NCBI GenBank assembly: GCA_938049385.1
Contig: CALIBQ010000040.1
Span: forward strand, 1 to 64,000
Direction: 5' to 3'
DNA from: an uncultured Anaerolineae bacterium
GTDB lineage: Bacteria; Chloroflexota; Anaerolineae; JACIWP01
Length of the DNA stretch: 64,000 nucleotides
Positions 1-64,000 of this stretch are shown piece after piece (the first letter of the stretch is position 1; every line of letters starts with the position of its first letter). The notes below the pieces were generated by a model that saw nothing but the letters and a program-made list of their open reading frames with translations, made no database searches and was not told the DNA's origin. A program made the translations under genes and the position numbers.

Positions 1-2
1 TG

Positions 3-176
3 CATCTCAAGACCGGCAACTCCGTCGTCAGCGCACACGGCCAGATCACCACGGCCGAAGATGGCAAGCGCATGGCCGCCCAGGCCGCCATCGTCGTCGA
101 AATGGTCTCGAAGTACTATCCGCAGGCCAAGCAGACCCAGCGCGGCGCCGCCGACCTGCGCATCCCGTACGTCTAA
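3..176 (+). CDS. C-terminal fragment of an unidentified protein (5' end outside window)
   Basis: The frame that opens at base 3 runs 57 codons without a stop and ends in TAA at 174-176. The visible tail contains TTAEDGKRMAAQAAIVVEMV followed by a basic/polar end and RIPYV. A helical C-terminus with an A-E-x-G-K-R segment is compatible with a creatininase-family tail, which would make it a paralogue of the next gene, but this is only a guess. It lies 144 bp upstream of the hydrolase gene on the same strand and may share its pathway. No catalytic motif is present in the part seen. Confidence 0.5.
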   Translation, partial: HLKTGNSVVSAHGQITTAEDGKRMAAQAAIVVEMVSKYYPQAKQTQRGAADLRIPYV

Positions 177-273
177 GCATGCTGTTTGTCCAGCAGTAGA
201 TATCGCTCTTTGGGGATAGCTGAGGGTGGGTGGGTGGATTATCCCCAGAGAGCGGAGCGGTGTGGAAAATGCT

Positions 274-302
274 CGCCGGCGGAGCGCACCCCGCCGCCGG
301 CG
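274..302. repeat. 9-bp stem hairpin upstream of the hydrolase gene
   Basis: Arms 274-282 and 294-302 are exact reverse complements (CGCCGGCGG / CCGCCGGCG) with an 11-nt loop. The hairpin ends 8 bp before the GGAGG ribosome binding site of the 321 gene. No U-tract follows, so an intrinsic terminator is unlikely. It could be a leader or processing structure. Confidence 0.45.
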
Positions 303-320
303 TGATTCCAGGAGGACCCT

Positions 321-1286
321 ATGGGAAAATGGAAACTGCCGCCCTCGGGTGGCCACATGGACAAGCCAACCGGCATTTACTTCCAGACCATGACCAAGCG
401 GGAGATCGAGGAACGCCTGAAGGTCAACGACATCATCATCATCCCGGTGGGAAGCACCGAGATGCATGGGGATGCCCAGCCCTTCGGGGAGGACACCTTC
501 CTCGTCAGCCGCATGGCCGAGATGGTCGCGCAGGCCACCGGCTGTACGGTGGCGGAGCCTATCTGGTACGGCTCCCATCCCTATAACCACCTGGGCATGC
601 CGGGAACCGTCGTCATCCCGGAGGACACCTTTATCGCCTATCTGCGGGCCGTCATCGCCGGCTTCTGGAACGCCGGCTTCCGCAAGCAAATCCTGCTGAA
701 CGGCCACGGCCAGGAAGAGGTTATTCCGCTGGCCCTACATCAGTTCGCCAAGAAGTATCAGGTGCCCTGCATGCTGGTTTCCCTGCACTGGCCCACGGTG
801 ATTCACGATTACCTCAAGGACAAAGCGCACGGCGGGCCGTTCGAAACGCCGTTCCGCCACGCGGATGAGGCGGAATGCTCATATTCCCTGGCATTGTTCC
901 CGGAGATGGTCAAGCTGGAACACGCCAAGGACACCTGGCCGGAAGGGTTCATGCCCCACGACCATGTGGACAAGGGCGGGGATGTCTATCACGCCCCCAT
1001 CAAGGGCCATGAGCAGGTTGGCTTCGGCGGTATCGAGGTCATCATGACGCCGGAAGGGGTGGTCGGCCGGCCGTCCTTGGCCGATGCCTCCAAGGCGGAA
1101 GCCGGCCTGAACGCCCTCTTCGATTATATGGTGCGGCTCATCCATGATATCCTCGAGCGTTTCCCTCCCGGTCAGCTCCCGCCCATCGAAAAGGTCACCA
1201 TGCGCGACCGGGAAGAGGTCGAAGCAGTGCTGAAAGGGCCTTTCCGCGGCGGCAAACACCTCTACACCATCTGCTATCCGCCCTGA
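321..1286 (+). CDS. Creatininase-family hydrolase, 3-dehydro-scyllo-inosose hydrolase-like (IolN type)
   Basis: The 321-residue protein has the creatininase-family metal-site signatures: G-S-T-E-M-H-G-D near residues 48-55 and the N-G-H-G-Q-E motif near 130. Creatininase-family enzymes are metal-dependent cyclic amide or C-C hydrolases. The N-terminal segment (MGKWKLPPSGG, then IPVGSTEMHG) most resembles the branch that opens the ring of 3-dehydro-scyllo-inosose in inositol catabolism. That assignment is from recollection of the family, not from a search. The ATG at 321 is preceded by AGGAGG at 310-315. The next genes encode an AOR-type oxidoreductase and an Ldh-type dehydrogenase, which fits a sugar-acid or cyclitol oxidation pathway. 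The exact substrate is uncertain. Confidence 0.75.
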   Translation: MGKWKLPPSGGHMDKPTGIYFQTMTKREIEERLKVNDIIIIPVGSTEMHGDAQPFGEDTFLVSRMAEMVAQATGCTVAEPIWYGSHPYNHLGMPGTVVIPEDTFIAYLRAVIAGFWNAGFRKQILLNGHGQEEVIPLALHQFAKKYQVPCMLVSLHWPTVIHDYLKDKAHGGPFETPFRHADEAECSYSLALFPEMVKLEHAKDTWPEGFMPHDHVDKGGDVYHAPIKGHEQVGFGGIEVIMTPEGVVGRPSLADASKAEAGLNALFDYMVRLIHDILERFPPGQLPPIEKVTMRDREEVEAVLKGPFRGGKHLYTICYPP

Positions 1287-1326
1287 TGCGGCGGAATAGG
1301 TCTGGAACCGCACTGCCCGGCCGGCC

Positions 1327-1384
1327 GCAGGGGGTCTGGACACGCATAGATGCTTCGTGGCGGCACTGTGTCCCGACCCCCTGC
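1327..1384. repeat. Long hairpin between hydrolase and AOR genes
   Basis: Positions 1327-1343 and 1368-1384 form a 17-bp inverted repeat with one mismatch and a 24-nt loop. It sits in the 189-bp gap after the hydrolase stop. No T-run follows, so it is a weak terminator candidate at best. It may instead be an mRNA-stabilising structure or a degenerate dispersed palindrome. Confidence 0.5.
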
Positions 1385-1475
1385 GCGGGGAACATGCCGG
1401 CATCAGGCCGGTCCCGCATCTGACAGCCCTGCGCATTCACCGCCTGACATAGAACAAGAACTGGAGGAAGTACAT

Positions 1476-3191
1476 ATGGACAAAATCCTACGAGTAGATA
1501 TGAGCCGGCTGGAAGCCCGCGCCGAGCCGCTCCCGCCGGAATATGAGCGCTTCGGTGGGCGGGCGCTCATCGCCCGCATCCTGCTGAACGAGGTCTCGCC
1601 GGAATGCGAGCCGTTGGGTCCGCACAACAAGCTGATCTTCGCCCCGGGCCTGCTGGGCGGCACCAATGTTTCCAGCGCCAACCGCCTCTCGGTGGGTGGG
1701 AAAAGCCCGCTGACCGGCGGCGTGAAAGAGGCCAACGCCGGCGGGAACGGCGCGCGCGACATCGCTCGCCTTGGGTACAAAGCTGTCATCGTCGAAGGGA
1801 AGCCGGCGGACAGCAGGCTTTATATCCTCTACCTGGCACACGGCCGCGTTGAATTGATCCCGGCCGACGACTGGCGCGGTATGGGGACGTATGCGACTTC
1901 CACCCGGGCCAAAGAGCGCTGGGGAGAGGGGTGCTCGGTCATCTCCATCGGGCCGGCCGGCGAGATGCTCATGCGCGGCGCCGGCATCGTCATTACCGGC
2001 CACGAGGAGCAGGTCAGCCGGCTGGCGGCGCGCGGCGGCTTGGGCGCGCTGATGGGCAGTAAGGGACTGAAAGCAGTAGTGCTGGACAGCAGTGGTGCGC
2101 CGGCGCTCCCCCTGGCCGACCCGGAACTGTTCCGCAAGGCTTCGAGCGCCTTCGCCAAAGCACTGCTGGACAACCCCCGCACCGGCCGCACCGGCTCCAT
2201 GCACCTGTACGGCACTTCCGGCATCCTGAAGATCGTCAATGAGATCGGCACCCTGCCCACCCGCAGTTTCCGAGAGGGAAGCTTCGAGAAGGCGGCGGAA
2301 ATCAGCGGGGAGAACCTGAGGGAGACCGTCCTGCGGCGCGGCGGCAAGATCGGCACGCCCTGCATGCCGGGCTGTGTCATCGCCTGCTGTAACGAGTTCG
2401 TGGACGAGGGCGGACAGACCATCGTCGCGACCCTGCAGTATGAGACGTTGGGACTGCTTGGGTCGAACCTGGGCCTTGGCTCCTTGGACGATGTAGCGCG
2501 GCTCAACCGCATGTGCAATGACTTGGGCCTGGACTCCATTGAGACAGGGGCGGCGTTGGGTGTGGCGGCAGAGGCCGGCCTGGCACGCTTTGGGGACGTG
2601 GAGAGCTTCCTCGCCTTGCTCCGAGAGGTGGCCGCCGGCAGTCCGCTGGGCCGCGTGATTGGGAACGGCGCAGTGACCACCGGCAGGGTGTACGGGGTCC
2701 TGCGCGTGCCGGCGGTCAAGGGGCAGGCCATACCGGCCTATGACCCGCGCTCCCTGAAGGGCAACGGCGTCACCTATGCCACCTCTCCGCAGGGCGCTGA
2801 CCATACCGCCGGCAATGCCTTCGGCGCCCGCAACGAGGTGGATCCACTGGCGGTGGAAGGCCAGTGTGCCGTGTCGCTTAAGCTCCAGCTCGGCGCCGCC
2901 ATGCTGGACAGCACCGGCCTGTGCCTCTTTGCCCGTCCACCCGTCTACTCCGACCCGCAGTTGATGGTGGATATGATCAACGGCCGCTACGGCTGGGGTT
3001 GGACGGTACAAGACCTAGAGGAATTCAACAAATCGGTCCTGCGGATGGAATTGGAGTTCAACCGCCTGGCCGGCTTTACGAAAGCCGATGACCGCCTGCC
3101 CGAATACATGCTGGAAGAGCCGCTTCCGCCGCATAACAGCGTGTTTGACGTGCCGGCTTCCGAGATGGATGCCATTTTTTCTGGCCTGTGA
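1476..3191 (+). CDS. Aldehyde:ferredoxin oxidoreductase family protein (tungsten/molybdopterin)
   Basis: This 571-residue protein has the AOR N-terminal pterin-binding domain (residues 1-205, with F-G-G-R-A-L near 26-31 and S-S-A-N-R-L-S-V-G-G near 66-75) followed by the two helical AOR domains. A [4Fe-4S] ligand set is visible as C296-x3-C300-x3-C304, with a distal Cys in GLCLF. AOR-family enzymes oxidise aldehydes or related carbonyls to acids with ferredoxin as acceptor, using a W- or Mo-bispterin. The start at 1476 is chosen because GGAGG lies 9 bp upstream and the product begins MDKILRVD, the normal family N-terminus. The frame stays open 42 codons further upstream. Context suggests oxidation of a catabolic intermediate under anaerobic conditions. 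Confidence 0.9.
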   Translation: MDKILRVDMSRLEARAEPLPPEYERFGGRALIARILLNEVSPECEPLGPHNKLIFAPGLLGGTNVSSANRLSVGGKSPLTGGVKEANAGGNGARDIARLGYKAVIVEGKPADSRLYILYLAHGRVELIPADDWRGMGTYATSTRAKERWGEGCSVISIGPAGEMLMRGAGIVITGHEEQVSRLAARGGLGALMGSKGLKAVVLDSSGAPALPLADPELFRKASSAFAKALLDNPRTGRTGSMHLYGTSGILKIVNEIGTLPTRSFREGSFEKAAEISGENLRETVLRRGGKIGTPCMPGCVIACCNEFVDEGGQTIVATLQYETLGLLGSNLGLGSLDDVARLNRMCNDLGLDSIETGAALGVAAEAGLARFGDVESFLALLREVAAGSPLGRVIGNGAVTTGRVYGVLRVPAVKGQAIPAYDPRSLKGNGVTYATSPQGADHTAGNAFGARNEVDPLAVEGQCAVSLKLQLGAAMLDSTGLCLFARPPVYSDPQLMVDMINGRYGWGWTVQDLEEFNKSVLRMELEFNRLAGFTKADDRLPEYMLEEPLPPHNSVFDVPASEMDAIFSGL

Positions 3192-3332
3192 TGGTCATAA
3201 ATGAAATGATGGGACTTGAGGAGAATGTTGAACGATCGTGAAAACACGGCAGGTTGGCGCTGAAACAAAATAGATACAGCCAACGCCGAGTCTGCATGTA
3301 CAGTAGAAAGAATTACAGCCCCTGCCCACTGG

Positions 3333-3358
3333 CCCCTTCCCCGCATGCGGGGAAGGGG
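3333..3358. repeat. 26-bp perfect palindrome
   Basis: Positions 3333-3358 read identically on both strands, centred on GCATGC with flanking CCCCTTCCCC / GGGGAAGGGG. It is embedded in a C/G-rich stretch in the 253-bp gap between the AOR and Ldh genes. It lacks a T-run. GC-rich cruciforms of this kind often occur as dispersed intergenic repeats, and that reading is preferred over a terminator. Confidence 0.6.
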
Positions 3359-3444
3359 AGCAGGGATGGGGCGCCCTGAACCAAGATTCACTAGCCTATC
3401 TTTTCCCAATACTCTCGCCTGAGAGCGAAGGAGCGAACGTACTC

Positions 3445-4506
3445 ATGGCTGAAGAGGTGGTGAGGGTTCCTGTAGAGCAATTGCTGGATGCCTGCCGGCG
3501 CATCCTCGAAAGCGTTGGCGTGCCCCCCGACCAGGCGCAGATGACCGCCGAGGTCGTGGTGGAGGGAGACCTGCGCGGGGTGGAGTCGCACGGCGTCCTG
3601 CGTCTGCCGGCCTATGTGCATCGCGTGCAGAAGGGTCTCATGAAAGCCGTCACGGAGGTAAAGACCGTGGTGGAACGGCCGGCGACCGTACTGCTGGATG
3701 CCGGCGGCGGCTTTGGGCAGGTGGCCGGCATTCATGCCATAGACCGGGCCATCGAGAAGGCGCGACAGAACGGTGTCGGCACAGTCGCCGTGCGCAATGC
3801 CAATCACTTCGGCGTGGCGGCCTATTACGCCATGCGCGCCCTGCCGCACCGCATGATCGGTATGGTGGCGAGCAACGCCGCCCCCAGCATGGCGGCGTGG
3901 GGCGGTGCGGCACCAGTGCTGGGCACCAACCCCATCTGCATCGCCATCCCCACCGGCCTGGATGTGGACATCGTCCTGGATATGGCATCCTCCCAGGTGG
4001 CGCGCGGCAAGATCCGGCTGGCGGCGGTAAAGGGGGAACCTATTCCACCTGGATGGGCGCTGGATGCCGCAGGCCGGCCTACCCAGGACCCCCAGGAGGC
4101 GCTGAAAGGCACATTGATGCCGATGGGTGGGCCGAAAGGCTACGGCCTGGCGCTGGTGGTGGATGTGCTGGCTGGCGTCATGACCGGCGCGGATTTCAGC
4201 GTGCGCATGGCTTCCGTCCACGACCTGGAGCGGCCCACCTCCGTCGGTTTTGTCATGCAGGCGGTGGACATCTCCGCCTTTATCCCGTGGGAGGAGTTCA
4301 CCGCCCGCATGCGGGAGCTGGTGGATATTGTCCGCGGTTCACCGCGCGCCCCGGGGGTAGAGCGCATCTATCTGCCCGGCGAGATCGAATGGCTGAAGGC
4401 ACAGGAGCGCCGGCAAAACGGCGTGCCGGTGTCGCGCTCGGTCCTGCGCGAGCTGGAGGCTCTGGCGGAAGAATTGGGCGTCAGGCTGGAACTGCCGGCG
4501 GCCTAA
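3445..4506 (+). CDS. Ldh-family NAD(P)-dependent oxidoreductase (malate / L-lactate / sulfolactate dehydrogenase type)
   Basis: The 353-residue protein belongs to the LDH2/MDH2 family, which is unrelated to classical LDH. The family signatures visible are G-V-E-S-H-G-V near residues 50-56, the N-A-N-H-F-G segment near 115 with the conserved catalytic His, and G-T-N-P-I near 155. Family members reduce 2-oxo acids or oxidise 2-hydroxy acids with NAD(P)H; the substrate cannot be read from sequence. A GGAG site lies upstream of the ATG at 3445. Malic enzyme follows after 163 bp, so malate is an attractive substrate, but the intervening promoter at 4561 shows that gene is transcribed on its own. 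Confidence 0.87.
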   Translation: MAEEVVRVPVEQLLDACRRILESVGVPPDQAQMTAEVVVEGDLRGVESHGVLRLPAYVHRVQKGLMKAVTEVKTVVERPATVLLDAGGGFGQVAGIHAIDRAIEKARQNGVGTVAVRNANHFGVAAYYAMRALPHRMIGMVASNAAPSMAAWGGAAPVLGTNPICIAIPTGLDVDIVLDMASSQVARGKIRLAAVKGEPIPPGWALDAAGRPTQDPQEALKGTLMPMGGPKGYGLALVVDVLAGVMTGADFSVRMASVHDLERPTSVGFVMQAVDISAFIPWEEFTARMRELVDIVRGSPRAPGVERIYLPGEIEWLKAQERRQNGVPVSRSVLRELEALAEELGVRLELPAA

Positions 4507-4560
4507 CACTCGCTCAAGCGCGTGCATAATTGTGAATAATGGAACAATCCTGGTTGGTAT

Positions 4561-4589
4561 TTGCCTATTCGCGGACCTAAGAATATAAT
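4561..4589 (+). promoter_or_regulatory. Sigma70-type promoter for malic enzyme
   Basis: TTGCCT (4561-4566) and TATAAT (4584-4589) are separated by 17 bp. This matches the promoter pattern seen elsewhere in the window. Transcription would start near 4596, about 74 nt before the ATG at 4670. Confidence 0.65.
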
Positions 4590-4669
4590 GGTATTGTGCC
4601 TGCCCTGTCATACGGTCGGCGCAGGCGTTTAATTCCTCCTCGCGGCAGGCGAGGAATGGGAGAGCACAA

Positions 4670-6019
4670 ATGGTGACTGCAAATCAAAAGGATCTGTTGG
4701 CCCAGGCGCAGAAGCCGGCGGAAGAGGCCATGCGCCTGCATCCCTTCTACGGAGGGAAAATTCAGACCGCGCCCAAATGTCCCGTGCGGGATTTCCACGA
4801 CTTCTCCATCTGGTACACCCCGGGCGTCGCGGCACCCTGCAAGGCCATCCAGGCCAACCCCGAACTGCTGTACGAGATGACCAACGTTGGCAACACTATC
4901 GCGGTGGTCTCGGACGGCACGCGGGTGCTGGGGCTGGGGGATATCGGGCCGGCGGCGGCCATGCCGGTCATGGAAGGTAAGGCCCTGCTCTTCAAGTACC
5001 TGGGAGGCGTCGACGCGGTGCCCATTTGTCTAGACACGAAGGACCCGGACAAGCTCATTGAGGCGGTCAAACTGCTGGAGCCTTCTTTTGCCGGCATCAA
5101 CCTGGAGGACATCGAACAGCCCAAGTGCTTCTACGTGCTGGACCGACTGCGGGCGGAGATGTCCATCCCGGTCTGGCATGATGACCAGCAGGGGACGGCC
5201 ACCATCATCCTGGCCGGCCTCATCAACGCCGCGGAAGTGGTCGGCAAGAAGCTTTCAGAAATGCACATCGTCGTCTTCGGGAGCGGCGCCGCCAACGTTG
5301 CCACCACGCGCCTCCTGCTGGCTTACGGTGTCAATCCGGCCCAGTTGATTGTGGTGGATTCCAAGGGCATCCTGCATGCGGAACGAGAGGATATCGCGGC
5401 CCAGCGCGACCTCTATCGCGACAAGTGGCGGTTGTGCCAAATCACCAACACCGAGGGTCGGAAAGGCGGGCCGGCGGAAGCCTTCCGCGGCGCCGATGCC
5501 GTCATCGCCCTGTCCAAGCCGGGACCGGGCACCGTTAAGCCCGAATGGGTCGCTTCCATGGCACCCAAGGCCATCGTCTTTGCCTGCGCCAACCCCACGC
5601 CGGAAATCTGGCCGTGGGAGGCGAAGGAAGCCGGCGCCGCGGTGGTGGCGACCGGCCGCTCCGACTTCCCCAACCAGGTCAATAACTCCCTGGTGTTCCC
5701 GGGCATTTTCCGCGGCGCGCTGGATGTGCGCGCCAGGACCATCACCGATGAGATGTGCCTGGCGGCGGCCGATGAGCTGGCCCGCATGGCCCGCCGGCGC
5801 GGCCTGGACCCGGAATCCATCGTGCCGACCATGGATGATGTGGACGTCTTCGTGGCGGAGGCGGTGGCGGTAGGGATGAAGGCGCAGGAGCAGGGTGTGG
5901 CACGCAAGCGCGTCGCTCGTGAGAAGCTGTGGGAGCACGCCCAACGGGTCATTTACCATGCCCATGAGCTGACGCGGGTAATGATGCAGGAAGGGCTGAT
6001 CCCCGCTGTGCCGGCGTAA
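4670..6019 (+). CDS. NAD(P)-dependent malic enzyme (oxaloacetate-decarboxylating)
   Basis: At 449 residues this is the short prokaryotic malic enzyme, without a C-terminal phosphotransacetylase domain. The N-terminal malic domain carries the Tyr of SIWYTPGV, V-S-D-G-T-R-V-L-G-L-G-D-I-G and the W-H-D-D-Q-Q-G-T metal/substrate motif. The C-terminal Rossmann domain has G-S-G-A-A-N-V-A. The enzyme decarboxylates malate to pyruvate and produces NAD(P)H in the cytoplasm. The ATG at 4670 follows GGGAGA. A second gene for malate metabolism may lie immediately upstream. The C-terminal ~25 residues (DVDVFVAEAVAVGM onward) are typical of the family. There is no sign of truncation. Confidence 0.95.
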   Translation: MVTANQKDLLAQAQKPAEEAMRLHPFYGGKIQTAPKCPVRDFHDFSIWYTPGVAAPCKAIQANPELLYEMTNVGNTIAVVSDGTRVLGLGDIGPAAAMPVMEGKALLFKYLGGVDAVPICLDTKDPDKLIEAVKLLEPSFAGINLEDIEQPKCFYVLDRLRAEMSIPVWHDDQQGTATIILAGLINAAEVVGKKLSEMHIVVFGSGAANVATTRLLLAYGVNPAQLIVVDSKGILHAEREDIAAQRDLYRDKWRLCQITNTEGRKGGPAEAFRGADAVIALSKPGPGTVKPEWVASMAPKAIVFACANPTPEIWPWEAKEAGAAVVATGRSDFPNQVNNSLVFPGIFRGALDVRARTITDEMCLAAADELARMARRRGLDPESIVPTMDDVDVFVAEAVAVGMKAQEQGVARKRVAREKLWEHAQRVIYHAHELTRVMMQEGLIPAVPA

Positions 6020-6045
6020 ATTCCATGGAAGATATCAGGTGGGAG

Positions 6046-6206
6046 GGTGTTGAAAAAGTCCAAACATACAATCTGTGAAGAGGCCTGGCGGCTGAAGCCG
6101 CGGCAACAACTGCGAAGCCTGCGCAGGCTTCGCGAAGTCGGCACAGGGCCGACTTCGCAGGCACAGCCGCAGTTTCCACTGCCAGGCGATGAGCTTTTTC
6201 AACACC
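6046..6206. mobile_element. MITE-like palindromic element with 13-bp terminal inverted repeats
   Basis: The element is bounded by GGTGTTGAAAAAG (6046-6058) and its exact reverse complement (6194-6206). Inside lie a perfect 22-bp palindrome (6112-6133) and an 11-bp stem with a 5-nt loop (6132-6142 / 6148-6158). Outer arms gcctggcgg / gccaggc also pair. It encodes no protein. A single copy of the same 13-bp terminus recurs at 36240-36252. A clear target duplication was not seen. Confidence 0.65.
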
Positions 6207-6209
6207 TTC

Positions 6210-6242
6210 AGGTGACAGTCACCGCGCAGGTGACTGTCACCT
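6210..6242. terminator. Strong hairpin between convergent malic enzyme and hypE, possible bidirectional terminator
   Basis: Arms AGGTGACAGTCACC (6210-6223) and GGTGACTGTCACCT (6229-6242) form a perfect 14-bp stem with a 5-nt loop. Each arm is itself a near-palindrome of the form GGTGAC-N-GTCACC. The position, between two converging transcription units and 7 bp from the hypE stop, suggests a shared terminator. The flanking U-tract is weak on both strands. Confidence 0.5.
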
Positions 6243-6248
6243 GGTCTT

Positions 6249-7265
6249 TCAGCAGATGCGCGGCAGGGGGTCGCCGGCCAGCATGTCCAGCACCCGCCGC
6301 GCGCCGTAGGCAGTGCGCAGTACCACGCGGCCAGGATGCTCCTCCGTGACCCGGCCGATGACCGCCGCCTCTTTGCCCAGTGGATGAGAACAGAGGACCG
6401 CCAAGGCGCGTTCGGCGGACGCCGGCGCCACCGCTATCAGCACCTTTCCCTCATTGGCGATGTACAGGGGGTCCAGCCCCAGTATCTCACAGGCGGCGCG
6501 GGCCGCCGGCCGCACCGGCACCGCTTCCTCATCCACCTCAATGCCCACACCGACGCCGGCCCATTCGTTGAGCGTGGTCGCCAGCCCGCCGCGCGTCGGG
6601 TCCCGCATACAGCGCACGTCCGCCGGCAGTTCTGCCAGCAATTCTGCGATCAGCCCGTTCAGCGGCGCGCAGTCGCTGACTAGTTCGGAGTGGAATGTCA
6701 GTCCCTCTCGCTGTAGCATAATGGCCAGTCCGTGGTCACCAACCGGGCCGTTGATGAGCAGGACATCGCCGGCGCGCAGGCGGCGCGGCGACAGCGGTTC
6801 GGGCGTCAGCAGGGCACCCACGCCGGCGGTGTTGATGAAGAGAGCGTCGGCCGCACCCCGCTCAACCACTTTGGTGTCCCCAGCGACGATTTGCACGCCG
6901 GCCTGGCGCGCCGTCTCCGCCATGGAGCGCACCACCCGCTCCAACGTCTCCAGCGGCAGGCCTTCTTCCAAGATGAAGCCGGCGGTGAGGTACAGCGGCC
7001 GCGCGCCGGCGACTGCCAAATCATTGACCGTGCCGCAGACCGCCAGCTTGCCCACATCGCCGCCGGGGAAAAAGAGCGGTTTGACCACGTAAGAATCGGT
7101 GGTGAGCGCCAGCCGGCCGGCGCGCAAGCCGGCGTCCTCGATCAGGCCGGCATCCCCCAGCTCCGCCAGCGCTGTGCCGTCGAAATACCGCAGGAACACC
7201 TCGCGGATCAGCGCATGGCTCATCTGGCCGCCGCTTCCGTGGGCCATGAGGATAACCTGGCTCAT
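6249..7265 (-). CDS. hypE: [NiFe] hydrogenase maturation protein HypE (carbamoyl dehydratase)
   Basis: HypE receives a carbamoyl group from HypF on its C-terminal Cys and dehydrates it with ATP to the thiocyanate that supplies the active-site CN ligands. The 338-residue protein has the AIR-synthase fold motifs: M-A-H-G-S-G-G-Q near the N-terminus, V-N-D-L-A-V-A-G and G-P-V-G-D-H-G. It ends in P-R-I-C, the diagnostic C-terminal acceptor cysteine. The start at 7265 (MSQVILMAHGSGG) is chosen because its ATG overlaps the hypD stop as ATGA. The open frame further upstream is spurious. It is the last gene of the hydrogenase locus. Confidence 0.96.
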   Translation of the reverse strand: MSQVILMAHGSGGQMSHALIREVFLRYFDGTALAELGDAGLIEDAGLRAGRLALTTDSYVVKPLFFPGGDVGKLAVCGTVNDLAVAGARPLYLTAGFILEEGLPLETLERVVRSMAETARQAGVQIVAGDTKVVERGAADALFINTAGVGALLTPEPLSPRRLRAGDVLLINGPVGDHGLAIMLQREGLTFHSELVSDCAPLNGLIAELLAELPADVRCMRDPTRGGLATTLNEWAGVGVGIEVDEEAVPVRPAARAACEILGLDPLYIANEGKVLIAVAPASAERALAVLCSHPLGKEAAVIGRVTEEHPGRVVLRTAYGARRVLDMLAGDPLPRIC

Positions 7266-8353
7266 GCCGGCGCACCTCCGTACAGGTAATAGGCGGAGCA
7301 GGCCCCCTCGGCGCTGACCATGCACGGGCCGACGGGGTGCTGGGGCGTGCAGGCTTTGCGGAACAAGGGGCAGTCATATGGTTCCAGGACGCCGCGCAGG
7401 ACCTCGCCGCATCGACAGCCGGCCGGCTCGCCGGCGCTTTTGACCTCAATCTGGAAGCGCCTCTCGGCGTCGTAATCGGCGAAGGCCGGCCGAATTTTCA
7501 GCCCGCTGGCAGGAATGACCCCAAACCCGCGCCATTCGGCATCCGCCACTTGGAACACGCGCTCCAGCATGGCGAGCGCGGTAGGATTGCCCTCCGGCTG
7601 GACCCCGCGGCCGTAGGCGTTGAAGACGTCCGGCCTGCCCGCCACCACGCTTTCCACCAGCGCGGCGATGCCCTGCAGGATGTCGAGAGGCTCAAAGCCG
7701 GCCACCGCACAAGGGATGCCGTATTCTTCCGGCAGAAAGCGCCAGGCGTTGGAGCCGATGATGGCGCTGACATGCCCCGGGCCGAGGATGCCGTCCAGGG
7801 CTACTTCGCCGGCGTTCAGCACGGCGCGGGTTGCCGGCGGGGTCAGCTTATGGATGCTGAAGGCGCTGAAATTGGGGATGCCGCGGGCGTGGGCCTGGTA
7901 AACAGCGGCCGCCACCGCCGGCGCCGTGGTCTCAAACCCCACGCCGAGGAAGATGACATGCGCCCCCGGGTTTTCCAGAGCGATGCGCAGGGCGTCCGTG
8001 GGCGAATAGACCACGCGCACATCGCTCCCCCGGGCGCGAGCTTCCTGCAGGGTGCCGCGCCGGCCGGGCACGCGCATCATGTCGCCGAAGGTGGTAATGA
8101 TGACATCCGGCAGGCCGGCCAACGCGATGGCGCGGTCCAGGTCAGCGGTGGAAGTGACGCAGACGGGACAGCCTGGGCCGGCGCGCATGGTTACATTGGG
8201 TCCGATAGCCTGGCGCAGGCCGAAGCGGAAAATAGCGTGGGTATGGCTCCCGCAGAATTCCATCAGGCGCACCGGCCGGCGGGCCAACGCCCGGATGCGT
8301 TCGATCAGCCGCCCGGCGAGCTGGGGATCGCGAAATTCATCTACGTAGCGCAT
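7262..8353 (-). CDS. hypD: [NiFe] hydrogenase maturation protein HypD
   Basis: HypD carries a [4Fe-4S] cluster and, with HypC, assembles the Fe(CN)2CO unit. The 363-residue protein contains the signatures E-F-C-G-S-H-T-H-A near residue 30, G-P-G-C-P-V-C-V-T near 65, and the C-terminal Cys-rich stretch ending with PVGPCMVSAEGAC. The start at 8353 (MRYVDEF) overlaps the hypF stop as ATGA. The ORF extends 71 codons upstream inside hypF, but that segment is a shadow. The tight hypF-hypD overlap leaves no space for hypC, which commonly sits here. Confidence 0.96.
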   Translation of the reverse strand: MRYVDEFRDPQLAGRLIERIRALARRPVRLMEFCGSHTHAIFRFGLRQAIGPNVTMRAGPGCPVCVTSTADLDRAIALAGLPDVIITTFGDMMRVPGRRGTLQEARARGSDVRVVYSPTDALRIALENPGAHVIFLGVGFETTAPAVAAAVYQAHARGIPNFSAFSIHKLTPPATRAVLNAGEVALDGILGPGHVSAIIGSNAWRFLPEEYGIPCAVAGFEPLDILQGIAALVESVVAGRPDVFNAYGRGVQPEGNPTALAMLERVFQVADAEWRGFGVIPASGLKIRPAFADYDAERRFQIEVKSAGEPAGCRCGEVLRGVLEPYDCPLFRKACTPQHPVGPCMVSAEGACSAYYLYGGAPA

Positions 8354-10701
8354 CAGGACCCCTCCCGGGAGGCAAGGAAATGCCCCAGCACTGCCTGGCC
8401 GAGCGCCACACCGCCGTCGTTGCAGGGCACCTGGCGGTGGAGCAGGACCCGGAAGCCGGCCTTCTCCAACAGCGGCACCGTCAGGCGCAGTAACAGCCGG
8501 TTCTGGAAGCACCCGCCGCTGAGCGCGACCGTACGCAGGCCGGTCCGCTCGGCGATGGCCTGGCATACGCTGGCGATGATGTGGGTCGCAGTAAGATGGA
8601 AGCGCCAGGCGATGGCCGGCACCGGCACCTGCCGGCGCATATCGCGCAGGATGGCATCGAAGAGGGTTTCCAGGCGCACGATGGTGAGGCTGTCTTCCTG
8701 CACCAGGTCGAAAGGATAGGCTTGTGGAAAGCTGGGGTCTGGCTCCGCCAGGTGTTCCATCTCAATGGCCGGCTGTGCCTCGTACGAAGCGTGCCGGCAG
8801 ATGCCCAGCAGGGCGCTCACGGCGTCGAACAACCGGCCCATAGACGATGTAAGCGGGGCGTTCAGCCGGCGATCGATCTGCTGGAAGAGCAGGTCCAGGC
8901 GCTCTGCCGGCGCCAGGTCCGCCGGCACCGCATGCGGGCCAAGCAGGGTGTACATATAGCCGGCGGCGATGCGCCAAGGGTGATGGATGGCGGCGTCGCC
9001 GCCGGGAAGGGGCAGGTACATCAGGTGGGCAAGACGGCGCATGCCGGCATAACCGCCGGCGAACCATTCCCCGCCCCAGATACAGCCGTCCTCCCCGTAG
9101 CCGGTCCCATCCATGGCGGCGCCGATGACCGCGCCGTCTTCCGGACGCCATCCGCAGTCTGCCAGACAGGCGGCGATGTGCGCTTTGTGGTGCTGTACGG
9201 CGCCCACGATGGGGATGCCCGTCTGGCCGGCGTATTCCTGGGCGAAGCGCGTGGTCATGTAATCGGGATGCAGGTCATGCACAATGCCCTGCGGCTCCAA
9301 TCGGAACAGATGCCGGTAGAGGGCCAGGGTCTGGGTGAAATGCTCCAGCGTCTCCAGGTTCTCCATGTCCCCAATGTGCTGGCTGAGGAAAGCATACTGG
9401 TCCCGCGTCAGGCAGAAGGTGTTTTTCAGCGCCGGCCCGACTGCCAGCAGAGACCTGACCGGGAAGGGCAGTGCAACGGGGAAGGGGGCATAACCGCGCG
9501 CCCGGCGCAGGGGCTGAGGCTGTGCCGCCGGCGCGCTCCCCTCCCAAGTCACCACATGCCACACCGAGTCGTCGTAGCGGGAGTAGATGTCGCGGTTGTG
9601 GAGCAGAAAGGCATCCGCCAGGTGGCCCAGCCGGCGCGTTGCCTCTTTGTTGTCACAGGCGATAGGTTCCTCGCTGAGATTCCCGCTGGTCATCACCAGC
9701 GGCCGGCCTACATCCCGCAGGAGGATATGGTGCAGGGGGGTATACGCCAGCATGACGCCCAGGGTGCGGTGGCCGGGCGCCACATTGGGCGCCACATTGG
9801 AGCACTCCAGCCGCTCCAGCAGGACGATGGGGCACTGTGGGGAGGTCATCAGCGCCTCCGCCGCCGGCGTCAGCCGGCAGTGCCGGCGCACCTCCTCCAA
9901 ACTTGCCATCATGACGGCGAAGGGTTTGGCCGGCCGGCGCTTGCGCTGGCGCAGGAGCGCCACTGCGTCCGGGTTGGTGGCGTCGCAGGCCAGGTGGAAC
10001 CCGCCCAATCCCTTGATGGCCAGGATGCGGCCGGCCAGCAGTAGCTCTTTGGCGGCGGCCAGCACCGCCTCGGTGTCGGCACGTTCCGGGCCGGCGGCGC
10101 CGGGCCGGCCGGCGGCATCGGTCAGCCAGATGTGGGGGCCGCAGACCGGGCAGGCGTTGGGCTGGGCGTGAAAGCGCCGGTTCGTCGGGTCGTCATATTC
10201 CCGCTGGCAGTCCGGGCACATGGGGAAGACCCGCATGGTGGTGTTGGCACGGTCATACGGGATATCGGCGATGATGGTGAAGCGCGGGCCGCAGTTGGTG
10301 CAGTTGATGAAGGGATAGCGGTAGCGGCGGTCGGTCGGGTCGAAAAGCTCCCGCAGGCAGTCCGGACAGGTCGCCACGTCCGGCGAGATGAGCAGATACT
10401 GGCCGGCCGCCTGTTCGGAGGCGCGGATAGTGAAATCGGCGTAACCCTGCACCGGCGCATCCTGTACCTGCAGGGAGACGATGTGCGCCAGCGGTGGCCG
10501 CCGGCGCTGTAACTCCTGCACGAAGCGCTCCAGCAGTTCCGCTGGCCCCTCCACGGCGATGTCCACGCCGCCGGAATGGTTGAGCACCCAGCCGGCCAGG
10601 CCCATTTCCCGCGCCAGGTTGTACACGAAGGGGCGGAAGCCCACCCCCTGCACGATGCCGGCGACGCGGATATAGCGCGCTTGCCGCGAGGCAGTGGCCA
10701 A
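8353..10701 (-). CDS. hypF: Carbamoyltransferase HypF
   Basis: HypF makes carbamoyl-adenylate from carbamoyl phosphate and transfers the carbamoyl to HypE. The domain order is standard: acylphosphatase-like (V-Q-G-V-G-F-R-P-F near residue 20), two C-x2-C zinc-finger units (CPDC, CTNC, CPDC, CPVC), a YrdC-like domain (K-G-L-G-G-F-H-L-A-C) and a Kae1-like domain with H-H-K-A-H and G-G-C-F-Q-N. I prefer the TTG start at 10701. It lies two bases after the hypB stop, is preceded by AGGAG at 6-nt spacing, and yields a normal short N-terminus before the acylphosphatase domain. An in-frame ATG at 10731 would add 10 residues and overlap hypB by 28 bp. Confidence 0.95.
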   Translation of the reverse strand: MATASRQARYIRVAGIVQGVGFRPFVYNLAREMGLAGWVLNHSGGVDIAVEGPAELLERFVQELQRRRPPLAHIVSLQVQDAPVQGYADFTIRASEQAAGQYLLISPDVATCPDCLRELFDPTDRRYRYPFINCTNCGPRFTIIADIPYDRANTTMRVFPMCPDCQREYDDPTNRRFHAQPNACPVCGPHIWLTDAAGRPGAAGPERADTEAVLAAAKELLLAGRILAIKGLGGFHLACDATNPDAVALLRQRKRRPAKPFAVMMASLEEVRRHCRLTPAAEALMTSPQCPIVLLERLECSNVAPNVAPGHRTLGVMLAYTPLHHILLRDVGRPLVMTSGNLSEEPIACDNKEATRRLGHLADAFLLHNRDIYSRYDDSVWHVVTWEGSAPAAQPQPLRRARGYAPFPVALPFPVRSLLAVGPALKNTFCLTRDQYAFLSQHIGDMENLETLEHFTQTLALYRHLFRLEPQGIVHDLHPDYMTTRFAQEYAGQTGIPIVGAVQHHKAHIAACLADCGWRPEDGAVIGAAMDGTGYGEDGCIWGGEWFAGGYAGMRRLAHLMYLPLPGGDAAIHHPWRIAAGYMYTLLGPHAVPADLAPAERLDLLFQQIDRRLNAPLTSSMGRLFDAVSALLGICRHASYEAQPAIEMEHLAEPDPSFPQAYPFDLVQEDSLTIVRLETLFDAILRDMRRQVPVPAIAWRFHLTATHIIASVCQAIAERTGLRTVALSGGCFQNRLLLRLTVPLLEKAGFRVLLHRQVPCNDGGVALGQAVLGHFLASREGS

Positions 10702-10703
10702 GC

Positions 10704-11360
10704 CTATCTCCTGACGGCCGCTTCCAGCCATTCCAGCCAGGCCTCCATCCCCTCACCCGTGCGTGCCGAAAGGGGGAGCACCGGCGCGCGGGGGTTCAGC
10801 CCATGTACCAGCCGGCGGAATTCCGCCAGGTCAAAGTCCATGTAGGGCAGTACATCGGTCTTGGTGACCAGCACCAGGTCCACGAACTCGAACATGCTGG
10901 GGTACTTGTACGGTTTGTCGTGGCCCTCTGGCACGCTGAGGAGGGCGACGTTGTAGTCCTGTCCCAGGTCGAAGCCGGCCGGACAGATCAGGTTGCCCAC
11001 GTTCTCGATGAACAGGAGCTGAATCTCCTCCAGCGGCAGGGCATTCAGCGCCTGCTGGACCATAGAGGCTTCTAGGTGACAGCCGCCGCCGGTGTTGATC
11101 TGGACGACCGGGACGCCGGCCTGGGCGATTTTGTCCGCGTCCACCTGAGAGGCCACATCCCCTTCGATGACGCCGATCTTACAGGCCTCGCCCAGGGCGC
11201 GGATGGTGGCCAGGAGCAGGGTCGTTTTACCGGCGCCCGGCGAGGACATGATGTTCACCGTCGTGATGCCGTGCCCTCGCAGGCGCTCCCGGTTATTGGC
11301 CGCAATGCGGTCGTTGGCGCTCAATATCCGTTCCACCACCGGGATTTGCCGTCGGGTCAT
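10704..11360 (-). CDS. hypB: Hydrogenase nickel incorporation GTPase HypB
   Basis: HypB is a SIMIBI-class GTPase that delivers Ni to the large subunit together with HypA. The 218-residue protein has the P-loop S-S-P-G-A-G-K-T-T near 38-46, I-E-G-D-V-A-S near 64, the metal-site segment G-G-G-C-H-L-E near 92 and the N-K/T-K-D-like guanine motif T-K-T-D-V-L near 166. It lacks the His-rich or CxxCGC N-terminal Ni-storage extension that some HypB proteins carry. A good GGGAGG site precedes the ATG. It lies between hypA and hypF, all on the minus strand. Confidence 0.96.
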   Translation of the reverse strand: MTRRQIPVVERILSANDRIAANNRERLRGHGITTVNIMSSPGAGKTTLLLATIRALGEACKIGVIEGDVASQVDADKIAQAGVPVVQINTGGGCHLEASMVQQALNALPLEEIQLLFIENVGNLICPAGFDLGQDYNVALLSVPEGHDKPYKYPSMFEFVDLVLVTKTDVLPYMDFDLAEFRRLVHGLNPRAPVLPLSARTGEGMEAWLEWLEAAVRR

Positions 11361-11387
11361 ACAATACCTCCCGTGAGCCTCATCGGC

Positions 11388-11729
11388 TCACTCAATTTCG
11401 ATGCTTTCCACATAAAATTCCTTGCCGGCCCGCACTTCGCCCCCCATGGCACCGCACGCAGGGCATGTCCAGTCCCGCTCTGGCGGGTGGAATTCATGGC
11501 CGCATTCCCAGCACCGCAGGCGGGTAGCCACGCGGTGGAAGTGTAGCTTCGCGCCCTCGGCCAGCGTGCCGGGCGTCAGGATGTCAAAATAGAATTGGAT
11601 CGAATCATCCACAAAGCCGGCCAAATCGCCGATGACCAGATGAATGTCGGTGATGCGCCGCGCGCCGGCCTTCTCGGCGTGCTCGATGGCGATGCGCAGG
11701 ATGCCCTCTGTCACCGGTAGTTCATGCAT
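11388..11729 (-). CDS. hypA: Hydrogenase nickel-insertion protein HypA
   Basis: This 113-residue protein starts M-H-E-L, the invariant HypA N-terminus whose His2 binds Ni, and carries the zinc site C-W-E-C ... C-P-A-C near residues 73-93. It transfers Ni to the hydrogenase large subunit with HypB. The ATG at 11729 overlaps the stop of the upstream endopeptidase gene by 8 bp. The open frame continues upstream, but only this start gives the essential MHE terminus. Hybrid clusters sometimes use HypA-like proteins for urease, but the gene context leaves no doubt here. Confidence 0.96.
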   Translation of the reverse strand: MHELPVTEGILRIAIEHAEKAGARRITDIHLVIGDLAGFVDDSIQFYFDILTPGTLAEGAKLHFHRVATRLRCWECGHEFHPPERDWTCPACGAMGGEVRAGKEFYVESIEIE

Positions 11730-12237
11730 GCTGAGATGCTTCTGCCCCCGCCAGTTCCAGGATGCGGGCCACCGCGGCCGGCACCAGCGCCTGTGCAGCC
11801 GGCGAGAGACCCTCACCGAAATCAAAGTCGTGCCCCCGCAGGGAAAGCAGGATGCCTTGCGGCGCGCGGCCGTGCATCTGCTCCGCCAGAGCCAGCAGGG
11901 CGCAGGGATGCAGGATATGCGAGACCGTGGCCGGCTTGAAGCAAGCCTCCAGCGGTTCCTCCAGGATGGGCTGGGGCAGGCTCTCCACATGGGCATCTAC
12001 GAAGATCACCAGTTCATAGGGCGCGAGCATTTCCGCCAGCTCTGGGAGAAGCTGGTGCAGGGCGATGCTGTCAATACCCGTTCCGCTCTCGCCGAGGGCG
12101 TCCAAGCCGTCCTCGCCGGCCGGCAGTTCGGGCTGGCCCAAATGCCGGCGCAGGGCGTTGACCACCGCCAGGCCGACACCGTCATCGCGGCGGTATACGT
12201 TTCCGAATCCAATCACCAGCACCCGTCGTGGGTTCAT
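11722..12237 (-). CDS. Hydrogenase maturation endopeptidase (HyaD/HoxW family, M52)
   Basis: The 171-residue protein opens with V-L-V-I-G-F-G-N-V-Y-R-R-D-D-G-V-G, the M52 family signature whose Asp, together with Asp81 (F-V-D-A-H) and a His near 108 (S-H-I-L-H-P), coordinates Ni. These proteases remove the C-terminal extension of the large subunit after Ni insertion. The large subunit encoded at 12439 has exactly such an extension after its DPCxxCxxH motif. A probable promoter with TTGCAC-17-TATAAC lies just upstream (12273-12301), so this gene may open a separately controlled maturation operon with hypABFDE. Confidence 0.92.
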   Translation of the reverse strand: MNPRRVLVIGFGNVYRRDDGVGLAVVNALRRHLGQPELPAGEDGLDALGESGTGIDSIALHQLLPELAEMLAPYELVIFVDAHVESLPQPILEEPLEACFKPATVSHILHPCALLALAEQMHGRAPQGILLSLRGHDFDFGEGLSPAAQALVPAAVARILELAGAEASQHA

Positions 12238-12272
12238 AAGCCGATATAAAGGCTCCGCATCAGATTGTCCGG

Positions 12273-12301
12273 GTTATACTACGGAAACCCTGACTGTGCA
12301 A
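12273..12301 (-). promoter_or_regulatory. Internal promoter for the maturation genes
   Basis: On the minus strand TTGCAC (12301-12296) and TATAAC (12278-12273) are spaced by 17 bp. Transcription would start near 12266, about 30 nt before the endopeptidase ATG at 12237. It would allow endopeptidase-hypABFDE expression independent of the structural genes. Confidence 0.55.
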
Positions 12302-12340
12302 TTTGTTCAAAATCACGGGCTTCCCACAGATGACTGTCAC

Positions 12341-12404
12341 CTGGCCGCGAGTCAGCGGCTCGCGGCCAGTGATGCGAGCCGCTGGACGGCGGCCCGCATC
12401 ACTG
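12341..12404. repeat. Two adjacent, partly overlapping hairpins between hydrogenase large subunit and endopeptidase
   Basis: CTGGCCGCGA (12341-12350) pairs with TCGCGGCCAG (12360-12369). CAGTGATGCG (12367-12376) pairs with CGCATCACTG (12395-12404). The two 10-bp stems share three bases, so they compete. They occupy the 201-bp gap after the large-subunit stop and could attenuate read-through into the maturation genes or stabilise the 3' end. No clear U-tract is present. Confidence 0.5.
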
Positions 12405-12438
12405 TACATGATGATGTCAGCAGTGCTGTGGGTGCGGC

Positions 12439-13863
12439 TTAATCGCGCCGCAGGATATCCAGCAGTTGGCCGGCGGAGTCGTACAGCTCCACCACCATCG
12501 GCATCTGCCCCACAGCATGGGTGGAGCAGGAGAGGCAAGGGTCGTGGGCGCGGATGGCCGCTTCCACGCGGTTCAGCATGCCCTCGGTGAGGTTCTTGCC
12601 GTCAATGTAGCGCTTGGCGACCATGTCCACCGACTTGCTCATGGCCCAGTTGTTGTGGCCGGTGGCAACGATGAGGTTGACGCGAGTGAGCTGACCCATC
12701 TCATTGGTCCAGTAGTGGTGGAACAGGGTGCCGCGCGGCGCCTCCACACAGCCGACGCCCTCCCCGACGATGCCGGCGGATTCCGCCACGATGTCGGTGC
12801 GCAGGATGTCCGGGTCTTCCAGCAGTTCGCGGGTGCGCTCCAGGGCATAGACCGCCTCGATCAGGCGGGCATAGTGGAACCAGAGCGTCCCCTCGACCGG
12901 CCGGCCGCCGTTCAGCCGCTTCCAAACCTTCATCTCTTCCTGGGCCAGCGGCGTGCTGATGTGGGTGGCGACGTTCAGCCGGCCCAGCGGCCCGACGCGG
13001 TATGTGCCCTCCGGCCAGCCCAGCTTCTTGTAGAAGGGGAACTTGAGATACGACCAGCGCTCCACGTGCTCGGCGATGTAATCCAGATAATTGCGCGGGT
13101 CGAACTGGTCCAGCAGTTTGCCCTGGGCGTCCACGATGCGCACCTGCCCATCGTACAGCTCCAGCGCGCCGTCGGGCTGGACCAGGCCCATGTAGTTGGA
13201 CGGGAAGACGGCGAACTCGTTCATCAGGGTTTGGTTCTTGTCTGCCCAGTCCAGGAAGAGGGCGATGCCGGTCTTGGTGGTCGCCATGTGCTCGTCAATC
13301 TGGCTCAGGATCCAATCGCGGTCCTCCGGCTTGAGGGCGCTGTTCACGCCGCCGGTGATGGCCCAGCGGGGGTGAATGCGCCGGCCGGAGAGCCGGCGGA
13401 TGATCTCCTGGCCGTAGGCGCGCATCTTGACAGCCTTGACCGCCAGGTCCGGGTTGGCCTGGATGACGCCCACCACGTTGCGGATGGCTGGGTCGGCATC
13501 AAAGCCCAGGATGAGGTCTGGGCCGGCCAGCTCGAAGAAGTGCATGCCGTGCGACTGGATCATCTGCCCCATGTGCAGAAGCTCGCGCAGTTTATGGGCG
13601 GTGGGCGTCGGTTTGACGCCGGCGACCCCGTCGCAGGCCTTGGCGGCGGCCAGGTGATGGCTCACCGGGCAGATGCCGCAGATGCGGGGCGTGATTTCCG
13701 GCATTTCGAAGAACATGCGCCCCTCGCTGAATTTCTCGAACCCACGGAACTGATCCACGTGGAAGAAGGACTGCTCGACCTTCCCCTCGTCGTTCAGGTG
13801 GATGGTGATGCGCGCGTGTCCCTCGATGCGGGTCACGGGTGAAATGGTAATTTTCTGTCCCAT
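12439..13863 (-). CDS. [NiFe] hydrogenase large subunit (group 3, HoxH/HydL-like)
   Basis: The 474-residue catalytic subunit binds the NiFe(CN)2CO centre. The L1 motif R-I-C-G-I-C (C62, C65) and the L2 motif D-P-C-L-S-C-S-T-H (C443, C446, H449) supply all four Ni-ligating cysteines. The 25 residues after H449 are the extension cut by the endopeptidase encoded downstream. [11 protein letters not shown] and the overall length match cytosolic bidirectional (group 3) enzymes rather than membrane uptake hydrogenases. The gene follows the small subunit with a 38-bp gap. It catalyses reversible H2 oxidation coupled to the diaphorase subunits upstream in the operon. Confidence 0.95.
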
Positions 13864-13901
13864 AGATGGGCCTCCTTACAGACGTCGTTGGCGAAGCGGC
13901 G

Positions 13902-14447
13902 TCATTCGTATTTGAGCACTTCGCCGCTCAGAACCGGCTTGCGGCCGGCGAGCAGTTCCGTTATCACGTACCAGATGGCATCCGCTGAAGGCGGACATCC
14001 CGGCAGGTACACATCCACCGGCACCACCTCATCCACCGCCATGGCGCGGTCGGTCAGGATGCCAATGCCCTCGTCAGGGATGATGCCCTCCGGGTTGTGG
14101 GTGCTCTCGGTCTCGATGTAGCCGCGGCGCAGCACCTCTTCCTTAGGAAAGAAATTGCGCATGGTACAGATGCCGCCGAAGACGGCGCAGTCCCCCAGGG
14201 CGATGAGGATTTTGCAGTGCTCGCGCATCTCTTTTGCCGCCTCGACCTGGTGCGTATTGCTCACTGCGCCGGTCAGGATGCCCACATCCACCCCATCCGC
14301 CGGCGGGTGCTTCAGGTCGGTGATGGGCGATGAGGTGATTTCGGCATGCTCCAGCAGGGTCAGGATGCGCTCATCAATGTCCAGGATGCTCATATGACAG
14401 CCAGCGCAGGCATCTAACCATTCAGTGGCCAGTCGGATCTTGCCCAT
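13902..14447 (-). CDS. [NiFe] hydrogenase small subunit (HoxY/HydS-like)
   Basis: At 181 residues this is the short small subunit typical of group 3 enzymes. It has no Tat signal peptide and no medial or distal cluster domain. Ligands for the proximal [4Fe-4S] cluster are visible at C14 and C17 (D-A-C-A-G-C-H), C87/C94 (G-D-C-A-V-F-G-G-I-C) and C151 (L-P-G-C-P-P). The protein passes electrons between the NiFe site and the NuoG-like subunit encoded upstream. The absence of a signal peptide places the complex in the cytoplasm. Confidence 0.95.
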   Translation of the reverse strand: MGKIRLATEWLDACAGCHMSILDIDERILTLLEHAEITSSPITDLKHPPADGVDVGILTGAVSNTHQVEAAKEMREHCKILIALGDCAVFGGICTMRNFFPKEEVLRRGYIETESTHNPEGIIPDEGIGILTDRAMAVDEVVPVDVYLPGCPPSADAIWYVITELLAGRKPVLSGEVLKYE

Positions 14448-14521
14448 GTTCGTAACTCCTCGCTCGCGAATTTGCGTTTCACGTGCCGGCCTGTACGCTG
14501 GGTGCTTAGCCGGCGCCCGGC

Positions 14522-16231
14522 CTACAGCAGGCTGGCCAGCGCCTGGAGCACCTCGGCCTCACTGCGCACACCGGCCGGCATCTGCACTGCCGCCTGAACC
14601 ATCAGCTCTTTGCCTTCCAGGTTGGTGACATGGCCGTTCTGCTCCGCCCAGATGGGCGCCGGCAGGACCACATCCGCCTTGTCGGTCAGCGCCGACTGCC
14701 GGCTGGCCAGCACCACGTTGAAACCGCCGTTCAGCCAGCCGGCCAGCTCCGCCGTGCGCACCTCGGGAGCGTCGCCGGCCAGCAGGAAGACGACCGGGGC
14801 CGTGCCGGCAGTTACTGGCGCCAGGCCGGCCTGCAGGGCACCCCGGCCGTTGGGGCCTGGTTCCAGGCCGAGGAAGAGCGCCTTGTCCTTCAGCGTGCTC
14901 AGCGCCTTACACACCTTTTCCGAGGCCCCAACGCCGTAAATGACCACGGGCTTCTCGGCGCCGGCGGCCATCGCCGCGGCCTTGTCTGCCTCATCCTCAG
15001 GGAATACAGAATGCGCGTAGGCGGCCATGCCGTTGGGGGAATCCCCAATAAGCAGTAGGCGGGCGCCCTTATCGAAGGCGCGCTTGGCGAAGTAGCCGAC
15101 CACGCGGTTCTGCTCCAGTGGGTCGGCGCCGGCCACCACGATAAGGTCCGCCGCGGCCACATCGGAGACCTGGGCCGGCCGGGCGCCGGGGATGACCGGC
15201 AGGGCCGGCTCGGCGCGGCCAGCTTTGCCGCCGGCTTTGGCGAAGAGGCCGGCGAAGGCCCGCAGTGCCTCGTTAGTGGTGCAGGAGGCGGCCACGCCCA
15301 GGGCGCCGCCGGCTTTCAGCTTGCCGGCGACAAGCCCGAGCGCTTCGTCCCAACTGGCCGGCTCCAGCTTGCCGTTGCGCCGCACCATCGGCGTGGTGAC
15401 GCGCCCCCGCGTGTCGTACAGCGGCCGGAAGCGGCCGTCCACACACAGCAGTCCCCCGCTGGGACCCTGATGCCAGGCGCCCTCGACGCGAAGCACGAGA
15501 TTGTCATGCGTCACCGCCTCCACCGCACAGCCGACACTGCACTGCATGCAGGTCGTGGCCACTTTCTGCACGTCCCCTTTATGGCGGTAGCGGTAGGCGG
15601 ATTTGCGGTCAATCAGCGCGCCGGTGGGGCAAACCTGCAAGCAGGTGCCGCATTCGACACAGGTGGATTCGCCGAAGGGCACGTCGTGGTCGGCGATGAT
15701 CATGGAGTTGGCGCCGCGGAATTTAAGCCCCAGGGTGTGATTGGCGGCGATCTCCGAGCAGGCGCGCACGCACCGCCGGCAAAGGATACAGCGGTTCGGC
15801 TCGTAGACAAAGTAACTGCGGGTTGCATCCACTGGCTTCGGCTCATAAGTGCGGTTGTAAGTCCAGTGGTCGAGCTGATAGCGGTACGCCAGGTCCTGGA
15901 GTTCGCAGTCCCCGCTCATCTGGCAGTACATGCAGTAATGGTTGCGCTCGGAGAAGAGCAGTTCCAGCACGAACTTGCGCGTCTTAACCACCTTCTCCGA
16001 CTCGGTCCAGACCTCCAGTCCTTCGGAGACGGGAAAGGTGCAGGCCGGCTGGAGGGTGCGCTGTTTGGCAACCTCCACCAGGCACATGCGGCATCCGCCC
16101 CAGGCGGAGAGCGCCGGATGCTCGCACAGGGTGGGGATATCAACGCCGGCCGCGCGGGCGGCCTGCAGTATGGTCTGCCCGGTCTGGGCAGTGATTTTCT
16201 GACCGTTGATGGTGATATTCACCGTGGCCAT
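14522..16231 (-). CDS. NuoG/HoxU-like iron-sulfur subunit with a molybdopterin-oxidoreductase-like C-terminal domain
   Basis: The 569-residue protein has, in order, a [2Fe-2S] ferredoxin domain (C36, C47, C50, C64), a His-Cys [4Fe-4S] site (H98, C100, C103, C109), two ferredoxin-type [4Fe-4S] clusters (C-I-L-C-R-R-C and C-V-E-C-G-T-C-L-Q-V-C-P near 150-210), then a C-M-Q-C-S-V-G-C...C site as in NuoG N7/formate dehydrogenase, and a shortened molybdopterin-like domain to the end. It would carry electrons between the NuoF-like flavin subunit and the [NiFe] pair. HoxU normally ends after the ferredoxin clusters, so the extra ~300 residues make this closer to NuoG or HydA with a non-catalytic scaffold. 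The ATG is preceded by GGAGG. Confidence 0.9.
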   Translation of the reverse strand: MATVNITINGQKITAQTGQTILQAARAAGVDIPTLCEHPALSAWGGCRMCLVEVAKQRTLQPACTFPVSEGLEVWTESEKVVKTRKFVLELLFSERNHYCMYCQMSGDCELQDLAYRYQLDHWTYNRTYEPKPVDATRSYFVYEPNRCILCRRCVRACSEIAANHTLGLKFRGANSMIIADHDVPFGESTCVECGTCLQVCPTGALIDRKSAYRYRHKGDVQKVATTCMQCSVGCAVEAVTHDNLVLRVEGAWHQGPSGGLLCVDGRFRPLYDTRGRVTTPMVRRNGKLEPASWDEALGLVAGKLKAGGALGVAASCTTNEALRAFAGLFAKAGGKAGRAEPALPVIPGARPAQVSDVAAADLIVVAGADPLEQNRVVGYFAKRAFDKGARLLLIGDSPNGMAAYAHSVFPEDEADKAAAMAAGAEKPVVIYGVGASEKVCKALSTLKDKALFLGLEPGPNGRGALQAGLAPVTAGTAPVVFLLAGDAPEVRTAELAGWLNGGFNVVLASRQSALTDKADVVLPAPIWAEQNGHVTNLEGKELMVQAAVQMPAGVRSEAEVLQALASLL

Positions 16232-16276
16232 CGGTCGCTTTGCCTCCTTGACACGTTCATAAGTTCCCTCGGTTCA

Positions 16277-19200
16277 TCACGCCGGCTGGTGGGTCTTCTG
16301 TTGGGCGGCCATGACGGCGGCCTTGTCCTTGCCCGTGACCTCCAGCCATTCCAGGTCGCACCGCAGACAGCGCCGGCATTCTTCCCTGGCCGCCTGCTCC
16401 GACAGCCCCAGCTCGACCTCGGCGAAGGAACGGCGCCGCTCGGCCGGCGCCAGCTCCGGCATCTTGGGCCGGCGGGCGTCCACGTATTCCTCCATGTTGT
16501 AGGTCAGCTCAGGGAAGTGATACGGCGGGTTGTATTCCGGCTTGGTGGCCTTGCCGGTATGCAGGTAGGCATCCACGGACTGCGCCACCAGGTTACCCTG
16601 GGCCACCGCCTGGATCACGGAAGCCGGCCCCAGCGCGGCATCGCCGATGGCGAAGACGCCGGCGCGGGTGGTGGCGAAGGCCTTGTCCACCACAAAGGTG
16701 CTGTCGCGGTTGGTCTGGATGCCGTCCTCTTTGAGCCAGGAGAGGTCGGTCTGCTGGCCAATGGCCGGGATGACCACGTCGGCTTCCATAATGAACTCGG
16801 AGCCTTCGACAGGGATAGGCCGGCGCCGGCCGGTGCGGTCGAACTCACCCAGCGTCTGATGCACCAGCTCCACACCGGTGACCCTCCCGTCGCCGACGAT
16901 ACGCACCGGGTTGACCAGGAAGTGGAAGATCACGCCCTCTTGTTCAGCGGCGTGGACCTCTTCCTCGTAGGCCGGCATCTCGGCGCGCGTGCGGCGGTAG
17001 ACCACGTTGACCTCGCTGGCGCCCAGGCGCAGGGCGGAGCGGGCCGCGTCGATGGCCACGTTGCCGCCGCCCACCACGACCACGCGCTTGCCGGTCAGGT
17101 CAGGGGCGCGGCCCAGGTTCATCTCCCGCAGGAACTCGACGCCGGGCATGACGCCCTCTTTGTCCTCGCCCTCGATGCCCAGCCGCCGGCTCTTGTGCGC
17201 GCCGATGGCCAGCACCACCGCCTTATAGCCCTGGCGCATCAGGTCGTCAATGGTGAAATCGCGCCCAAGCCGCTGGTTGTACTTGATCTCCACGCCGGCG
17301 CGCAGGATGTTCTCGATCTCGATGTTGAGCACGTCGCGCGGCAGGCGGTAATCGGGGATGCCCACAGCCATCATGCCGCCGGCCACCGGCAGGGCCTCGA
17401 AGATGGTCACCGGGTAGCCCAACTGGGCCAGGCGCAGTGCGGCGGTCAGGCCGGCAGGGCCGGCGCCCACTACCGCCACTTTGTCGGACTTCGGCGTGCC
17501 GATGCGCGGCGGCGTCCAGGGGTTCTTCATCTCCTGGTCTGCCATGAAGCGCTTGATCTGGCGGATAGCGATAGGCTCATCAATATCGCCGCGCCGGCAC
17601 TTCGACTCGCAGAAGGCGGGGCAGACGCGGCCGCAGGCCAGGGCGAAGGGGTTACGCTCACGGTGGATGGTCAGCGCCTCGGCATAGCGGCCCTGTTCGG
17701 TGAGGGCGATATAGGCCGGCACGTCCACGCCCGCAGGGCAGGCGTTGAGACAGCGAGCGATGGTCAGTTCCTTGCACTGGCCGGCGGGGCACTTTTTGTC
17801 CTCGATGTGGGCGATGTATTCGTCCAAGAAGTAGCGCAGGGTGCTCATCACCGGGCCGGGCGTCAGTTGGCCGAGGGCGCAGAGGGAGCCGGCTTCCATG
17901 CCTTCTGCGATCTCCTTGATGGTCTCGATGTCCTTCATGGTGCCCTTGCCCTCGGTGATGCGGGTCAGTACCTCCAACATGCGCTTGCCGCCCACACGGC
18001 AGGGCACGCACTTGCCGCAGGATTCGGCCTGGGCGAAGGTCAGGAAGAACTTGGCGAACTCCACCATACAGGTGTCTTCATCCACCACGATCATGCCGCC
18101 CGAACCCATGACGGCGCCCACTTCTTTCAAGGAGTCAAAGTCCACCGGCACGTTCAGGTGTTCGGCGGTGATACAGCCGCCCAGCGGGCCGCCGGTCTGC
18201 ACCGCCTTGAACTTCTTGCCGTTGGGCACGCCGCCGCCGATGTCGAAGATGATCTCACCCAGGGTGATGCCCATGGGCACCTCGACCAAGCCGGTGTTGT
18301 TGACCTTACCGGTGAGGGCGAAGATGGCGGTGCCGGGGCTTTTCTCGGTGCCGATGCTGGCGAACCACTGGGCGCCGTTAACGATGATCTGTGGGACGTT
18401 GGCATAGCTCTTGACGTTGTTGATGTTGGTGGGCTTGCCCCAGAGGCCGGAGACGGCCGGGAAGGGCGGGCGGGGCCGCGGCTCGCCGCGCCGGCCTTCG
18501 ATGGAGGCCAGCAGGGCCGTTTCCTCGCCGCAGACGAAAGCGCCGGCGCCTTCCTTGATGTGCAGGTGGAAGCTGAAATTGGTGCCCAGGATGTTGTCTC
18601 CCAGGAAGCCGTATTCCTCCGCCTGCGCGATGGCGATCTTGAGGCGCTTGATGGCCAGCGGGTACTCGGCGCGGCAGTAAATGTATCCTTCGCGTGCCCC
18701 GACGGCATAGGCGCAGATGAGCATGCCCTCGATGAGGCTGTGGGGATCGCCCTCGATAATACTGCGGTCCATGAAGGCGCCGGGGTCACCCTCGTCGGCG
18801 TTGCAGACCACGTATTTGATGTCGCCGGGCGCCTTCTGGGTGAACTGCCATTTGAGGCCGGTGAGGAAGCCGGCGCCGCCGCGCCCGCGCAGGCCGGAGG
18901 CCTTCACTTCTTCCACAACTTCCTCGGGCGTCATGGAGCTCAGCACCTTGGCCAGCGCCTGATAGCCGCCGCGAGCGATGTATTCATCAATGTTCTCCGG
19001 GTCGATCAGGCCGCAGTTGCGCAGGGCGATGCGGAGCTGTTTCTCGTAGAACGGAATCTGGTGGTAGTACGGTACCGCTTTGTGCTCTTCCGGCTCTTTA
19101 TACGTCAGGCGCTCGACGATGCGGCCCTTGACCAGGGTCTCCTCGACGATCTGGGGCACGTCGTCGGCGCGCACCTGGCAGTAGAAGATGCCTTCGGGGT

Positions 19201-19387
19201 AAATGATCATCACCGGGCCCATGGCGCAGAAGCCGCGACAGCCGGTCTGGACCAGGCGCACCTCCACATCCAGGCCGCGCCGGCCCAGTTCGGCGCGCAG
19301 CGCATCCATCACCGCATGGGAGCCGGATGCGGTACATCCTGTGCCACCACATACCAGCACGTTGGCACGATACAGTGGTTCGGCCAT
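16277..19387 (-). CDS. NuoF/HydB-like flavoprotein fused to a GltD/NfnB-like FAD-NAD(P)H oxidoreductase
   Basis: This 1036-residue fusion starts with a thioredoxin-like [2Fe-2S] domain (C13, C18, C50, C54). A NuoF-type FMN/NADH core follows with G-R-G-G-A-G-F near 167-174 and an SLBB/[4Fe-4S] region (E-S-C-G-K-C-V-P-C at 455-463, C503). Where HydB would carry two ferredoxin clusters, it has a DPD/GltD N-terminal iron-sulfur domain (C546, C550, C585, C589, C593, C597). Then comes an FAD/NAD(P) oxidoreductase with G-A-G-P-A-G at 641 and a second G-G-G-N-V-A-I-D dinucleotide site. It ends with C-R-R-C-L-R-C. The chain therefore offers an FMN site and a separate FAD/NAD(P)H site. It is the likely pyridine-nucleotide module of the hydrogenase and a candidate for electron bifurcation. 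Confidence 0.92.
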   Translation of the reverse strand: MAEPLYRANVLVCGGTGCTASGSHAVMDALRAELGRRGLDVEVRLVQTGCRGFCAMGPVMIIYPEGIFYCQVRADDVPQIVEETLVKGRIVERLTYKEPEEHKAVPYYHQIPFYEKQLRIALRNCGLIDPENIDEYIARGGYQALAKVLSSMTPEEVVEEVKASGLRGRGGAGFLTGLKWQFTQKAPGDIKYVVCNADEGDPGAFMDRSIIEGDPHSLIEGMLICAYAVGAREGYIYCRAEYPLAIKRLKIAIAQAEEYGFLGDNILGTNFSFHLHIKEGAGAFVCGEETALLASIEGRRGEPRPRPPFPAVSGLWGKPTNINNVKSYANVPQIIVNGAQWFASIGTEKSPGTAIFALTGKVNNTGLVEVPMGITLGEIIFDIGGGVPNGKKFKAVQTGGPLGGCITAEHLNVPVDFDSLKEVGAVMGSGGMIVVDEDTCMVEFAKFFLTFAQAESCGKCVPCRVGGKRMLEVLTRITEGKGTMKDIETIKEIAEGMEAGSLCALGQLTPGPVMSTLRYFLDEYIAHIEDKKCPAGQCKELTIARCLNACPAGVDVPAYIALTEQGRYAEALTIHRERNPFALACGRVCPAFCESKCRRGDIDEPIAIRQIKRFMADQEMKNPWTPPRIGTPKSDKVAVVGAGPAGLTAALRLAQLGYPVTIFEALPVAGGMMAVGIPDYRLPRDVLNIEIENILRAGVEIKYNQRLGRDFTIDDLMRQGYKAVVLAIGAHKSRRLGIEGEDKEGVMPGVEFLREMNLGRAPDLTGKRVVVVGGGNVAIDAARSALRLGASEVNVVYRRTRAEMPAYEEEVHAAEQEGVIFHFLVNPVRIVGDGRVTGVELVHQTLGEFDRTGRRRPIPVEGSEFIMEADVVIPAIGQQTDLSWLKEDGIQTNRDSTFVVDKAFATTRAGVFAIGDAALGPASVIQAVAQGNLVAQSVDAYLHTGKATKPEYNPPYHFPELTYNMEEYVDARRPKMPELAPAERRRSFAEVELGLSEQAAREECRRCLRCDLEWLEVTGKDKAAVMAAQQKTHQPA

Positions 19388-19450
19388 TCGGGTCCTCCTT
19401 CCGCAGAATAGTCAACCGTGTTTCACAGGCAGTGTGTCGGGACTGCAAAC

Positions 19451-19921
19451 CTAAAACTGCTGGTACACGATATCCTCGAACGCGCTTTCCAGCTTGCGCT
19501 TATGGGTCAGTTCTTCGTTGGCCAGGAACTCGAACAGGTTGTGCACGGTCTCGTCGCAGGTGACGCCGGCCATGGTGGCGTACAGCTCGTGCGATTCCTT
19601 CTCGCGGCGGATGGCCACCGTCAGCACCGCCTGCAGGTCCGCCTGCTCGTCCAGCGGTTCGGCCACCAGGTGGTCGCCCAGCTTGAGGTCCTGGACCTTC
19701 TTGAATTCCCCTTCGACGATCTCCCAGGTCAGGCCGCGCTTCAACAGGCCTTCCAGTTTGGCCTTATGTCCCAGTTCCTCTTTCGCCAGCTCTTCCAGCA
19801 TGGCTTTGGAGTTGGGGTCTTTCACCCGGCCGGCGGCGTTCTTGTACAGGGCATGGGAATCCTCTTCGCCGACGATGGCCTGTCGGATTATTCCTTCGAT
19901 GGTCTTCCAGTACTCGCTCAT
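19451..19921 (-). CDS. Rubrerythrin-like ferritin-family di-iron protein
   Basis: The 156-residue protein is a four-helix ferritin-like domain with two internally similar halves. Each half has a helix with E-E/K-x-S-H and a helix with E-E-x-x-H (E-E-L-G-H and E-E-L-T-H), giving the ligand set of a rubrerythrin-type di-iron site. No rubredoxin C-x2-C domain is present. Such proteins reduce peroxide or handle iron. The start at 19921 (MSEYWKTIEG) is preferred because GGAG lies 8 nt upstream; an ATG at 19942 overlapping the upstream stop is possible. Its position between diaphorase genes suggests protection of, or iron supply to, the hydrogenase. Confidence 0.83.
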   Translation of the reverse strand: MSEYWKTIEGIIRQAIVGEEDSHALYKNAAGRVKDPNSKAMLEELAKEELGHKAKLEGLLKRGLTWEIVEGEFKKVQDLKLGDHLVAEPLDEQADLQAVLTVAIRREKESHELYATMAGVTCDETVHNLFEFLANEELTHKRKLESAFEDIVYQQF

Positions 19922-19938
19922 GCTCTTTTCTCCTTTGC

Positions 19939-20316
19939 TCATTTGACGGCGTCCATGCGGGCCACCACCCACTCTTCCACGACGCGGCCGTTGATCAGAT
20001 GTTCCTCGATGAGGCGGGGCACGCGCTCCGGTGTGACCTTGCCGTACGTGATGCGGCCCATGCCGGCCTGTTCGATGTCCACCAGCGGTTCATGGACGCA
20101 CATACCGATACAGCCGACGGTCTTGACATGGGCATCAATCTGGCGCTTGTTCAGCTCCTGCAGGATGGCGTGCATGGTCTCGCGGGCGCCGGCGGCGATG
20201 CCGCAGGTACCCATGCCCACGGTGATGACCGTGCCGGTATCCGTGCGAATCTTCAGCTCTTTCTGCGCTTCCTCCCGCAGTTTTTGCAGTTCCTCAATGG
20301 ATTTGATCTTGGGCAT
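19939..20316 (-). CDS. Thioredoxin-like [2Fe-2S] ferredoxin, HndB-like
   Basis: The 125-residue protein has an N-terminal coiled helix (residues 1-22) and a thioredoxin-like ferredoxin domain with C38 (G-M-G-T-C-G-I-A-A-G) and C69-x3-C73 (V-G-C-I-G-M-C). As in HndB of NADP-reducing hydrogenases, the usual C-x4-C pair is reduced to one cysteine. HndB-type subunits belong to the diaphorase of multimeric hydrogenases. It stands between the HATPase gene and the ferritin-like gene with gaps of 12 and 17 bp, so it is part of the operon. Confidence 0.85.
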   Translation of the reverse strand: MPKIKSIEELQKLREEAQKELKIRTDTGTVITVGMGTCGIAAGARETMHAILQELNKRQIDAHVKTVGCIGMCVHEPLVDIEQAGMGRITYGKVTPERVPRLIEEHLINGRVVEEWVVARMDAVK

Positions 20317-20328
20317 GGTATTCCCTCC

Positions 20329-20913
20329 TCAGCCGTTCCCTGGTAAGGTCTGGTCTGCGCCGGCCGGCTCAACATCCCACAGGCCGGCCTCCCCTTGGCG
20401 CAGGTACTCGTACAACCACTGGCGAACCTTCGGGTGGGTCAGGGGGACATCCCCCAACGCTTCCCGCAGTTCGCGGGTGTCCAGCTCAAACCGGCGCTCG
20501 TTCACCCGATGGATATAGCGCACCTCGACCGGTGGTTCCGCCAGCAGGATGGTCATCAGCGAGGCCGGCATGTCCCCCAGCGGGGCGCGGTCAATGTGGC
20601 TGTGCTGGAACTCGGCGGTGACGGTGGTGCCCTGGCCGGGGGCGGACTGGATGGTCAGCCGGCCGCCGCACTGCTCCGCCGCCGCCTTCAACAGCGGAAG
20701 GCCCAATCCCACCTTGCGAGTGGTGCGCGTGGTGAAAAAGGGATCGGTCACGCGGCGCAGGGTTTCTGCGTCCATGCCCCGGCCGTTGTCAATCACCCGG
20801 ATGGTCAGGCGGTCTTCCGCCAGGTCCTCGTCTATCTCGATGGTAATGTGCGTGGCGCCGGCTTCCAGGCTGTTCTGAACGATGTCCAGGATATGCAGGG
20901 ACAGTTCGCGCAC
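20329..20913 (-). CDS. ATP-binding protein (HATPase_c domain) of the hydrogenase locus
   Basis: The 194-residue protein has a GHKL ATPase fold: an N-box near residues 8-16 (I-L-D-I-V-Q-N-S-L), a G1 motif I-D-N-G-R-G-M near 41-47, and D-P-F-F-T-T-R-T...G-L-G-L-P-L near 57-73. There is no histidine phosphotransfer domain, so it is not a complete sensor kinase. Stand-alone ATPases of this type recur beside NuoE- and HndB-like genes in hydrogenase operons, and their role is unknown. The C-terminal ~80 residues are not recognised. The gene sits 2 bp from the NuoE-like stop. Confidence 0.82.
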   Translation of the reverse strand: MRELSLHILDIVQNSLEAGATHITIEIDEDLAEDRLTIRVIDNGRGMDAETLRRVTDPFFTTRTTRKVGLGLPLLKAAAEQCGGRLTIQSAPGQGTTVTAEFQHSHIDRAPLGDMPASLMTILLAEPPVEVRYIHRVNERRFELDTRELREALGDVPLTHPKVRQWLYEYLRQGEAGLWDVEPAGADQTLPGNG

Positions 20914-20915
20914 TA

Positions 20916-21404
20916 TTACAGGCCCTGCAGGATTTCCATCATCTTCTGCGGGGTCAGATGGCCGTACACCGTCTCATCAACGACCGCCACGGGCGACAGG
21001 CCGCAGGACCCCAGGCAGTACACGACTTCCAGAGTGTACTCGTAGTCCGGCGTGGTCTCACCGGGCTTGATGCCCAGGTGGGACTGCAAAGTGTCAATAA
21101 TCTTTGATGCCCCGCGCACATGGCAGGCCGTGCCGTCGCAACAGCGGATGATATGCTTGCCGCGGCGGGTCAGGTAGAACTGGGCATAAAAGGTGGCCAC
21201 GCCGTAAAGGTCGCTCAACGGGATGTGCATCTTGCGGGAGATGTGCTCCAGGGCCTGGCGCGGCAGGTAGCCGAAGACGGCCTGGGTTTCCTGAAGGATA
21301 GGGATGATGACCCCTTTTCTGCCGGCGTATTTCTCCAGGATTTCGTCCAGCGGTGCCAGGTCCAGCGTCTCTTCCGCGGCTTGCTGTTTCTGCAGTTCCG
21401 CCAT
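20916..21404 (-). CDS. NuoE/HydC-like [2Fe-2S] subunit
   Basis: The 162-residue protein has the NuoE helical N-domain (PILQETQAVFGYLP) and a thioredoxin-like [2Fe-2S] domain with C89-x4-C94 and C130-x3-C134. It accepts or relays electrons beside the NuoF-like flavin subunit. The ATG at 21404 is chosen because GGAGGGG precedes it by 8 nt; the longer frame begins with TTG. Together with the NuoF-, NuoG- and HndB-like subunits it completes the diaphorase. Confidence 0.93.
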   Translation of the reverse strand: MAELQKQQAAEETLDLAPLDEILEKYAGRKGVIIPILQETQAVFGYLPRQALEHISRKMHIPLSDLYGVATFYAQFYLTRRGKHIIRCCDGTACHVRGASKIIDTLQSHLGIKPGETTPDYEYTLEVVYCLGSCGLSPVAVVDETVYGHLTPQKMMEILQGL

Positions 21405-21480
21405 GTTGGTATCCCCTCCGTTCAAAGTATGAATTCAGGAGAAGTGCTCGCTCGTCCCATGCCGGCGGCGCGCACGCCGC

Positions 21481-22224
21481 TCATGTCACCCACACCTTGC
21501 GCCCATCCGCGCCGGCCAGCGCCAGCCTCAGCTCTGCCAAGGTCGGCTCCGCCACCCGGACCAGCGTGCGTCCCGCCATCTCGCTCAGGCGGTGGGCATC
21601 GCCGTTGGTGATCAGCGTCAGGCCGGCCAGTTGCGGGAAGCGCTCCAGCGCCTGCGCCGGCGTCAGCCGGGGCGTGATCTCGGCGGCGGTGATGTGCAAG
21701 CCGGGCGGGATAATCCCCAGGTTGGCCAGCAGGCTGAAGGCCGGCCGATCCACATGCGCCGGGATCACCAGCCCACCGAGCGCTTCCACCATGGTAAAGA
21801 CCTGCTCCACCGAAAGGGAGGTGGAGGTCTGGAGCAGTCGCTCCTGAAACCGCAGGAATTCCCCCTCGGCGTCCACCACGAGCTGACTGCCGAAGGTCTC
21901 TTCGCGATTGGGCAAATCCGGCAGGTGCTGGTAGACCTGCTCCTGCCAGGCCAGCGCCGGCTCCAGCTCGTCAAAGAGGCAGAGCAGATGCACCTCTTCG
22001 CGTGTCTGCACCTCCATACCTGGCAGGACGGCGATGCCGGCGCGCTTGCCGGCTTCTATGAGGGCGCCGGCGTTCTCCGCTGAGTTGTGGTCCGTCACTG
22101 CCAGCCACTGGATGCCCAGCTTCTGTGCCTGCCGGATGATGAGCGGCGGGAGCATCTCGATTTCCGCACAGGCCGAGAGCACCGTGTGCAGGTGGAATTC
22201 CGCCGGCAGGTACAGCAGGCTCAT
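21481..22224 (-). CDS. PHP-domain metal-dependent phosphoesterase
   Basis: The 247-residue protein carries the four PHP motifs: E-F-H-L-H-T near 9-14, T-D-H-N near 44, a central P-A-H-V-D and a terminal N-G-D-A-H. PHP domains bind a trinuclear metal centre and hydrolyse phosphate esters such as histidinol phosphate, AMP or nucleotides. The substrate here is unknown. The ATG overlaps the stop of the preceding DRTGG gene as ATGA, so it is translationally coupled to the regulatory module. Confidence 0.87.
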   Translation of the reverse strand: MSLLYLPAEFHLHTVLSACAEIEMLPPLIIRQAQKLGIQWLAVTDHNSAENAGALIEAGKRAGIAVLPGMEVQTREEVHLLCLFDELEPALAWQEQVYQHLPDLPNREETFGSQLVVDAEGEFLRFQERLLQTSTSLSVEQVFTMVEALGGLVIPAHVDRPAFSLLANLGIIPPGLHITAAEITPRLTPAQALERFPQLAGLTLITNGDAHRLSEMAGRTLVRVAEPTLAELRLALAGADGRKVWVT

Positions 22225-22580
22225 CCCTCATCGATCCCGAGCACTCCCGCCCTGGCCAGCCGTGCGATGATGGTGAATGTGGTCAGCGGTGTGGCGAACA
22301 GGGCGACGCTTTCCTCGCGCGCTTTCTCGATGGTTGCCGCGTCGATCTTGGCGATATCCGCGCATTCGGTGATGATGACGCCGGCTATGTCCAGCAGGGA
22401 AGCAACAGCCACCACATTGGGATGGGTCTGGAGCGTGACCCAGATATTGCCGGCGCCAGCCCGGGCCATCACACAGCTCAACAGGTCGGAGGCATAGCCC
22501 CCGCTGATCTCCTGTTCCGGCGTTCGCGGCAGGACGAGCGTCGTGATGTCGGGTAACCTGGATACCTCTCCGATTTTCAT
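22221..22580 (-). CDS. DRTGG-domain regulatory protein
   Basis: The 119-residue protein resembles the DRTGG domain that is found between CBS and phosphotransacetylase or kinase domains. I see a mixed alpha/beta pattern with S-G-G-Y-A-S-D-L-L-S near residues 24-33 and I-I-T-E-C near 67-71. The domain probably binds a small ligand. The start at 22580 (MKIGEVSRLP) is preferred because the 18 upstream codons look non-coding. A paralogue is encoded at 23666-24025. Confidence 0.72.
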   Translation of the reverse strand: MKIGEVSRLPDITTLVLPRTPEQEISGGYASDLLSCVMARAGAGNIWVTLQTHPNVVAVASLLDIAGVIITECADIAKIDAATIEKAREESVALFATPLTTFTIIARLARAGVLGIDEG

Positions 22581-22630
22581 GCCTGTCCGCCTCCCTCTGC
22601 CAACGCCGTGCCCGTCGACCCTGCGAGCCT

Positions 22631-23584
22631 TCACGAGGTGCTGGAGAGGTGCTCTCCCAGCACGGCCTCTTCCTTGAGATAGAACAGCACTTCCAGGCGG
22701 GTGCCCACCCCGACCTGGGAATCGAGCATCATTTGATCAGAACAGCGCTTGATGTTCAGCAGGCCCATGCCGGCGCCGAACCCCAGGGAGCGGATCCAGT
22801 CCGGTGCGGTGGAGAATCCCGGCTGCATGGCCTGCTGGATGTCCGGGATGCCAGGGCCATCATCCACTGCTAGTAATCGCACCTTATCGGGGTGGATCTC
22901 GGCGATCAGATCACCGCCGTGCAGGGTATGGATGATGAGGTTCATCTCCGCCTCATAGGCGGCGATGGCGACGCGGCGGGCAAAGCCTGGTTGGGCGCCC
23001 AAGCGGTAGAGGGCCTTTTTGATCTTGCTGGAGGCTTCGCCGGCTTTCTGGAGCTCTCGGGCTGGGATGTGGTAGCAGAGGATGAGGCTGGTACGGTCGG
23101 AGCTGATGTCTTCGAAGATGTGGCTGGCTCGGTAGCGGCGAATCTCTTCCTGATGATAACCCAATCCGATGGCGTGCAGAAGCCCGCGCGTGATGTCACC
23201 GCTGGTGAGGATGCCGACCAACTGCCCGCTGGAATCCAGCACGGGCAGTCGGCCGACGCCGTGCTCCTCAAAGCGCTTGACCGCTTCCACCACCGAGTCA
23301 TGTGCGTTCACAGTGATGACCTGGCGGGACATCTTCTCCCCTACTGTCGAGTGCATTTCTCCCCTTTCGAGGGCTTTGATCAGGTCTTCAATCGAGATAA
23401 TCCCCACCAGCTTACTGCCCTGGACGACGGGGACGCCCGATATGCGGTTGACCCGCAGGATCTCTTTGAGCTGGTCAATTCGTGTGTCAGGGGTGACAGT
23501 AATCACCGGCCGGCTCATGACTTGCTCGATTTTTAGTTCGTAGATGAGCTCCTGAACCTTGGTGATCTCCGGTATCGCTGTCAC
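22631..23584 (-). CDS. CBS-pair protein fused to a HATPase (anti-sigma/serine-kinase-like) domain
   Basis: The 317-residue protein has two CBS motifs in tandem (residues 20-140; V-M-S-R-P-V and K-M-S-R-Q-V starts, both with the G-V/G-R...V-G-I-I/L-T-S-x-D pattern), which bind adenine nucleotides. A GHKL ATPase domain follows (residues ~170-305) with V-D-D-G-P-G-I and F-G-A-G-M-G-L-L-N. There is no His-kinase dimerisation domain. The fusion suggests an energy-charge sensor that acts through a serine-kinase-like ATPase. GTG is the start codon. The gap to the first DRTGG gene is 81 bp. Confidence 0.82.
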   Translation of the reverse strand: MTAIPEITKVQELIYELKIEQVMSRPVITVTPDTRIDQLKEILRVNRISGVPVVQGSKLVGIISIEDLIKALERGEMHSTVGEKMSRQVITVNAHDSVVEAVKRFEEHGVGRLPVLDSSGQLVGILTSGDITRGLLHAIGLGYHQEEIRRYRASHIFEDISSDRTSLILCYHIPARELQKAGEASSKIKKALYRLGAQPGFARRVAIAAYEAEMNLIIHTLHGGDLIAEIHPDKVRLLAVDDGPGIPDIQQAMQPGFSTAPDWIRSLGFGAGMGLLNIKRCSDQMMLDSQVGVGTRLEVLFYLKEEAVLGEHLSSTS

Positions 23585-23665
23585 TGGAGCATTCCGTTCC
23601 CTGACACTGCCGGCGTCTATGCGATTGTGTCGGGCGAGGATGCACGCCGGCTCATGTGCCGCGGC

Positions 23666-24025
23666 TTAACTCTCGCCGACGAAGTCACAGCTTCCCATGC
23701 CGGCCTTATACAGCCGGCCGCACATCTCGAACATGGTGTATTTGGCCGCGATGAGCGGGATGCCCTTTTCCTCGGCCAGGGCGATGGTCTCCTGCGGGGG
23801 CAGTTTGCCGCGCACGAAGACGATGGCGGCAATGTCGGCCATCTCAGCAGTGCGCACGACCTGCGGATTGGTCAGCCCAGTCAGCAGGAGGGCGCGTTCC
23901 TTGGCAAAGGAGAGCACATCGCTCATCAGATCCGCGCCGCAGGCGCGGTCAATTTCCATATCCAGATCGGTATTGCGGGTGAGCACCACCCCTTCTACGA
24001 CCTTGACGATATCCCGGAGTTTCAT
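23666..24025 (-). CDS. DRTGG-domain regulatory protein, first gene of the hydrogenase locus
   Basis: The 119-residue protein is a paralogue of the 22221-22580 product. The pattern includes A-C-G-A-D-L-M-S-D-V-L near residues 28-38 and an invariant-looking L-L-L-T-G-L near 46-51. A ligand-binding regulatory role is inferred from the DRTGG family. AGAGG precedes the ATG. The strong promoter at 24142-24170 sits 116 bp upstream, so this is the promoter-proximal gene. Confidence 0.75.
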   Translation of the reverse strand: MKLRDIVKVVEGVVLTRNTDLDMEIDRACGADLMSDVLSFAKERALLLTGLTNPQVVRTAEMADIAAIVFVRGKLPPQETIALAEEKGIPLIAAKYTMFEMCGRLYKAGMGSCDFVGES

Positions 24026-24141
24026 CGGTCAGACCTCTTTTCGCTGCGGCGCGGGCCGCTGGCCCTGCCGATGTGTAGATGTAGATGCGCGCTGCGTGCG
24101 ATCTCAACTCGCGATACATATCACTAGTATATCCGATGTCG

Positions 24142-24170
24142 ATTATAACATACTTCACAAATCTTGTCAA
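24142..24170 (-). promoter_or_regulatory. Consensus sigma70 promoter of the hydrogenase operon
   Basis: On the minus strand TTGACA (24170-24165) and TATAAT (24147-24142) are both exact consensus hexamers, separated by exactly 17 bp. The predicted start is near 24135, giving a leader of about 110 nt before the first DRTGG gene. It is the strongest promoter found in the window. Confidence 0.82.
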
Positions 24171-24197
24171 CCGCGGGGCCGGCCGCCGGCCCCGCGG
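24171..24197. terminator. 12-bp perfect hairpin abutting the hydrogenase promoter
   Basis: CCGCGGGGCCGG (24171-24182) pairs with CCGGCCCCGCGG (24186-24197) across a 3-nt loop. It lies between the end of the frameshifted peptidase gene and the hydrogenase promoter. It may insulate the promoter from upstream read-through on the minus strand. No U-tract follows, because the next base begins the -35 box. Confidence 0.5.
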
Positions 24198-24233
24198 GAG
24201 CCCGGCTCGGTACGATAGGCTCGAATTTGTATT

Positions 24234-24911
24234 TTACTTCACGAATCCCCAATCGGCAAGGAAGGCATCCAGGGGATGCCGGGCGTGGGCCTGTGCCAAT
24301 GCAAGGAAGTCCGTGCCCTCCGCAGCGCGGTAGCGAAAGCGGTCCGCATAATCCCGCAGAAAAGCGAGGAAAGCCTCATCTCCCATCTCCTGGCGCAGTG
24401 CGTGGAGGAAAAGGGCTCCTTTCGCATATACCGCCGGCCCGTAGATATCGCGGGGATAATCCGCTACCGGCAGGAAAATGGGCAGGTCCTTCTCCTCATC
24501 CCGCAGGCGCTGTGCCGGCTCCTCGAAGGCTTCGCGGAATAGGGCGGAGGCCTCTTCCTCGCCGGCTGTCCGCTCGAAATACAGCCAGGCGCTGTAATTG
24601 GCCAGCGCCTCGTCCAACCACGGCTCACGGAGCTGGTCACTGCCCACCAGGCCGAACCACCATTGATGCGCCACCTCGTGCAGGACCACCCAGGGCAAAC
24701 GCCGGCTCCGTTCCCCCGTGTACATGTGCCGGCCGAGCGAGATGAGGCCGGGATATTCCATGCCGGCGGCCAACAGTGGGGTCTCGACCACATCCAGCTC
24801 ACGGTAGGGGTACGGTCCGAACCACTGCTGGAACTGCCGCAGGCCGTCGGCGGCCAAGCGGCCGGCCAGCACGCCGGCGGTGCGGTCCTCCGGCAGGAAG
24901 AATGAACGCAC
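24234..24911 (-). pseudogene. M1-family peptidase, C-terminal part of a frameshifted gene
   Basis: The 225-residue frame contains the complete M1 zinc site: V-V-L-H-E-V-A-H-Q-W-W and, 18 residues on, W-L-D-E-A-L. It also has the M1-typical Y-A-K-G-A-L-F-L near residue 166. The reading frame can be followed upstream as QIVEDILVRSFFLPEDR to about 24935, where it meets the frame of the next entry. One base appears to be missing near 24931-24936. The two frames together reproduce the layout of the intact paralogue at 25804-27345. Either this is a recent pseudogene or an assembly error hides an intact peptidase. Confidence 0.8.
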
Positions 24912-25722
24912 CAGGATATCCTCGACAATCTGACTTTCCCACCTGATACAATGGGCTGAGGGCAGCCATCACATCGCGCGCCGGCCCGCTGATGTACGTT
25001 TCTGTGCGGGTGCGGGTATTCCGCCGCTCCTCGACGCGCGTACCGGTGGCGGCCAGCACCATGCCGTTGGGCGTGGTCAATCGCAGGCGAAAGAGGGCCG
25101 TTTCGGCGAACAGCACGTCACCGTAGGGCGCCGGCAGGTCCGTGTCCCATACGCCGTCCCGCCGGGCGGGGATGATGGGCACCATGCCGGCCAAGCTCAT
25201 GATGCCGTCGCGCGCCACCAGCTCCTGGTAGCCTTCTGGTGCCGATTCGGGCACCACCAGCCGGTAGGTGAGGGTGATGCGCGCAGCCTGGCCCGGCTCC
25301 AGCGCCGGCGCCAGCCTCAACCAGGCGGCTGTCCGTTCCACCGCGTAATCGAAGGCGAGCGGCCGGCCGTCCCGTTCGGCGCTGAGGATGTCCAGCCGTC
25401 CCTGGCGGTACGGTAGGTTGGCAAAAAGCCGCAGGGGCAGTTCGGTGAGGGGGGAATCGCCGGCGTTGGTAAGGGTGATGTGCAGGCGGGCCTCGACGGT
25501 GTGCTGTTCCGGCAGGATGTGGACCTCCAGGTCGTACAGCGTCGGGTGCGGGAGTACCAGAAGCTCGCCGGCGAAGCTGGGGCGCATGGCCAGCGCCTGT
25601 TCGCTCTGCCATTCTGCCGGTAGGGGGTATAGTGCCGGCGTATCGGTGGAGGTTCCCCATCGTGTGGGCGTCGCGATGGGGCCGGCCGGCTGACAGCCGG
25701 CGCAGACCAGCAGTAGGGCCAA
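24799..25722 (-). pseudogene. M1-family peptidase, N-terminal part of a frameshifted gene
   Basis: The frame encodes a lipoprotein-like start (L-L-L-V-C-A-G-C) and the beta-rich M1 N-terminal domain with L-P-L-R-L-F-A-N-L, as in the intact neighbour. Homology ends at Y-Q-V-G-K-S near 24940, after which the frame is out of register. The start is also irregular. The signal-peptide frame has only TTG at 25722 and no ATG before the stop near 25775, while nearby ATGs at 25777 and 25787 lie in other frames. A second indel near 25750 is possible. Confidence 0.75.
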
Positions 25723-25803
25723 GGCCAGACCGACGATGCCGCCGGCCAGCCCGCCAGGCCGATGTTCGCGGTATCATTTGCTCCCATCCATGGTCAGTGC
25801 CGA

Positions 25804-27345
25804 TTACGGAGCCGCGCCTTCAGCAGTGAGCACCCACTGCTGGATGAGTGGGGTCAGGTCGCGGCGCGACACCTCGCCGGCGACCTGGAAGAAGTCCGCC
25901 GGCGTGGCGATGCGGAAGCGGTACTGGCGGACGTAGCTCTGCAGGATGGCGTAATACACGTCGTCGCCCACGACGCGCCGCAGGGCATCGAAGAAGAGGG
26001 CGGCCTTGGCGTAGACCATGCTCTCGTACAGGCGCTGGCTGAGGAACTGGTCGGCCGGCTGTGCCAGCACCTTGTCCTGGCCTTGGGCGCGGGCGTATGC
26101 ATACGGTCCTTCCCAGCGCAGTGTGCGCAGGCGCTCCGCTTCCTCTCTGCCATATACCCAGGCGTAATAGGTATACGATGAGTATTCCGCCAGCCCCTCG
26201 TCCAGCCAAGCGCAGTTGTACGGGTCGTTCCCCACCTGGGCGTACCACCACTGATGCGCTACCTCGTGGATGGTCAGATAGCGCAGGTCGCCGCGCTGGG
26301 TGCGGTAGGTGTCCATGCCCAGCAGGTTGAGGCCGGAGAATTCCATGCCGTTGTAGGTCAGCGGAGCTTCCGCTACCGTCATGGTGGTGAATGGGTAAGG
26401 GCCGTAAGCATCGGAGTAGACGCAGAGCGCGGAGGCGGCGTAGTCCAGGGCGGCCTGGCCGGCGGCGCGGTCTTCCGGCAGGAAGAAGGAATGGATGCGG
26501 GCGCCGCAGGCCTCGCGGGTCAGCTCCTGATAGCGGGCATGCCCCAGGATGACGAACTCCCGCACCGGGCCGGCGCGCCAGTGCACCTGCTTAATGCCGC
26601 CTTCCTGCAACTGCTCTTCCACCTGCACCCCTGTGCCGGCCAGCGTGAGGGATGTCGGCAGGGTGAGCCATACGTCGTAGAAGGCGGTCTCGCTGAAACC
26701 GGCATCGGCGAAAGCCGGCGGGATGTCCAGGTGCCAGCCCTGGCCGTTGTGCACCGCCAGCGTGGGGTAAAAGTAGGGCAGGCTGAGGAAGCCGGCGCTT
26801 TCCCCGAACAGCACCCATCCCTCGTCCACGGCCGGCCACGAGAGGGTGAAGGCCGCGTCCAGCTCTGCCCACTGCCCGGGCTGGATGGGCGGCGTGCAGG
26901 GGATTTTCAACGCCGTATCGGCACGGTCGTATTCGAAGGGCAGGGGACTGCCGGCGGACCAGACACCGGAGACGCGCATGGTCCCGTTGTACTGGGGCAG
27001 GTTGGGGTAGAGGCGGAGATACAGCTCATATATTGGGTTCTGTTCGCGGTTAGTGAAGCGCAGGTGCAGTTTGCCCTGCAGGGTGCGCTCAGCGACGTTC
27101 AGGGTGGCAGTGATGGTATAGCGGGGCAGGCCTTCCCAGTAGCGCACCTCTTCCGGCTCCCAGACTGCCAGCAGGGGGCGGTAGGGTTCCAGCGCGGAAG
27201 GCGGTGCGGCCGATTTCGCCGGCCGACAGCCGGCCAGGAACAGGGCCATGCCCACCAGCCAGGCGAGGCTGATGAGAATGGTCAGCAGGCCGGGAATCAT
27301 CCTGCGCTTGCAGTGCCCAACCGCATGCCCGTTAGCTCGTTCCAT
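25804..27345 (-). CDS. M1-family zinc aminopeptidase-like lipoprotein/secreted protein
   Basis: The 513-residue protein begins with a basic stretch (C-K-R-R) and a hydrophobic segment ending L-F-L-A-G-C, a good lipobox. The M1 N-terminal beta domain follows, then the catalytic domain with I-H-E-V-A-H-Q-W-W and the third ligand in W-L-D-E-G-L. It would trim peptides outside the cytoplasmic membrane. The ATG at 27345 is preferred because it includes the charged n-region; the ATG at 27300 also gives a workable signal. The next gene downstream is a frameshifted paralogue, so the pair arose by tandem duplication. Confidence 0.88.
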   Translation of the reverse strand: MERANGHAVGHCKRRMIPGLLTILISLAWLVGMALFLAGCRPAKSAAPPSALEPYRPLLAVWEPEEVRYWEGLPRYTITATLNVAERTLQGKLHLRFTNREQNPIYELYLRLYPNLPQYNGTMRVSGVWSAGSPLPFEYDRADTALKIPCTPPIQPGQWAELDAAFTLSWPAVDEGWVLFGESAGFLSLPYFYPTLAVHNGQGWHLDIPPAFADAGFSETAFYDVWLTLPTSLTLAGTGVQVEEQLQEGGIKQVHWRAGPVREFVILGHARYQELTREACGARIHSFFLPEDRAAGQAALDYAASALCVYSDAYGPYPFTTMTVAEAPLTYNGMEFSGLNLLGMDTYRTQRGDLRYLTIHEVAHQWWYAQVGNDPYNCAWLDEGLAEYSSYTYYAWVYGREEAERLRTLRWEGPYAYARAQGQDKVLAQPADQFLSQRLYESMVYAKAALFFDALRRVVGDDVYYAILQSYVRQYRFRIATPADFFQVAGEVSRRDLTPLIQQWVLTAEGAAP

Positions 27346-27390
27346 GTTGGCATTTGACGCCCTTGATGTCAGGGATATACGGCTGTTCCC

Positions 27391-27426
27391 ATTATAGCAC
27401 AGCCGGCGGCCGGCGAAGCCGCCGGC
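27391..27426 (-). promoter_or_regulatory. Extended -10 promoter of the M1 peptidase with an upstream hairpin
   Basis: On the minus strand TGCTATAAT (27399-27391) is an extended -10 element, but no good -35 box is present at 16-18 bp. Instead a 9-bp stem (27402-27410 / 27418-27426) occupies that space and separates this promoter from the divergent gatC promoter. Confidence 0.4.
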
Positions 27427-27445
27427 GCACGGCCTTAAACTTAAT

Positions 27446-27475
27446 TTGTCCACACTCAACGGATGGTGTTATAAT
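27446..27475 (+). promoter_or_regulatory. Promoter of the gatCA operon
   Basis: TTGTCC (27446-27451) and TATAAT (27470-27475) are spaced by 18 bp. Transcription would begin near 27482, about 38 nt before the gatC ATG. Confidence 0.65.
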
Positions 27476-27519
27476 GGCCTACGGCCAGATGGCACAATCT
27501 GAGATAGGCGAGGGGCGAG

Positions 27520-27807
27520 ATGAAACTGTCGTTGGAGCAGGTCGAGCATATCGCGGAACTGGCCAAGTTGGGCCTGACCGATGAGGAAAAGGAGGGTTAC
27601 CGCGCCCAGCTCTCCGCCATCCTGGAATATGCCGATATGATCCAGCAGTTGGACACCGAGGCGATCCCGCCCACGGCGACGGTGCTCCCCCTGCGCAATG
27701 TCATGCGCGACGACGAAGTGACCCCATCTCTGCCGGTCGAAGATGTGCTGGCCAATGCCCCCGATGTAGAGGATAACTGCTTCCGTGTCAAGGCCATCTT
27801 AGGATGA
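27520..27807 (+). CDS. gatC: Asp-tRNA(Asn)/Glu-tRNA(Gln) amidotransferase subunit C
   Basis: The 95-residue protein has the GatC pattern: [12 protein letters not shown] near residues 8-19, L-E-Y-A-D-M-I near 36 and the C-terminal D-N-C-F-R-V-K. GatC stabilises the GatA-GatB interface in the amidotransferase that converts misacylated Glu-tRNA(Gln) or Asp-tRNA(Asn). It opens the operon with gatA, 71 bp upstream of it. gatB lies 4 kb further on the same strand. Confidence 0.96.
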
Positions 27808-27878
27808 TGGGATGGAGCGGCCGGCATCCCTGAAGCAGGTGCCTCATACCACGTATCGGAACGCGGGAGGAAGCAATA

Positions 27879-29362
<1,484 letters not shown>

Positions 29363-29366
<4 letters not shown>

Positions 29367-30412
29367 AAGTCATTATCCCGCTCGCCGGCTTTGGAACGCG
29401 ACTGCGCCCGCATACCTATACAAAGCCCAAACCTCTGGTGAACGTGGCCGGCAAGCCGGTCCTGGGCCATATCCTGGACAAGCTCGAGGGGCTGGACGTC
29501 GAGGAGATCATCTTCATCACCGGCTATCTGGGCGACAAGATCGAGCAGTACGTCTCCCAGAACTACCATTTTCCGGCGCGCTATGTGGAGCAGAAGGAGC
29601 TGAAGGGACAGGCCCACGCCATCTGGCTGGCGAAAGAGCACGTCGCCGGCCCGGTGCTTATCATCTTCGTGGACACCATCTTTGAGGCCGACCTGAAGCC
29701 CCTGGCGCAGTTGACCAGCGACGGGGTGATTTTCGTCAAGGAAGTCGAGGACCCGCGGCGCTTCGGCGTGGTCACCATCCAGGACGGCGTCATCACCCGC
29801 TTCGTGGAGAAGCCCAGCGAACCCATCTCCAACCTGGCGGTCATCGGGGTATATTACCTGAAGGACGCAAAACACCTGTTCGCCTGCATTGATGAGCTGA
29901 TTGCCCGCAACATCCAAACCAAAGGGGAGTATTTCCTGGCGGATGCCCTGCAGTTGATGGTGGAGCAGGGGGCGCGCCTGAACGCCTGGCCGGTGGAAGT
30001 GTGGGAGGACTGCGGGACACCTGAAGCGGTGCTGCACACCAACCGCTATCTGCTGGAGCGGGTCATCCATCAGGAGCCGACGCCCAATTCCTGCATCGTG
30101 GTGCCGCCGGCCTACGTCCACCCTACCGCACGCATCGAGCACTCGGTCATTGGCCCGTACGTGTATATTGGGGCGCACTGCCATGTGGAATCCTCCATTG
30201 TCGGGCCGTACGTCAGCCTGGCGGACAAGGGGGAAATCTACCGCTCGCTGGTGAATGATTCCATCATTAATCAGGCCGCGCGCATCGAGAACGCCATGCT
30301 GACCCGCTCCCTCATCGGGGATGAGGCGCGGGTGCGGGGGAGCTTCGAAAGCCTCAACGTGGGGGATTCGTCCCAGGTGGACTCTGCCGCCGGCCTGATA
30401 CCTAGCTTGTAG
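29363..30412 (+). CDS. Sugar-1-phosphate nucleotidyltransferase with a left-handed beta-helix domain
   Basis: The 349-residue protein has the nucleotidyltransferase motif [11 protein letters not shown] near residues 6-16 and K-P-K-P-L-V near 21-26. The C-terminal ~90 residues look like hexapeptide repeats ([15 protein letters not shown]). It would make dTDP-glucose, UDP-glucose or a similar NDP-sugar for envelope polysaccharide. The GTG start at 29363 overlaps the gatA stop and has AGGAGG 10 nt upstream. The open frame reaches 29303 inside gatA, but that stretch is a shadow. The fold is closest to archaeal-type glucose-1-phosphate thymidylyltransferases. Confidence 0.9.
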
Positions 30413-30420
30413 GAGGCCGC

Positions 30421-30693
30421 ATGCCCGAGCTGTCTGCCAGAGCGGTGCAGGTGGAGTGTTATTCGGGCTATACCTATGCGCAGGAGCCGCGCGCGATCAT
30501 TATTGAAGGTCAGCGGCATGAGATTACCCACGTTATCGCGCGCTGGCGCACCCCGGCCGGGCCGGCCTTCCGCATCGAGACCGCTACAGGTCACCATATC
30601 CTGCACTATGACGAAATCGCTGATGTGTGGACCCTGGCCAGCCCATCCTCTGGGGAATGGCTGGAGGAGATATCGGGAGGGGAAGAAGCATGA
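30421..30693 (+). CDS. Small conserved protein (DUF6504-like)
   Basis: The 90-residue protein has a beta-rich pattern with C-Y-S-G-Y near 13-17, P-R-A-I-I-I-E-G near 23-30, a central A-R-W-R and Y-D-E-I-A-D-V-W near 63. This resembles a small DUF found in high-GC bacteria (probably DUF6504), where no function is known. It is 8 bp after the nucleotidyltransferase stop and overlaps the next start as ATGA, so it belongs to the operon. Confidence 0.72.
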   Translation: MPELSARAVQVECYSGYTYAQEPRAIIIEGQRHEITHVIARWRTPAGPAFRIETATGHHILHYDEIADVWTLASPSSGEWLEEISGGEEA

Positions 30694-31859
30694 TCGCATC
30701 CAAAATCGCACAGCGTGTAGCGGAAATCCCGCCGTCTGGCATTCGGCGCTTTTTCGATATTGCGGCGACCATGCAGGATGTCATATCGCTGGGCATTGGC
30801 GAACCTGATTTCACCACGCCGGCCCATATCATCGAGGCCGGCGTCGAGGCCCTGCGCCGCGGGGAGACCCATTACACCTCCAACGCCGGCATCTTCGAAC
30901 TGCGCGAGGCCATTGCGGAGAACATCGCGCGCCTGTACGGCGTGCAGTACGACCCGGCCAAGGAAATTTTCGTCACGGTGGGCGTCTCCGAGGCACTGTA
31001 TCTGGCCCTGACCGCCCTGCTGAACCCCGGCGAAGAGGTCATTGTGCCGGAGCCCTGCTTCGTGGCCTATGTGCCGGAGGTGGTGCTGGCCGGCGGCGTG
31101 CCGGTGCGCATCCCCACCTGGGTGGAGAACAATTTCGAAGTCACGGCGGAGGAAATCGAACGGGCTATCACCCCGCGCACCAAAGCGCTCCTGCTGGGCT
31201 ATCCCAATAACCCCACCGGCGCAGTGATGAGCCGGGAGCGGTTGATGGCCATCGCCAGACTGGCCGAACGCTATGACCTGGTGGTCATCTCCGACGAGAT
31301 TTACGACCGGCTGGTCTACGGCGTGGAGCATATCTGCTTCGCTTCCCTGCCGGGCATGCGGGAGCGCACCATCGTGCTCCAAGGCATGTCCAAGGCCTAT
31401 GCTATGACGGGCTGGCGCGTGGGCTATGCCGCCGGCCCGGCCGAACTCATCGCCCCCATGCTCAAGATTCACCAGTACACCATCATGTCGGCGCCAACCG
31501 TGGCGCAGATCGCCGCCCTGCGCGCCCTCAAGTACGGCGAAGCGGACGTGCAGTACATGCGCGAAATGTACGACCGCCGGCGCCGCCTCATTGTGGCCGG
31601 CCTGAACAACCTCGGCCTCTCCTGCTTCGAACCGAAGGGCGCGTTCTACGCCTTTCCTTCCATCCAGGTTACCGGCCTCAGTTCTATGGAGTTCTCCGAA
31701 CGCCTGCTGATGGAAGAACGGGTGGCGGTGGTGCCGGGGAGCGCCTTCGGCGAGTGCGGGGAAGGCTTTGTGCGCTGTTCGTATGCCTCGTCGCTGGAAA
31801 ATATCGAAGAGGCGCTGAACCGCATGGCGCGCTTTGTCCAGCGTCATCGGGAGGCATAG
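30690..31859 (+). CDS. Class I/II pyridoxal-phosphate aminotransferase
   Basis: The 389-residue protein is a fold-type I aminotransferase (aspartate/branched family). The visible motifs are L-G-I-G-E-P-D-F near residues 33-40, Y-P-N-N-P-T-G-A near 171-178, S-D-E-I-Y-D near 202-207 and Q-G-M-S-K-A-Y with the PLP lysine near 236. The exact amino acid substrate cannot be read. The start at 30690 is chosen because its ATG overlaps the preceding stop and GGGAGGGG precedes it. Its placement between gatA and gatB may be incidental. Confidence 0.92.
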   Translation: MIASKIAQRVAEIPPSGIRRFFDIAATMQDVISLGIGEPDFTTPAHIIEAGVEALRRGETHYTSNAGIFELREAIAENIARLYGVQYDPAKEIFVTVGVSEALYLALTALLNPGEEVIVPEPCFVAYVPEVVLAGGVPVRIPTWVENNFEVTAEEIERAITPRTKALLLGYPNNPTGAVMSRERLMAIARLAERYDLVVISDEIYDRLVYGVEHICFASLPGMRERTIVLQGMSKAYAMTGWRVGYAAGPAELIAPMLKIHQYTIMSAPTVAQIAALRALKYGEADVQYMREMYDRRRRLIVAGLNNLGLSCFEPKGAFYAFPSIQVTGLSSMEFSERLLMEERVAVVPGSAFGECGEGFVRCSYASSLENIEEALNRMARFVQRHREA

Positions 31860-31898
31860 CGCCGGCGAACCCACTGGAAGCGTTACGGAGGGACGGTT

Positions 31899-33329
<1,431 letters not shown>

Positions 33330-33330
33330 T

Positions 33331-33359
33331 TTGGATTCTTTCTCCTGACATGGTATAAT
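33331..33359 (+). promoter_or_regulatory. Promoter of glutamate dehydrogenase
   Basis: TTGGAT (33331-33336) and TATAAT (33354-33359) are spaced by 17 bp, immediately after the gatB stop. The predicted start near 33366 gives a leader of about 170 nt. Confidence 0.65.
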
Positions 33360-33402
33360 TTTCCGGGCAGGCAAGGGCGCCTGACTCGTGCTCTTTCCGA
33401 GA

Positions 33403-33456
33403 CAGCCGCCAACTCTGCCGTCCGTTCTCTTGCGTAAAGAGGAACGGGCGGTGCTG
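33403..33456 (+). promoter_or_regulatory. Structured 5' leader hairpin of glutamate dehydrogenase mRNA
   Basis: The segments CCGTTCTCTT (33422-33431) and AAGAGGAACGG (33437-33447) pair with one bulge. The outer segments CAGCCGCC (33403-33410) and GGCGGTGCTG (33447-33456) extend the stem with a small bulge. It lies about 80 nt before the start codon. I recognise no riboswitch family. A regulatory role is inferred only from the leader length. Confidence 0.35.
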
Positions 33457-33534
33457 TGTGTGCAGTGATGCAATCTGAATACAGTATACTGCGATGACGC
33501 AAAACCCATTATTTTCAGGAAAAGGAGACCCGCT

Positions 33535-34785
33535 ATGCCAGAGAAACCGAACCCATTTGAAGTCGCTCAGCGCCAGTTGGACATGGCCGCACAGATTCTC
33601 CGCCTGGACCCCGGGGTGCATGCCCTTCTGCGCGAACCCATGCGCGAACTGCACGTCACCATCCCGGTGCGCATGGATGATGGCACGGTCAGGGTGTTCA
33701 AGGGCTTCCGCGTGCAGTACAACGACGCGCGCGGGCCGGCCAAGGGCGGCATCCGCTTCCATCCTGAAGAGACCATTGACACCGTGCGCGCCCTGGCGGC
33801 CTGGATGACCTGGAAGACCGCTGTGGTGGATATCCCATTGGGCGGCGGTAAGGGCGGCATTATCTGTAATCCGAAGGAAATGTCCCCCGGTGAGCTGGAG
33901 CGCCTGAGCCGCGGCTACATCCGTCAGGTGGCCCGCATCTTGGGCCCTGACAAGGACGTGCCGGCGCCTGACGTGTACACCAATCCCCAGATTATGGCCT
34001 GGATGATGGACGAGTTCGAGACCATCAACGCCGCGCATCTGCCGGGCGTCATCACGGGTAAGCCTCTGCCCCTGGGTGGGTCCGCCGGCCGCGGGGATGC
34101 TACAGCACGCGGCGGCATCTACTGCATGCGTGAGGCCGCCAAAGTGTTGGGGATGAATGTAAGAGGCGCCACCATGGCTATCCAGGGCTACGGCAACGCC
34201 GGCTCCTTCGCTCATAAGCTGGCCGCAGAAATCCTGGGCGTCAAGGTCGTGGCGGTCTCCGACTCCAAGGGCGGCATCTTCAACCCCGAAGGGCTGGACC
34301 CGGCCCAGGTCGCGGCCTTCAAGGACGAGACAGGCTCTGTGGTGGGGTTCCCCGGCACCCGCAGTATCACCAACGAGGAACTGCTGGAGCTGGATGTGGA
34401 TATCCTGGTGCCGGCCGCTCTGGAAGGCGTTATCACCGAGAAGAACGCCGGCAACATCAAGGCACGCATCGTGGCGGAGCTGGCCAACGGCCCGACGACG
34501 CCTGAGGCGGACGATATCCTGTTCCGCAACGGCGTGTACGTCATCCCTGATTTCCTCTGCAACGCCGGCGGTGTTACCGTCTCGTACTTCGAGCAGGTGC
34601 AGAATGCCTACAACTTCTACTGGCCGCTGGAAGAGGTGCATCAGCGGCTGGACCAGAAGATGACAGCCGCCTTCCATGCCGTCCACGAGATGGCGCAGAA
34701 GCACAAAGTGAACAACCGCATGGGCGCCTACCTGGTGGCTGTGGCGCGCGTGGCGGAAGCGGTGCGCCTGCGCGGCTGGGCGTAA
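33535..34785 (+). CDS. Glu/Leu/Phe/Val dehydrogenase (glutamate dehydrogenase)
   Basis: The 416-residue protein is a small hexameric-type glutamate dehydrogenase. The substrate-binding region [10 protein letters not shown] near residues 63-72 and the catalytic-Lys motif G-G-G-K-G-G-I near 102-108 are intact. The NAD(P) domain has G-Y-G-N-A-G near 221. It interconverts glutamate and 2-oxoglutarate plus ammonia. AAGGAG precedes the ATG. It has its own promoter and an intrinsic terminator, so it is monocistronic. Confidence 0.95.
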
Positions 34786-34813
34786 AGTAAACCGTGCTGG
34801 GGTGACGATCCCA

Positions 34814-34845
34814 GGCCCTTGCCATACTCCCGGCAAGGGCCTTTT
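34814..34845 (+). terminator. Intrinsic terminator of glutamate dehydrogenase
   Basis: GGCCCTTGCC (34814-34823) and GGCAAGGGCC (34832-34841) form a 10-bp stem with an 8-nt loop, followed by TTTTGTT. It lies 28 bp after the stop codon. Confidence 0.85.
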
Positions 34846-34949
34846 GTTACAAGGTGGCTGTCACCCGGGAGTTGGCCTGCACAGGCAGGCTGTGCATTGG
34901 TTGCCGCGATTTCAACGCCAAGCAGTCTGTGGGCCAGGAGGGGAGAACG

Positions 34950-36224
34950 ATGGGCAAGCGAGGGCGTGCACCGCAGAAGGAGCATTCGCCGGCGGAAGAT
35001 GAGATTATCGTCGAGCTGGAGGGCCTGGCACACGGCGGTCTGGCCATGGGGCGGGCCGCCGGCCGCGTGCTCTTTGTCCCCTACGGCGCACCCGGCGACC
35101 GTGTGCGAGTGAGCATCACCGAGGACCATGATTCCTGGGCGCGGGCGCACATCCTGGAAATCCTGAAACCCTCGCCCCATCGAGTGGAGCCTCCCTGTCC
35201 CTATTACCCGCGCTGTAGCGGCTGTCAGCTCCAGCATATCGCCTATGAGAAGCAGGTCGCGGAGAAGCGCCGCATCGTACAGGACCAGCTCGCGCGGCTG
35301 GCGCATCTGCGCGGCGTGCGGGTGGAGCCGGTGGTGCGCATGGAGGACCCCTGGGACTACCGCAATTCCGCGCAGTTATTCCCGACCCCGGAGGGGGGAT
35401 TGGGCATCCGCACCAGCTTTCACACTGGCATCGTGCCTATCGAGGACTGCAAGCTGTTCCATCCCCTGCTCCGGGAAATCTACGAAGTGGTGGACATTGA
35501 GGCGGAGAAGCTCCGCCGGCTCACCCTGCGCGCTGGCACGCGCACCGGCGACCAGCTCATTGTTTTCGAGACAGAAGAGGGCTGGGTGCCGCACCTGTCC
35601 ACCGACCTGCCCATCGCCTGCGCGCTGGACGAGGGGAAGGAGGTGCGGGCGCTCATCGGCTCTCCGTGGATCACGGAGGAGATCGCCGGCCGGCGCTTCC
35701 GCATCTCCGCCCTCAGCCCCTTCCCGCCCAACTCCGACATGGCGGAGCACATGCTGGACCTCGCCTATGATTACCTCTCCCCAGAACCCGAGGATATCCT
35801 GCTGGACGCAGGCTGTGGCGTGGGGCTGTTCAGCCTTTCCTTTGTGGAGGATGTTGCCGGCGTAGTGGCGGTGGAGGACAACCCCTGGGCGGTCAACGAT
35901 TTCGTGGTCAACGCCGGCGAGGCCCCGGCCGGCGTCATCTACGGCACCCTGGCGGAGGGGCTGGAAGAGGTAGAAGGGCCGGTGGACCTGGCGGTCTTGA
36001 CGCCGCCGCATGAGGGGATTGACCGGGCAGTGGCGGAGAAGCTGGGCCGGCTGGCGCCGCGCCGGCTGGTCTATTACGCGGCGGACGTGGCGGCGTTGGC
36101 GCATGACGCGCGTTTCCTGCAGGAGGCCGGCTTTTCCCTGGCGGAGGTCCAGCCGCTGGACATGACCCCGCAGACGTACCTGATCGCCGTGCTGGCCCTG
36201 TGGGAGCGCCGGCGCAAAGGGTAG
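34950..36224 (+). CDS. RumA/TrmA-like RNA methyltransferase homologue lacking catalytic residues
   Basis: The 424-residue protein has the full RlmD/RumA architecture: an N-terminal TRAM domain (17-75), [4Fe-4S] ligands C83-x5-C89-x2-C92 and C167, and a C-terminal SAM-binding fold with D-A-G-C-G-V-G-L-F near 286-294. The catalytic residues are replaced. The D-P-P/A-R motif reads T351-P-P-H, the nucleophile of V-S-C-N-P is A378 (Y-Y-A-A-D-V), and the base of H-x-E is A413 (Y-L-I-A). It should not perform the standard m5U reaction. It may bind RNA and SAM or use another chemistry. The start at 34950 has GGAGGGG upstream. Confidence 0.85.
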   Translation: MGKRGRAPQKEHSPAEDEIIVELEGLAHGGLAMGRAAGRVLFVPYGAPGDRVRVSITEDHDSWARAHILEILKPSPHRVEPPCPYYPRCSGCQLQHIAYEKQVAEKRRIVQDQLARLAHLRGVRVEPVVRMEDPWDYRNSAQLFPTPEGGLGIRTSFHTGIVPIEDCKLFHPLLREIYEVVDIEAEKLRRLTLRAGTRTGDQLIVFETEEGWVPHLSTDLPIACALDEGKEVRALIGSPWITEEIAGRRFRISALSPFPPNSDMAEHMLDLAYDYLSPEPEDILLDAGCGVGLFSLSFVEDVAGVVAVEDNPWAVNDFVVNAGEAPAGVIYGTLAEGLEEVEGPVDLAVLTPPHEGIDRAVAEKLGRLAPRRLVYYAADVAALAHDARFLQEAGFSLAEVQPLDMTPQTYLIAVLALWERRRKG

Positions 36225-36239
36225 CCTGCTAGCGGGCGG

Positions 36240-36252
36240 GGTGTTGAAAAAG
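36240..36252. repeat. Solo copy of the 13-bp terminal repeat of the 6046 element
   Basis: GGTGTTGAAAAAG matches the left terminus at 6046-6058 base for base and lies in the gap between the RumA-like gene and prepilin peptidase. No matching right end is seen nearby, so it is a remnant or a chance copy. Confidence 0.5.
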
Positions 36253-36289
36253 GCTGGGGATGGGATGTCCTGAAATTAAGGAGGGACAT

Positions 36290-37015
36290 ATGACCAGCAG
36301 TTGGGCGGTTTTCCTTCGATACGCGCTGAGCATCCTGGCCGGCTGGGCCGCCGGCGGCCTGGCGAACTGGGCGGCGGATGCGCTCCCCCGCCGGGGCATG
36401 CCGGACACGGCGCCGGCGGCACGACTGCCCCATCTCCCGCATTATTTGACGCTGGCATGGTACCCCTTTCGCAATGGGATATGTCCCGGGTGCGGCGAAC
36501 GACGTCCCGTCCGGACGCCCCTGCTGGAGCTCGCCTGCATCCTGGCATTTGCCGGCCTGCAGTACCGCTGGGGCGCCGACTGGCCGCACCTGCTGGTCTC
36601 CTGGCTCTATGCGGCTTTCCTGCTGACCGTGCTGGTGATTGACCTGGAGCACCGGCGCGTGCTGAACGTGATGCTCCTGCCGGCGGTGGTGCTGGCGCTC
36701 TTGTTCAGCTTCCTGCCGGGGAGGCCGGCGCCGCTGGAGACGCTGATAGGTGGGATAGTCGGCTTCGGGTTTTTCCTCCTGCTGGCGCTGATCAGCCGGG
36801 GGAAGCTGGGCGCCGGCGACGTGAAGCTGGCCGGCGTCATCGGACTGATGGCGGGGTTCCCGGATGTCCTGCTGGTGTTGTGCGCCGGCATGATACTGGC
36901 CGGCCTGGTGGCCATCGTCCTGCTTATCACCCGCCGGGCCGCGCGCAAGAGCTACATGGCCTATGCGCCTTACCTCTCGCTGGCCGCACTGGCGGCGCTG
37001 TTCCTCGCCAGGTAA
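36290..37015 (+). CDS. Prepilin/preflagellin leader peptidase (A24 family)
   Basis: The 241-residue protein is a polytopic membrane protease that cleaves type IV pilin-like leader peptides and N-methylates the new terminus. The two active-site aspartates are in V-I-D-L-E near residue 113 and G-A-G-D-V-K near 179. One C-P-G-C pair is present in the N-terminal cytoplasmic loop instead of the usual two. AAGGAGGGA precedes the ATG at 36290. No pilin genes are nearby. Its last 46 bp overlap the 3' end of the convergent endonuclease III gene. Confidence 0.88.
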   Translation: MTSSWAVFLRYALSILAGWAAGGLANWAADALPRRGMPDTAPAARLPHLPHYLTLAWYPFRNGICPGCGERRPVRTPLLELACILAFAGLQYRWGADWPHLLVSWLYAAFLLTVLVIDLEHRRVLNVMLLPAVVLALLFSFLPGRPAPLETLIGGIVGFGFFLLLALISRGKLGAGDVKLAGVIGLMAGFPDVLLVLCAGMILAGLVAIVLLITRRAARKSYMAYAPYLSLAALAALFLAR

Positions 37016-37674
37016 TCGGCGCAGATATCGCGCAGGAAGCATGCCTCGCAGTGCGGCCGGCGGGCGGTGCATATCCGCCGGCCGTGCCGTATCAGGTTGA
37101 TGTGGAAAGGATAATAGCGCGCCGGCGGTATCAGCTTCTCCACGATATCTTGCACCTTCTCCGCCGCGGCGCGCGCCGGCGCCAGCCCCAACCGGCGCGT
37201 CACTCGATGGACATGCGTGTCCACCGGAAAGGCCGGCATGCCCAGGGAAAAGAGCAGGACGATGGAAGCGGTCTTAGGCCCTACCCCATGGATGCCCATC
37301 AGCCAGCGCCGCGCCTCCTCCACGGGCATTTGGCGCAGGAAATCCAACTCCAGGTTCCCCCGCTGTGCGTAAATATGCTGTAGGGCGGCTTTGATGCGCG
37401 GGGCGCGCTGGGGGGCCAGGCCGGCCGGCCGGATAGCTTCTTCGATAGCCTCAACGGGCGCCTGGCATACCTGCTCCCAGGTCGGGAAGCGCTCCCGCAG
37501 GCGCCGGTACGCGTGGTCGCGGTTGGCGTCGTTGGTGTTCTGGCTGAGGATGGTGTTGACGATTTGGGAGACCGGGTCCAGGGCCGGCGCCGGTCCGGGG
37601 TCGCCGTAATGCTCCATCAGCCGGCGGTCCACCTCGCCGGCCAGCGCCGCCAGCTCCTCACTTGTATCTTTCAT
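36970..37674 (-). CDS. nth: Endonuclease III (base-excision DNA glycosylase/AP lyase)
   Basis: The 234-residue protein has the HhH motif L-M-G-I-H-G-V-G-P-K with the catalytic K134, D152 in F-P-V-D-T-H, and the C-terminal [4Fe-4S] set C202-x6-C209-x2-C212-x5-C218. It removes oxidised pyrimidines and cleaves the AP site. It converges on the prepilin peptidase gene with a 46-bp coding overlap. The last residues (ARNSAASAASER) are encoded entirely within that overlap. No close promoter was found. Confidence 0.95.
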   Translation of the reverse strand: MKDTSEELAALAGEVDRRLMEHYGDPGPAPALDPVSQIVNTILSQNTNDANRDHAYRRLRERFPTWEQVCQAPVEAIEEAIRPAGLAPQRAPRIKAALQHIYAQRGNLELDFLRQMPVEEARRWLMGIHGVGPKTASIVLLFSLGMPAFPVDTHVHRVTRRLGLAPARAAAEKVQDIVEKLIPPARYYPFHINLIRHGRRICTARRPHCEACFLRDICADYLARNSAASAASER

Positions 37675-37691
37675 GGCTGTGCGTCGTTCCC

Positions 37692-40025
37692 CTAGGGATC
37701 AATGGGTTCGAACTCAATGTCAATGCGCGCCCGCCCGCTCAGCGTGAGGCCCAGATGCGCGACGCCGACGCTGTCGAGGGAGACCTGGCGCTTGCGGCCG
37801 TTGACGCGCGCGCCGGCGATCTTGAGCGCCGGCGGGAAGGTGAACCACACCTCGCCGAACTGTGCGCCAGGCCGCTCGAGGTGCACCGTCAGGCGCCGGC
37901 GGCCGTCCTCCCCCCGCGTCCGCTCCACCTCTGCGACCTCACTCAGCGTCTGGGCGACGTGGAAAGTAGTGGTCAGGAGATCCGGCTCATCCGAGACCGG
38001 CTTGAAGAGCAGGACGACCGTCTCGTGGGGCAAGTGGCGCTCCAGGGTCAGGGTCCCCTGGCTGACGCCCATATAGCGGCGCGGCCAGTAATGGAAGACG
38101 TGATAATCGCCGGCTGGCAGTCCCATGGCCTGCAGGTCAACCTCGGTGGTCTGGATGCGGTCCTCCCAGTTGATGACCGCCACCACGAGCCATTCTCCCC
38201 AGGGCCGGCGCACCGGCAGGGCCAGGCACTGGGGAAGCTCATGCTCGAAGAGGTCCAGGGGCACGGCGGAGACGCCGGTAGGCGGCAGTATCTGCTGGAG
38301 ATATTTCAGCCGGCCCTTGCGCAGGGTCGGCAGGTTATCGCTGGATATGGTCAGCCCGCCCAGCAGGGCCACCACGCTGGCCAGGGTGCGGATTTCTCCC
38401 AGCGCCAGGTCGGACTGATCGTCCCGGTCGCGCAGTAGGACGCAGTCGGGGTCGTTGAGCCACAGCCGGCCGTGGGTGAAGTAGCGGGTGATGCTGTTGC
38501 GCAGGGCGTTCTCCGCCGCCGGCATGGAGAGGTCCGGCCAGAAGGGATGCCAGTTGGCGGCCACGTCCGGTCCCACCCGCATGCCGTCAGCCAAACCAAT
38601 GCAGGGGCCCAGCGGCGCGCCGCAGGCCAGCAGGAAGGCATCATCCCCGATGGCCTGGCGGATGGCCGTCAGGCCGCGCCGCAGGAGCTGGGCGCGGGTG
38701 AGGCGCGGGTCATACCGCCGGCCGGGCGCACAGCCGGCGAAGAGAAAATCAACCTTGAACAGCTCGACCCCCCATTCCTGGCGCATGGTGCGGAAGACGG
38801 AAGCGAGCCACTCCAGGGCTTCCGGCCGGCTCAGGTCCAAGGCATAGATGTCCCGGCCGAAGTGCTGCCAGGCGATGACCGGCTGGCCCTGCTCATCCCG
38901 CACGACCCAATCGGGGTGCTCCTGGAACGTCACAGATTCCGGCTCCAGGCCGAAAGGCGCCAGCCAGATGCCGGCGCGCCGGCCCTGTTCGCGGATGGCG
39001 CGCGCCAGGCCGGCCATGTCGCTGAAGCGCTCCGGGTGCGGTGTGAGCCAATCGCCGATGGCGCGCTGATAGCCGTCATCAATGAGGACATAGTCCAGCG
39101 GCAGGTTCTCGCGCGTCAGCTCGGCCAGGTTGTCCAGCACGTCCTGCTGGGTGTTCTCGCCGAAGAAGTAGTACCAGGTGCACCAGCCGGTGGGGATGCG
39201 GGCCGGCTGGCGCGCCCCCATCAGCTCTCCCAGGCGCTCGGTGTAGCTCTCCAGCAGGGGGAGCGGCTCGCGGCCGGCGGCGATGAGGAGGCGCTCCGAC
39301 TGCAAGCTCTCGCCCGGCTCCAAAGGGATATTATCGGTGTGGCAGAAGGCCCGCAGGGCGTGGAAGGCATCGGCATCGGCGCGCAAGCGGATCTCGGCGA
39401 GCTGGTCGGCCGCAGTCACGAAACCGAGGAGCAGGGCGCTGGCGCCGCGGGGGCGCCGGCCGCCGCGAGCGCTGAGCACGCTGAACCATTCACTGCTGAT
39501 TTCTCCGCCGGCGTCGGGGTTTCCGTGCGGAAGATGGTAGCGGGCGTAGGCATCGCTGTCTGGGGTGGTGTGGATGGACCCGCTCAGACGGCGGGCGAAG
39601 GCCGGCGACCAGGACTGCCAGCCGTTCTGGTAGATGCTCCAGCGGCGGGGGGCGGCGCCGAGGTTCAGCCGGCCGCCGGCGCCGGCGTCCAGCTCCAGCA
39701 CGTTCAGCCGCTCAACCTGCACGGGCAGGGTGCACAGATTACGGGCTTCCAGCGATATCTCGACGCTACCGGCCAGCCGCACGCGCCAGGTCAGCAGGAC
39801 ATGCTCATCCGCCTGGCTCACTTCCAGCCCGTCCGCCTCCACCTTATAGGCAAAGTTTCCTGGCGTGAAGGCGAGGTGCCGGCGAGCGCCGGCGATGGTA
39901 TAGGTCAGGGAAGCGCCGAAATTTGCCAGTACTGCCTCGCCCTCGAACACGAAATCCAGCTTGCCCGTCCCTGGATGAAAGACAAGATGCTCATGCAGGA
40001 ACAGGTCGTCGTCTGTGGAAGACAT
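37692..40025 (-). CDS. Alpha-galactosidase, glycoside hydrolase family 36
   Basis: The 777-residue protein has a beta-sandwich N-domain and a TIM barrel carrying the GH36 nucleophile D426 (F-K-V-D-F-L-F) and acid/base D487 (R-V-G-P-D-V), with W-Y-Y-F near 284 and V-L-I-D-D-G-Y near 313. It hydrolyses terminal alpha-galactosides (raffinose-family sugars), probably in the cytoplasm since no signal peptide is seen. The start at 40025 has AAAGGAG 7 nt upstream. A longer frame to a TTG at 40226 adds 67 residues before the family N-terminus and is not preferred. No sugar transporter lies beside it. Confidence 0.9.
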   Translation of the reverse strand: MSSTDDDLFLHEHLVFHPGTGKLDFVFEGEAVLANFGASLTYTIAGARRHLAFTPGNFAYKVEADGLEVSQADEHVLLTWRVRLAGSVEISLEARNLCTLPVQVERLNVLELDAGAGGRLNLGAAPRRWSIYQNGWQSWSPAFARRLSGSIHTTPDSDAYARYHLPHGNPDAGGEISSEWFSVLSARGGRRPRGASALLLGFVTAADQLAEIRLRADADAFHALRAFCHTDNIPLEPGESLQSERLLIAAGREPLPLLESYTERLGELMGARQPARIPTGWCTWYYFFGENTQQDVLDNLAELTRENLPLDYVLIDDGYQRAIGDWLTPHPERFSDMAGLARAIREQGRRAGIWLAPFGLEPESVTFQEHPDWVVRDEQGQPVIAWQHFGRDIYALDLSRPEALEWLASVFRTMRQEWGVELFKVDFLFAGCAPGRRYDPRLTRAQLLRRGLTAIRQAIGDDAFLLACGAPLGPCIGLADGMRVGPDVAANWHPFWPDLSMPAAENALRNSITRYFTHGRLWLNDPDCVLLRDRDDQSDLALGEIRTLASVVALLGGLTISSDNLPTLRKGRLKYLQQILPPTGVSAVPLDLFEHELPQCLALPVRRPWGEWLVVAVINWEDRIQTTEVDLQAMGLPAGDYHVFHYWPRRYMGVSQGTLTLERHLPHETVVLLFKPVSDEPDLLTTTFHVAQTLSEVAEVERTRGEDGRRRLTVHLERPGAQFGEVWFTFPPALKIAGARVNGRKRQVSLDSVGVAHLGLTLSGRARIDIEFEPIDP

Positions 40026-40275
40026 AGGAGCGCTCCTTTGCGGTATGGGGGCGGCGGGTGGAAGGGAACCGCTGGCGGATGATGCCGGGGAAGCGGCCGG
40101 CGAGCGGGTGCTGTGCCGGCGCGAGCACAGGTCTGCCAGGAGCAGGCGGTAGTACGCCGCGCTCCACCGCAGGAAGGCGCGAAAGCTGTTCAGCCAGCCG
40201 CTTGCGCGGGTCAACCACTGCTTCAATGTTCTGCTCCCGATGACTGCTGGATGCCGGCGTATTTCCTATTAACAG

Positions 40276-41073
40276 CTACCGGCCGCCCATCTCATGCCCG
40301 CCCGTGAGGGGCACAAAGATGACCCCGGTGATGTTGCGGGTGACGATCTTCTCCCCCTCTTTCTTCACCAGCCACAGCGTCTGATAGCCGCCTGGCGGCC
40401 CGACCGGGATGACCATGCGCCCGCCGTCCTTCAACTGTGCGATGAGCGGCGGCGGGATGTGGTCAGGGGCGGCGGTGACGATGATGGCGTCGAAGGGCGC
40501 ATGCTCCTCCCAACCGTAGTAGCCGTCGGCGTGCTTGACCCGAATGTTGGTATACCCCAGGCGTTTCAGCCGCTTCTCGGCTTGCTCCGCCAGCTCTTTG
40601 ATGATCTCCACGGTATAGACTTCCTTGCACAGCTCGGCGAGGATAGCGGCCTGGTAGCCAGAGCCGGTGCCGATTTCCAGCACTTTATCGGTCGGGCGGA
40701 GCTCCAGGAGCTGGGTCATCAGCGCCACGATATAGGGCTGGGAGATGGTCTGGCCGTAACCGATGGGGAGCGGGTGGTCGGCATACGCCTGACTGCGGTA
40801 TTCCTCCGGGACGAACTCATGGCGCGGCACGCGCTCCATGGCGGCCAGCACATCCTTGTCCGTGATGTCGCGTCCCATGAGCTGGAATTTGACCATATTC
40901 GCTCTCGCTTCCGCGTAGTGGTCAGCCGCCGGCGCAGTGGTTGTCTCGGTCGGCGGTGCGGCTCGCGGGTATGCCCTCCAGACCAGCCAGGCCAGCACCG
41001 CGACGGTCAGACAAGCCGCGATCAGGGCCCCGATCAGCCGGCGAGAAGGCCACCGCGATCTCTGCCCTGCCAT
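40276..41073 (-). CDS. Membrane-anchored protein-L-isoaspartate O-methyltransferase-like protein
   Basis: The 265-residue protein has an N-terminal transmembrane helix (about residues 13-33, flanked by R-R) and a PCMT domain. The PCMT signatures P-I-G-Y-G-Q-T-I-S-Q-P-Y near 104-114 and the SAM motif V-L-E-I-G-T-G-S-G-Y-Q near 130-140 are complete. PCMT repairs isoaspartyl damage in proteins and is normally cytosolic. The anchor is unusual and may place it at the membrane or outside. The start at 41073 gives a standard signal anchor. The gene follows the SGNH hydrolase after 7 bp. Confidence 0.88.
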   Translation of the reverse strand: MAGQRSRWPSRRLIGALIAACLTVAVLAWLVWRAYPRAAPPTETTTAPAADHYAEARANMVKFQLMGRDITDKDVLAAMERVPRHEFVPEEYRSQAYADHPLPIGYGQTISQPYIVALMTQLLELRPTDKVLEIGTGSGYQAAILAELCKEVYTVEIIKELAEQAEKRLKRLGYTNIRVKHADGYYGWEEHAPFDAIIVTAAPDHIPPPLIAQLKDGGRMVIPVGPPGGYQTLWLVKKEGEKIVTRNITGVIFVPLTGGHEMGGR

Positions 41074-41080
41074 TGCACAC

Positions 41081-42055
41081 CTACATCGGTATACCCAACA
41101 AACATGAATCAATGGCACCCGTGGTAATGAGCGCGTCCGTAATCATATCTGCCAGCACCGCCTGCCCCTGGGCGGTCAGATGCACGCCGTCCGTATCCAG
41201 GAGATTCTCCCAGCGGATAAGCCGAAGCTTTTGCTCGATGTCAATCAGCCCAACACCGGTCTGGCCGGCCACACTGCGCACAATGGCGTTGTAGTGGCGC
41301 AACATGGCTTCCTGCTTCTGGCGCCAGCCCTCGTCTTCCAGGAATGTCGGCCGCACCGGGTGGGTGGTCAGCAGGAAGACCTGACTAGCGGTGGCGCGCT
41401 GAATGCGGCGCACCATGGCCGTCAGCGCGGCGCGGAAGGCCGGCGGAGACACGCGCGGGGCTGGCTCCGGCGGGGAATCCCAATCGAACGGTGGGCGGCG
41501 GCGAATGCTCTGTGCCAGCCGGCGCAGGCGACAGCAGGCGGTGCGGTAGATATGCGAGCCGCGCAGGAAGCGTCCCACGCCGCGCGGCAGAAGCTCCTTT
41601 TCGAGCCAGATGTCCTGCGGCCGGCGGCGCAGGTTGGCATCGTTCAACCCGAAGGATATCAGCGTGATGTGCGGCCGGAAGCGGATGACATCCCGCTGAA
41701 GGCGCTGAAGCCCGTGCAGGGAGGTGTTGCCGGGGATGCCGGCGTTGATCACCACCACGTCCTGGCAGTTGGCATATGCCCGCAGATGATGCTGTACCAG
41801 ATACGGGAAGGTCTGCTCCTCGGGGAGTTCCATGCCGTGGACGATGGAATCGCCCAGCACCACCACGCGCCGTCTGCGCCAGAGCTCCGGGTTGGGAAGG
41901 AGCCGGCGCGTCTCCGGCCTCAGCAGTCCGTCGTCCTGCACGGCCGAACGCCGGTGCCGCACGCGCAGGCCGCACTCGCCGGCGGCCAGCACCAGCGGGA
42001 TGACCCATGCCCAGCACTTCCTCTGGGGATCCATGTCTCGATCCAGATGGTCCAT
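41081..42055 (-). CDS. SGNH/GDSL-family hydrolase
   Basis: The 324-residue protein has block I G-D-S-I-V-H-G near residues 68-74, block III F-G-L-N-D-A-N near 134-140 and block V D-G-V-H-L-T near 289-294, giving the Ser-Asn-His catalytic set. An N-terminal hydrophobic segment (W-V-I-P-L-V-L-A-A-G) suggests membrane association or export. SGNH enzymes deacylate lipids or polysaccharides; the substrate is not readable. It has its own promoter at 42085-42113 and is followed by the PCMT-like gene. Confidence 0.87.
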   Translation of the reverse strand: MDHLDRDMDPQRKCWAWVIPLVLAAGECGLRVRHRRSAVQDDGLLRPETRRLLPNPELWRRRRVVVLGDSIVHGMELPEEQTFPYLVQHHLRAYANCQDVVVINAGIPGNTSLHGLQRLQRDVIRFRPHITLISFGLNDANLRRRPQDIWLEKELLPRGVGRFLRGSHIYRTACCRLRRLAQSIRRRPPFDWDSPPEPAPRVSPPAFRAALTAMVRRIQRATASQVFLLTTHPVRPTFLEDEGWRQKQEAMLRHYNAIVRSVAGQTGVGLIDIEQKLRLIRWENLLDTDGVHLTAQGQAVLADMITDALITTGAIDSCLLGIPM

Positions 42056-42084
42056 ACTTTACCACCGCACCGCGTTGTACCTTC

Positions 42085-42113
42085 ATTTTAGCATTTTCGG
42101 CTACGGGAATCAA
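42085..42113 (-). promoter_or_regulatory. Promoter of the SGNH hydrolase-PCMT operon
   Basis: On the minus strand TTGATT (42113-42108) and TAAAAT (42090-42085) are spaced by 17 bp, about 30 bp before the ATG at 42055. It diverges from the phosphatase promoter at 42176. Confidence 0.6.
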
Positions 42114-42175
42114 GCCTCCGATGTAAAATGCGAAGGTTAAAAATGATGGTGCGACAGCCACCGGCCCCCCGTTAT

Positions 42176-42204
42176 TTGGCCGGCGGGCGGCTGGATGGTA
42201 CAAT
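42176..42204 (+). promoter_or_regulatory. Promoter of the dual-specificity phosphatase gene
   Basis: TTGGCC (42176-42181) and TACAAT (42199-42204) are spaced by 17 bp, about 36 bp before the start codon. Confidence 0.55.
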
Positions 42205-42239
42205 GACGTCCTATCAGGACTCTGCGTGTGGAGAGAACG

Positions 42240-42818
42240 ATGCTGGGGAAGATCGCCAAAGGTCTGCGCATCCTGGCCTATCGTCTGCGGGCCCAGGGCA
42301 TTCGGGTGACGCTGTTATGGGCGCTGGACCATGCAGTGCGCGCCGTGCGCGGCGCCAATATCCGCCGGCTGAGCCAGATCACCCCGGAGCTGTTCGTGGG
42401 TGGGCAGTACCGCCGGCGAGGCTGGTCCGTAATGGCCGGCTGGGGCATCACCGCGGTGGTCAATATGCGCGTCGAGTTCGATGACCAGGCCGCCGGCATC
42501 GCGCCGCCGCGCTATCTCCATCTGCCGGTGGAGGATGATGCCGCTCCTACGCTCGAACAGCTTGAGGCCGGCGTGCGCTTTATGGCTGATGTCATCGCCG
42601 AGGGCGGCAGGGTATACGTGCACTGCGGCGCCGGCGTGGGGCGCGCCGCTACCATGGCGGCGGCCTACCTCGTGAGCACGGGGCTGACGCCGGCGGAGGC
42701 CTGGGGACGCCTGCGGGCAGTACGGCCCTTCATCAAACCTACCCCGGTGCAGTTGGCGCAGTTGGAGCGCTTCGCGGAGCAGTGGAAAGCTTGCGCGGGG
42801 GAAGCCATCCGGGCGTAA
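42240..42818 (+). CDS. Dual-specificity/tyrosine phosphatase-like protein
   Basis: The 192-residue protein has the cysteine phosphatase signature V-H-C-G-A-G-V-G-R (C-x5-R) near residue 122 and an Asp-rich segment (L-P-V-E-D-D) about 40 residues earlier that could hold the general acid. The N-terminal ~35 residues form a basic amphipathic helix. The closest known group is the small bacterial dual-specificity phosphatases. ATG 42240 is chosen for the GGAGAG site 6 nt upstream. Alternatively GTG 42228 adds four residues. Its partner kinase is not in this window. Confidence 0.83.
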   Translation: MLGKIAKGLRILAYRLRAQGIRVTLLWALDHAVRAVRGANIRRLSQITPELFVGGQYRRRGWSVMAGWGITAVVNMRVEFDDQAAGIAPPRYLHLPVEDDAAPTLEQLEAGVRFMADVIAEGGRVYVHCGAGVGRAATMAAAYLVSTGLTPAEAWGRLRAVRPFIKPTPVQLAQLERFAEQWKACAGEAIRA

Positions 42819-42826
42819 GCTCTGCC

Positions 42827-42869
42827 GACGGCCGGCCCAATTGGAAGGCCGGCCGTCCTGTGATATAAT
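42827..42869 (+). promoter_or_regulatory. Hairpin overlapping the DUF3048 lipoprotein promoter
   Basis: GACGGCCGGCC (42827-42837) and GGCCGGCCGTC (42847-42857) form an 11-bp stem. TTGGAA (42841-42846) lies in its loop, and TATAAT (42864-42869) follows at 17-bp spacing. The stem could end phosphatase transcription or act as an operator across the -35 box of the next gene. Confidence 0.6.
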
Positions 42870-42939
42870 GCACGGTACCGAGCGGGTTTGCGCTCAACCG
42901 CGAAAGGTCTCGCCATGTGATCCAGGAGGGATGGCAGGT

Positions 42940-44178
42940 ATGAACGAACGGCAAAAGCGATCCGCCGGCTGGCAGACACCCCTTCTTATTGCGGCTCTGC
43001 TTCTCATCGCCAGCATGGTCCTCGGCGGCTGTGGCACCGGCGTCAAGGCCACTCCTACTCCCACCAAAACGCCGAAAGCGGTCAGTACGAATACCCCACT
43101 TCCGACCCATACGCCTCTTCCCACCTCTCAACCAACCGAGACACCCATGCCTTCGCCGGCGTCTTCCTCACCTACGGTCCCCGCGCCCGGGGATGGGGGG
43201 ACACCGCCGGTCGAGCTGATTGTCCCATCGCTGGATAACGCCATCTGTCCCTTGACGGGGGAAGTGGTGACCGACCTGAGCCGGCTGGAGCGCCGGCCGC
43301 TAGCCATCAAGGTTTCCAACGCCCCGTCCATCGTGCGGCCGCAGGCCGGCCTGGACAAGGCCGATGTGGTCTTCGAACATGTGGCCGAGGCTGACCTGAC
43401 GCGCTTCACCGCCATTTACCTGTGCCAGGACGCCGACAAGGTGGGGTCGGTGCGCAGTGCGCGCCTCATTGACCTGGAGATTCCCGCCATGTTCAAGTCG
43501 CTGTTTGCTTTCTCCGGGGCGAGCGGCGGGGTCAAGCTGAAGATCAAGGCTTCGGACTTCGCAGATCGGGTCTTCTCCCCGGACCCGGGCTTCAATGACC
43601 CGGGATTCCGGCGCATCCCGCAGGAGGGCAAGGCGTTCGAGCACACCCTGTTCACCGACACGCCGACCCTCTGGAAGCTGGCGGCAGAGCGGGGCATCAA
43701 TCAGCGGCAGAACCTGGATGGATGGGTTTTCTCGGTACAGCCGCCGGCCGGCGGCACGCCGGCGCGTGAACTGGACATCGTCTACCGCCCCAATATCGCC
43801 TCAGCCGAATACCGCTATGACCCCAAGCGCGAGGCCTACCTGCGCTACATCCTGGGCGAACCGCACGTGGATGAGGTGACGGGCCAGCAGTTGACGGCCC
43901 GCAATGTCCTGGTGCTGTATGTCAACCACGTGGAGACCGACATCGTCGAGGACAGCACCGGTCCCAAGCCCTATTACTCCATCGAGATTCAGATTTGGGG
44001 GCAGGGGCGCGCCCAGCTCTTCCGCGACGGCCAGATGTACGAGCTGACCTGGTCGCGGCCGCATCGCGAGGACATGATCCGCTTTCTGGATGCCAGCGGC
44101 AGTCCCTTCCCGCTTAAGCCGGGCAACACCTGGATCCAGGTGGTGCCGCTGAATTTTCAAATTGCGGTGAGGCCGTAG
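42940..44178 (+). CDS. DUF3048-domain lipoprotein (YerB-like)
   Basis: The 412-residue protein starts with a lipoprotein signal ending V-L-G-G-C (C31) and a Pro/Thr-rich spacer (about 35-95). The DUF3048 domain follows, with C-P-L-T-G near 100, R-R-P-L-A-I-K-V-S-N-A near 115-125 and D-V-V-F-E-H-V-A-E-A near 143-152. Family function is unknown; members are cell-surface lipoproteins. The ATG at 42940 follows AGGAGGG; an ATG at 42931 directly abuts that site and is less likely. YjbQ follows 29 bp later. Confidence 0.88.
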   Translation: MNERQKRSAGWQTPLLIAALLLIASMVLGGCGTGVKATPTPTKTPKAVSTNTPLPTHTPLPTSQPTETPMPSPASSSPTVPAPGDGGTPPVELIVPSLDNAICPLTGEVVTDLSRLERRPLAIKVSNAPSIVRPQAGLDKADVVFEHVAEADLTRFTAIYLCQDADKVGSVRSARLIDLEIPAMFKSLFAFSGASGGVKLKIKASDFADRVFSPDPGFNDPGFRRIPQEGKAFEHTLFTDTPTLWKLAAERGINQRQNLDGWVFSVQPPAGGTPARELDIVYRPNIASAEYRYDPKREAYLRYILGEPHVDEVTGQQLTARNVLVLYVNHVETDIVEDSTGPKPYYSIEIQIWGQGRAQLFRDGQMYELTWSRPHREDMIRFLDASGSPFPLKPGNTWIQVVPLNFQIAVRP

Positions 44179-44207
44179 ACGCTGGAGCGCAGGAGGGCGG
44201 CAGTCCC

Positions 44208-44624
44208 ATGGTGCGGACGGAGCGTATTCGCGTGCAGACCGCCGGCTTTGCGGATATCGTGGACATCACCAGGGAAGTAGCGGAAGCGGTCCAGTGCGCC
44301 GGCCTGCGCAGCGGCATCGTCACGGTCTTTGTGGCCGGCTCCACCGCCGGCGTCACCACCGTCGAATATGAGGACGGTCTGGTGCGCGACCTGCAGGAAG
44401 CTTTTGAGCGCATGGCCCCCAGCGGCCGTCCGTACCATCACGATCGCCGCTGGGGCGATGGCAACGGTTTCTCGCATGTGCGGGCGTCCCTGCTGGGGCC
44501 ATCGCTGACGGTGCCGGTGGAGGACGGCCGGCTGATGCTGGGAACCTGGCAGCAGATCGTGCTGGTGGATTTTGACAACCGTTCGCGCCGGCGGGAGCTG
44601 GTGATCCAGCTCATGGGGGAGTGA
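44208..44624 (+). CDS. YjbQ/UPF0047-family protein (secondary thiamine-phosphate synthase)
   Basis: The 138-residue protein has the family motifs G-I-V-T-V-F-V-A-G-S-T-A-G near 36-48, V-E-Y-E-D-G near 52-57, G-N-G-F-S-H-V-R near 84-91 and G-T-W-Q-Q-I near 112-117. UPF0047 members have a weak thiamine-phosphate synthase activity, and their main role is unsettled. AGGAGGG precedes the ATG at 44208. The gene converges with 3-methyladenine glycosylase, separated by 3 bp. Confidence 0.92.
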   Translation: MVRTERIRVQTAGFADIVDITREVAEAVQCAGLRSGIVTVFVAGSTAGVTTVEYEDGLVRDLQEAFERMAPSGRPYHHDRRWGDGNGFSHVRASLLGPSLTVPVEDGRLMLGTWQQIVLVDFDNRSRRRELVIQLMGE

Positions 44625-44627
44625 GGC

Positions 44628-45245
44628 TTATCCCGGGGCGCGCCCCTGGTGCGAGACAAAGGGGTTATGCAGGAGGAAGAACCGCCAGGGGCGTTCGCGA
44701 GCCAGGGTATCGCCGCGCACCCCGACGCGCCGGCTGGCCGCTATCAGCGGCTCGTCCTGCCGGGCCAGCTCAATAAACAGCCAAGGGCTGGTGCACAGGT
44801 CGCATCCGTTCAGGGAGCGGTCAATGGCCAGCGCCTGGCATAATTTGCCGGGACCATTGGTCAGTTCATGCAGGGGTCGGCCCTGCCGATGAGCCTGCAT
44901 GCGGGCGATGCCTTCCGTGGGTTCGATGGCGCGAATGAGAACCGCCGCCGGGAAACCTTCCTGTTCCGTGACCACATTCAGGCAGTAGTACATGCCGTAA
45001 ATGAAGTAAATGTAAGCGAGGCCGGCCGGCCCATACATGACGGTGTTGCGCGGTGTGCGGCCGTGGGAAGCATGGCATGCCTGGTCATCCTCACCGATAT
45101 AAGCTTCCGTCTCCACGATGATGCCGGCGAGCCGCTGACCGTCATCCATCATGCGCACCAGGCGCTGGCCCAACAGCTCCTTTGCCACCGTCAGCGTATC
45201 TCGCTGGTAGAACTCCCGACCCAGGCGCATATGCTCCGATACCAT
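44628..45245 (-). CDS. 3-methyladenine DNA glycosylase (AAG/Mpg family)
   Basis: The 205-residue protein has the AAG signatures: A-K-E-L-L-G-Q-R-L near residues 21-29, E-T-E-A-Y near 45-49 with the catalytic Glu, N-T-V-M-Y-G-P-A-G near 67-75, Y-I-Y-F-I-Y-G near 78-84 and N-G-P-G-K-L near 129-134. It excises alkylated and deaminated purines. A probable promoter TTGGCC-18-TACAAT lies 37 bp upstream. Confidence 0.94.
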   Translation of the reverse strand: MVSEHMRLGREFYQRDTLTVAKELLGQRLVRMMDDGQRLAGIIVETEAYIGEDDQACHASHGRTPRNTVMYGPAGLAYIYFIYGMYYCLNVVTEQEGFPAAVLIRAIEPTEGIARMQAHRQGRPLHELTNGPGKLCQALAIDRSLNGCDLCTSPWLFIELARQDEPLIAASRRVGVRGDTLARERPWRFFLLHNPFVSHQGRAPG

Positions 45246-45282
45246 CCGGTTCGCCCTCTATCCTGGTAATGTCGCGGCGGCT

Positions 45283-45312
45283 ATTGTACCACGGCCGGCG
45301 GCGGCCGGCCAA
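45283..45312 (-). promoter_or_regulatory. Promoter of 3-methyladenine glycosylase
   Basis: On the minus strand TTGGCC (45312-45307) and TACAAT (45288-45283) are spaced by 18 bp. A plus-strand TACAAT at 45383-45388 without a clear -35 box may serve the divergent sigma factor gene, leaving 45313-45382 as the shared control region. Confidence 0.45.
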
Positions 45313-45426
45313 GCTGGAAGGGTCCATGCGTCGTCCCCGGGGTCGGACGGAAGTCACCTGGTGAGCCGGCTGTCAGGTGTGGTACAATGAAGATAGACCA
45401 TATCCGGAAGGCCCGTTCCCTCGTCT

Positions 45427-45768
45427 ATGTTCATGCAGGATGATGCACAGGGCGTCGAGGAACGCCGTTTGCTGGAGCTGGCGCAGTGCGGCGACCAGGA
45501 AGCTCTAGCGAGCATTTTCGACCGGTACTATGAGCGCATCTACGCTTATATTTACCGCCGGACCGGTCAGATGAGCCTGGCAGAGGACCTGGCCGGCGAG
45601 GTGTTCCTGCGCCTGGTCGAAACGCTCAAGCTTCAACGCGGGCCGAACCTGCATCTGGGGGCCTGGCTGTACCGGGTTGCCCATAACCTGGTCGTAGACC
45701 ATTTTCGCCGCAACACCAAGGCAGCCCACCCAGTCCATGGAGGACTGGCTGGTGGCAGTGCCGGATGA
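45427..45768 (+). CDS. ECF sigma factor, region 2 part (frameshifted)
   Basis: The frame encodes sigma region 2: F-D-R-Y-Y-E-R-I-Y-A-Y-I near residues 35-46, A-E-D-L-A-G-E-V-F near 52-60 and W-L-Y-R-V-A-H-N near 80-87. After about 45720 the sense drifts. Region 4 continues in the next frame from 45737. Skipping one base between 45718 and 45738, in a C-rich stretch, joins them. It is one ECF-type sigma gene with an indel, from sequencing error, mutation or, less likely, programmed shifting. Confidence 0.82.
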   Translation: MFMQDDAQGVEERRLLELAQCGDQEALASIFDRYYERIYAYIYRRTGQMSLAEDLAGEVFLRLVETLKLQRGPNLHLGAWLYRVAHNLVVDHFRRNTKAAHPVHGGLAGGSAG

Positions 45769-46057
45769 CCCGCTGGAGCATGTGGAGCAGGAGCAGATGC
45801 AAGCGGTGGTACGGCAAGCGCTCCGCCGGCTGACACCGGACCAACAGCAGGTCATCATCCTGAAGTTCGTAGAGGGCCTTTCCAACGCGGAGGTCGGGCT
45901 GATCCTGGGGAAACCAGAGGGGGCCGTGAAATCGCTTCAGCATCGGGCGCTGGCCGCCCTGCGCCGGCAGTTGGAGAAAACCCTGCCCCCTTCTGCATGG
46001 CCCAGGTGGGCCAGGAGCAGTCCTGATGAAGGATCAAAGGTACGAGATTCTGGATGA
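45737..46057 (+). CDS. ECF sigma factor, region 4 part (frameshifted)
   Basis: The frame encodes the linker (M-E-D-W-L-V-A-V-P-D-D-P) and region 4.2 helix-turn-helix with L-T-P-D-Q-Q-Q-V-I, G-L-S-N-A-E-V and P-E-G-A-V-K-S. Its first ATG lies inside the linker and would not give a functional factor alone. The 3' end overlaps the anti-sigma-like gene by 32 bp, a typical sigma/anti-sigma coupling. Confidence 0.8.
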   Translation: MEDWLVAVPDDPLEHVEQEQMQAVVRQALRRLTPDQQQVIILKFVEGLSNAEVGLILGKPEGAVKSLQHRALAALRRQLEKTLPPSAWPRWARSSPDEGSKVRDSG

Positions 46058-46895
46058 ACTCCTCGCCAGAATAGAAGCTGGCGAATCCATAGAGGAATGC
46101 CTGGCCGGCTTACCGCCGGCGGAGGCGCAGGAGTTGCGCGCTTCCCTGCAGACCGTTCTTGCCCTGCGCGTCCTGCGGCACGTCCCACCGCCGCGCCCAG
46201 AGGTGCGCCGGTGCATACGGGCGGAGGTGCTGGCGCGCGCCGCAGAAGCGCCGGCAAGGCCGGCATGGTCATTCCCCATTCCCTGGCGCTGGAGTGCCTG
46301 GGCGATGGGAGCCATTGTGGCCCTGGTGCTCTTGGCGGCCGGCGTTTGGCAGTACGGGATTCGCTGGCAGACGTTCCCAGCTTCCTCGCCTGGGCCGGCC
46401 GCTACTCAGATCGCCGGCCTGGTGAGCGCCCCGGTACCAACTTCCACGCCCGTGCCGGCGCGGCTTTCGCCGACGCCGCCGGCCGCTGAATCACCTACCC
46501 CGCCGCCGGCCCTTCCCCCTAGTCCAACAGCAACTATGATGGCGGTTCGGGAAACTGCTGTGCCAGTTACCCCTTCGCCCTCACCCACCCCCTCTCCGGT
46601 GGTGATAACGCCGGTGTCAACCCCGCCGGCCGCAGCCCTTACCCCGGTGGTGCCGACGCCAACCTTCACGCCGATGCCGACACCGACGCCTGAACCGCCT
46701 TCTCCGACGCCGACACTGCCGCCGCCACCCCCGCCGGCGCCCACCCAGCCGCCGCCAACCTCGACACCGGCCCCAACGCCGACCGCGACTGAGCCGCCGC
46801 CCACCCCGACGCCGGCGCAGACCGCCGAGCCGGGGCCGACGTTCGTGGCGACGCTGGTGCCAGCCTCGGAGCCGACCGCTACACCGGTGCGCTGA
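46026..46895 (+). CDS. Anti-sigma-like single-pass membrane protein with Pro/Thr tail
   Basis: The 289-residue protein has a short cytoplasmic N-domain (1-85, helical, E-I-L-D-E-L-L near 7-13), one transmembrane helix (88-110), and an outside tail of about 160 residues made almost only of Pro, Thr, Ser and Ala, ending P-T-A-T-P-V-R. The position directly after an ECF sigma gene, with a 32-bp overlap, suggests it holds or reads that factor. No zinc anti-sigma motif is seen. The tail resembles those of two proteins encoded at 52362 and 54121. Confidence 0.7.
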   Translation: MKDQRYEILDELLARIEAGESIEECLAGLPPAEAQELRASLQTVLALRVLRHVPPPRPEVRRCIRAEVLARAAEAPARPAWSFPIPWRWSAWAMGAIVALVLLAAGVWQYGIRWQTFPASSPGPAATQIAGLVSAPVPTSTPVPARLSPTPPAAESPTPPPALPPSPTATMMAVRETAVPVTPSPSPTPSPVVITPVSTPPAAALTPVVPTPTFTPMPTPTPEPPSPTPTLPPPPPPAPTQPPPTSTPAPTPTATEPPPTPTPAQTAEPGPTFVATLVPASEPTATPVR

Positions 46896-46983
46896 TCACG
46901 GAAAAGGATTGCGAAGATGTCCCTACCCCGCCTCCTGCTTCGACCTGCACCGGGCCGGCGGCCCGATACCCGTAGCAGGCTGT

Positions 46984-47012
46984 TTGGAATGGGGGAAGTG
47001 CTGGGGTATAAT
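46984..47012 (+). promoter_or_regulatory. Promoter of the OmpR-family regulator
   Basis: TTGGAA (46984-46989) and TATAAT (47007-47012) are spaced by 17 bp, about 49 bp before the start codon. Confidence 0.65.
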
Positions 47013-47060
47013 ATGCATGTTCACGGTACAGCAGAAGCACACACGCAAGAGGTTGGGAAA

Positions 47061-47750
47061 ATGAGTGCCCGCATCCTGATCGTGGATGATGACCCGCCCA
47101 GCCTGAAGATGACCGCCTTCCTCCTGCGGGAAGAGGGATATCAGGTGCTGACGGCGGAGGATGGCCGGCAGGCTCTGCGCCTTATTGACGAGGAAGAGCC
47201 GGACCTCCTGGTGCTGGATGTGATGATGCCCCATATAGACGGGTTGGAGGTCTGCCGGCGGGTGCGCCAGAGCCGTAATGTCCCCATCATCATCCTCTCG
47301 GCCAAAGGGGAAACCAGCGACCGCGTCCTGGGGTTGGAGCTGGGAGCCGATGATTATCTGGCCAAACCCTTTGAACCCAGCGAGCTCCTGGCGCGCATTA
47401 AGGCGCTCCTGCGGCGCGCCGCGGCGTTCTCCCAGCCGGTACTCGAAAACCTGGAGGTGGGCGGGATTGCCCTGGATTTGATCAACCATACCGCTACCCT
47501 GCCCAACGGCGAAACGGTCGTGCTGACCCCCATCGAGTTCAAACTCCTGCACGCCCTGATGAGCCATGCCGGCCGCACCGTCAGCCATGATAAACTGCTC
47601 AATTATGTGTGGGGGTACGATTACCCGGGCGATGCGAATCAGATTGCGGTCTATATCGGGCGTCTGCGCGCTAAGATCGAGGACGACCGCCGGCATCCCC
47701 GACGCCTAATCACTGTGCGCGGCGTGGGCTACCGCTTCGAGAAAGCATAA
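47061..47750 (+). CDS. OmpR/PhoB-family response regulator
   Basis: The 229-residue protein has a receiver domain with acidic D9-D11, phospho-acceptor D53 (L-V-L-D-V-M-M-P) and the K of L-S-A-K. A winged-helix DNA-binding domain follows, with E-F-K-L-L near residue 157 and G-V-G-Y-R-F at the end. The start at 47061 is preferred because the upstream frame is not conserved in type. No histidine kinase is adjacent; one lies 7.7 kb downstream at 55496, which is a plausible partner. Confidence 0.92.
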   Translation: MSARILIVDDDPPSLKMTAFLLREEGYQVLTAEDGRQALRLIDEEEPDLLVLDVMMPHIDGLEVCRRVRQSRNVPIIILSAKGETSDRVLGLELGADDYLAKPFEPSELLARIKALLRRAAAFSQPVLENLEVGGIALDLINHTATLPNGETVVLTPIEFKLLHALMSHAGRTVSHDKLLNYVWGYDYPGDANQIAVYIGRLRAKIEDDRRHPRRLITVRGVGYRFEKA

Positions 47751-47790
47751 CGCCCCGCCGCCAGCTACCCAAGCGAGGCGGAAAAGAGCT

Positions 47791-50076
47791 ATGAAGCGCA
47801 TTCGACTAGCAAGCGGGTTACTCGCCAGTGCACTGGGTACCACCGCCTTTCTGGCCCTGCTGGCGGTTCTCTTCATCTGGGCCGGCCCCTCCCTAGCCCA
47901 AGCGCGAACCCCTTCTCAGACCCCCCTGTCCGATGCTACCAGCACCTGGGGTGGCTTCCAGCCGGCCGGCTGGGTCACCACTACCTCGCCGACCTGCAGT
48001 GTAACCGTCACGGACAGCCTGGGCCTGCAGGAAGCTACCGCCGTCTACCGCTATTCCACCAACGGCGGTTCGAGCTGGAGCAGTTGGGGCAGTAGCGGCC
48101 TCTCCATCAGCGGGGATACCGATACCACCAAATACATCACCGTCACCGGTATCACTTTCATCGAGTCGGGCACGGCCAACCTCATCCAGTTTCGGATTCT
48201 GGATTTTAACGACGACCCCGATACCAGCCCGGTTTTCGTGGTGAAAGTGGACAGCCAGCCGCCGGCCGCGCCGTCCGGGCTGACGGGTTCCCCCGCCGGC
48301 TGGAGCCCCACCAACAGCTTCACGCTGACCTGGACCAACCCAGCCGATACCTCGGGCATTGCCGGCGTCTATTACAAGCTTGCCACTCCGCCCAATTCCG
48401 CCGGCGATGGCACGCTGGTGGAAGGCGCCGGCATTTCCAGCCTCAGCCACCTGGTCGTCAGCGGCAACGGCGCCCACCCGATCTATATCTGGTTACGGGA
48501 CAGCGCCGGCAACGCCAATCACAACGCGCGCGCCTCGACGACGCTGTACCTGGACCAGGACCTGCCCAGCGCTCCCAGCGCCATCACCTCCACCACCCAT
48601 ATCCCGGCGGCCTGGTCGCAGGATAACTACGTCCAGGTCAATTGGTCGGGGGCGAGCGACCCCACCAGCGGCATCGCCGGCTATGCGGTGGCCTGGGATC
48701 AGTCGCCGGGCACCCTGCCGGCGCCCATCACGACCACCACCCAACAGCAGGCCATGAGTCCGGCGCTCGCCGACGGGGACAATCACTACGTGCATGTCCG
48801 CGCCCGCGACCTGGCCGGCAACTGGTCCGCCAGCGCGGCGCACCTGGGGCCGTTTTACATTGACCGCACCGCGCCGGCGGCCCCGATAGACCTGACCGCC
48901 AATCCCATCACCTGGACCAACATCAACCAGTTCAGCCTCTCCTGGACCAACCCTGTGGACCTGTCGGGCATCGTCGGCGCTTATTACAAGCTGGACACGC
49001 CGCCCGGCTATGCGGACGACGGCATACTGGTGACCGGGGCCAACATACAGTCCATCTCGAACATCAGCGTGTCGGGTGACGGCGCGCATGCAGTCTACGT
49101 CTGGCTGAAGGACACCGCCGGCAACGTGCTCTCCTCTCAGCGCTCCTCGACCACGCTGTACCTGGACACCGTTCGCCCGGGCGCGCCCACCAACCTGACC
49201 CCCAGCCCGGCCGGCTGGAGCAGTTCGCCCTATTTCGGCATTACCTGGACCAATCCCAGCGATGTATCGGGCATCGCCGGCGCGTATTACAAGCTGAACG
49301 CCGAGCCGACCGCCCCCACCGACGGCACCTGGGTCACTACCACGAACACGATTACCAATATCCTGGTGCCGGCGGAAGGGGAACACCATATTTATCTGTG
49401 GTTGAAGGACCGCGCCGGCAACGTGGATCACGGCACGCGCAATGTCCTCCTGCGCGCCTTCAAGTATGATGCCACGCCGCCCACGACCACCTACACCATC
49501 ACCGGCACGCTGGGGAGCAACGGCTGGTACACCAGCACGGTGTCGGTTGGGTTCAGCGCATCGGATAACCTCGCCGGCGTCCAGCGCACCGAATACCGCA
49601 TCGGCTCCAACCCCTGGCAGACCGGCACCAGTCTGAACATCTTGGCCAGCGGCGTCTATACCATCGCGTACCGGTCGGTGGACCAGGCCGGCAACGAGGA
49701 AACGGCGCGCGAGCTCCCGCTAAAAATTGACCGCGAAGCGCCCACCACAGGCCTGACCATCACCGGCACCTTGGGGACGAACGGCTGGTACACCAGCCCC
49801 ATCACCATCACCTTTGTGGTGACCGACCCGGTTTCGGGGCGCGACACCACCATGTACCGCCTGGACGGTGGGGTATGGCAGGCCGGCGACAGGCTGGTGG
49901 TGGACTCGGACGGCATCCACACCCTGGAATACCATTCCATTGACCGCGCCGGCAACCGAGAGACCACCCGCACCGCTACCCTGCGGGTGGACCTGCTCCC
50001 ACCCATGACCATGTACGCCGCCCAGGGCACCGCCGGCGATGGGGGTGGTTCCGCTCGCCCGTTACTGTCACCCTGA
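47791..50076 (+). CDS. Giant Ig-like repeat surface protein, N-terminal part (frameshifted)
   Basis: The 761-residue frame starts with a signal peptide (MKRIRLASGLLASALG, then a hydrophobic core and A-Q-A). It contains an N-terminal beta domain, then alternating repeats. Type A (about 105 residues) carries P-x-W-T-N-P-x-D...Y-Y-K-L...Y-x-W-L-x-D-x-A-G-N, and type B (about 85 residues) carries G-T-L-G-x-N-G-W-Y-T-S...A-G-N, resembling OmpL47-type modules. The register breaks in a G5 run at 50040-50045. One more G would give D-G-G-W-F-R-S-P-V, exactly the type B consensus. The protein is probably a surface adhesin or matrix protein. Confidence 0.83.
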   Translation: MKRIRLASGLLASALGTTAFLALLAVLFIWAGPSLAQARTPSQTPLSDATSTWGGFQPAGWVTTTSPTCSVTVTDSLGLQEATAVYRYSTNGGSSWSSWGSSGLSISGDTDTTKYITVTGITFIESGTANLIQFRILDFNDDPDTSPVFVVKVDSQPPAAPSGLTGSPAGWSPTNSFTLTWTNPADTSGIAGVYYKLATPPNSAGDGTLVEGAGISSLSHLVVSGNGAHPIYIWLRDSAGNANHNARASTTLYLDQDLPSAPSAITSTTHIPAAWSQDNYVQVNWSGASDPTSGIAGYAVAWDQSPGTLPAPITTTTQQQAMSPALADGDNHYVHVRARDLAGNWSASAAHLGPFYIDRTAPAAPIDLTANPITWTNINQFSLSWTNPVDLSGIVGAYYKLDTPPGYADDGILVTGANIQSISNISVSGDGAHAVYVWLKDTAGNVLSSQRSSTTLYLDTVRPGAPTNLTPSPAGWSSSPYFGITWTNPSDVSGIAGAYYKLNAEPTAPTDGTWVTTTNTITNILVPAEGEHHIYLWLKDRAGNVDHGTRNVLLRAFKYDATPPTTTYTITGTLGSNGWYTSTVSVGFSASDNLAGVQRTEYRIGSNPWQTGTSLNILASGVYTIAYRSVDQAGNEETARELPLKIDREAPTTGLTITGTLGTNGWYTSPITITFVVTDPVSGRDTTMYRLDGGVWQAGDRLVVDSDGIHTLEYHSIDRAGNRETTRTATLRVDLLPPMTMYAAQGTAGDGGGSARPLLSP

Positions 50077-50087
50077 CCCCCACCGAC

Positions 50088-52340
50088 TTGGCATCTGGGC
50101 CTGCCGCGACCTATTACCGGCTGGATGCCGGCGGCTGGATCTCCGGCACGAAAGCCACGGTCTCCAGCGAAGGCACGCATTCGCTGAGCTTCTACTCGCG
50201 CGACTACGCCGGCAATGTGGAGGCGACCCAGGCCATCAGCGTGAACATTGATGTCACACCGCCCCTGCCGCCGTTCGGACTGGCCGCTCAGCCGGTCGGC
50301 TGGACAAGGACTAACGCCTTTACGGTGACCTGGTCCAGCTTCGCGGACCTTTCCGGCATCGGCGGCGCCTATTATAAGCTCAACGCAGAGCCGGCCTCGC
50401 CGACCGACGGCACCTATGTCGCCGGCGCGACCGATCAAATCACCGGCATCCAGGTGCCGGGGGAGGGCAAGCACACCGTCTACCTGTGGCTGCGCGATGG
50501 CGCCGGCAACGCCAACCACCTCACGCGCAACGTGCTCAATCAGGCGCTCTGGCTGGACATTACGCCGCCCACGACCACGCATGTGCTCACCGGGAGCCTG
50601 GGGTTGAACGGATGGTACACCTCGCCGGTGCAGGTGGGGCTGACCGCTGTGGATGCCCTTTCCGGCGTGGATCGCTACTTCCACCGCATTGTCGGTGTCA
50701 GCGATTGGGCCGAGGGCCGGGTCTTCACCATCACCGCGTCCGGCCGGCATTCGATCCAGTACTACGCGATGGATGTGGCCGGCAATGAGGAATCCCCGAA
50801 AACGAGCTTCGTGCGGGTGGACCTGGAAGCGCCGCCGGCGCCCATCAACCTGCGCGCCGAACAGGTCGGCTGGCAGAGCGCGAACAGCTTCAGCGCAGTC
50901 TGGACCGACCCGCTGGATACCTCGTTGATCGGCGCGGCCTATTACAAGCTGAATGCGCCGCCGGCCGGCCCGACCGACGGCACGCTGGTCACGGCGCCGC
51001 TCGGGCGCATCAGCGGCATCCAAGTGCCGGCGGAGGGCAAGCATGACCTGTACGTCTGGCTGAGGGACAACGCCGGCAACCTCGACCATACCCACTATGC
51101 CTATCTCCCGCAGGCGTTCTGGTATGATGCCACCCCGCCCACGACCACGTACACCATCACCGGCACGCTCGGCTTCGCTGACTGGTACCGCTCCCCGGTC
51201 AGCATCACCCTCTCCGCTGTCGACGCCGGCTCAGGAGTGCTCAGCACGGTCTATCGGGTAAACGGCGGGCTGTGGCAGACCGGCACGGCGCTGTCCATCT
51301 CTGCTGAGGGCACCCACACGGTGCAGTTCTATTCCATTGACCAGGCCGGCAACAGCGAGCCGCTCCGCACCCTGACGGTGAAAATTGATACCCGTGCTCC
51401 CAGCTCAGCGGTGGTGGGGCCGGCGACCATCTATCAGGAGGAGAATGTCTTCACCGTGGCGTGGTCGGGCAGTGACCCCGAACCTGGCTCCGGCCTGCTC
51501 GGCTACGATATCCAGTATCGGATGGGCCGGCTGGGGACCTGGACCAACTGGCGTATGGCCACGGATGAAACCTCTGGCCTGTTCGCCGGCCAGCGCGGCC
51601 GGCTGTACTTCTTCCGCTCGCGGGCGCGCGATCGCGCCGGCAACGAAGAGGCATATCCCGCCGGCGACGGTGACCGCATGGTCTATATCGAGCCGGTAGC
51701 CAACGGCCGCTTTGAGACCCGTGACCTGACCTCGTGGACGCACGGCGGCGAGCTGGGCCGGCGCGTCGAGTCCCAGCCCACCCACGGCGGCGGCACAAGC
51801 TATATGGTGATCCTGGGCAACCCGGAACTGGGGCCCTGCTATGATAATCAGCCTCCGACCCTGCCGGTGGGCTCCGCGTATATTTCCCAGACCGTATATG
51901 TGCCGGCACCCCCCGACGTAGTTGCGCCAAAGCTCCATTTCTGGTATCGTATCATAACGTACGATGTGGTGTGGAGCGAGCGCTATCAGCGCTACTACGA
52001 CTCGTTCGATGTGGAGCTTGCTGTTGGCGGGACCACGCGATTGCTCCTGCGCGACGGCAACTTTGACCCGAATAAGGTCGGCACCGGCAAGCCGGCCGTG
52101 GACCTGGGGTGGAAGGAGGGCGTGATTGACCTCTCGTCGTACGCCGGCCAGACAATCACCCTGTACTTCCGCAACAGCAATCGCGTGGACAGCTACTTCA
52201 ACACCTGGACCTACCTGGATGACATTTCCATCACGGATTCCGTGACTGGTTATAAGGTCCAGGTTCCGCTGGTGATGCGCACGCTGGCCGGCACCGCTAT
52301 GGGAAAGATGCAGATGGAGGCGGCCGGCGGTCCGCGATAA
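50088..52340 (+). CDS. Giant Ig-like repeat surface protein, C-terminal part (frameshifted)
   Basis: This 750-residue frame continues the type A / type B alternation (two more A and two more full B modules). It then has an Fn3-like module (F-T-V-A-W-S-G-S-D-P) and a C-terminal carbohydrate-binding-like beta-sandwich with G-R-F-E-T-R-D-L-T-S-W near the end, closing D-D-I-S-I-T-D-S. The true frame begins upstream of 50088, so the apparent start codon is not real. Joined to the previous entry the product would be about 1516 residues. The gene is 41 bp from the regulator gene upstream and 21 bp from the TPR gene downstream. Confidence 0.83.
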   Translation: MASGPAATYYRLDAGGWISGTKATVSSEGTHSLSFYSRDYAGNVEATQAISVNIDVTPPLPPFGLAAQPVGWTRTNAFTVTWSSFADLSGIGGAYYKLNAEPASPTDGTYVAGATDQITGIQVPGEGKHTVYLWLRDGAGNANHLTRNVLNQALWLDITPPTTTHVLTGSLGLNGWYTSPVQVGLTAVDALSGVDRYFHRIVGVSDWAEGRVFTITASGRHSIQYYAMDVAGNEESPKTSFVRVDLEAPPAPINLRAEQVGWQSANSFSAVWTDPLDTSLIGAAYYKLNAPPAGPTDGTLVTAPLGRISGIQVPAEGKHDLYVWLRDNAGNLDHTHYAYLPQAFWYDATPPTTTYTITGTLGFADWYRSPVSITLSAVDAGSGVLSTVYRVNGGLWQTGTALSISAEGTHTVQFYSIDQAGNSEPLRTLTVKIDTRAPSSAVVGPATIYQEENVFTVAWSGSDPEPGSGLLGYDIQYRMGRLGTWTNWRMATDETSGLFAGQRGRLYFFRSRARDRAGNEEAYPAGDGDRMVYIEPVANGRFETRDLTSWTHGGELGRRVESQPTHGGGTSYMVILGNPELGPCYDNQPPTLPVGSAYISQTVYVPAPPDVVAPKLHFWYRIITYDVVWSERYQRYYDSFDVELAVGGTTRLLLRDGNFDPNKVGTGKPAVDLGWKEGVIDLSSYAGQTITLYFRNSNRVDSYFNTWTYLDDISITDSVTGYKVQVPLVMRTLAGTAMGKMQMEAAGGPR

Positions 52341-52361
52341 TCTCTGTGGAAAGGCGTGAGG

Positions 52362-54017
52362 ATGACCTGTCCGTATCTGGGGACACTGGAAAGCCGGGAG
52401 AGACACAACGATTATCCCACCGACGAGAACGTCTGCTATGCCGGCGGGAGCGGCGCATCGCCCATGGCGGTCGGCGCTGTGCATCAACAGCGCTACTGCC
52501 TATCCGATGCGTTCGCGGAATGCACCTTTTACCGCCAGGCCCAGTCCCCAACCGAAACCGGACCCTCCGACCTGCTTTCCCTCTCGCCGGCCGAGCTATA
52601 CGAGCGCGGCATGACCCACTACCGCCGGCGCGAGTGGGTCGAGGCGCGAACCTATTTCCGCCGGCTGAAAGAAATCGAGCCTACCCGCAAAGGTATTGAT
52701 GACCTACTGGAAGACCTGAATCTCTTCATCCAGCTCCAGTCGGTGCGGGCGCCGGTCGAGCCAGAGGCCGGCTTTGCCGAACTGCTGGCAGAGGCTACCG
52801 CACAGGCCATGGGTGCCGAACCCGCCTCTGAGGAGGAAGCGGAGGCAGTGCCGCCGCTTCCGGCTTCCCCTGCCGCTCGCCGGTCCCTGGCCGGCAGAGC
52901 CGTAGGTGTCCTCATCGGCATCGTCATCGTGATTATCGCGGCGCTGATCGCGGTCTTTGCCGGCAATCCCCCGCTCCTGGGGCGGCGCGTCAGCGAGGCA
53001 GAGGCCATCGCGCTGTACAATCGGGGACAGGCGCGCTTGGCGGTGGCGGACTATGACAGAGCCATCGCCCTCTTTCAGCAACTGCTGGAGATGGAGCCGG
53101 ATAACCGCGAGGCACAGGCGGCGCTGGAGCGCGCCAAAAAGCTGAAGACCCTGGATCAGCTCTATCAGGAAACACAGGCGTTGTTGAAAGAAGAGCGGTG
53201 GGACGAGGCGGCGGAGAAACTGCGGGCCATCCTGGAGCTGGACCCGAACTATAAGGATGCCTATGCCCTGCTCTCGGATGTGGAGCGCAAGCGCCGGCTG
53301 ATCGCCCTCTTCGAACAGGGGAAGACCAACTTCGAGCTGGGGAACTGGGCGGCGGCGGCCTCCGATTTCGAACAACTGCGCTCCCTGGACCCCACCTTTC
53401 GCACTGACGAGGTGCAGGAGTATCTGTTCCAGTCTTATATGAAGGACGGCCAAGCACTGATTACCGGCGCCGGCGAGGCGGTGGAGCCCATCAAGGAGGC
53501 GCTCCAGCGCTTTGCCAGCGCGCTGGGCATTCACCCGCGGGACAAACAGGCCGCTGAGGAGCGCCGGCTGGCCGCATTGTACCTGGATGGGCGCCAGGCA
53601 TATATCAAGGGCAATTGGGAACAGGCCATCCAAAAGGTGCGAGAGGTGTACGCGACGCGGCCGGATTACGCCGGCGGATGGGCGGCGCGCACCCTGTATT
53701 CGGCCTATGTCCAGCGCGGCAACCAGTTCATGAGCGCCGGCGACTGCCAGTCCGCCCTGGACATGTTCACGCTGGCGCTGGCGGTGGATGTGCCGGACCG
53801 GAGCGTGGCGCAGGAACGCGCTGCAGAGGCGCAGAACTGCGTCACACCACCTACGCCGACCCCCACCCGGACGCCGACTTTCACGCCGACCACGCCGCCC
53901 ACACCTACCCGGCCGGCCACGCCGACCCCGGTGCCCACCGCCACCTTCACGCCGGCGCCGCCGCCTCCCACCCAGCCGCCGCCCCCGCCGCCTCCCACGC
54001 CCACGCCCCCGCGCTGA
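52362..54017 (+). CDS. Membrane TPR protein with N-terminal four-Cys domain and Pro/Thr tail
   Basis: The 551-residue protein begins M-T-C-P-Y-L-G and has four cysteines (C3, C25, C46, C54) in the C-P-Y-L-G...H-Q-x-x-Y-C-L...C-x-x-Y arrangement that I associate with Chloroflexota membrane proteins. It may bind metal; its function is unknown. A TM helix spans 179-200. Six or so TPR-like helical pairs follow (about 205-470), and a Pro/Thr-rich tail ends P-T-P-T-P-P-R. TPRs on the far side of the membrane suggest a docking role. ATG 52362 is preferred over GTG 52356. Confidence 0.8.
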   Translation: MTCPYLGTLESRERHNDYPTDENVCYAGGSGASPMAVGAVHQQRYCLSDAFAECTFYRQAQSPTETGPSDLLSLSPAELYERGMTHYRRREWVEARTYFRRLKEIEPTRKGIDDLLEDLNLFIQLQSVRAPVEPEAGFAELLAEATAQAMGAEPASEEEAEAVPPLPASPAARRSLAGRAVGVLIGIVIVIIAALIAVFAGNPPLLGRRVSEAEAIALYNRGQARLAVADYDRAIALFQQLLEMEPDNREAQAALERAKKLKTLDQLYQETQALLKEERWDEAAEKLRAILELDPNYKDAYALLSDVERKRRLIALFEQGKTNFELGNWAAAASDFEQLRSLDPTFRTDEVQEYLFQSYMKDGQALITGAGEAVEPIKEALQRFASALGIHPRDKQAAEERRLAALYLDGRQAYIKGNWEQAIQKVREVYATRPDYAGGWAARTLYSAYVQRGNQFMSAGDCQSALDMFTLALAVDVPDRSVAQERAAEAQNCVTPPTPTPTRTPTFTPTTPPTPTRPATPTPVPTATFTPAPPPPTQPPPPPPPTPTPPR

Positions 54018-54120
54018 GGCGGCTGGCATGGGCCGGCGGATAAGATGGTTCTGACAACGAGCTCTCGGCGCCATGGTCACGCGATCATGGCGCCTGCCTT
54101 ATGCAGGAAGGCGTCACAGC

Positions 54121-55473
54121 ATGAAGGGAACCCCCTATCGTCTGCGGTATATGCTGGTGCTGGCGGTGCTGAGCTTCACTGCCCCGCTGGCCTGGGCGGC
54201 CGCGCACTACACGCCGGCGCCAGCCCGGAGCTGGATGCCGGCCGGCGGGCCGCAGGCGCCTGCTCTACAGATGGTGATGATGCCGGGCGGGCAGGGTGAG
54301 GGCTGGCTGGTTGTCGGCTTCGGGGGCGAGGGGGTGTGGGGACTGCCGGCCGGCCGCTTTGAGGATGCGGAATGGATCTGGTTGGGAAAGGGACTGCCGC
54401 GTGCCGTGGCGGACGGTATCACAACGGCGGGGCTGGCCCGGCTGGGAGATGGCCGCCTGATGGTCATGTTGGCGGACGGCAGGATGTGGGTGCTCGAGAA
54501 TGGTTCCGAAAGCTGGCGGCCGGCAGCCTCGCCGGTCTATCCGCCGCATGCTGGCCTCCTGAGCGCCGGTGCGGACGGCGCGGCCTACTTCGCGCTTCAT
54601 GCCTTGCTGTACCGCAGTGACGATGCCGGCCAGCGCTGGAAAAAGCTGGCTCCGCCCCCGCAGAGCGCGGACGCGGCCTGTATGCTGGCGGATGTGCCGG
54701 CTCCCGGCATGCTGGCGATCGGCACCCGCGCCGGCGAGATATGTATTACTGCGGATGACGGCGCCTCTTGGCAGACCGTTGGCTCGCTGGGGCGGGGCGC
54801 GGTCTGCCGTGCCCTGGCCGGCGATGGTCAGGGCGGGCTGTATGCGGCCACCACCGCCGGCCTGTACCACTGGCGGTGGGCAAATGGGGGGTGGAGCGCG
54901 GACGCGCCGGCTTTTGCCGGCCAGGATGTTGCCGCCGTCTTGGTCGCCGGCACGCGTCCATCCGTGCAGTTCGCCGCCCTGCGGCTGGGGGGTGTTTGGA
55001 TGCGGCCGGCGGAGACAGCAGAGTGGATGCCGGTGGGAAGCGGGTTGATGTCCTTGGAACTGCACGCGCTGGTACTAGATGAGGAGACCGGTGCGCTCTA
55101 CGCCGGCACGCCGCGCGGGGTGTGGCGGACGCTGGTGGAACTGCCGCCGGCAGAGCCGGCCGGCCCAATATCCGAGCCAGCATCATCTCCTACACTTACC
55201 GCCAGCCCGACCCTCACCCGCACACCTACCCTGACAGTCACTCACACCCCTGCCCCCAGCCCGACGGCCACCATGGGGGTGTCGCGCCCGACCGCGGCGC
55301 GCTCGCCGACGGTTACGTTCACATCTACCTCTTTGCCCTCGCCGACGAGCACCCCCAGCGCGACGAGCACGCCGCGCCCGACCGCAACCAGCACACCTAC
55401 GGACACGCCGGCGCTCATCCCGACCGATACGCCGCCCCGGCCGGCACCGGCCACACCGACGCCGGCACGCTGA
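54121..55473 (+). CDS. Secreted beta-propeller (BNR/YCF48-like) protein with Pro/Thr tail
   Basis: The 450-residue protein has a signal peptide (residues 1-27, ending A-W-A). About 330 residues of beta-propeller repeats follow with S-D-D-A-G-Q-R-W and A-D-D-G-A-S-W-Q-T-V motifs, i.e. Asp-box (S-x-D-x-G-x-x-W) type blades. The ~95-residue tail is rich in Pro, Thr and Ser and ends P-A-T-P-T-P-A-R. Asp-box propellers bind ligands or act as sialidase-like folds, but no catalytic set is visible. ATG 54121 gives the signal peptide. Confidence 0.78.
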   Translation: MKGTPYRLRYMLVLAVLSFTAPLAWAAAHYTPAPARSWMPAGGPQAPALQMVMMPGGQGEGWLVVGFGGEGVWGLPAGRFEDAEWIWLGKGLPRAVADGITTAGLARLGDGRLMVMLADGRMWVLENGSESWRPAASPVYPPHAGLLSAGADGAAYFALHALLYRSDDAGQRWKKLAPPPQSADAACMLADVPAPGMLAIGTRAGEICITADDGASWQTVGSLGRGAVCRALAGDGQGGLYAATTAGLYHWRWANGGWSADAPAFAGQDVAAVLVAGTRPSVQFAALRLGGVWMRPAETAEWMPVGSGLMSLELHALVLDEETGALYAGTPRGVWRTLVELPPAEPAGPISEPASSPTLTASPTLTRTPTLTVTHTPAPSPTATMGVSRPTAARSPTVTFTSTSLPSPTSTPSATSTPRPTATSTPTDTPALIPTDTPPRPAPATPTPAR

Positions 55474-55495
55474 TGGGCGGAGAGAAGGCCTGGCC

Positions 55496-57793
55496 ATGGA
55501 ACGGAAAGGGGAAACCTTCGGTTATCGGGAGCCAGTAGAGCATACGGAGCTGTTCGCCCTGGAACTGCGCCTGGCGGCCGCCACCCGCATGATCATTGCC
55601 GCGCTGGGACTGGCTCTGCTGGTGCGGGGCGGTCCCCTGCGCGCTCCCGCTCTGGCGCTCCTGCTGGTGTACATTGTATTGGGAACTATGTTCAGCGCTC
55701 TGCCGGCGGCCGACTGGCTGATCCCCCAAGTGGGGCGCGGCATTATCCTGGCCGGCACCGTCCTGGACAGCGCGTACATCTCCTGGCTGGTCTTTCTGGA
55801 CGGCGGCGCATCCAGCCGGCTGTTCCTGCTGTACCTGCTCCCGCTGTGGAAAGGGGCGCTGCTCTATCCGTACATGCCCCAGGCGCTTATGCTGGCGGTG
55901 CTGTTCGCGCCGCTGTACATGGCGGCTGTCTTTGCCTCGGCCGGCAGTTTATATTTCATACGCCAAGCCGATTTCCTGATGACCTATGCCCTGCTCTTCG
56001 CCATGGCCGGCCTGAGCGCCTATGCCGGCCATACCTTTGGCGTGCGTCAACAGCGCATCCGCCGGCTGTATCACCTGTTGAGCACCAAGAACCTGGACCT
56101 GGAGCGCAAGACCGCAGTGCTACAGCACACCGCCACGGAGCTGAGCAACCGCGTGGTGGAACTGCGCTCTTTGCAGGAGGGCATCAAGGCCATCAGCTCA
56201 GCCCTGGCGCTGGAAGATGTACTGCGCCTGATCGTGGAGAACGCCTCGCAGGTGCTGGCCGGCAGTCCCTGCTATCTGGCCGCCGTGGAGCAGGAGGGGC
56301 AGACGCCGGCCCTGATGACGTGGACAGCGGCGCCCGGCGTTTCCCCCTCGCCAGCTCTGCAGTCCCTGCTGGAGCAGGCGGCGCTTTCCATCGTGCAGGC
56401 TGGTCAGCCTATTTCCCACCCGCACTTGGCACGGGACATGCATATCCTGGAGGATGCCGGCATCTCCGACCAAGCGCTGATTGGTGCGCCGCTGATAGTG
56501 GAGGGCCGGCCGCTGGGTGCGCTGATGGCCCTCTCGCCCCGCCCCTTCACCGAGGAACAGTTGGACCTGCTGGCCGCCTTTGCCGACCAGGCCGCCGTAG
56601 CGCTGAAAAATGCCCGCCTGTATCGCGATCTGGCGCAGGAAAAGCGGCGCTCCGAGGAAAAGAGCAGTGAGCTGGAGGCCATCGTGCGGGGCATCGGCGA
56701 CGGTGTCATCGTCACCGACGCCCAGCTCCGGCTGGTGCTCATCAACCCCAGCGCTATGCGCATCTTCGGGCTGACCAGCCCACCCATCATGGGCCAGCCC
56801 CTGCGCGCCTATGTGCGCAACGAGGCCCTGCTGGAACTGCTGGAGGAGACGCGGGAGGCGCCGGCCCATATGGCGGTGCGGGAAATTCCCCTGCCGGCCA
56901 CGCGCGATCGCCAGCCGGTCTATCAGGGCCTGGCCTCGGTGCTCCGCTCCGCCGATGGGGATATCAGCGGCATCGTCACGGTTCTGCGGGACATTACTGG
57001 CCAGAAAGAGCTGGAGCGCATGAAGTCCAACTTCCTGTCGGTGATCTCTCATGAGCTGAAAACACCGCTCCATTCCATCAAGGGTTTTGTGGATATCATT
57101 CTGATGGGCAAGACAGGCCCCATCAACGAGGTACAGCGCGATTTCCTGAGCACGGTGAAGGACCAGACCGCCCAGCTTCAGCGCCTGATCAACGATTTGC
57201 TGGAGTTCTCGCGGCTGGAGTCGGGGCAGATCAAGCTTCAGCCGGAGGTGATGGCCGTCTCCAGCCTGGTGGAAGAGGTCATGAAGAAACTGCGTCCGCT
57301 GGCGGAGCAGGGTGGGCTGACGCTGGTCAATGAACTGCCGGCGGATTTCCCCTCCCTCGAGGCCGACCCGGTGCGCATGGAACAGGTCTTCAGCAACCTG
57401 ATAGATAACGCCATCAAATTCACCCCCGCCGGCGGCACCATCACGGTCGCCGGCGAGGTCCTTGGCGAAAGTGTGCGCCTCTACTTTAAGGACACGGGTA
57501 TCGGCATCCCGCTGGAGGAGCGCGAGCGCATCTTCGACCGCTTCTACCAGATAGAAGGCGGCCCTACCCGGCCGTACCGCGGCACCGGCCTGGGCCTGAC
57601 CATCTGCAAGCACATTGTGGAGCGGCATCACGGCCGCATCTGGGTGGAGGGGGAGCCGGGGCAGGGCGCCATCTTTGTAGTGGAACTGCCCCTGCGCCTG
57701 CCCAAAGAGGAAGAGCTGTCGCTGGATTTCTCGGCCCTGCCCTCCGGTTCGGGACAGGAACGGCGGGACGACGCCGGCACCGGGCGGGGATAG
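55496..57793 (+). CDS. Membrane sensor histidine kinase (TM-GAF-PAS-HisKA-HATPase)
   Basis: The 765-residue kinase has 6-7 hydrophobic segments (about 25-180), a coiled coil (188-230), a GAF domain (231-380), a PAS domain (390-505), HisKA with H519 (V-I-S-H-E-L-K-T-P-L) and an HATPase domain with N-box, D-T-G-I-G-I and G-T-G-L-G-L-T-I. All kinase motifs are intact. It is the likely cognate kinase of the OmpR-type regulator at 47061, although three envelope genes separate them. The gene is 22 bp from the propeller gene and continues that transcription unit. Confidence 0.92.
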   Translation: MERKGETFGYREPVEHTELFALELRLAAATRMIIAALGLALLVRGGPLRAPALALLLVYIVLGTMFSALPAADWLIPQVGRGIILAGTVLDSAYISWLVFLDGGASSRLFLLYLLPLWKGALLYPYMPQALMLAVLFAPLYMAAVFASAGSLYFIRQADFLMTYALLFAMAGLSAYAGHTFGVRQQRIRRLYHLLSTKNLDLERKTAVLQHTATELSNRVVELRSLQEGIKAISSALALEDVLRLIVENASQVLAGSPCYLAAVEQEGQTPALMTWTAAPGVSPSPALQSLLEQAALSIVQAGQPISHPHLARDMHILEDAGISDQALIGAPLIVEGRPLGALMALSPRPFTEEQLDLLAAFADQAAVALKNARLYRDLAQEKRRSEEKSSELEAIVRGIGDGVIVTDAQLRLVLINPSAMRIFGLTSPPIMGQPLRAYVRNEALLELLEETREAPAHMAVREIPLPATRDRQPVYQGLASVLRSADGDISGIVTVLRDITGQKELERMKSNFLSVISHELKTPLHSIKGFVDIILMGKTGPINEVQRDFLSTVKDQTAQLQRLINDLLEFSRLESGQIKLQPEVMAVSSLVEEVMKKLRPLAEQGGLTLVNELPADFPSLEADPVRMEQVFSNLIDNAIKFTPAGGTITVAGEVLGESVRLYFKDTGIGIPLEERERIFDRFYQIEGGPTRPYRGTGLGLTICKHIVERHHGRIWVEGEPGQGAIFVVELPLRLPKEEELSLDFSALPSGSGQERRDDAGTGRG

Positions 57794-57811
57794 CCGACCG
57801 ACGTGCCCTGT

Positions 57812-57840
57812 TTGGCGCGCCGGCGGGAGTATGCTATAAT
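57812..57840 (+). promoter_or_regulatory. Promoter of the substrate-binding lipoprotein gene
   Basis: TTGGCG (57812-57817) and TATAAT (57835-57840) are spaced by 17 bp, about 48 bp before the ATG at 57888. Confidence 0.65.
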
Positions 57841-57887
57841 CGCATTACGTCAAGTCCAGATTGTCCATCCAGCGGCAGGGGAATCCT

Positions 57888-59165
57888 ATGCGCGGGCATG
57901 CACTGATTCGCGTCACAGCATTGATCCTCATCATCAGCCTGCTGGCCGGCTGTGCCGGCGCGCCGGCGGTTACCACCCCTACCCCCGCGCCGCCGGCCGC
58001 GCCCCAATCTGAGACGCTGACAGCGCCGCCGGCCGGTCCGGTCACCCTGACGCTGTGGCACCGCTGGCCGGAGCGCTTTGCCGCCTCGGTCCGTCAGCTC
58101 CTGGATGAGTTCGAGCAGGCGGCCGGCGTTCATGTGGAGATGACCTATCAAGCCAGCCTGCACGAGGCGCTGAGCGAGGCGCGAGCCGCCGGCCAGCTCC
58201 CCGATGTCATCGCCATGCCCGGCGATTACCTGTCGCTGGCCGTGGGAAACGGCTGGCTCCAGCCGGCGGAGCCTTTGTTCGACCCGACCATGCTGGACGA
58301 GACCTATCTCCCCACCGGCCTGGAAGCCCTGCGCTATCAGGGGCATCTATGGGGCCTGCCCCTCAACCTGCACACCCAGACCTTTATCTACAATATGGAC
58401 CTGATTTCCGAGGCAGAGCTGTCGGCGGCTACCGCGGAGCTAGTGCCGAAGGCACAGCAGTATCAGGCCGCACATCCGGGGGTCTGGTACCTGGTGTATC
58501 CCGCCCGCGATGATGTCTACTTCGCCGCGGCATGGTTCTACGGCGCCGGCGCCTGGTACGCTCGCGAGGATGGCACTGTGGGGCTGAACACACCGCAGGC
58601 CCTCTCGGCGGCGGAATTCATCGCCTCCCTGCGGGAAATTATGCCGGCGGATATTGACCTCACGAAGGCGGACGCGCTCTTCAAAGCCGGCCAGGCCGCC
58701 ATCACCATCCAAGGCATCTGGTACCTGGCGGAGCTGGACGCCGCCGGCATCCGCTACGGCTTGCAGATCATGCCCGTCGTCAGTAGCAGCGGCATGCCGG
58801 CGCGGCCCCTGGTGGCGGCGGATGGGCTGATGATCAGCTCGCAGTGTCAGCGGCCGGCGGAGGCGGCACGCCTTATCGCCTACCTGACCAATGCCGAGAG
58901 CGCCCTGCGCCTGGCCCGCAGTCACAGCACTGTGCCGGCCAACCGCCTGGCCGTCCAGCGCGCCGGCCAGGAAGGATTGTGGGTCGTGGCGCATTATGCC
59001 CATCAAGCGGAACTGGGACAGCCTCTGCCGGCCACCCCTTACTGGCCGGCGGTCCTGCCTGTCGTGCGCGATGCTCTGGAGGCTCTCTGGGTCGGCCAGC
59101 CGCCGGTGGAGGTGCTTCAGGCGGCGCAGACCGCGGCGGAAAAGCGCATCGCCGGCCTGCGCTAG
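57888..59165 (+). CDS. ABC-type sugar (family 1) substrate-binding lipoprotein, orphan
   Basis: The 425-residue protein has a lipoprotein signal ending L-A-G-C (C22), a Pro/Thr spacer and an extracellular solute-binding protein family 1 fold: L-T-L-W-H-R-W-P near residues 54-61, L-P-D-V-I-A-M-P-G near 104-112, and Y-G-A-G-A-W near 219. It would bind an oligosaccharide outside the cell. No permease or ATPase genes are adjacent. The stop overlaps the convergent gene's stop (CTAG at 59162-59165), so the 3' ends share a base pair set. Confidence 0.87.
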   Translation: MRGHALIRVTALILIISLLAGCAGAPAVTTPTPAPPAAPQSETLTAPPAGPVTLTLWHRWPERFAASVRQLLDEFEQAAGVHVEMTYQASLHEALSEARAAGQLPDVIAMPGDYLSLAVGNGWLQPAEPLFDPTMLDETYLPTGLEALRYQGHLWGLPLNLHTQTFIYNMDLISEAELSAATAELVPKAQQYQAAHPGVWYLVYPARDDVYFAAAWFYGAGAWYAREDGTVGLNTPQALSAAEFIASLREIMPADIDLTKADALFKAGQAAITIQGIWYLAELDAAGIRYGLQIMPVVSSSGMPARPLVAADGLMISSQCQRPAEAARLIAYLTNAESALRLARSHSTVPANRLAVQRAGQEGLWVVAHYAHQAELGQPLPATPYWPAVLPVVRDALEALWVGQPPVEVLQAAQTAAEKRIAGLR

Positions 59166-61066
59166 CTCTGGCGCGGCAGGCTCAGCCGGCATTTCCCCAA
59201 TTCTCCCGCATCCCCGGGCTGGTACAGCAGTACTTCCAAGCCGTCCACCTGCGCGCCGGCCGGCAGACCGATGATGTAATCATCCCGCACTACCTCGCCC
59301 GGGCGCCAGCGCGAGAAGGGATAGGCGTTCCAAGCCGGCGGGTGGTCCTGCGCCGCCAGCGTCCCGCCCAGCCAAAGATACGCGTCGGCCTGCAGGGGCC
59401 GCACAGAGACGGTCATGTCGGGAAGAGGCCGGCGCGCCCGCCAGTACAATGCTAGATGGAGGAAACCGGGGTCTGCCGGCAGGACGTCCAGCCCAATCAG
59501 CTCCAGTCCCGGCACAGGTGCACAGCCGGCGGGAATGTCAGGCGGCTGTGTCAGCTCCCAGCGGGGCTGACGCAGGGCCTCCACCAGATGAGCGCCGGCG
59601 GACCACCATGCGGCCGGCTGTCCGACCTCCTGCTGGAACAGCGCCACCGCCTGCACCGTCACGTACAGCGGGCGGGGGTCTCCGCCGGCTAGCCACTGCC
59701 GCGCCTGATGGGTATTGGCCGGCGTGATATCGGCGCGCTCCCCCCATACCACAGTCAGGTACTGCACGGCGGCCATTTCCTCCGTCGTGCCGTAGATGAG
59801 GGCGCCGTATGCCGGCGCGTCCTTCAGCAGGGCATGCGCCAGCGGTACGGCATCGTCATCCGGCCGTCGGCTCTGGTCCACATGGGGATAATTGGCGGCT
59901 GTCCGCAGGGCGATCAGCGCGATCATGCCGGCGGACAGCAACAACAGGGCCGATGTCCTCCGCGCGGCAGGGAGGCGGCGCAGGAGCGCGTCCAACAGGC
60001 CGGCAAATCCCAAGAGGACCAGCGGATACATCGGCATAATGACCTGGTACCAGTTGCCGAAGCGGTCAATATAGCTGAACAGCAGATAGATGACGAGGGT
60101 GGGGTATATTAGCAGGGCGCGCGGCTTTCCTAAGAGCATGACGCCGGCCAGGCCGGCCAGGCACACCCCCGGCGTCAGCTCGGCCAGCATCAACCAGGGA
60201 TAGTCCAGCGGCGCGCCGCCGAAGCTCCAGGTCAGCTCTGAGCGGCCCTGCTCAGTGCTGAGGAACTGCCAGAACCATCCCCCGCCGCGCCAAGCGATGC
60301 CGCTCCAATCGGGATGGGCGCGGCCGGCCCAGTACACGAAGAAGTAGCTGGTCAGCGGCAGTAGGGCCAGGACAGCGGCCTGGACCAGCAGACGCCGGCG
60401 GCGCAGTAGTCCGGGCTCCTGGATCAGGTAGAACAGCAGTAGCCCGGGGACGATGAAGAGCACGGAGACGAGGTTGCTGAGGGCAAAGCCGGCGTTCAAG
60501 GCGCTGTACCGCAGATAGCGGTCGGCGCGCGCCTTTTCCCAACGAAAGGCCCACAGGACAAAGAGCAGGGTCTGGAAGACAGCCGAGGCGTACTGTTCGG
60601 TGGTGACCGCGTAATACCAGAAGAAGTAGGTGACGGCATAGAAGCCGGCGGTCAGCCAAGCTAGGGGCCAGACGTGGGTGATCTCCAGCAGTACCAGGTA
60701 CAGCACAGCCAGGGCCATCAGCGCCCACAGGGTAGAGAATAGCGACAGCACCTGAGTGGGGTTGAAAAGGGGGAGGGCGGCCCGCCCGATGCGGAACCAC
60801 AGCCAGCCCAGCATGGAATAGACAGGATAGCCGGGGGCATTGGCCGGCCGGCCCAGCACCTGCGCATATTGGTGCGTGATGAGATCTCCGCCCAGCAGTT
60901 CCCCTACCCGCAGGCCGTCGTCCAGGGTGAGCAAGTACAGCGCGCTGGCCAGCAGGAGGAGCGAGACGCCGGCCAAACGCGCGGCGCGCCGCGAGGTAAG
61001 ACATATCGCTGGAATTGGGAAGGGCTTCGTCGCGGCTCCGATGTCTTTCATCTCCGCTGACAACAT
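59162..61066 (-). CDS. DUF2723-like polytopic membrane protein (protein O-glycosyltransferase type)
   Basis: The 634-residue protein has about 10-12 membrane helices in its first 400 residues. An early loop contains G-D-L-I-T-H-Q-Y and R-P-A-N-A-P-G-Y-P, typical of DUF2723/GT-C-like glycosyltransferases, and a soluble C-terminal beta domain follows. GT-C enzymes transfer sugars from polyprenyl donors. The start is uncertain: ATG at 61066 is used, with 61051 an alternative. A promoter at 61091-61119 sits just upstream. Its divergent neighbour is a YfhO-like protein of similar type. Confidence 0.8.
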   Translation of the reverse strand: MLSAEMKDIGAATKPFPIPAICLTSRRAARLAGVSLLLLASALYLLTLDDGLRVGELLGGDLITHQYAQVLGRPANAPGYPVYSMLGWLWFRIGRAALPLFNPTQVLSLFSTLWALMALAVLYLVLLEITHVWPLAWLTAGFYAVTYFFWYYAVTTEQYASAVFQTLLFVLWAFRWEKARADRYLRYSALNAGFALSNLVSVLFIVPGLLLFYLIQEPGLLRRRRLLVQAAVLALLPLTSYFFVYWAGRAHPDWSGIAWRGGGWFWQFLSTEQGRSELTWSFGGAPLDYPWLMLAELTPGVCLAGLAGVMLLGKPRALLIYPTLVIYLLFSYIDRFGNWYQVIMPMYPLVLLGFAGLLDALLRRLPAARRTSALLLLSAGMIALIALRTAANYPHVDQSRRPDDDAVPLAHALLKDAPAYGALIYGTTEEMAAVQYLTVVWGERADITPANTHQARQWLAGGDPRPLYVTVQAVALFQQEVGQPAAWWSAGAHLVEALRQPRWELTQPPDIPAGCAPVPGLELIGLDVLPADPGFLHLALYWRARRPLPDMTVSVRPLQADAYLWLGGTLAAQDHPPAWNAYPFSRWRPGEVVRDDYIIGLPAGAQVDGLEVLLYQPGDAGELGKCRLSLPRQS

Positions 61067-61090
61067 TCCACAAGCCGAATGCTGTCCTCC

Positions 61091-61119
61091 AATATACCGA
61101 CCACGCCCCTCGCTGGCAA
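61091..61119 (-). promoter_or_regulatory. Promoter of the DUF2723-like gene
   Basis: On the minus strand TTGCCA (61119-61114) and TATATT (61096-61091) are spaced by 17 bp. Confidence 0.55.
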
Positions 61120-61200
61120 ATTGCCGGCCAGCCGGTAGGGGCGACCCTCGTGCCTGCCCGGGGACAATCACAATTAGGGTTACCCCTACGTGGGCACATT

Positions 61201-61229
61201 TTGCCGGCCCCATGCTCCCATTGTATAAT
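61201..61229 (+). promoter_or_regulatory. Promoter of the YfhO-family gene
   Basis: TTGCCG (61201-61206) and TATAAT (61224-61229) are spaced by 17 bp, about 51 bp before the ATG at 61280. Confidence 0.65.
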
Positions 61230-61279
61230 TAGGGACTTGGTACGCGGACTCCATCCGGAAGGAGAGGGTTGGCCGGCCC

Positions 61280-64000
61280 ATGGGCCTGAACCGACGGGAT
61301 ATATGGGCAGTGGCGCTCATCTGCGCCCTGGCGCTGTGGATGTTTTGGCCGGTGACGTTCGGGGGGAAAACGCTCCTGCCGGCCGATAACCTGTTCACCT
61401 TTGAGCCTTGGCGCACTTTTGCCCAGCAGTGGAACGCCGTCGTCCCCCACAACGAGCTGTTGAGCGACCTCATCCTCGAGAACTACGCTTGGAAGACCTT
61501 CATCCGGGAAAGCATCCGGGCGCGCGCTCTGCCGCTGTGGAACCCCTACATCTTCGCCGGCATCCCTTTCCTGGCCGCCGGCCAGCACTCTGCCCTGTAC
61601 CCCTTCAGCATCATTTTCTACGTCTTCCCGCTGGCGAACGCCTACGGCTGGTTCAGCGCCCTGCAGTTGATGCTGGCCGGCCTGGCGATGTACGCCTTTG
61701 GCCGGGTGCTGGGGGTCCGCCGGCTGGGAAGCCTGGTCGCCGCCATCACCTATATGCTCAGCGGCTTCTTCATCGTCAGCGTCGTCTTCTCCATGATCAT
61801 CGCCGCAGCGGCCTGGCTGCCGGCGCTTCTGGCCATCATCGAGGTCATCATCCAGCGGCACGAGGAGCGCCCAAGCGGGGCGCGGCGTTCCGCCCTGCCG
61901 TGGGTGGCTGCCGGCGCCGTCATCCTGGCGGTGCAGTTCCTGGCCGGCCATGTGGAGATCAGCATCTACACCCTCATGGTGATGGCCTTGTACGCTCTGT
62001 GGCGGCTGGCCTGGCTGGTGCGCGACACCCGCGATGCGCGCCTCACCGCAAACGCCTTCGGCCACCTGGCGCTCATGGGAGTGCTGGGGCTTGGCCTGGG
62101 GGCGGTGCAGTGGGTGCCGCTGTACGAGCTGGTATCGCGCAGTTTCCGCGAGGGTTCCGCCAGCTACCGGGACGTGGTGGGCTGGGCCTATCCGACACGT
62201 CAGATCATCACGTTTTTCATCCCCGACTTCTTCGGCAACCCGAGCCATCACGGCTATTGGGACGTCGTCCTGTGGCAGTGGGTACCGGCGGCGCGCAATG
62301 CCCTGGGCGAGCCGATCCAGAACGTCTTCTGGGGCATCAAGAACTACGTCGAGGCCGGCAGTTGGGTGGGTATCCTGCCCATCCTGCTCGCTGGCGTCGC
62401 CCTGACCGTCGGCCGGCGCACCCGCCGCGAGGCCTTCTTCGCCCTGCTGGCGCTGATTTCCCTCCTGCTGGCCTTCGGCACGCCGCTGTACGCCGTGCTC
62501 TATTACGGCGTGCCGGGCTTCAAGCAGTTGCATTCCCCCTTCCGCTGGGTCTTCCCGTACACTATGTGTATGGCGGTGCTGGCCGGCATCGGCGCCCATA
62601 AGCTGGCCGATGCCGTGCAGGGGAAGCGAACCCTGCCGGCTCTCTGGCGGCTCATCGGCTGGGGCGCGGCCGCCGCCGGCGGCGCCGGCCTGCTGGTCCT
62701 GGCGTTCAGCCTTGCCAAGCCTGAACCCTTCTTCGCCCTCGGGGATTGGGTCCTGCGGCACTCCGAGCTGGCCCAGCGCGCCTACCTCGACGGCCGGGCG
62801 TTCTACTCGTATCAGTTCCGCAACCTGCTGATCTTCTTCGCCTTCCTGACGGCCGGCGGTTTGGCGGTCCTGCTAACGCGCTGGCCGGTGATGCGCCGGC
62901 GCGTCGGCCGCATGCTTCTGTGGAGCATCCTGCCGGTTGGCCTGACGGCGGGGGAGCTGTTCATCCTGGGGCACGGCTTCAACCCGGCGGTGGAGCCGGC
63001 GCTCTTAGCGTTCAAACCGCCGGCGGTGGCGTTCCTGGAAGCACAGCCCTGCCCCTTCCGCCTGACCACCTTTAACGCGCCGGGGGAGAAGACCTTCAAC
63101 GCCAACGTGGGCATGTTCTACGGCCTGGAGGATGTGCGCGGCTACGATTCCATCATCACCAAGCAGTACGTGGAGTACATGGACCGCATCGCAACGCAGG
63201 CCAACGAACTGCTGTACAACCGCATCGCGCCCATTTACATCCCACAGTACGAGGCCCTGGATTCGCGCCTGCTGGACCTGCTGAATGTGCGATACGTTAT
63301 GACCACTCACACCATCCCCAACCCGGGCTACCGGCTGGTGTATCAGGGTGAGGTGCTGATATATGAGAACCAAGATGCCCTGCCGCGGGCCTTCTTCGTC
63401 GCCCAGGAGAAGGTCCTGTCGCGGCAGGAACTGCTGGACTATCTGCCGGCCTTTGAGCCGACCCGCGAGGTCCTGCTGGAAGAGGTGCCGGCGCCGGCGG
63501 ACCGCGCCGCGCTGGAGGCCGGCCGCTCGGCTACGTCCTATCGGCCGGCGGACGCCGTGCGTTATGCCATGAACTCCGTCGAGGTGGACATTACGACGGA
63601 CGGCGCCGGCTGGCTGGTGCTGACCGACAGCTACTTCCCCGGTTGGAGAGCCTATGTGCGGCCGCTGGGGGGCACCCAGGACGACGAGATCGAGCGAGTC
63701 ATCTATCGTGCGGACGGCAACTTCCGGGCGGTGCGGGTGGACGCCGGCCGGTACACCGTGCGCTTTGTGTATACCCCCATGAGCTTCAAGATCGGCCTGT
63801 TCGTCGCCTTCCTGGCCGGCGTGGTGCTCTTCCTCCTGCTGGCCTATTACGTCTGGCGCAAGGTCTATCGGGAAGAAGAGGGCGAGGATGCCCTGCTCAA
63901 GCGCGTCGCCAAGAACAGCCTGACCCCCATGCTGTTGTCCCTGGTCAACAAGGCCATTGACTTCGCCTTCGCCATGCTCCGCCTGCGCATCCTGGAGCCG
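61280..64000 (+). CDS. YfhO-family polytopic membrane protein (3' end outside window)
   Basis: The frame is open for 907 codons and runs off the window. The product begins MGLNRRDIWAVAL with a first helix at about 8-25, has roughly 12 more helices, and shows the YfhO features W-N-P-Y-I-F-A-G-I-P-F near 87-97 and D-S-Y-F-P-G-W near 784-790. A large soluble domain lies between about 590 and 830. The C-terminal part has another helix followed by basic residues. YfhO proteins are GT-C-like and, in Gram-positives, help decorate lipoteichoic acid. The function here is unknown. An alternative antisense ORF at 61229-62761 is rejected. Confidence 0.88.
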   Translation, partial: MGLNRRDIWAVALICALALWMFWPVTFGGKTLLPADNLFTFEPWRTFAQQWNAVVPHNELLSDLILENYAWKTFIRESIRARALPLWNPYIFAGIPFLAAGQHSALYPFSIIFYVFPLANAYGWFSALQLMLAGLAMYAFGRVLGVRRLGSLVAAITYMLSGFFIVSVVFSMIIAAAAWLPALLAIIEVIIQRHEERPSGARRSALPWVAAGAVILAVQFLAGHVEISIYTLMVMALYALWRLAWLVRDTRDARLTANAFGHLALMGVLGLGLGAVQWVPLYELVSRSFREGSASYRDVVGWAYPTRQIITFFIPDFFGNPSHHGYWDVVLWQWVPAARNALGEPIQNVFWGIKNYVEAGSWVGILPILLAGVALTVGRRTRREAFFALLALISLLLAFGTPLYAVLYYGVPGFKQLHSPFRWVFPYTMCMAVLAGIGAHKLADAVQGKRTLPALWRLIGWGAAAAGGAGLLVLAFSLAKPEPFFALGDWVLRHSELAQRAYLDGRAFYSYQFRNLLIFFAFLTAGGLAVLLTRWPVMRRRVGRMLLWSILPVGLTAGELFILGHGFNPAVEPALLAFKPPAVAFLEAQPCPFRLTTFNAPGEKTFNANVGMFYGLEDVRGYDSIITKQYVEYMDRIATQANELLYNRIAPIYIPQYEALDSRLLDLLNVRYVMTTHTIPNPGYRLVYQGEVLIYENQDALPRAFFVAQEKVLSRQELLDYLPAFEPTREVLLEEVPAPADRAALEAGRSATSYRPADAVRYAMNSVEVDITTDGAGWLVLTDSYFPGWRAYVRPLGGTQDDEIERVIYRADGNFRAVRVDAGRYTVRFVYTPMSFKIGLFVAFLAGVVLFLLLAYYVWRKVYREEEGEDALLKRVAKNSLTPMLLSLVNKAIDFAFAMLRLRILEP

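Follow-up and report, generated by a model that had tools for sequence, protein, structure and literature searches.

Why would a cell hold on to an RNA methyltransferase whose catalytic residues have been replaced? The question is raised by a gene at positions 34950..36224 (+) of the window, i.e. the whole stretch of 64,000 nucleotides of Anaerolineae DNA analyzed here. A Shine-Dalgarno-like AGGAGGGG (34936..34943, +) lies ahead of the ATG at 34950, and the 424-residue translation (P0001) agrees with the reading frame and residue numbering of the earlier note, in which the product had been described as RumA/RlmD-like. This identity is supported by a full-length match to TIGR00479, the NCBI equivalog model of RlmD (221.6 bits, cut-off 183.55), and by the predicted structure (pLDDT 93.5, pTM 0.90), in which the modelled fold is RumA-like, the closest folds being those of RlmCD (5zq0, TM 0.87) and of RumA with RNA and SAH (2bh2, TM 0.83). 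The match to PF05958 stays below the cut-off; P0001 has lost precisely the C-terminal motifs on which this model draws, which presumably accounts for the low score.

The scaffold of the family is kept, as had been claimed for the TRAM domain, the four [4Fe-4S] cysteines and the SAM-binding fold. The TRAM RNA-binding domain is found at residues about 17–75 (34998..35174, +; PF01938 E=1.4e-8, modelled strands 18–73). The cluster cysteines C83, C89 and C92 (35196..35225, +) and the fourth, C167 (35448..35450, +), occupy alignment columns with 100% cysteine in intact and dead homologues, where "dead" denotes a changed triad, and all four are present in 31/31 dead copies aligned. SAM motif I reads DAGCGVGLF (residues 286–294; 35805..35831, +), with the GxG (G290 and G292) kept, and the alignment with RumA places E309 (35874..35876, +) at the position of the ribose-binding acid, E333 in RlmCD (PMC5614603); this position is E or D in all dead copies.

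What has disappeared is the active site. When P0001 is aligned with RumA of E. coli and 150 homologues, T351, A378 and A413 occupy the columns of the invariant Asp, Cys and Glu, just as the earlier note had it: D-P-P-R is replaced by T351-P-P-H354 (36000..36011, +; R354→H), the nucleophilic Cys by A378 (36081..36083, +), and the segment DMTPQTYLIA (residues 404–413; 36159..36188, +) carries F406→T, H411→L and E413→A, the last at the general base. The loss exceeds the triad, with F257, Q259, R354, F406 and H411 replaced too; the conserved FFQVN loop reads PFPPN (residues 257–261; 35718..35732, +; F257→P, Q259→P), and F257 is the equivalent of F281 of RlmCD (PMC5614603). Comparison of 118 intact with 31 dead sequences revealed that F257, Q259, D351, R354, C378, F406, H411 and E413 are 99–100% conserved in the former and mostly or wholly replaced in the latter, whereas C83, C89, C92, C167, F42, R78, H96, Y137, G292, G356, D386, D404 and P407 vary hardly or not at all in either group. 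Judged by sequence, the whole uracil-binding and catalytic set of P0001 is gone, and from these residues we strongly infer that the protein has lost m5U chemistry. In RlmCD, mutation at the equivalents of D351 and F257 cuts activity strongly, D381A retaining about 10% and F281A losing the greater part, yet both variants bind SAM normally (PMC5614603), so loss of those residues need not abolish SAM binding.

A contig scan yielded two relatives only. The two other genomes of the window genus carry S/A/A at the triad, with 93% identity to P0001, and the gene order GatB-GDH-RlmD (on the upstream side) is common to the genus. Counted pairwise by the simple Nei-Gojobori method, dN/dS comes to 0.08 for 403 codons and to 0.08–0.09 within the methyltransferase domain; values for dead pairs (0.08–0.23) lie inside the range of intact pairs (0.04–0.24). 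Because both other genomes have S/A/A and dN/dS is 0.08, the loss is neither an error nor the mark of a decaying gene: the agreement of three genomes rules out a sequencing error or an isolated mutation, and the low ratio together with the open frame in all three rules out a pseudogene. Maintenance of P0001 by purifying selection after the loss of the triad is well supported.

Candidates that could make up for the lost activity were rejected as well. A second, active paralogue, which the earlier note had kept in mind, is ruled out: no further RlmD-family gene passes the search in the three window-genus genomes, where the family is single, and a second full-length homologue, intact or otherwise, was found in 0/33 dead genomes searched. 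Replacement of m5U1939 formation by an RlmFO/TrmFO enzyme is ruled out by the lack of a second TrmFO-family gene, one full-length TrmFO being present in each window-genus genome, one in 29/30 other dead genomes and two in 0/30. Substitution of the target base is ruled out where 23S rRNA is present, these genes being missing from many of the assemblies: GCGAAAUUCCUUG, the stretch surrounding U1939, is found intact in two genomes of the window genus (G000 and G001), and all 23S matches, which came from only 13/52 genomes, have U at position 1939. One 23S rRNA gene of the class (G012) is split at TAAGGTA/GCGAAATT, adjoining U1939, by a group I intron (L045:3250-3950; RF00028, 52.7 bits) with an ORF resembling LAGLIDADG homing endonucleases, and a second similar ORF at 2497-3009 may point to two insertions. 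The gene neighborhood of P0001 gave no hint of function, only the upstream GatB-GDH order being common within the genus. Elsewhere the window contains a [NiFe] hydrogenase cluster (6249-19387, -) with HypE, HypD, HypF, HypB, a Vhu/Mvh-like large subunit, a small-subunit-like ORF, a HoxU/NuoG-like protein and a 1036-aa fusion of NuoF with a flavoprotein resembling the glutamate synthase small subunit, as well as an 844-aa protein (37692-40226, -) with partial matches only to Melibiase (alpha-galactosidase) and GH31.

The class-wide search and homologue retrieval yielded 211 distinct sequences, mostly from metagenome assemblies. The catalytic Cys is missing in 33/169 Anaerolineae homologues vs 0/41 from other Chloroflexota, the former fraction being no estimate of class frequency because the sample was ordered by similarity to P0001. 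Dead copies, encoded in open reading frames, make up 3/3 sequences of family f1 and 16/17 of f15, 9/9 of f35, 2/6 of f31, 1/5 of f17, 1/3 of f26 and 1/1 of f20. The Cys-to-Ala pattern, whose conservation across the phylum the earlier note proposed to test, holds in all three window-genus genomes and does not extend to most other Anaerolineae or to any of the 41 homologues from outside the class, which are intact; likewise, close relatives with the normal Cys and Glu, which the earlier note would have taken as a refutation, are found outside the genus and not within it. Replacements at the triad vary by lineage (TAA, THT, NSD, DDQ), and since those of f35 (N/S/D) are conservative, inactivity is less certain in that family. 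Two cut or interrupted copies, L103 (G020) and L107 (G243), in which the RlmD frame stops before the catalytic motifs, were kept out of the counts; they may reflect contig or frame errors, or truncation after loss of catalysis. The sole intact D/C/E copy of the otherwise dead f15, L108 (G102), groups near f31 rather than f15 and could be either an active gene re-acquired by transfer or an assembly contamination; G209, which shares the genus code of G102, has T/H/T. No RlmD match was detectable in 71/396 Anaerolineae genomes in the class search, some of them at least 97% complete (e.g. f38 g38 and f4 g40).

The SPFPxN and TPP motifs common to dead sequences suggested one ancient dead subfamily, which was ruled out after the motif columns had been masked: the masked tree requires at least 7 separate losses, all forced by well-supported branches, and a single origin of the dead copies is rejected by the AU test (p = 1.3e-5). 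A larger, quicker tree gives seven losses, at least six of them forced; the two dead copies of f31, which stand together in the masked tree, are apart there, and the window genus sits on a long stem. Since the same loss occurred at least 7 times in Anaerolineae, it is not an isolated mutation. Convergence among the dead lineages is partial, with Q259→P in dead copies of f1, f15, f17, f31 and f26 and Q often still present in f35.

The best explanation, to which we assign a probability of roughly 55%, is that P0001 is a pseudo-methyltransferase descended from RlmD, the 23S rRNA m5U1939 methyltransferase with SAM and a [4Fe-4S] cluster, and kept for a non-catalytic role on RNA. U1939 would be left unmethylated in species with a dead copy, and the protein, as selection and its relatives suggest, would be retained for binding RNA and for aiding 23S rRNA folding or large-subunit assembly; a tRNA is a possible alternative substrate. 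The kept TRAM domain and the selection lead us to infer an RNA-chaperone activity of the TrmA kind. SAM or SAH may still be bound as a structural or sensing ligand. Of the "selected new role" proposed earlier, the loss of m5U chemistry and the selection (dN/dS 0.08–0.09, three genomes) stand, but an old role is likelier than a new one, because one and the same protein has lost its catalytic residues many times along similar lines; the non-catalytic activity would be one that RlmD already had beside methylation.

Such a separation has precedents among related and other RNA methyltransferases. The tRNA-folding activity of TrmA does not depend on tRNA modification, and a tRNA mutant is rescued by Trm2 devoid of catalysis (reviewed in PMC11301382), so that RNA folding is separable from methylation in these related m5U54 tRNA methyltransferases, although TrmA and Trm2, unlike P0001, keep catalysis. 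Bovine and rat TRMT2B, members of the same superfamily, have lost the catalytic Cys with the rest conserved and are predicted to be inactive, and a chaperone role has been proposed for them (PMC7237155); they are eukaryotic and mitochondrial, whereas P0001 is a bacterial RlmD in which the general base, the aspartate and the uracil pocket are lost too, with at least 7 origins of the loss. Catalysis by METTL15 is dispensable in mitoribosome assembly (PMC11197891). RlmD/RumA of E. coli itself (PDB 1UWV and 2BH2) resembles P0001 in full-length homology, the TRAM domain, the four cysteines, the fold and the single-copy gene, the difference being the active-site Asp, Cys and Glu and the F/Q/R/F/H residues of the uracil pocket, which P0001 lacks. 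RlmCD of S. pneumoniae (SP_1029; PDB 5XJ1, 5XJ2 and 5ZQ0), with the closest solved fold, is its opposite: active and devoid of the cluster cysteines. TrmFO-like proteins of mycoplasmas are bacterial relatives of an m5U methylase with both catalytic cysteines replaced (PMC7226160), but they belong to an unrelated folate/flavin family and are paralogues beside other copies. No report of a catalytically dead RlmD in bacteria was found in the open-licence literature.

Some observations count against a role in folding or assembly. An E. coli rlmD deletion causes no build-up of ribosome assembly intermediates (PMC7056703), the lineage-varied replacements look like those expected after loss of constraint, and the absence of RlmD from many class members means that some lineages can do without any such role. 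A bolder proposal, which we consider less probable than not, is that the selected function of RlmD in Anaerolineae is that of a 23S rRNA assembly factor with a [4Fe-4S] cluster and a SAM pocket rather than methylation, and that at least 7 lineages, with some replacements in common (Q259→P in most of the lineages), independently dropped catalysis and turned it into a dedicated non-catalytic factor.

Among the rivals, the one that survives best, though unlikely, would make the protein not a folding factor but a partner or regulatory subunit, i.e. a [4Fe-4S] sensor or a scaffold that directs another enzyme to RNA. It would explain why the cluster cysteines are fully kept despite the catalytic loss in a fold that, according to the alignment with S. 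pneumoniae RlmCD, can do without them, yet the genomic neighborhood offers no conserved partner gene, the GatB-GDH order upstream being all that the genus has in common. Somewhat less probable is methylation of RNA or another substrate by a different chemistry. Amino-methyltransferases carry [DNS]PP[YFW], and the S/T-P-P-H motif lies at the same site, P352-P353 being kept in nearly all dead copies and D351 changed to T, S or N in most, within a SAM site that is largely intact (GxG and E309); but the fourth residue of the motif is A, D, E or H across the dead lineages and not aromatic, and the residues at 378 and 413 vary by lineage with no common new polar set. Slightly poorer still are the prospects of a slowly decaying leftover, whose active site would have drifted once methylation had become dispensable: the many class members that lack the gene and the long stem of the window genus fit this scenario, which is contradicted by dN/dS of 0.08 after the loss, the retention of the four cysteines and the fold, the open frames, and whole families that hold a dead copy (16/17 in f15, 9/9 in f35). 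Residual formation of m5U1939 or m5U747, weakly or with another nucleophile, is very improbable, despite the conservative N/S/D of f35 and the about 10% activity of RlmCD D381A (PMC5614603), since the mechanism needs Cys and Glu (PMC7237155) and the window genus has Ala at both nucleophile and base, with F406 and H411 gone.

Retention of P0001 for a non-catalytic role would bear on a wider problem. Deletion of most rRNA methyltransferases has little effect, which makes their strong conservation puzzling; where the chemistry has repeatedly been removed and the protein kept, as in this class, the two functions are separated, and the paired intact and dead orthologues inside one family (f31, f17 and f26) make the matter directly testable. 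For whole families, automatic annotation as "m5U1939 methyltransferase RlmD" is likely to be in error. Repeated loss of the triad with strong selection on the rest of the protein suggests that these cells need the protein rather than the methyl group.
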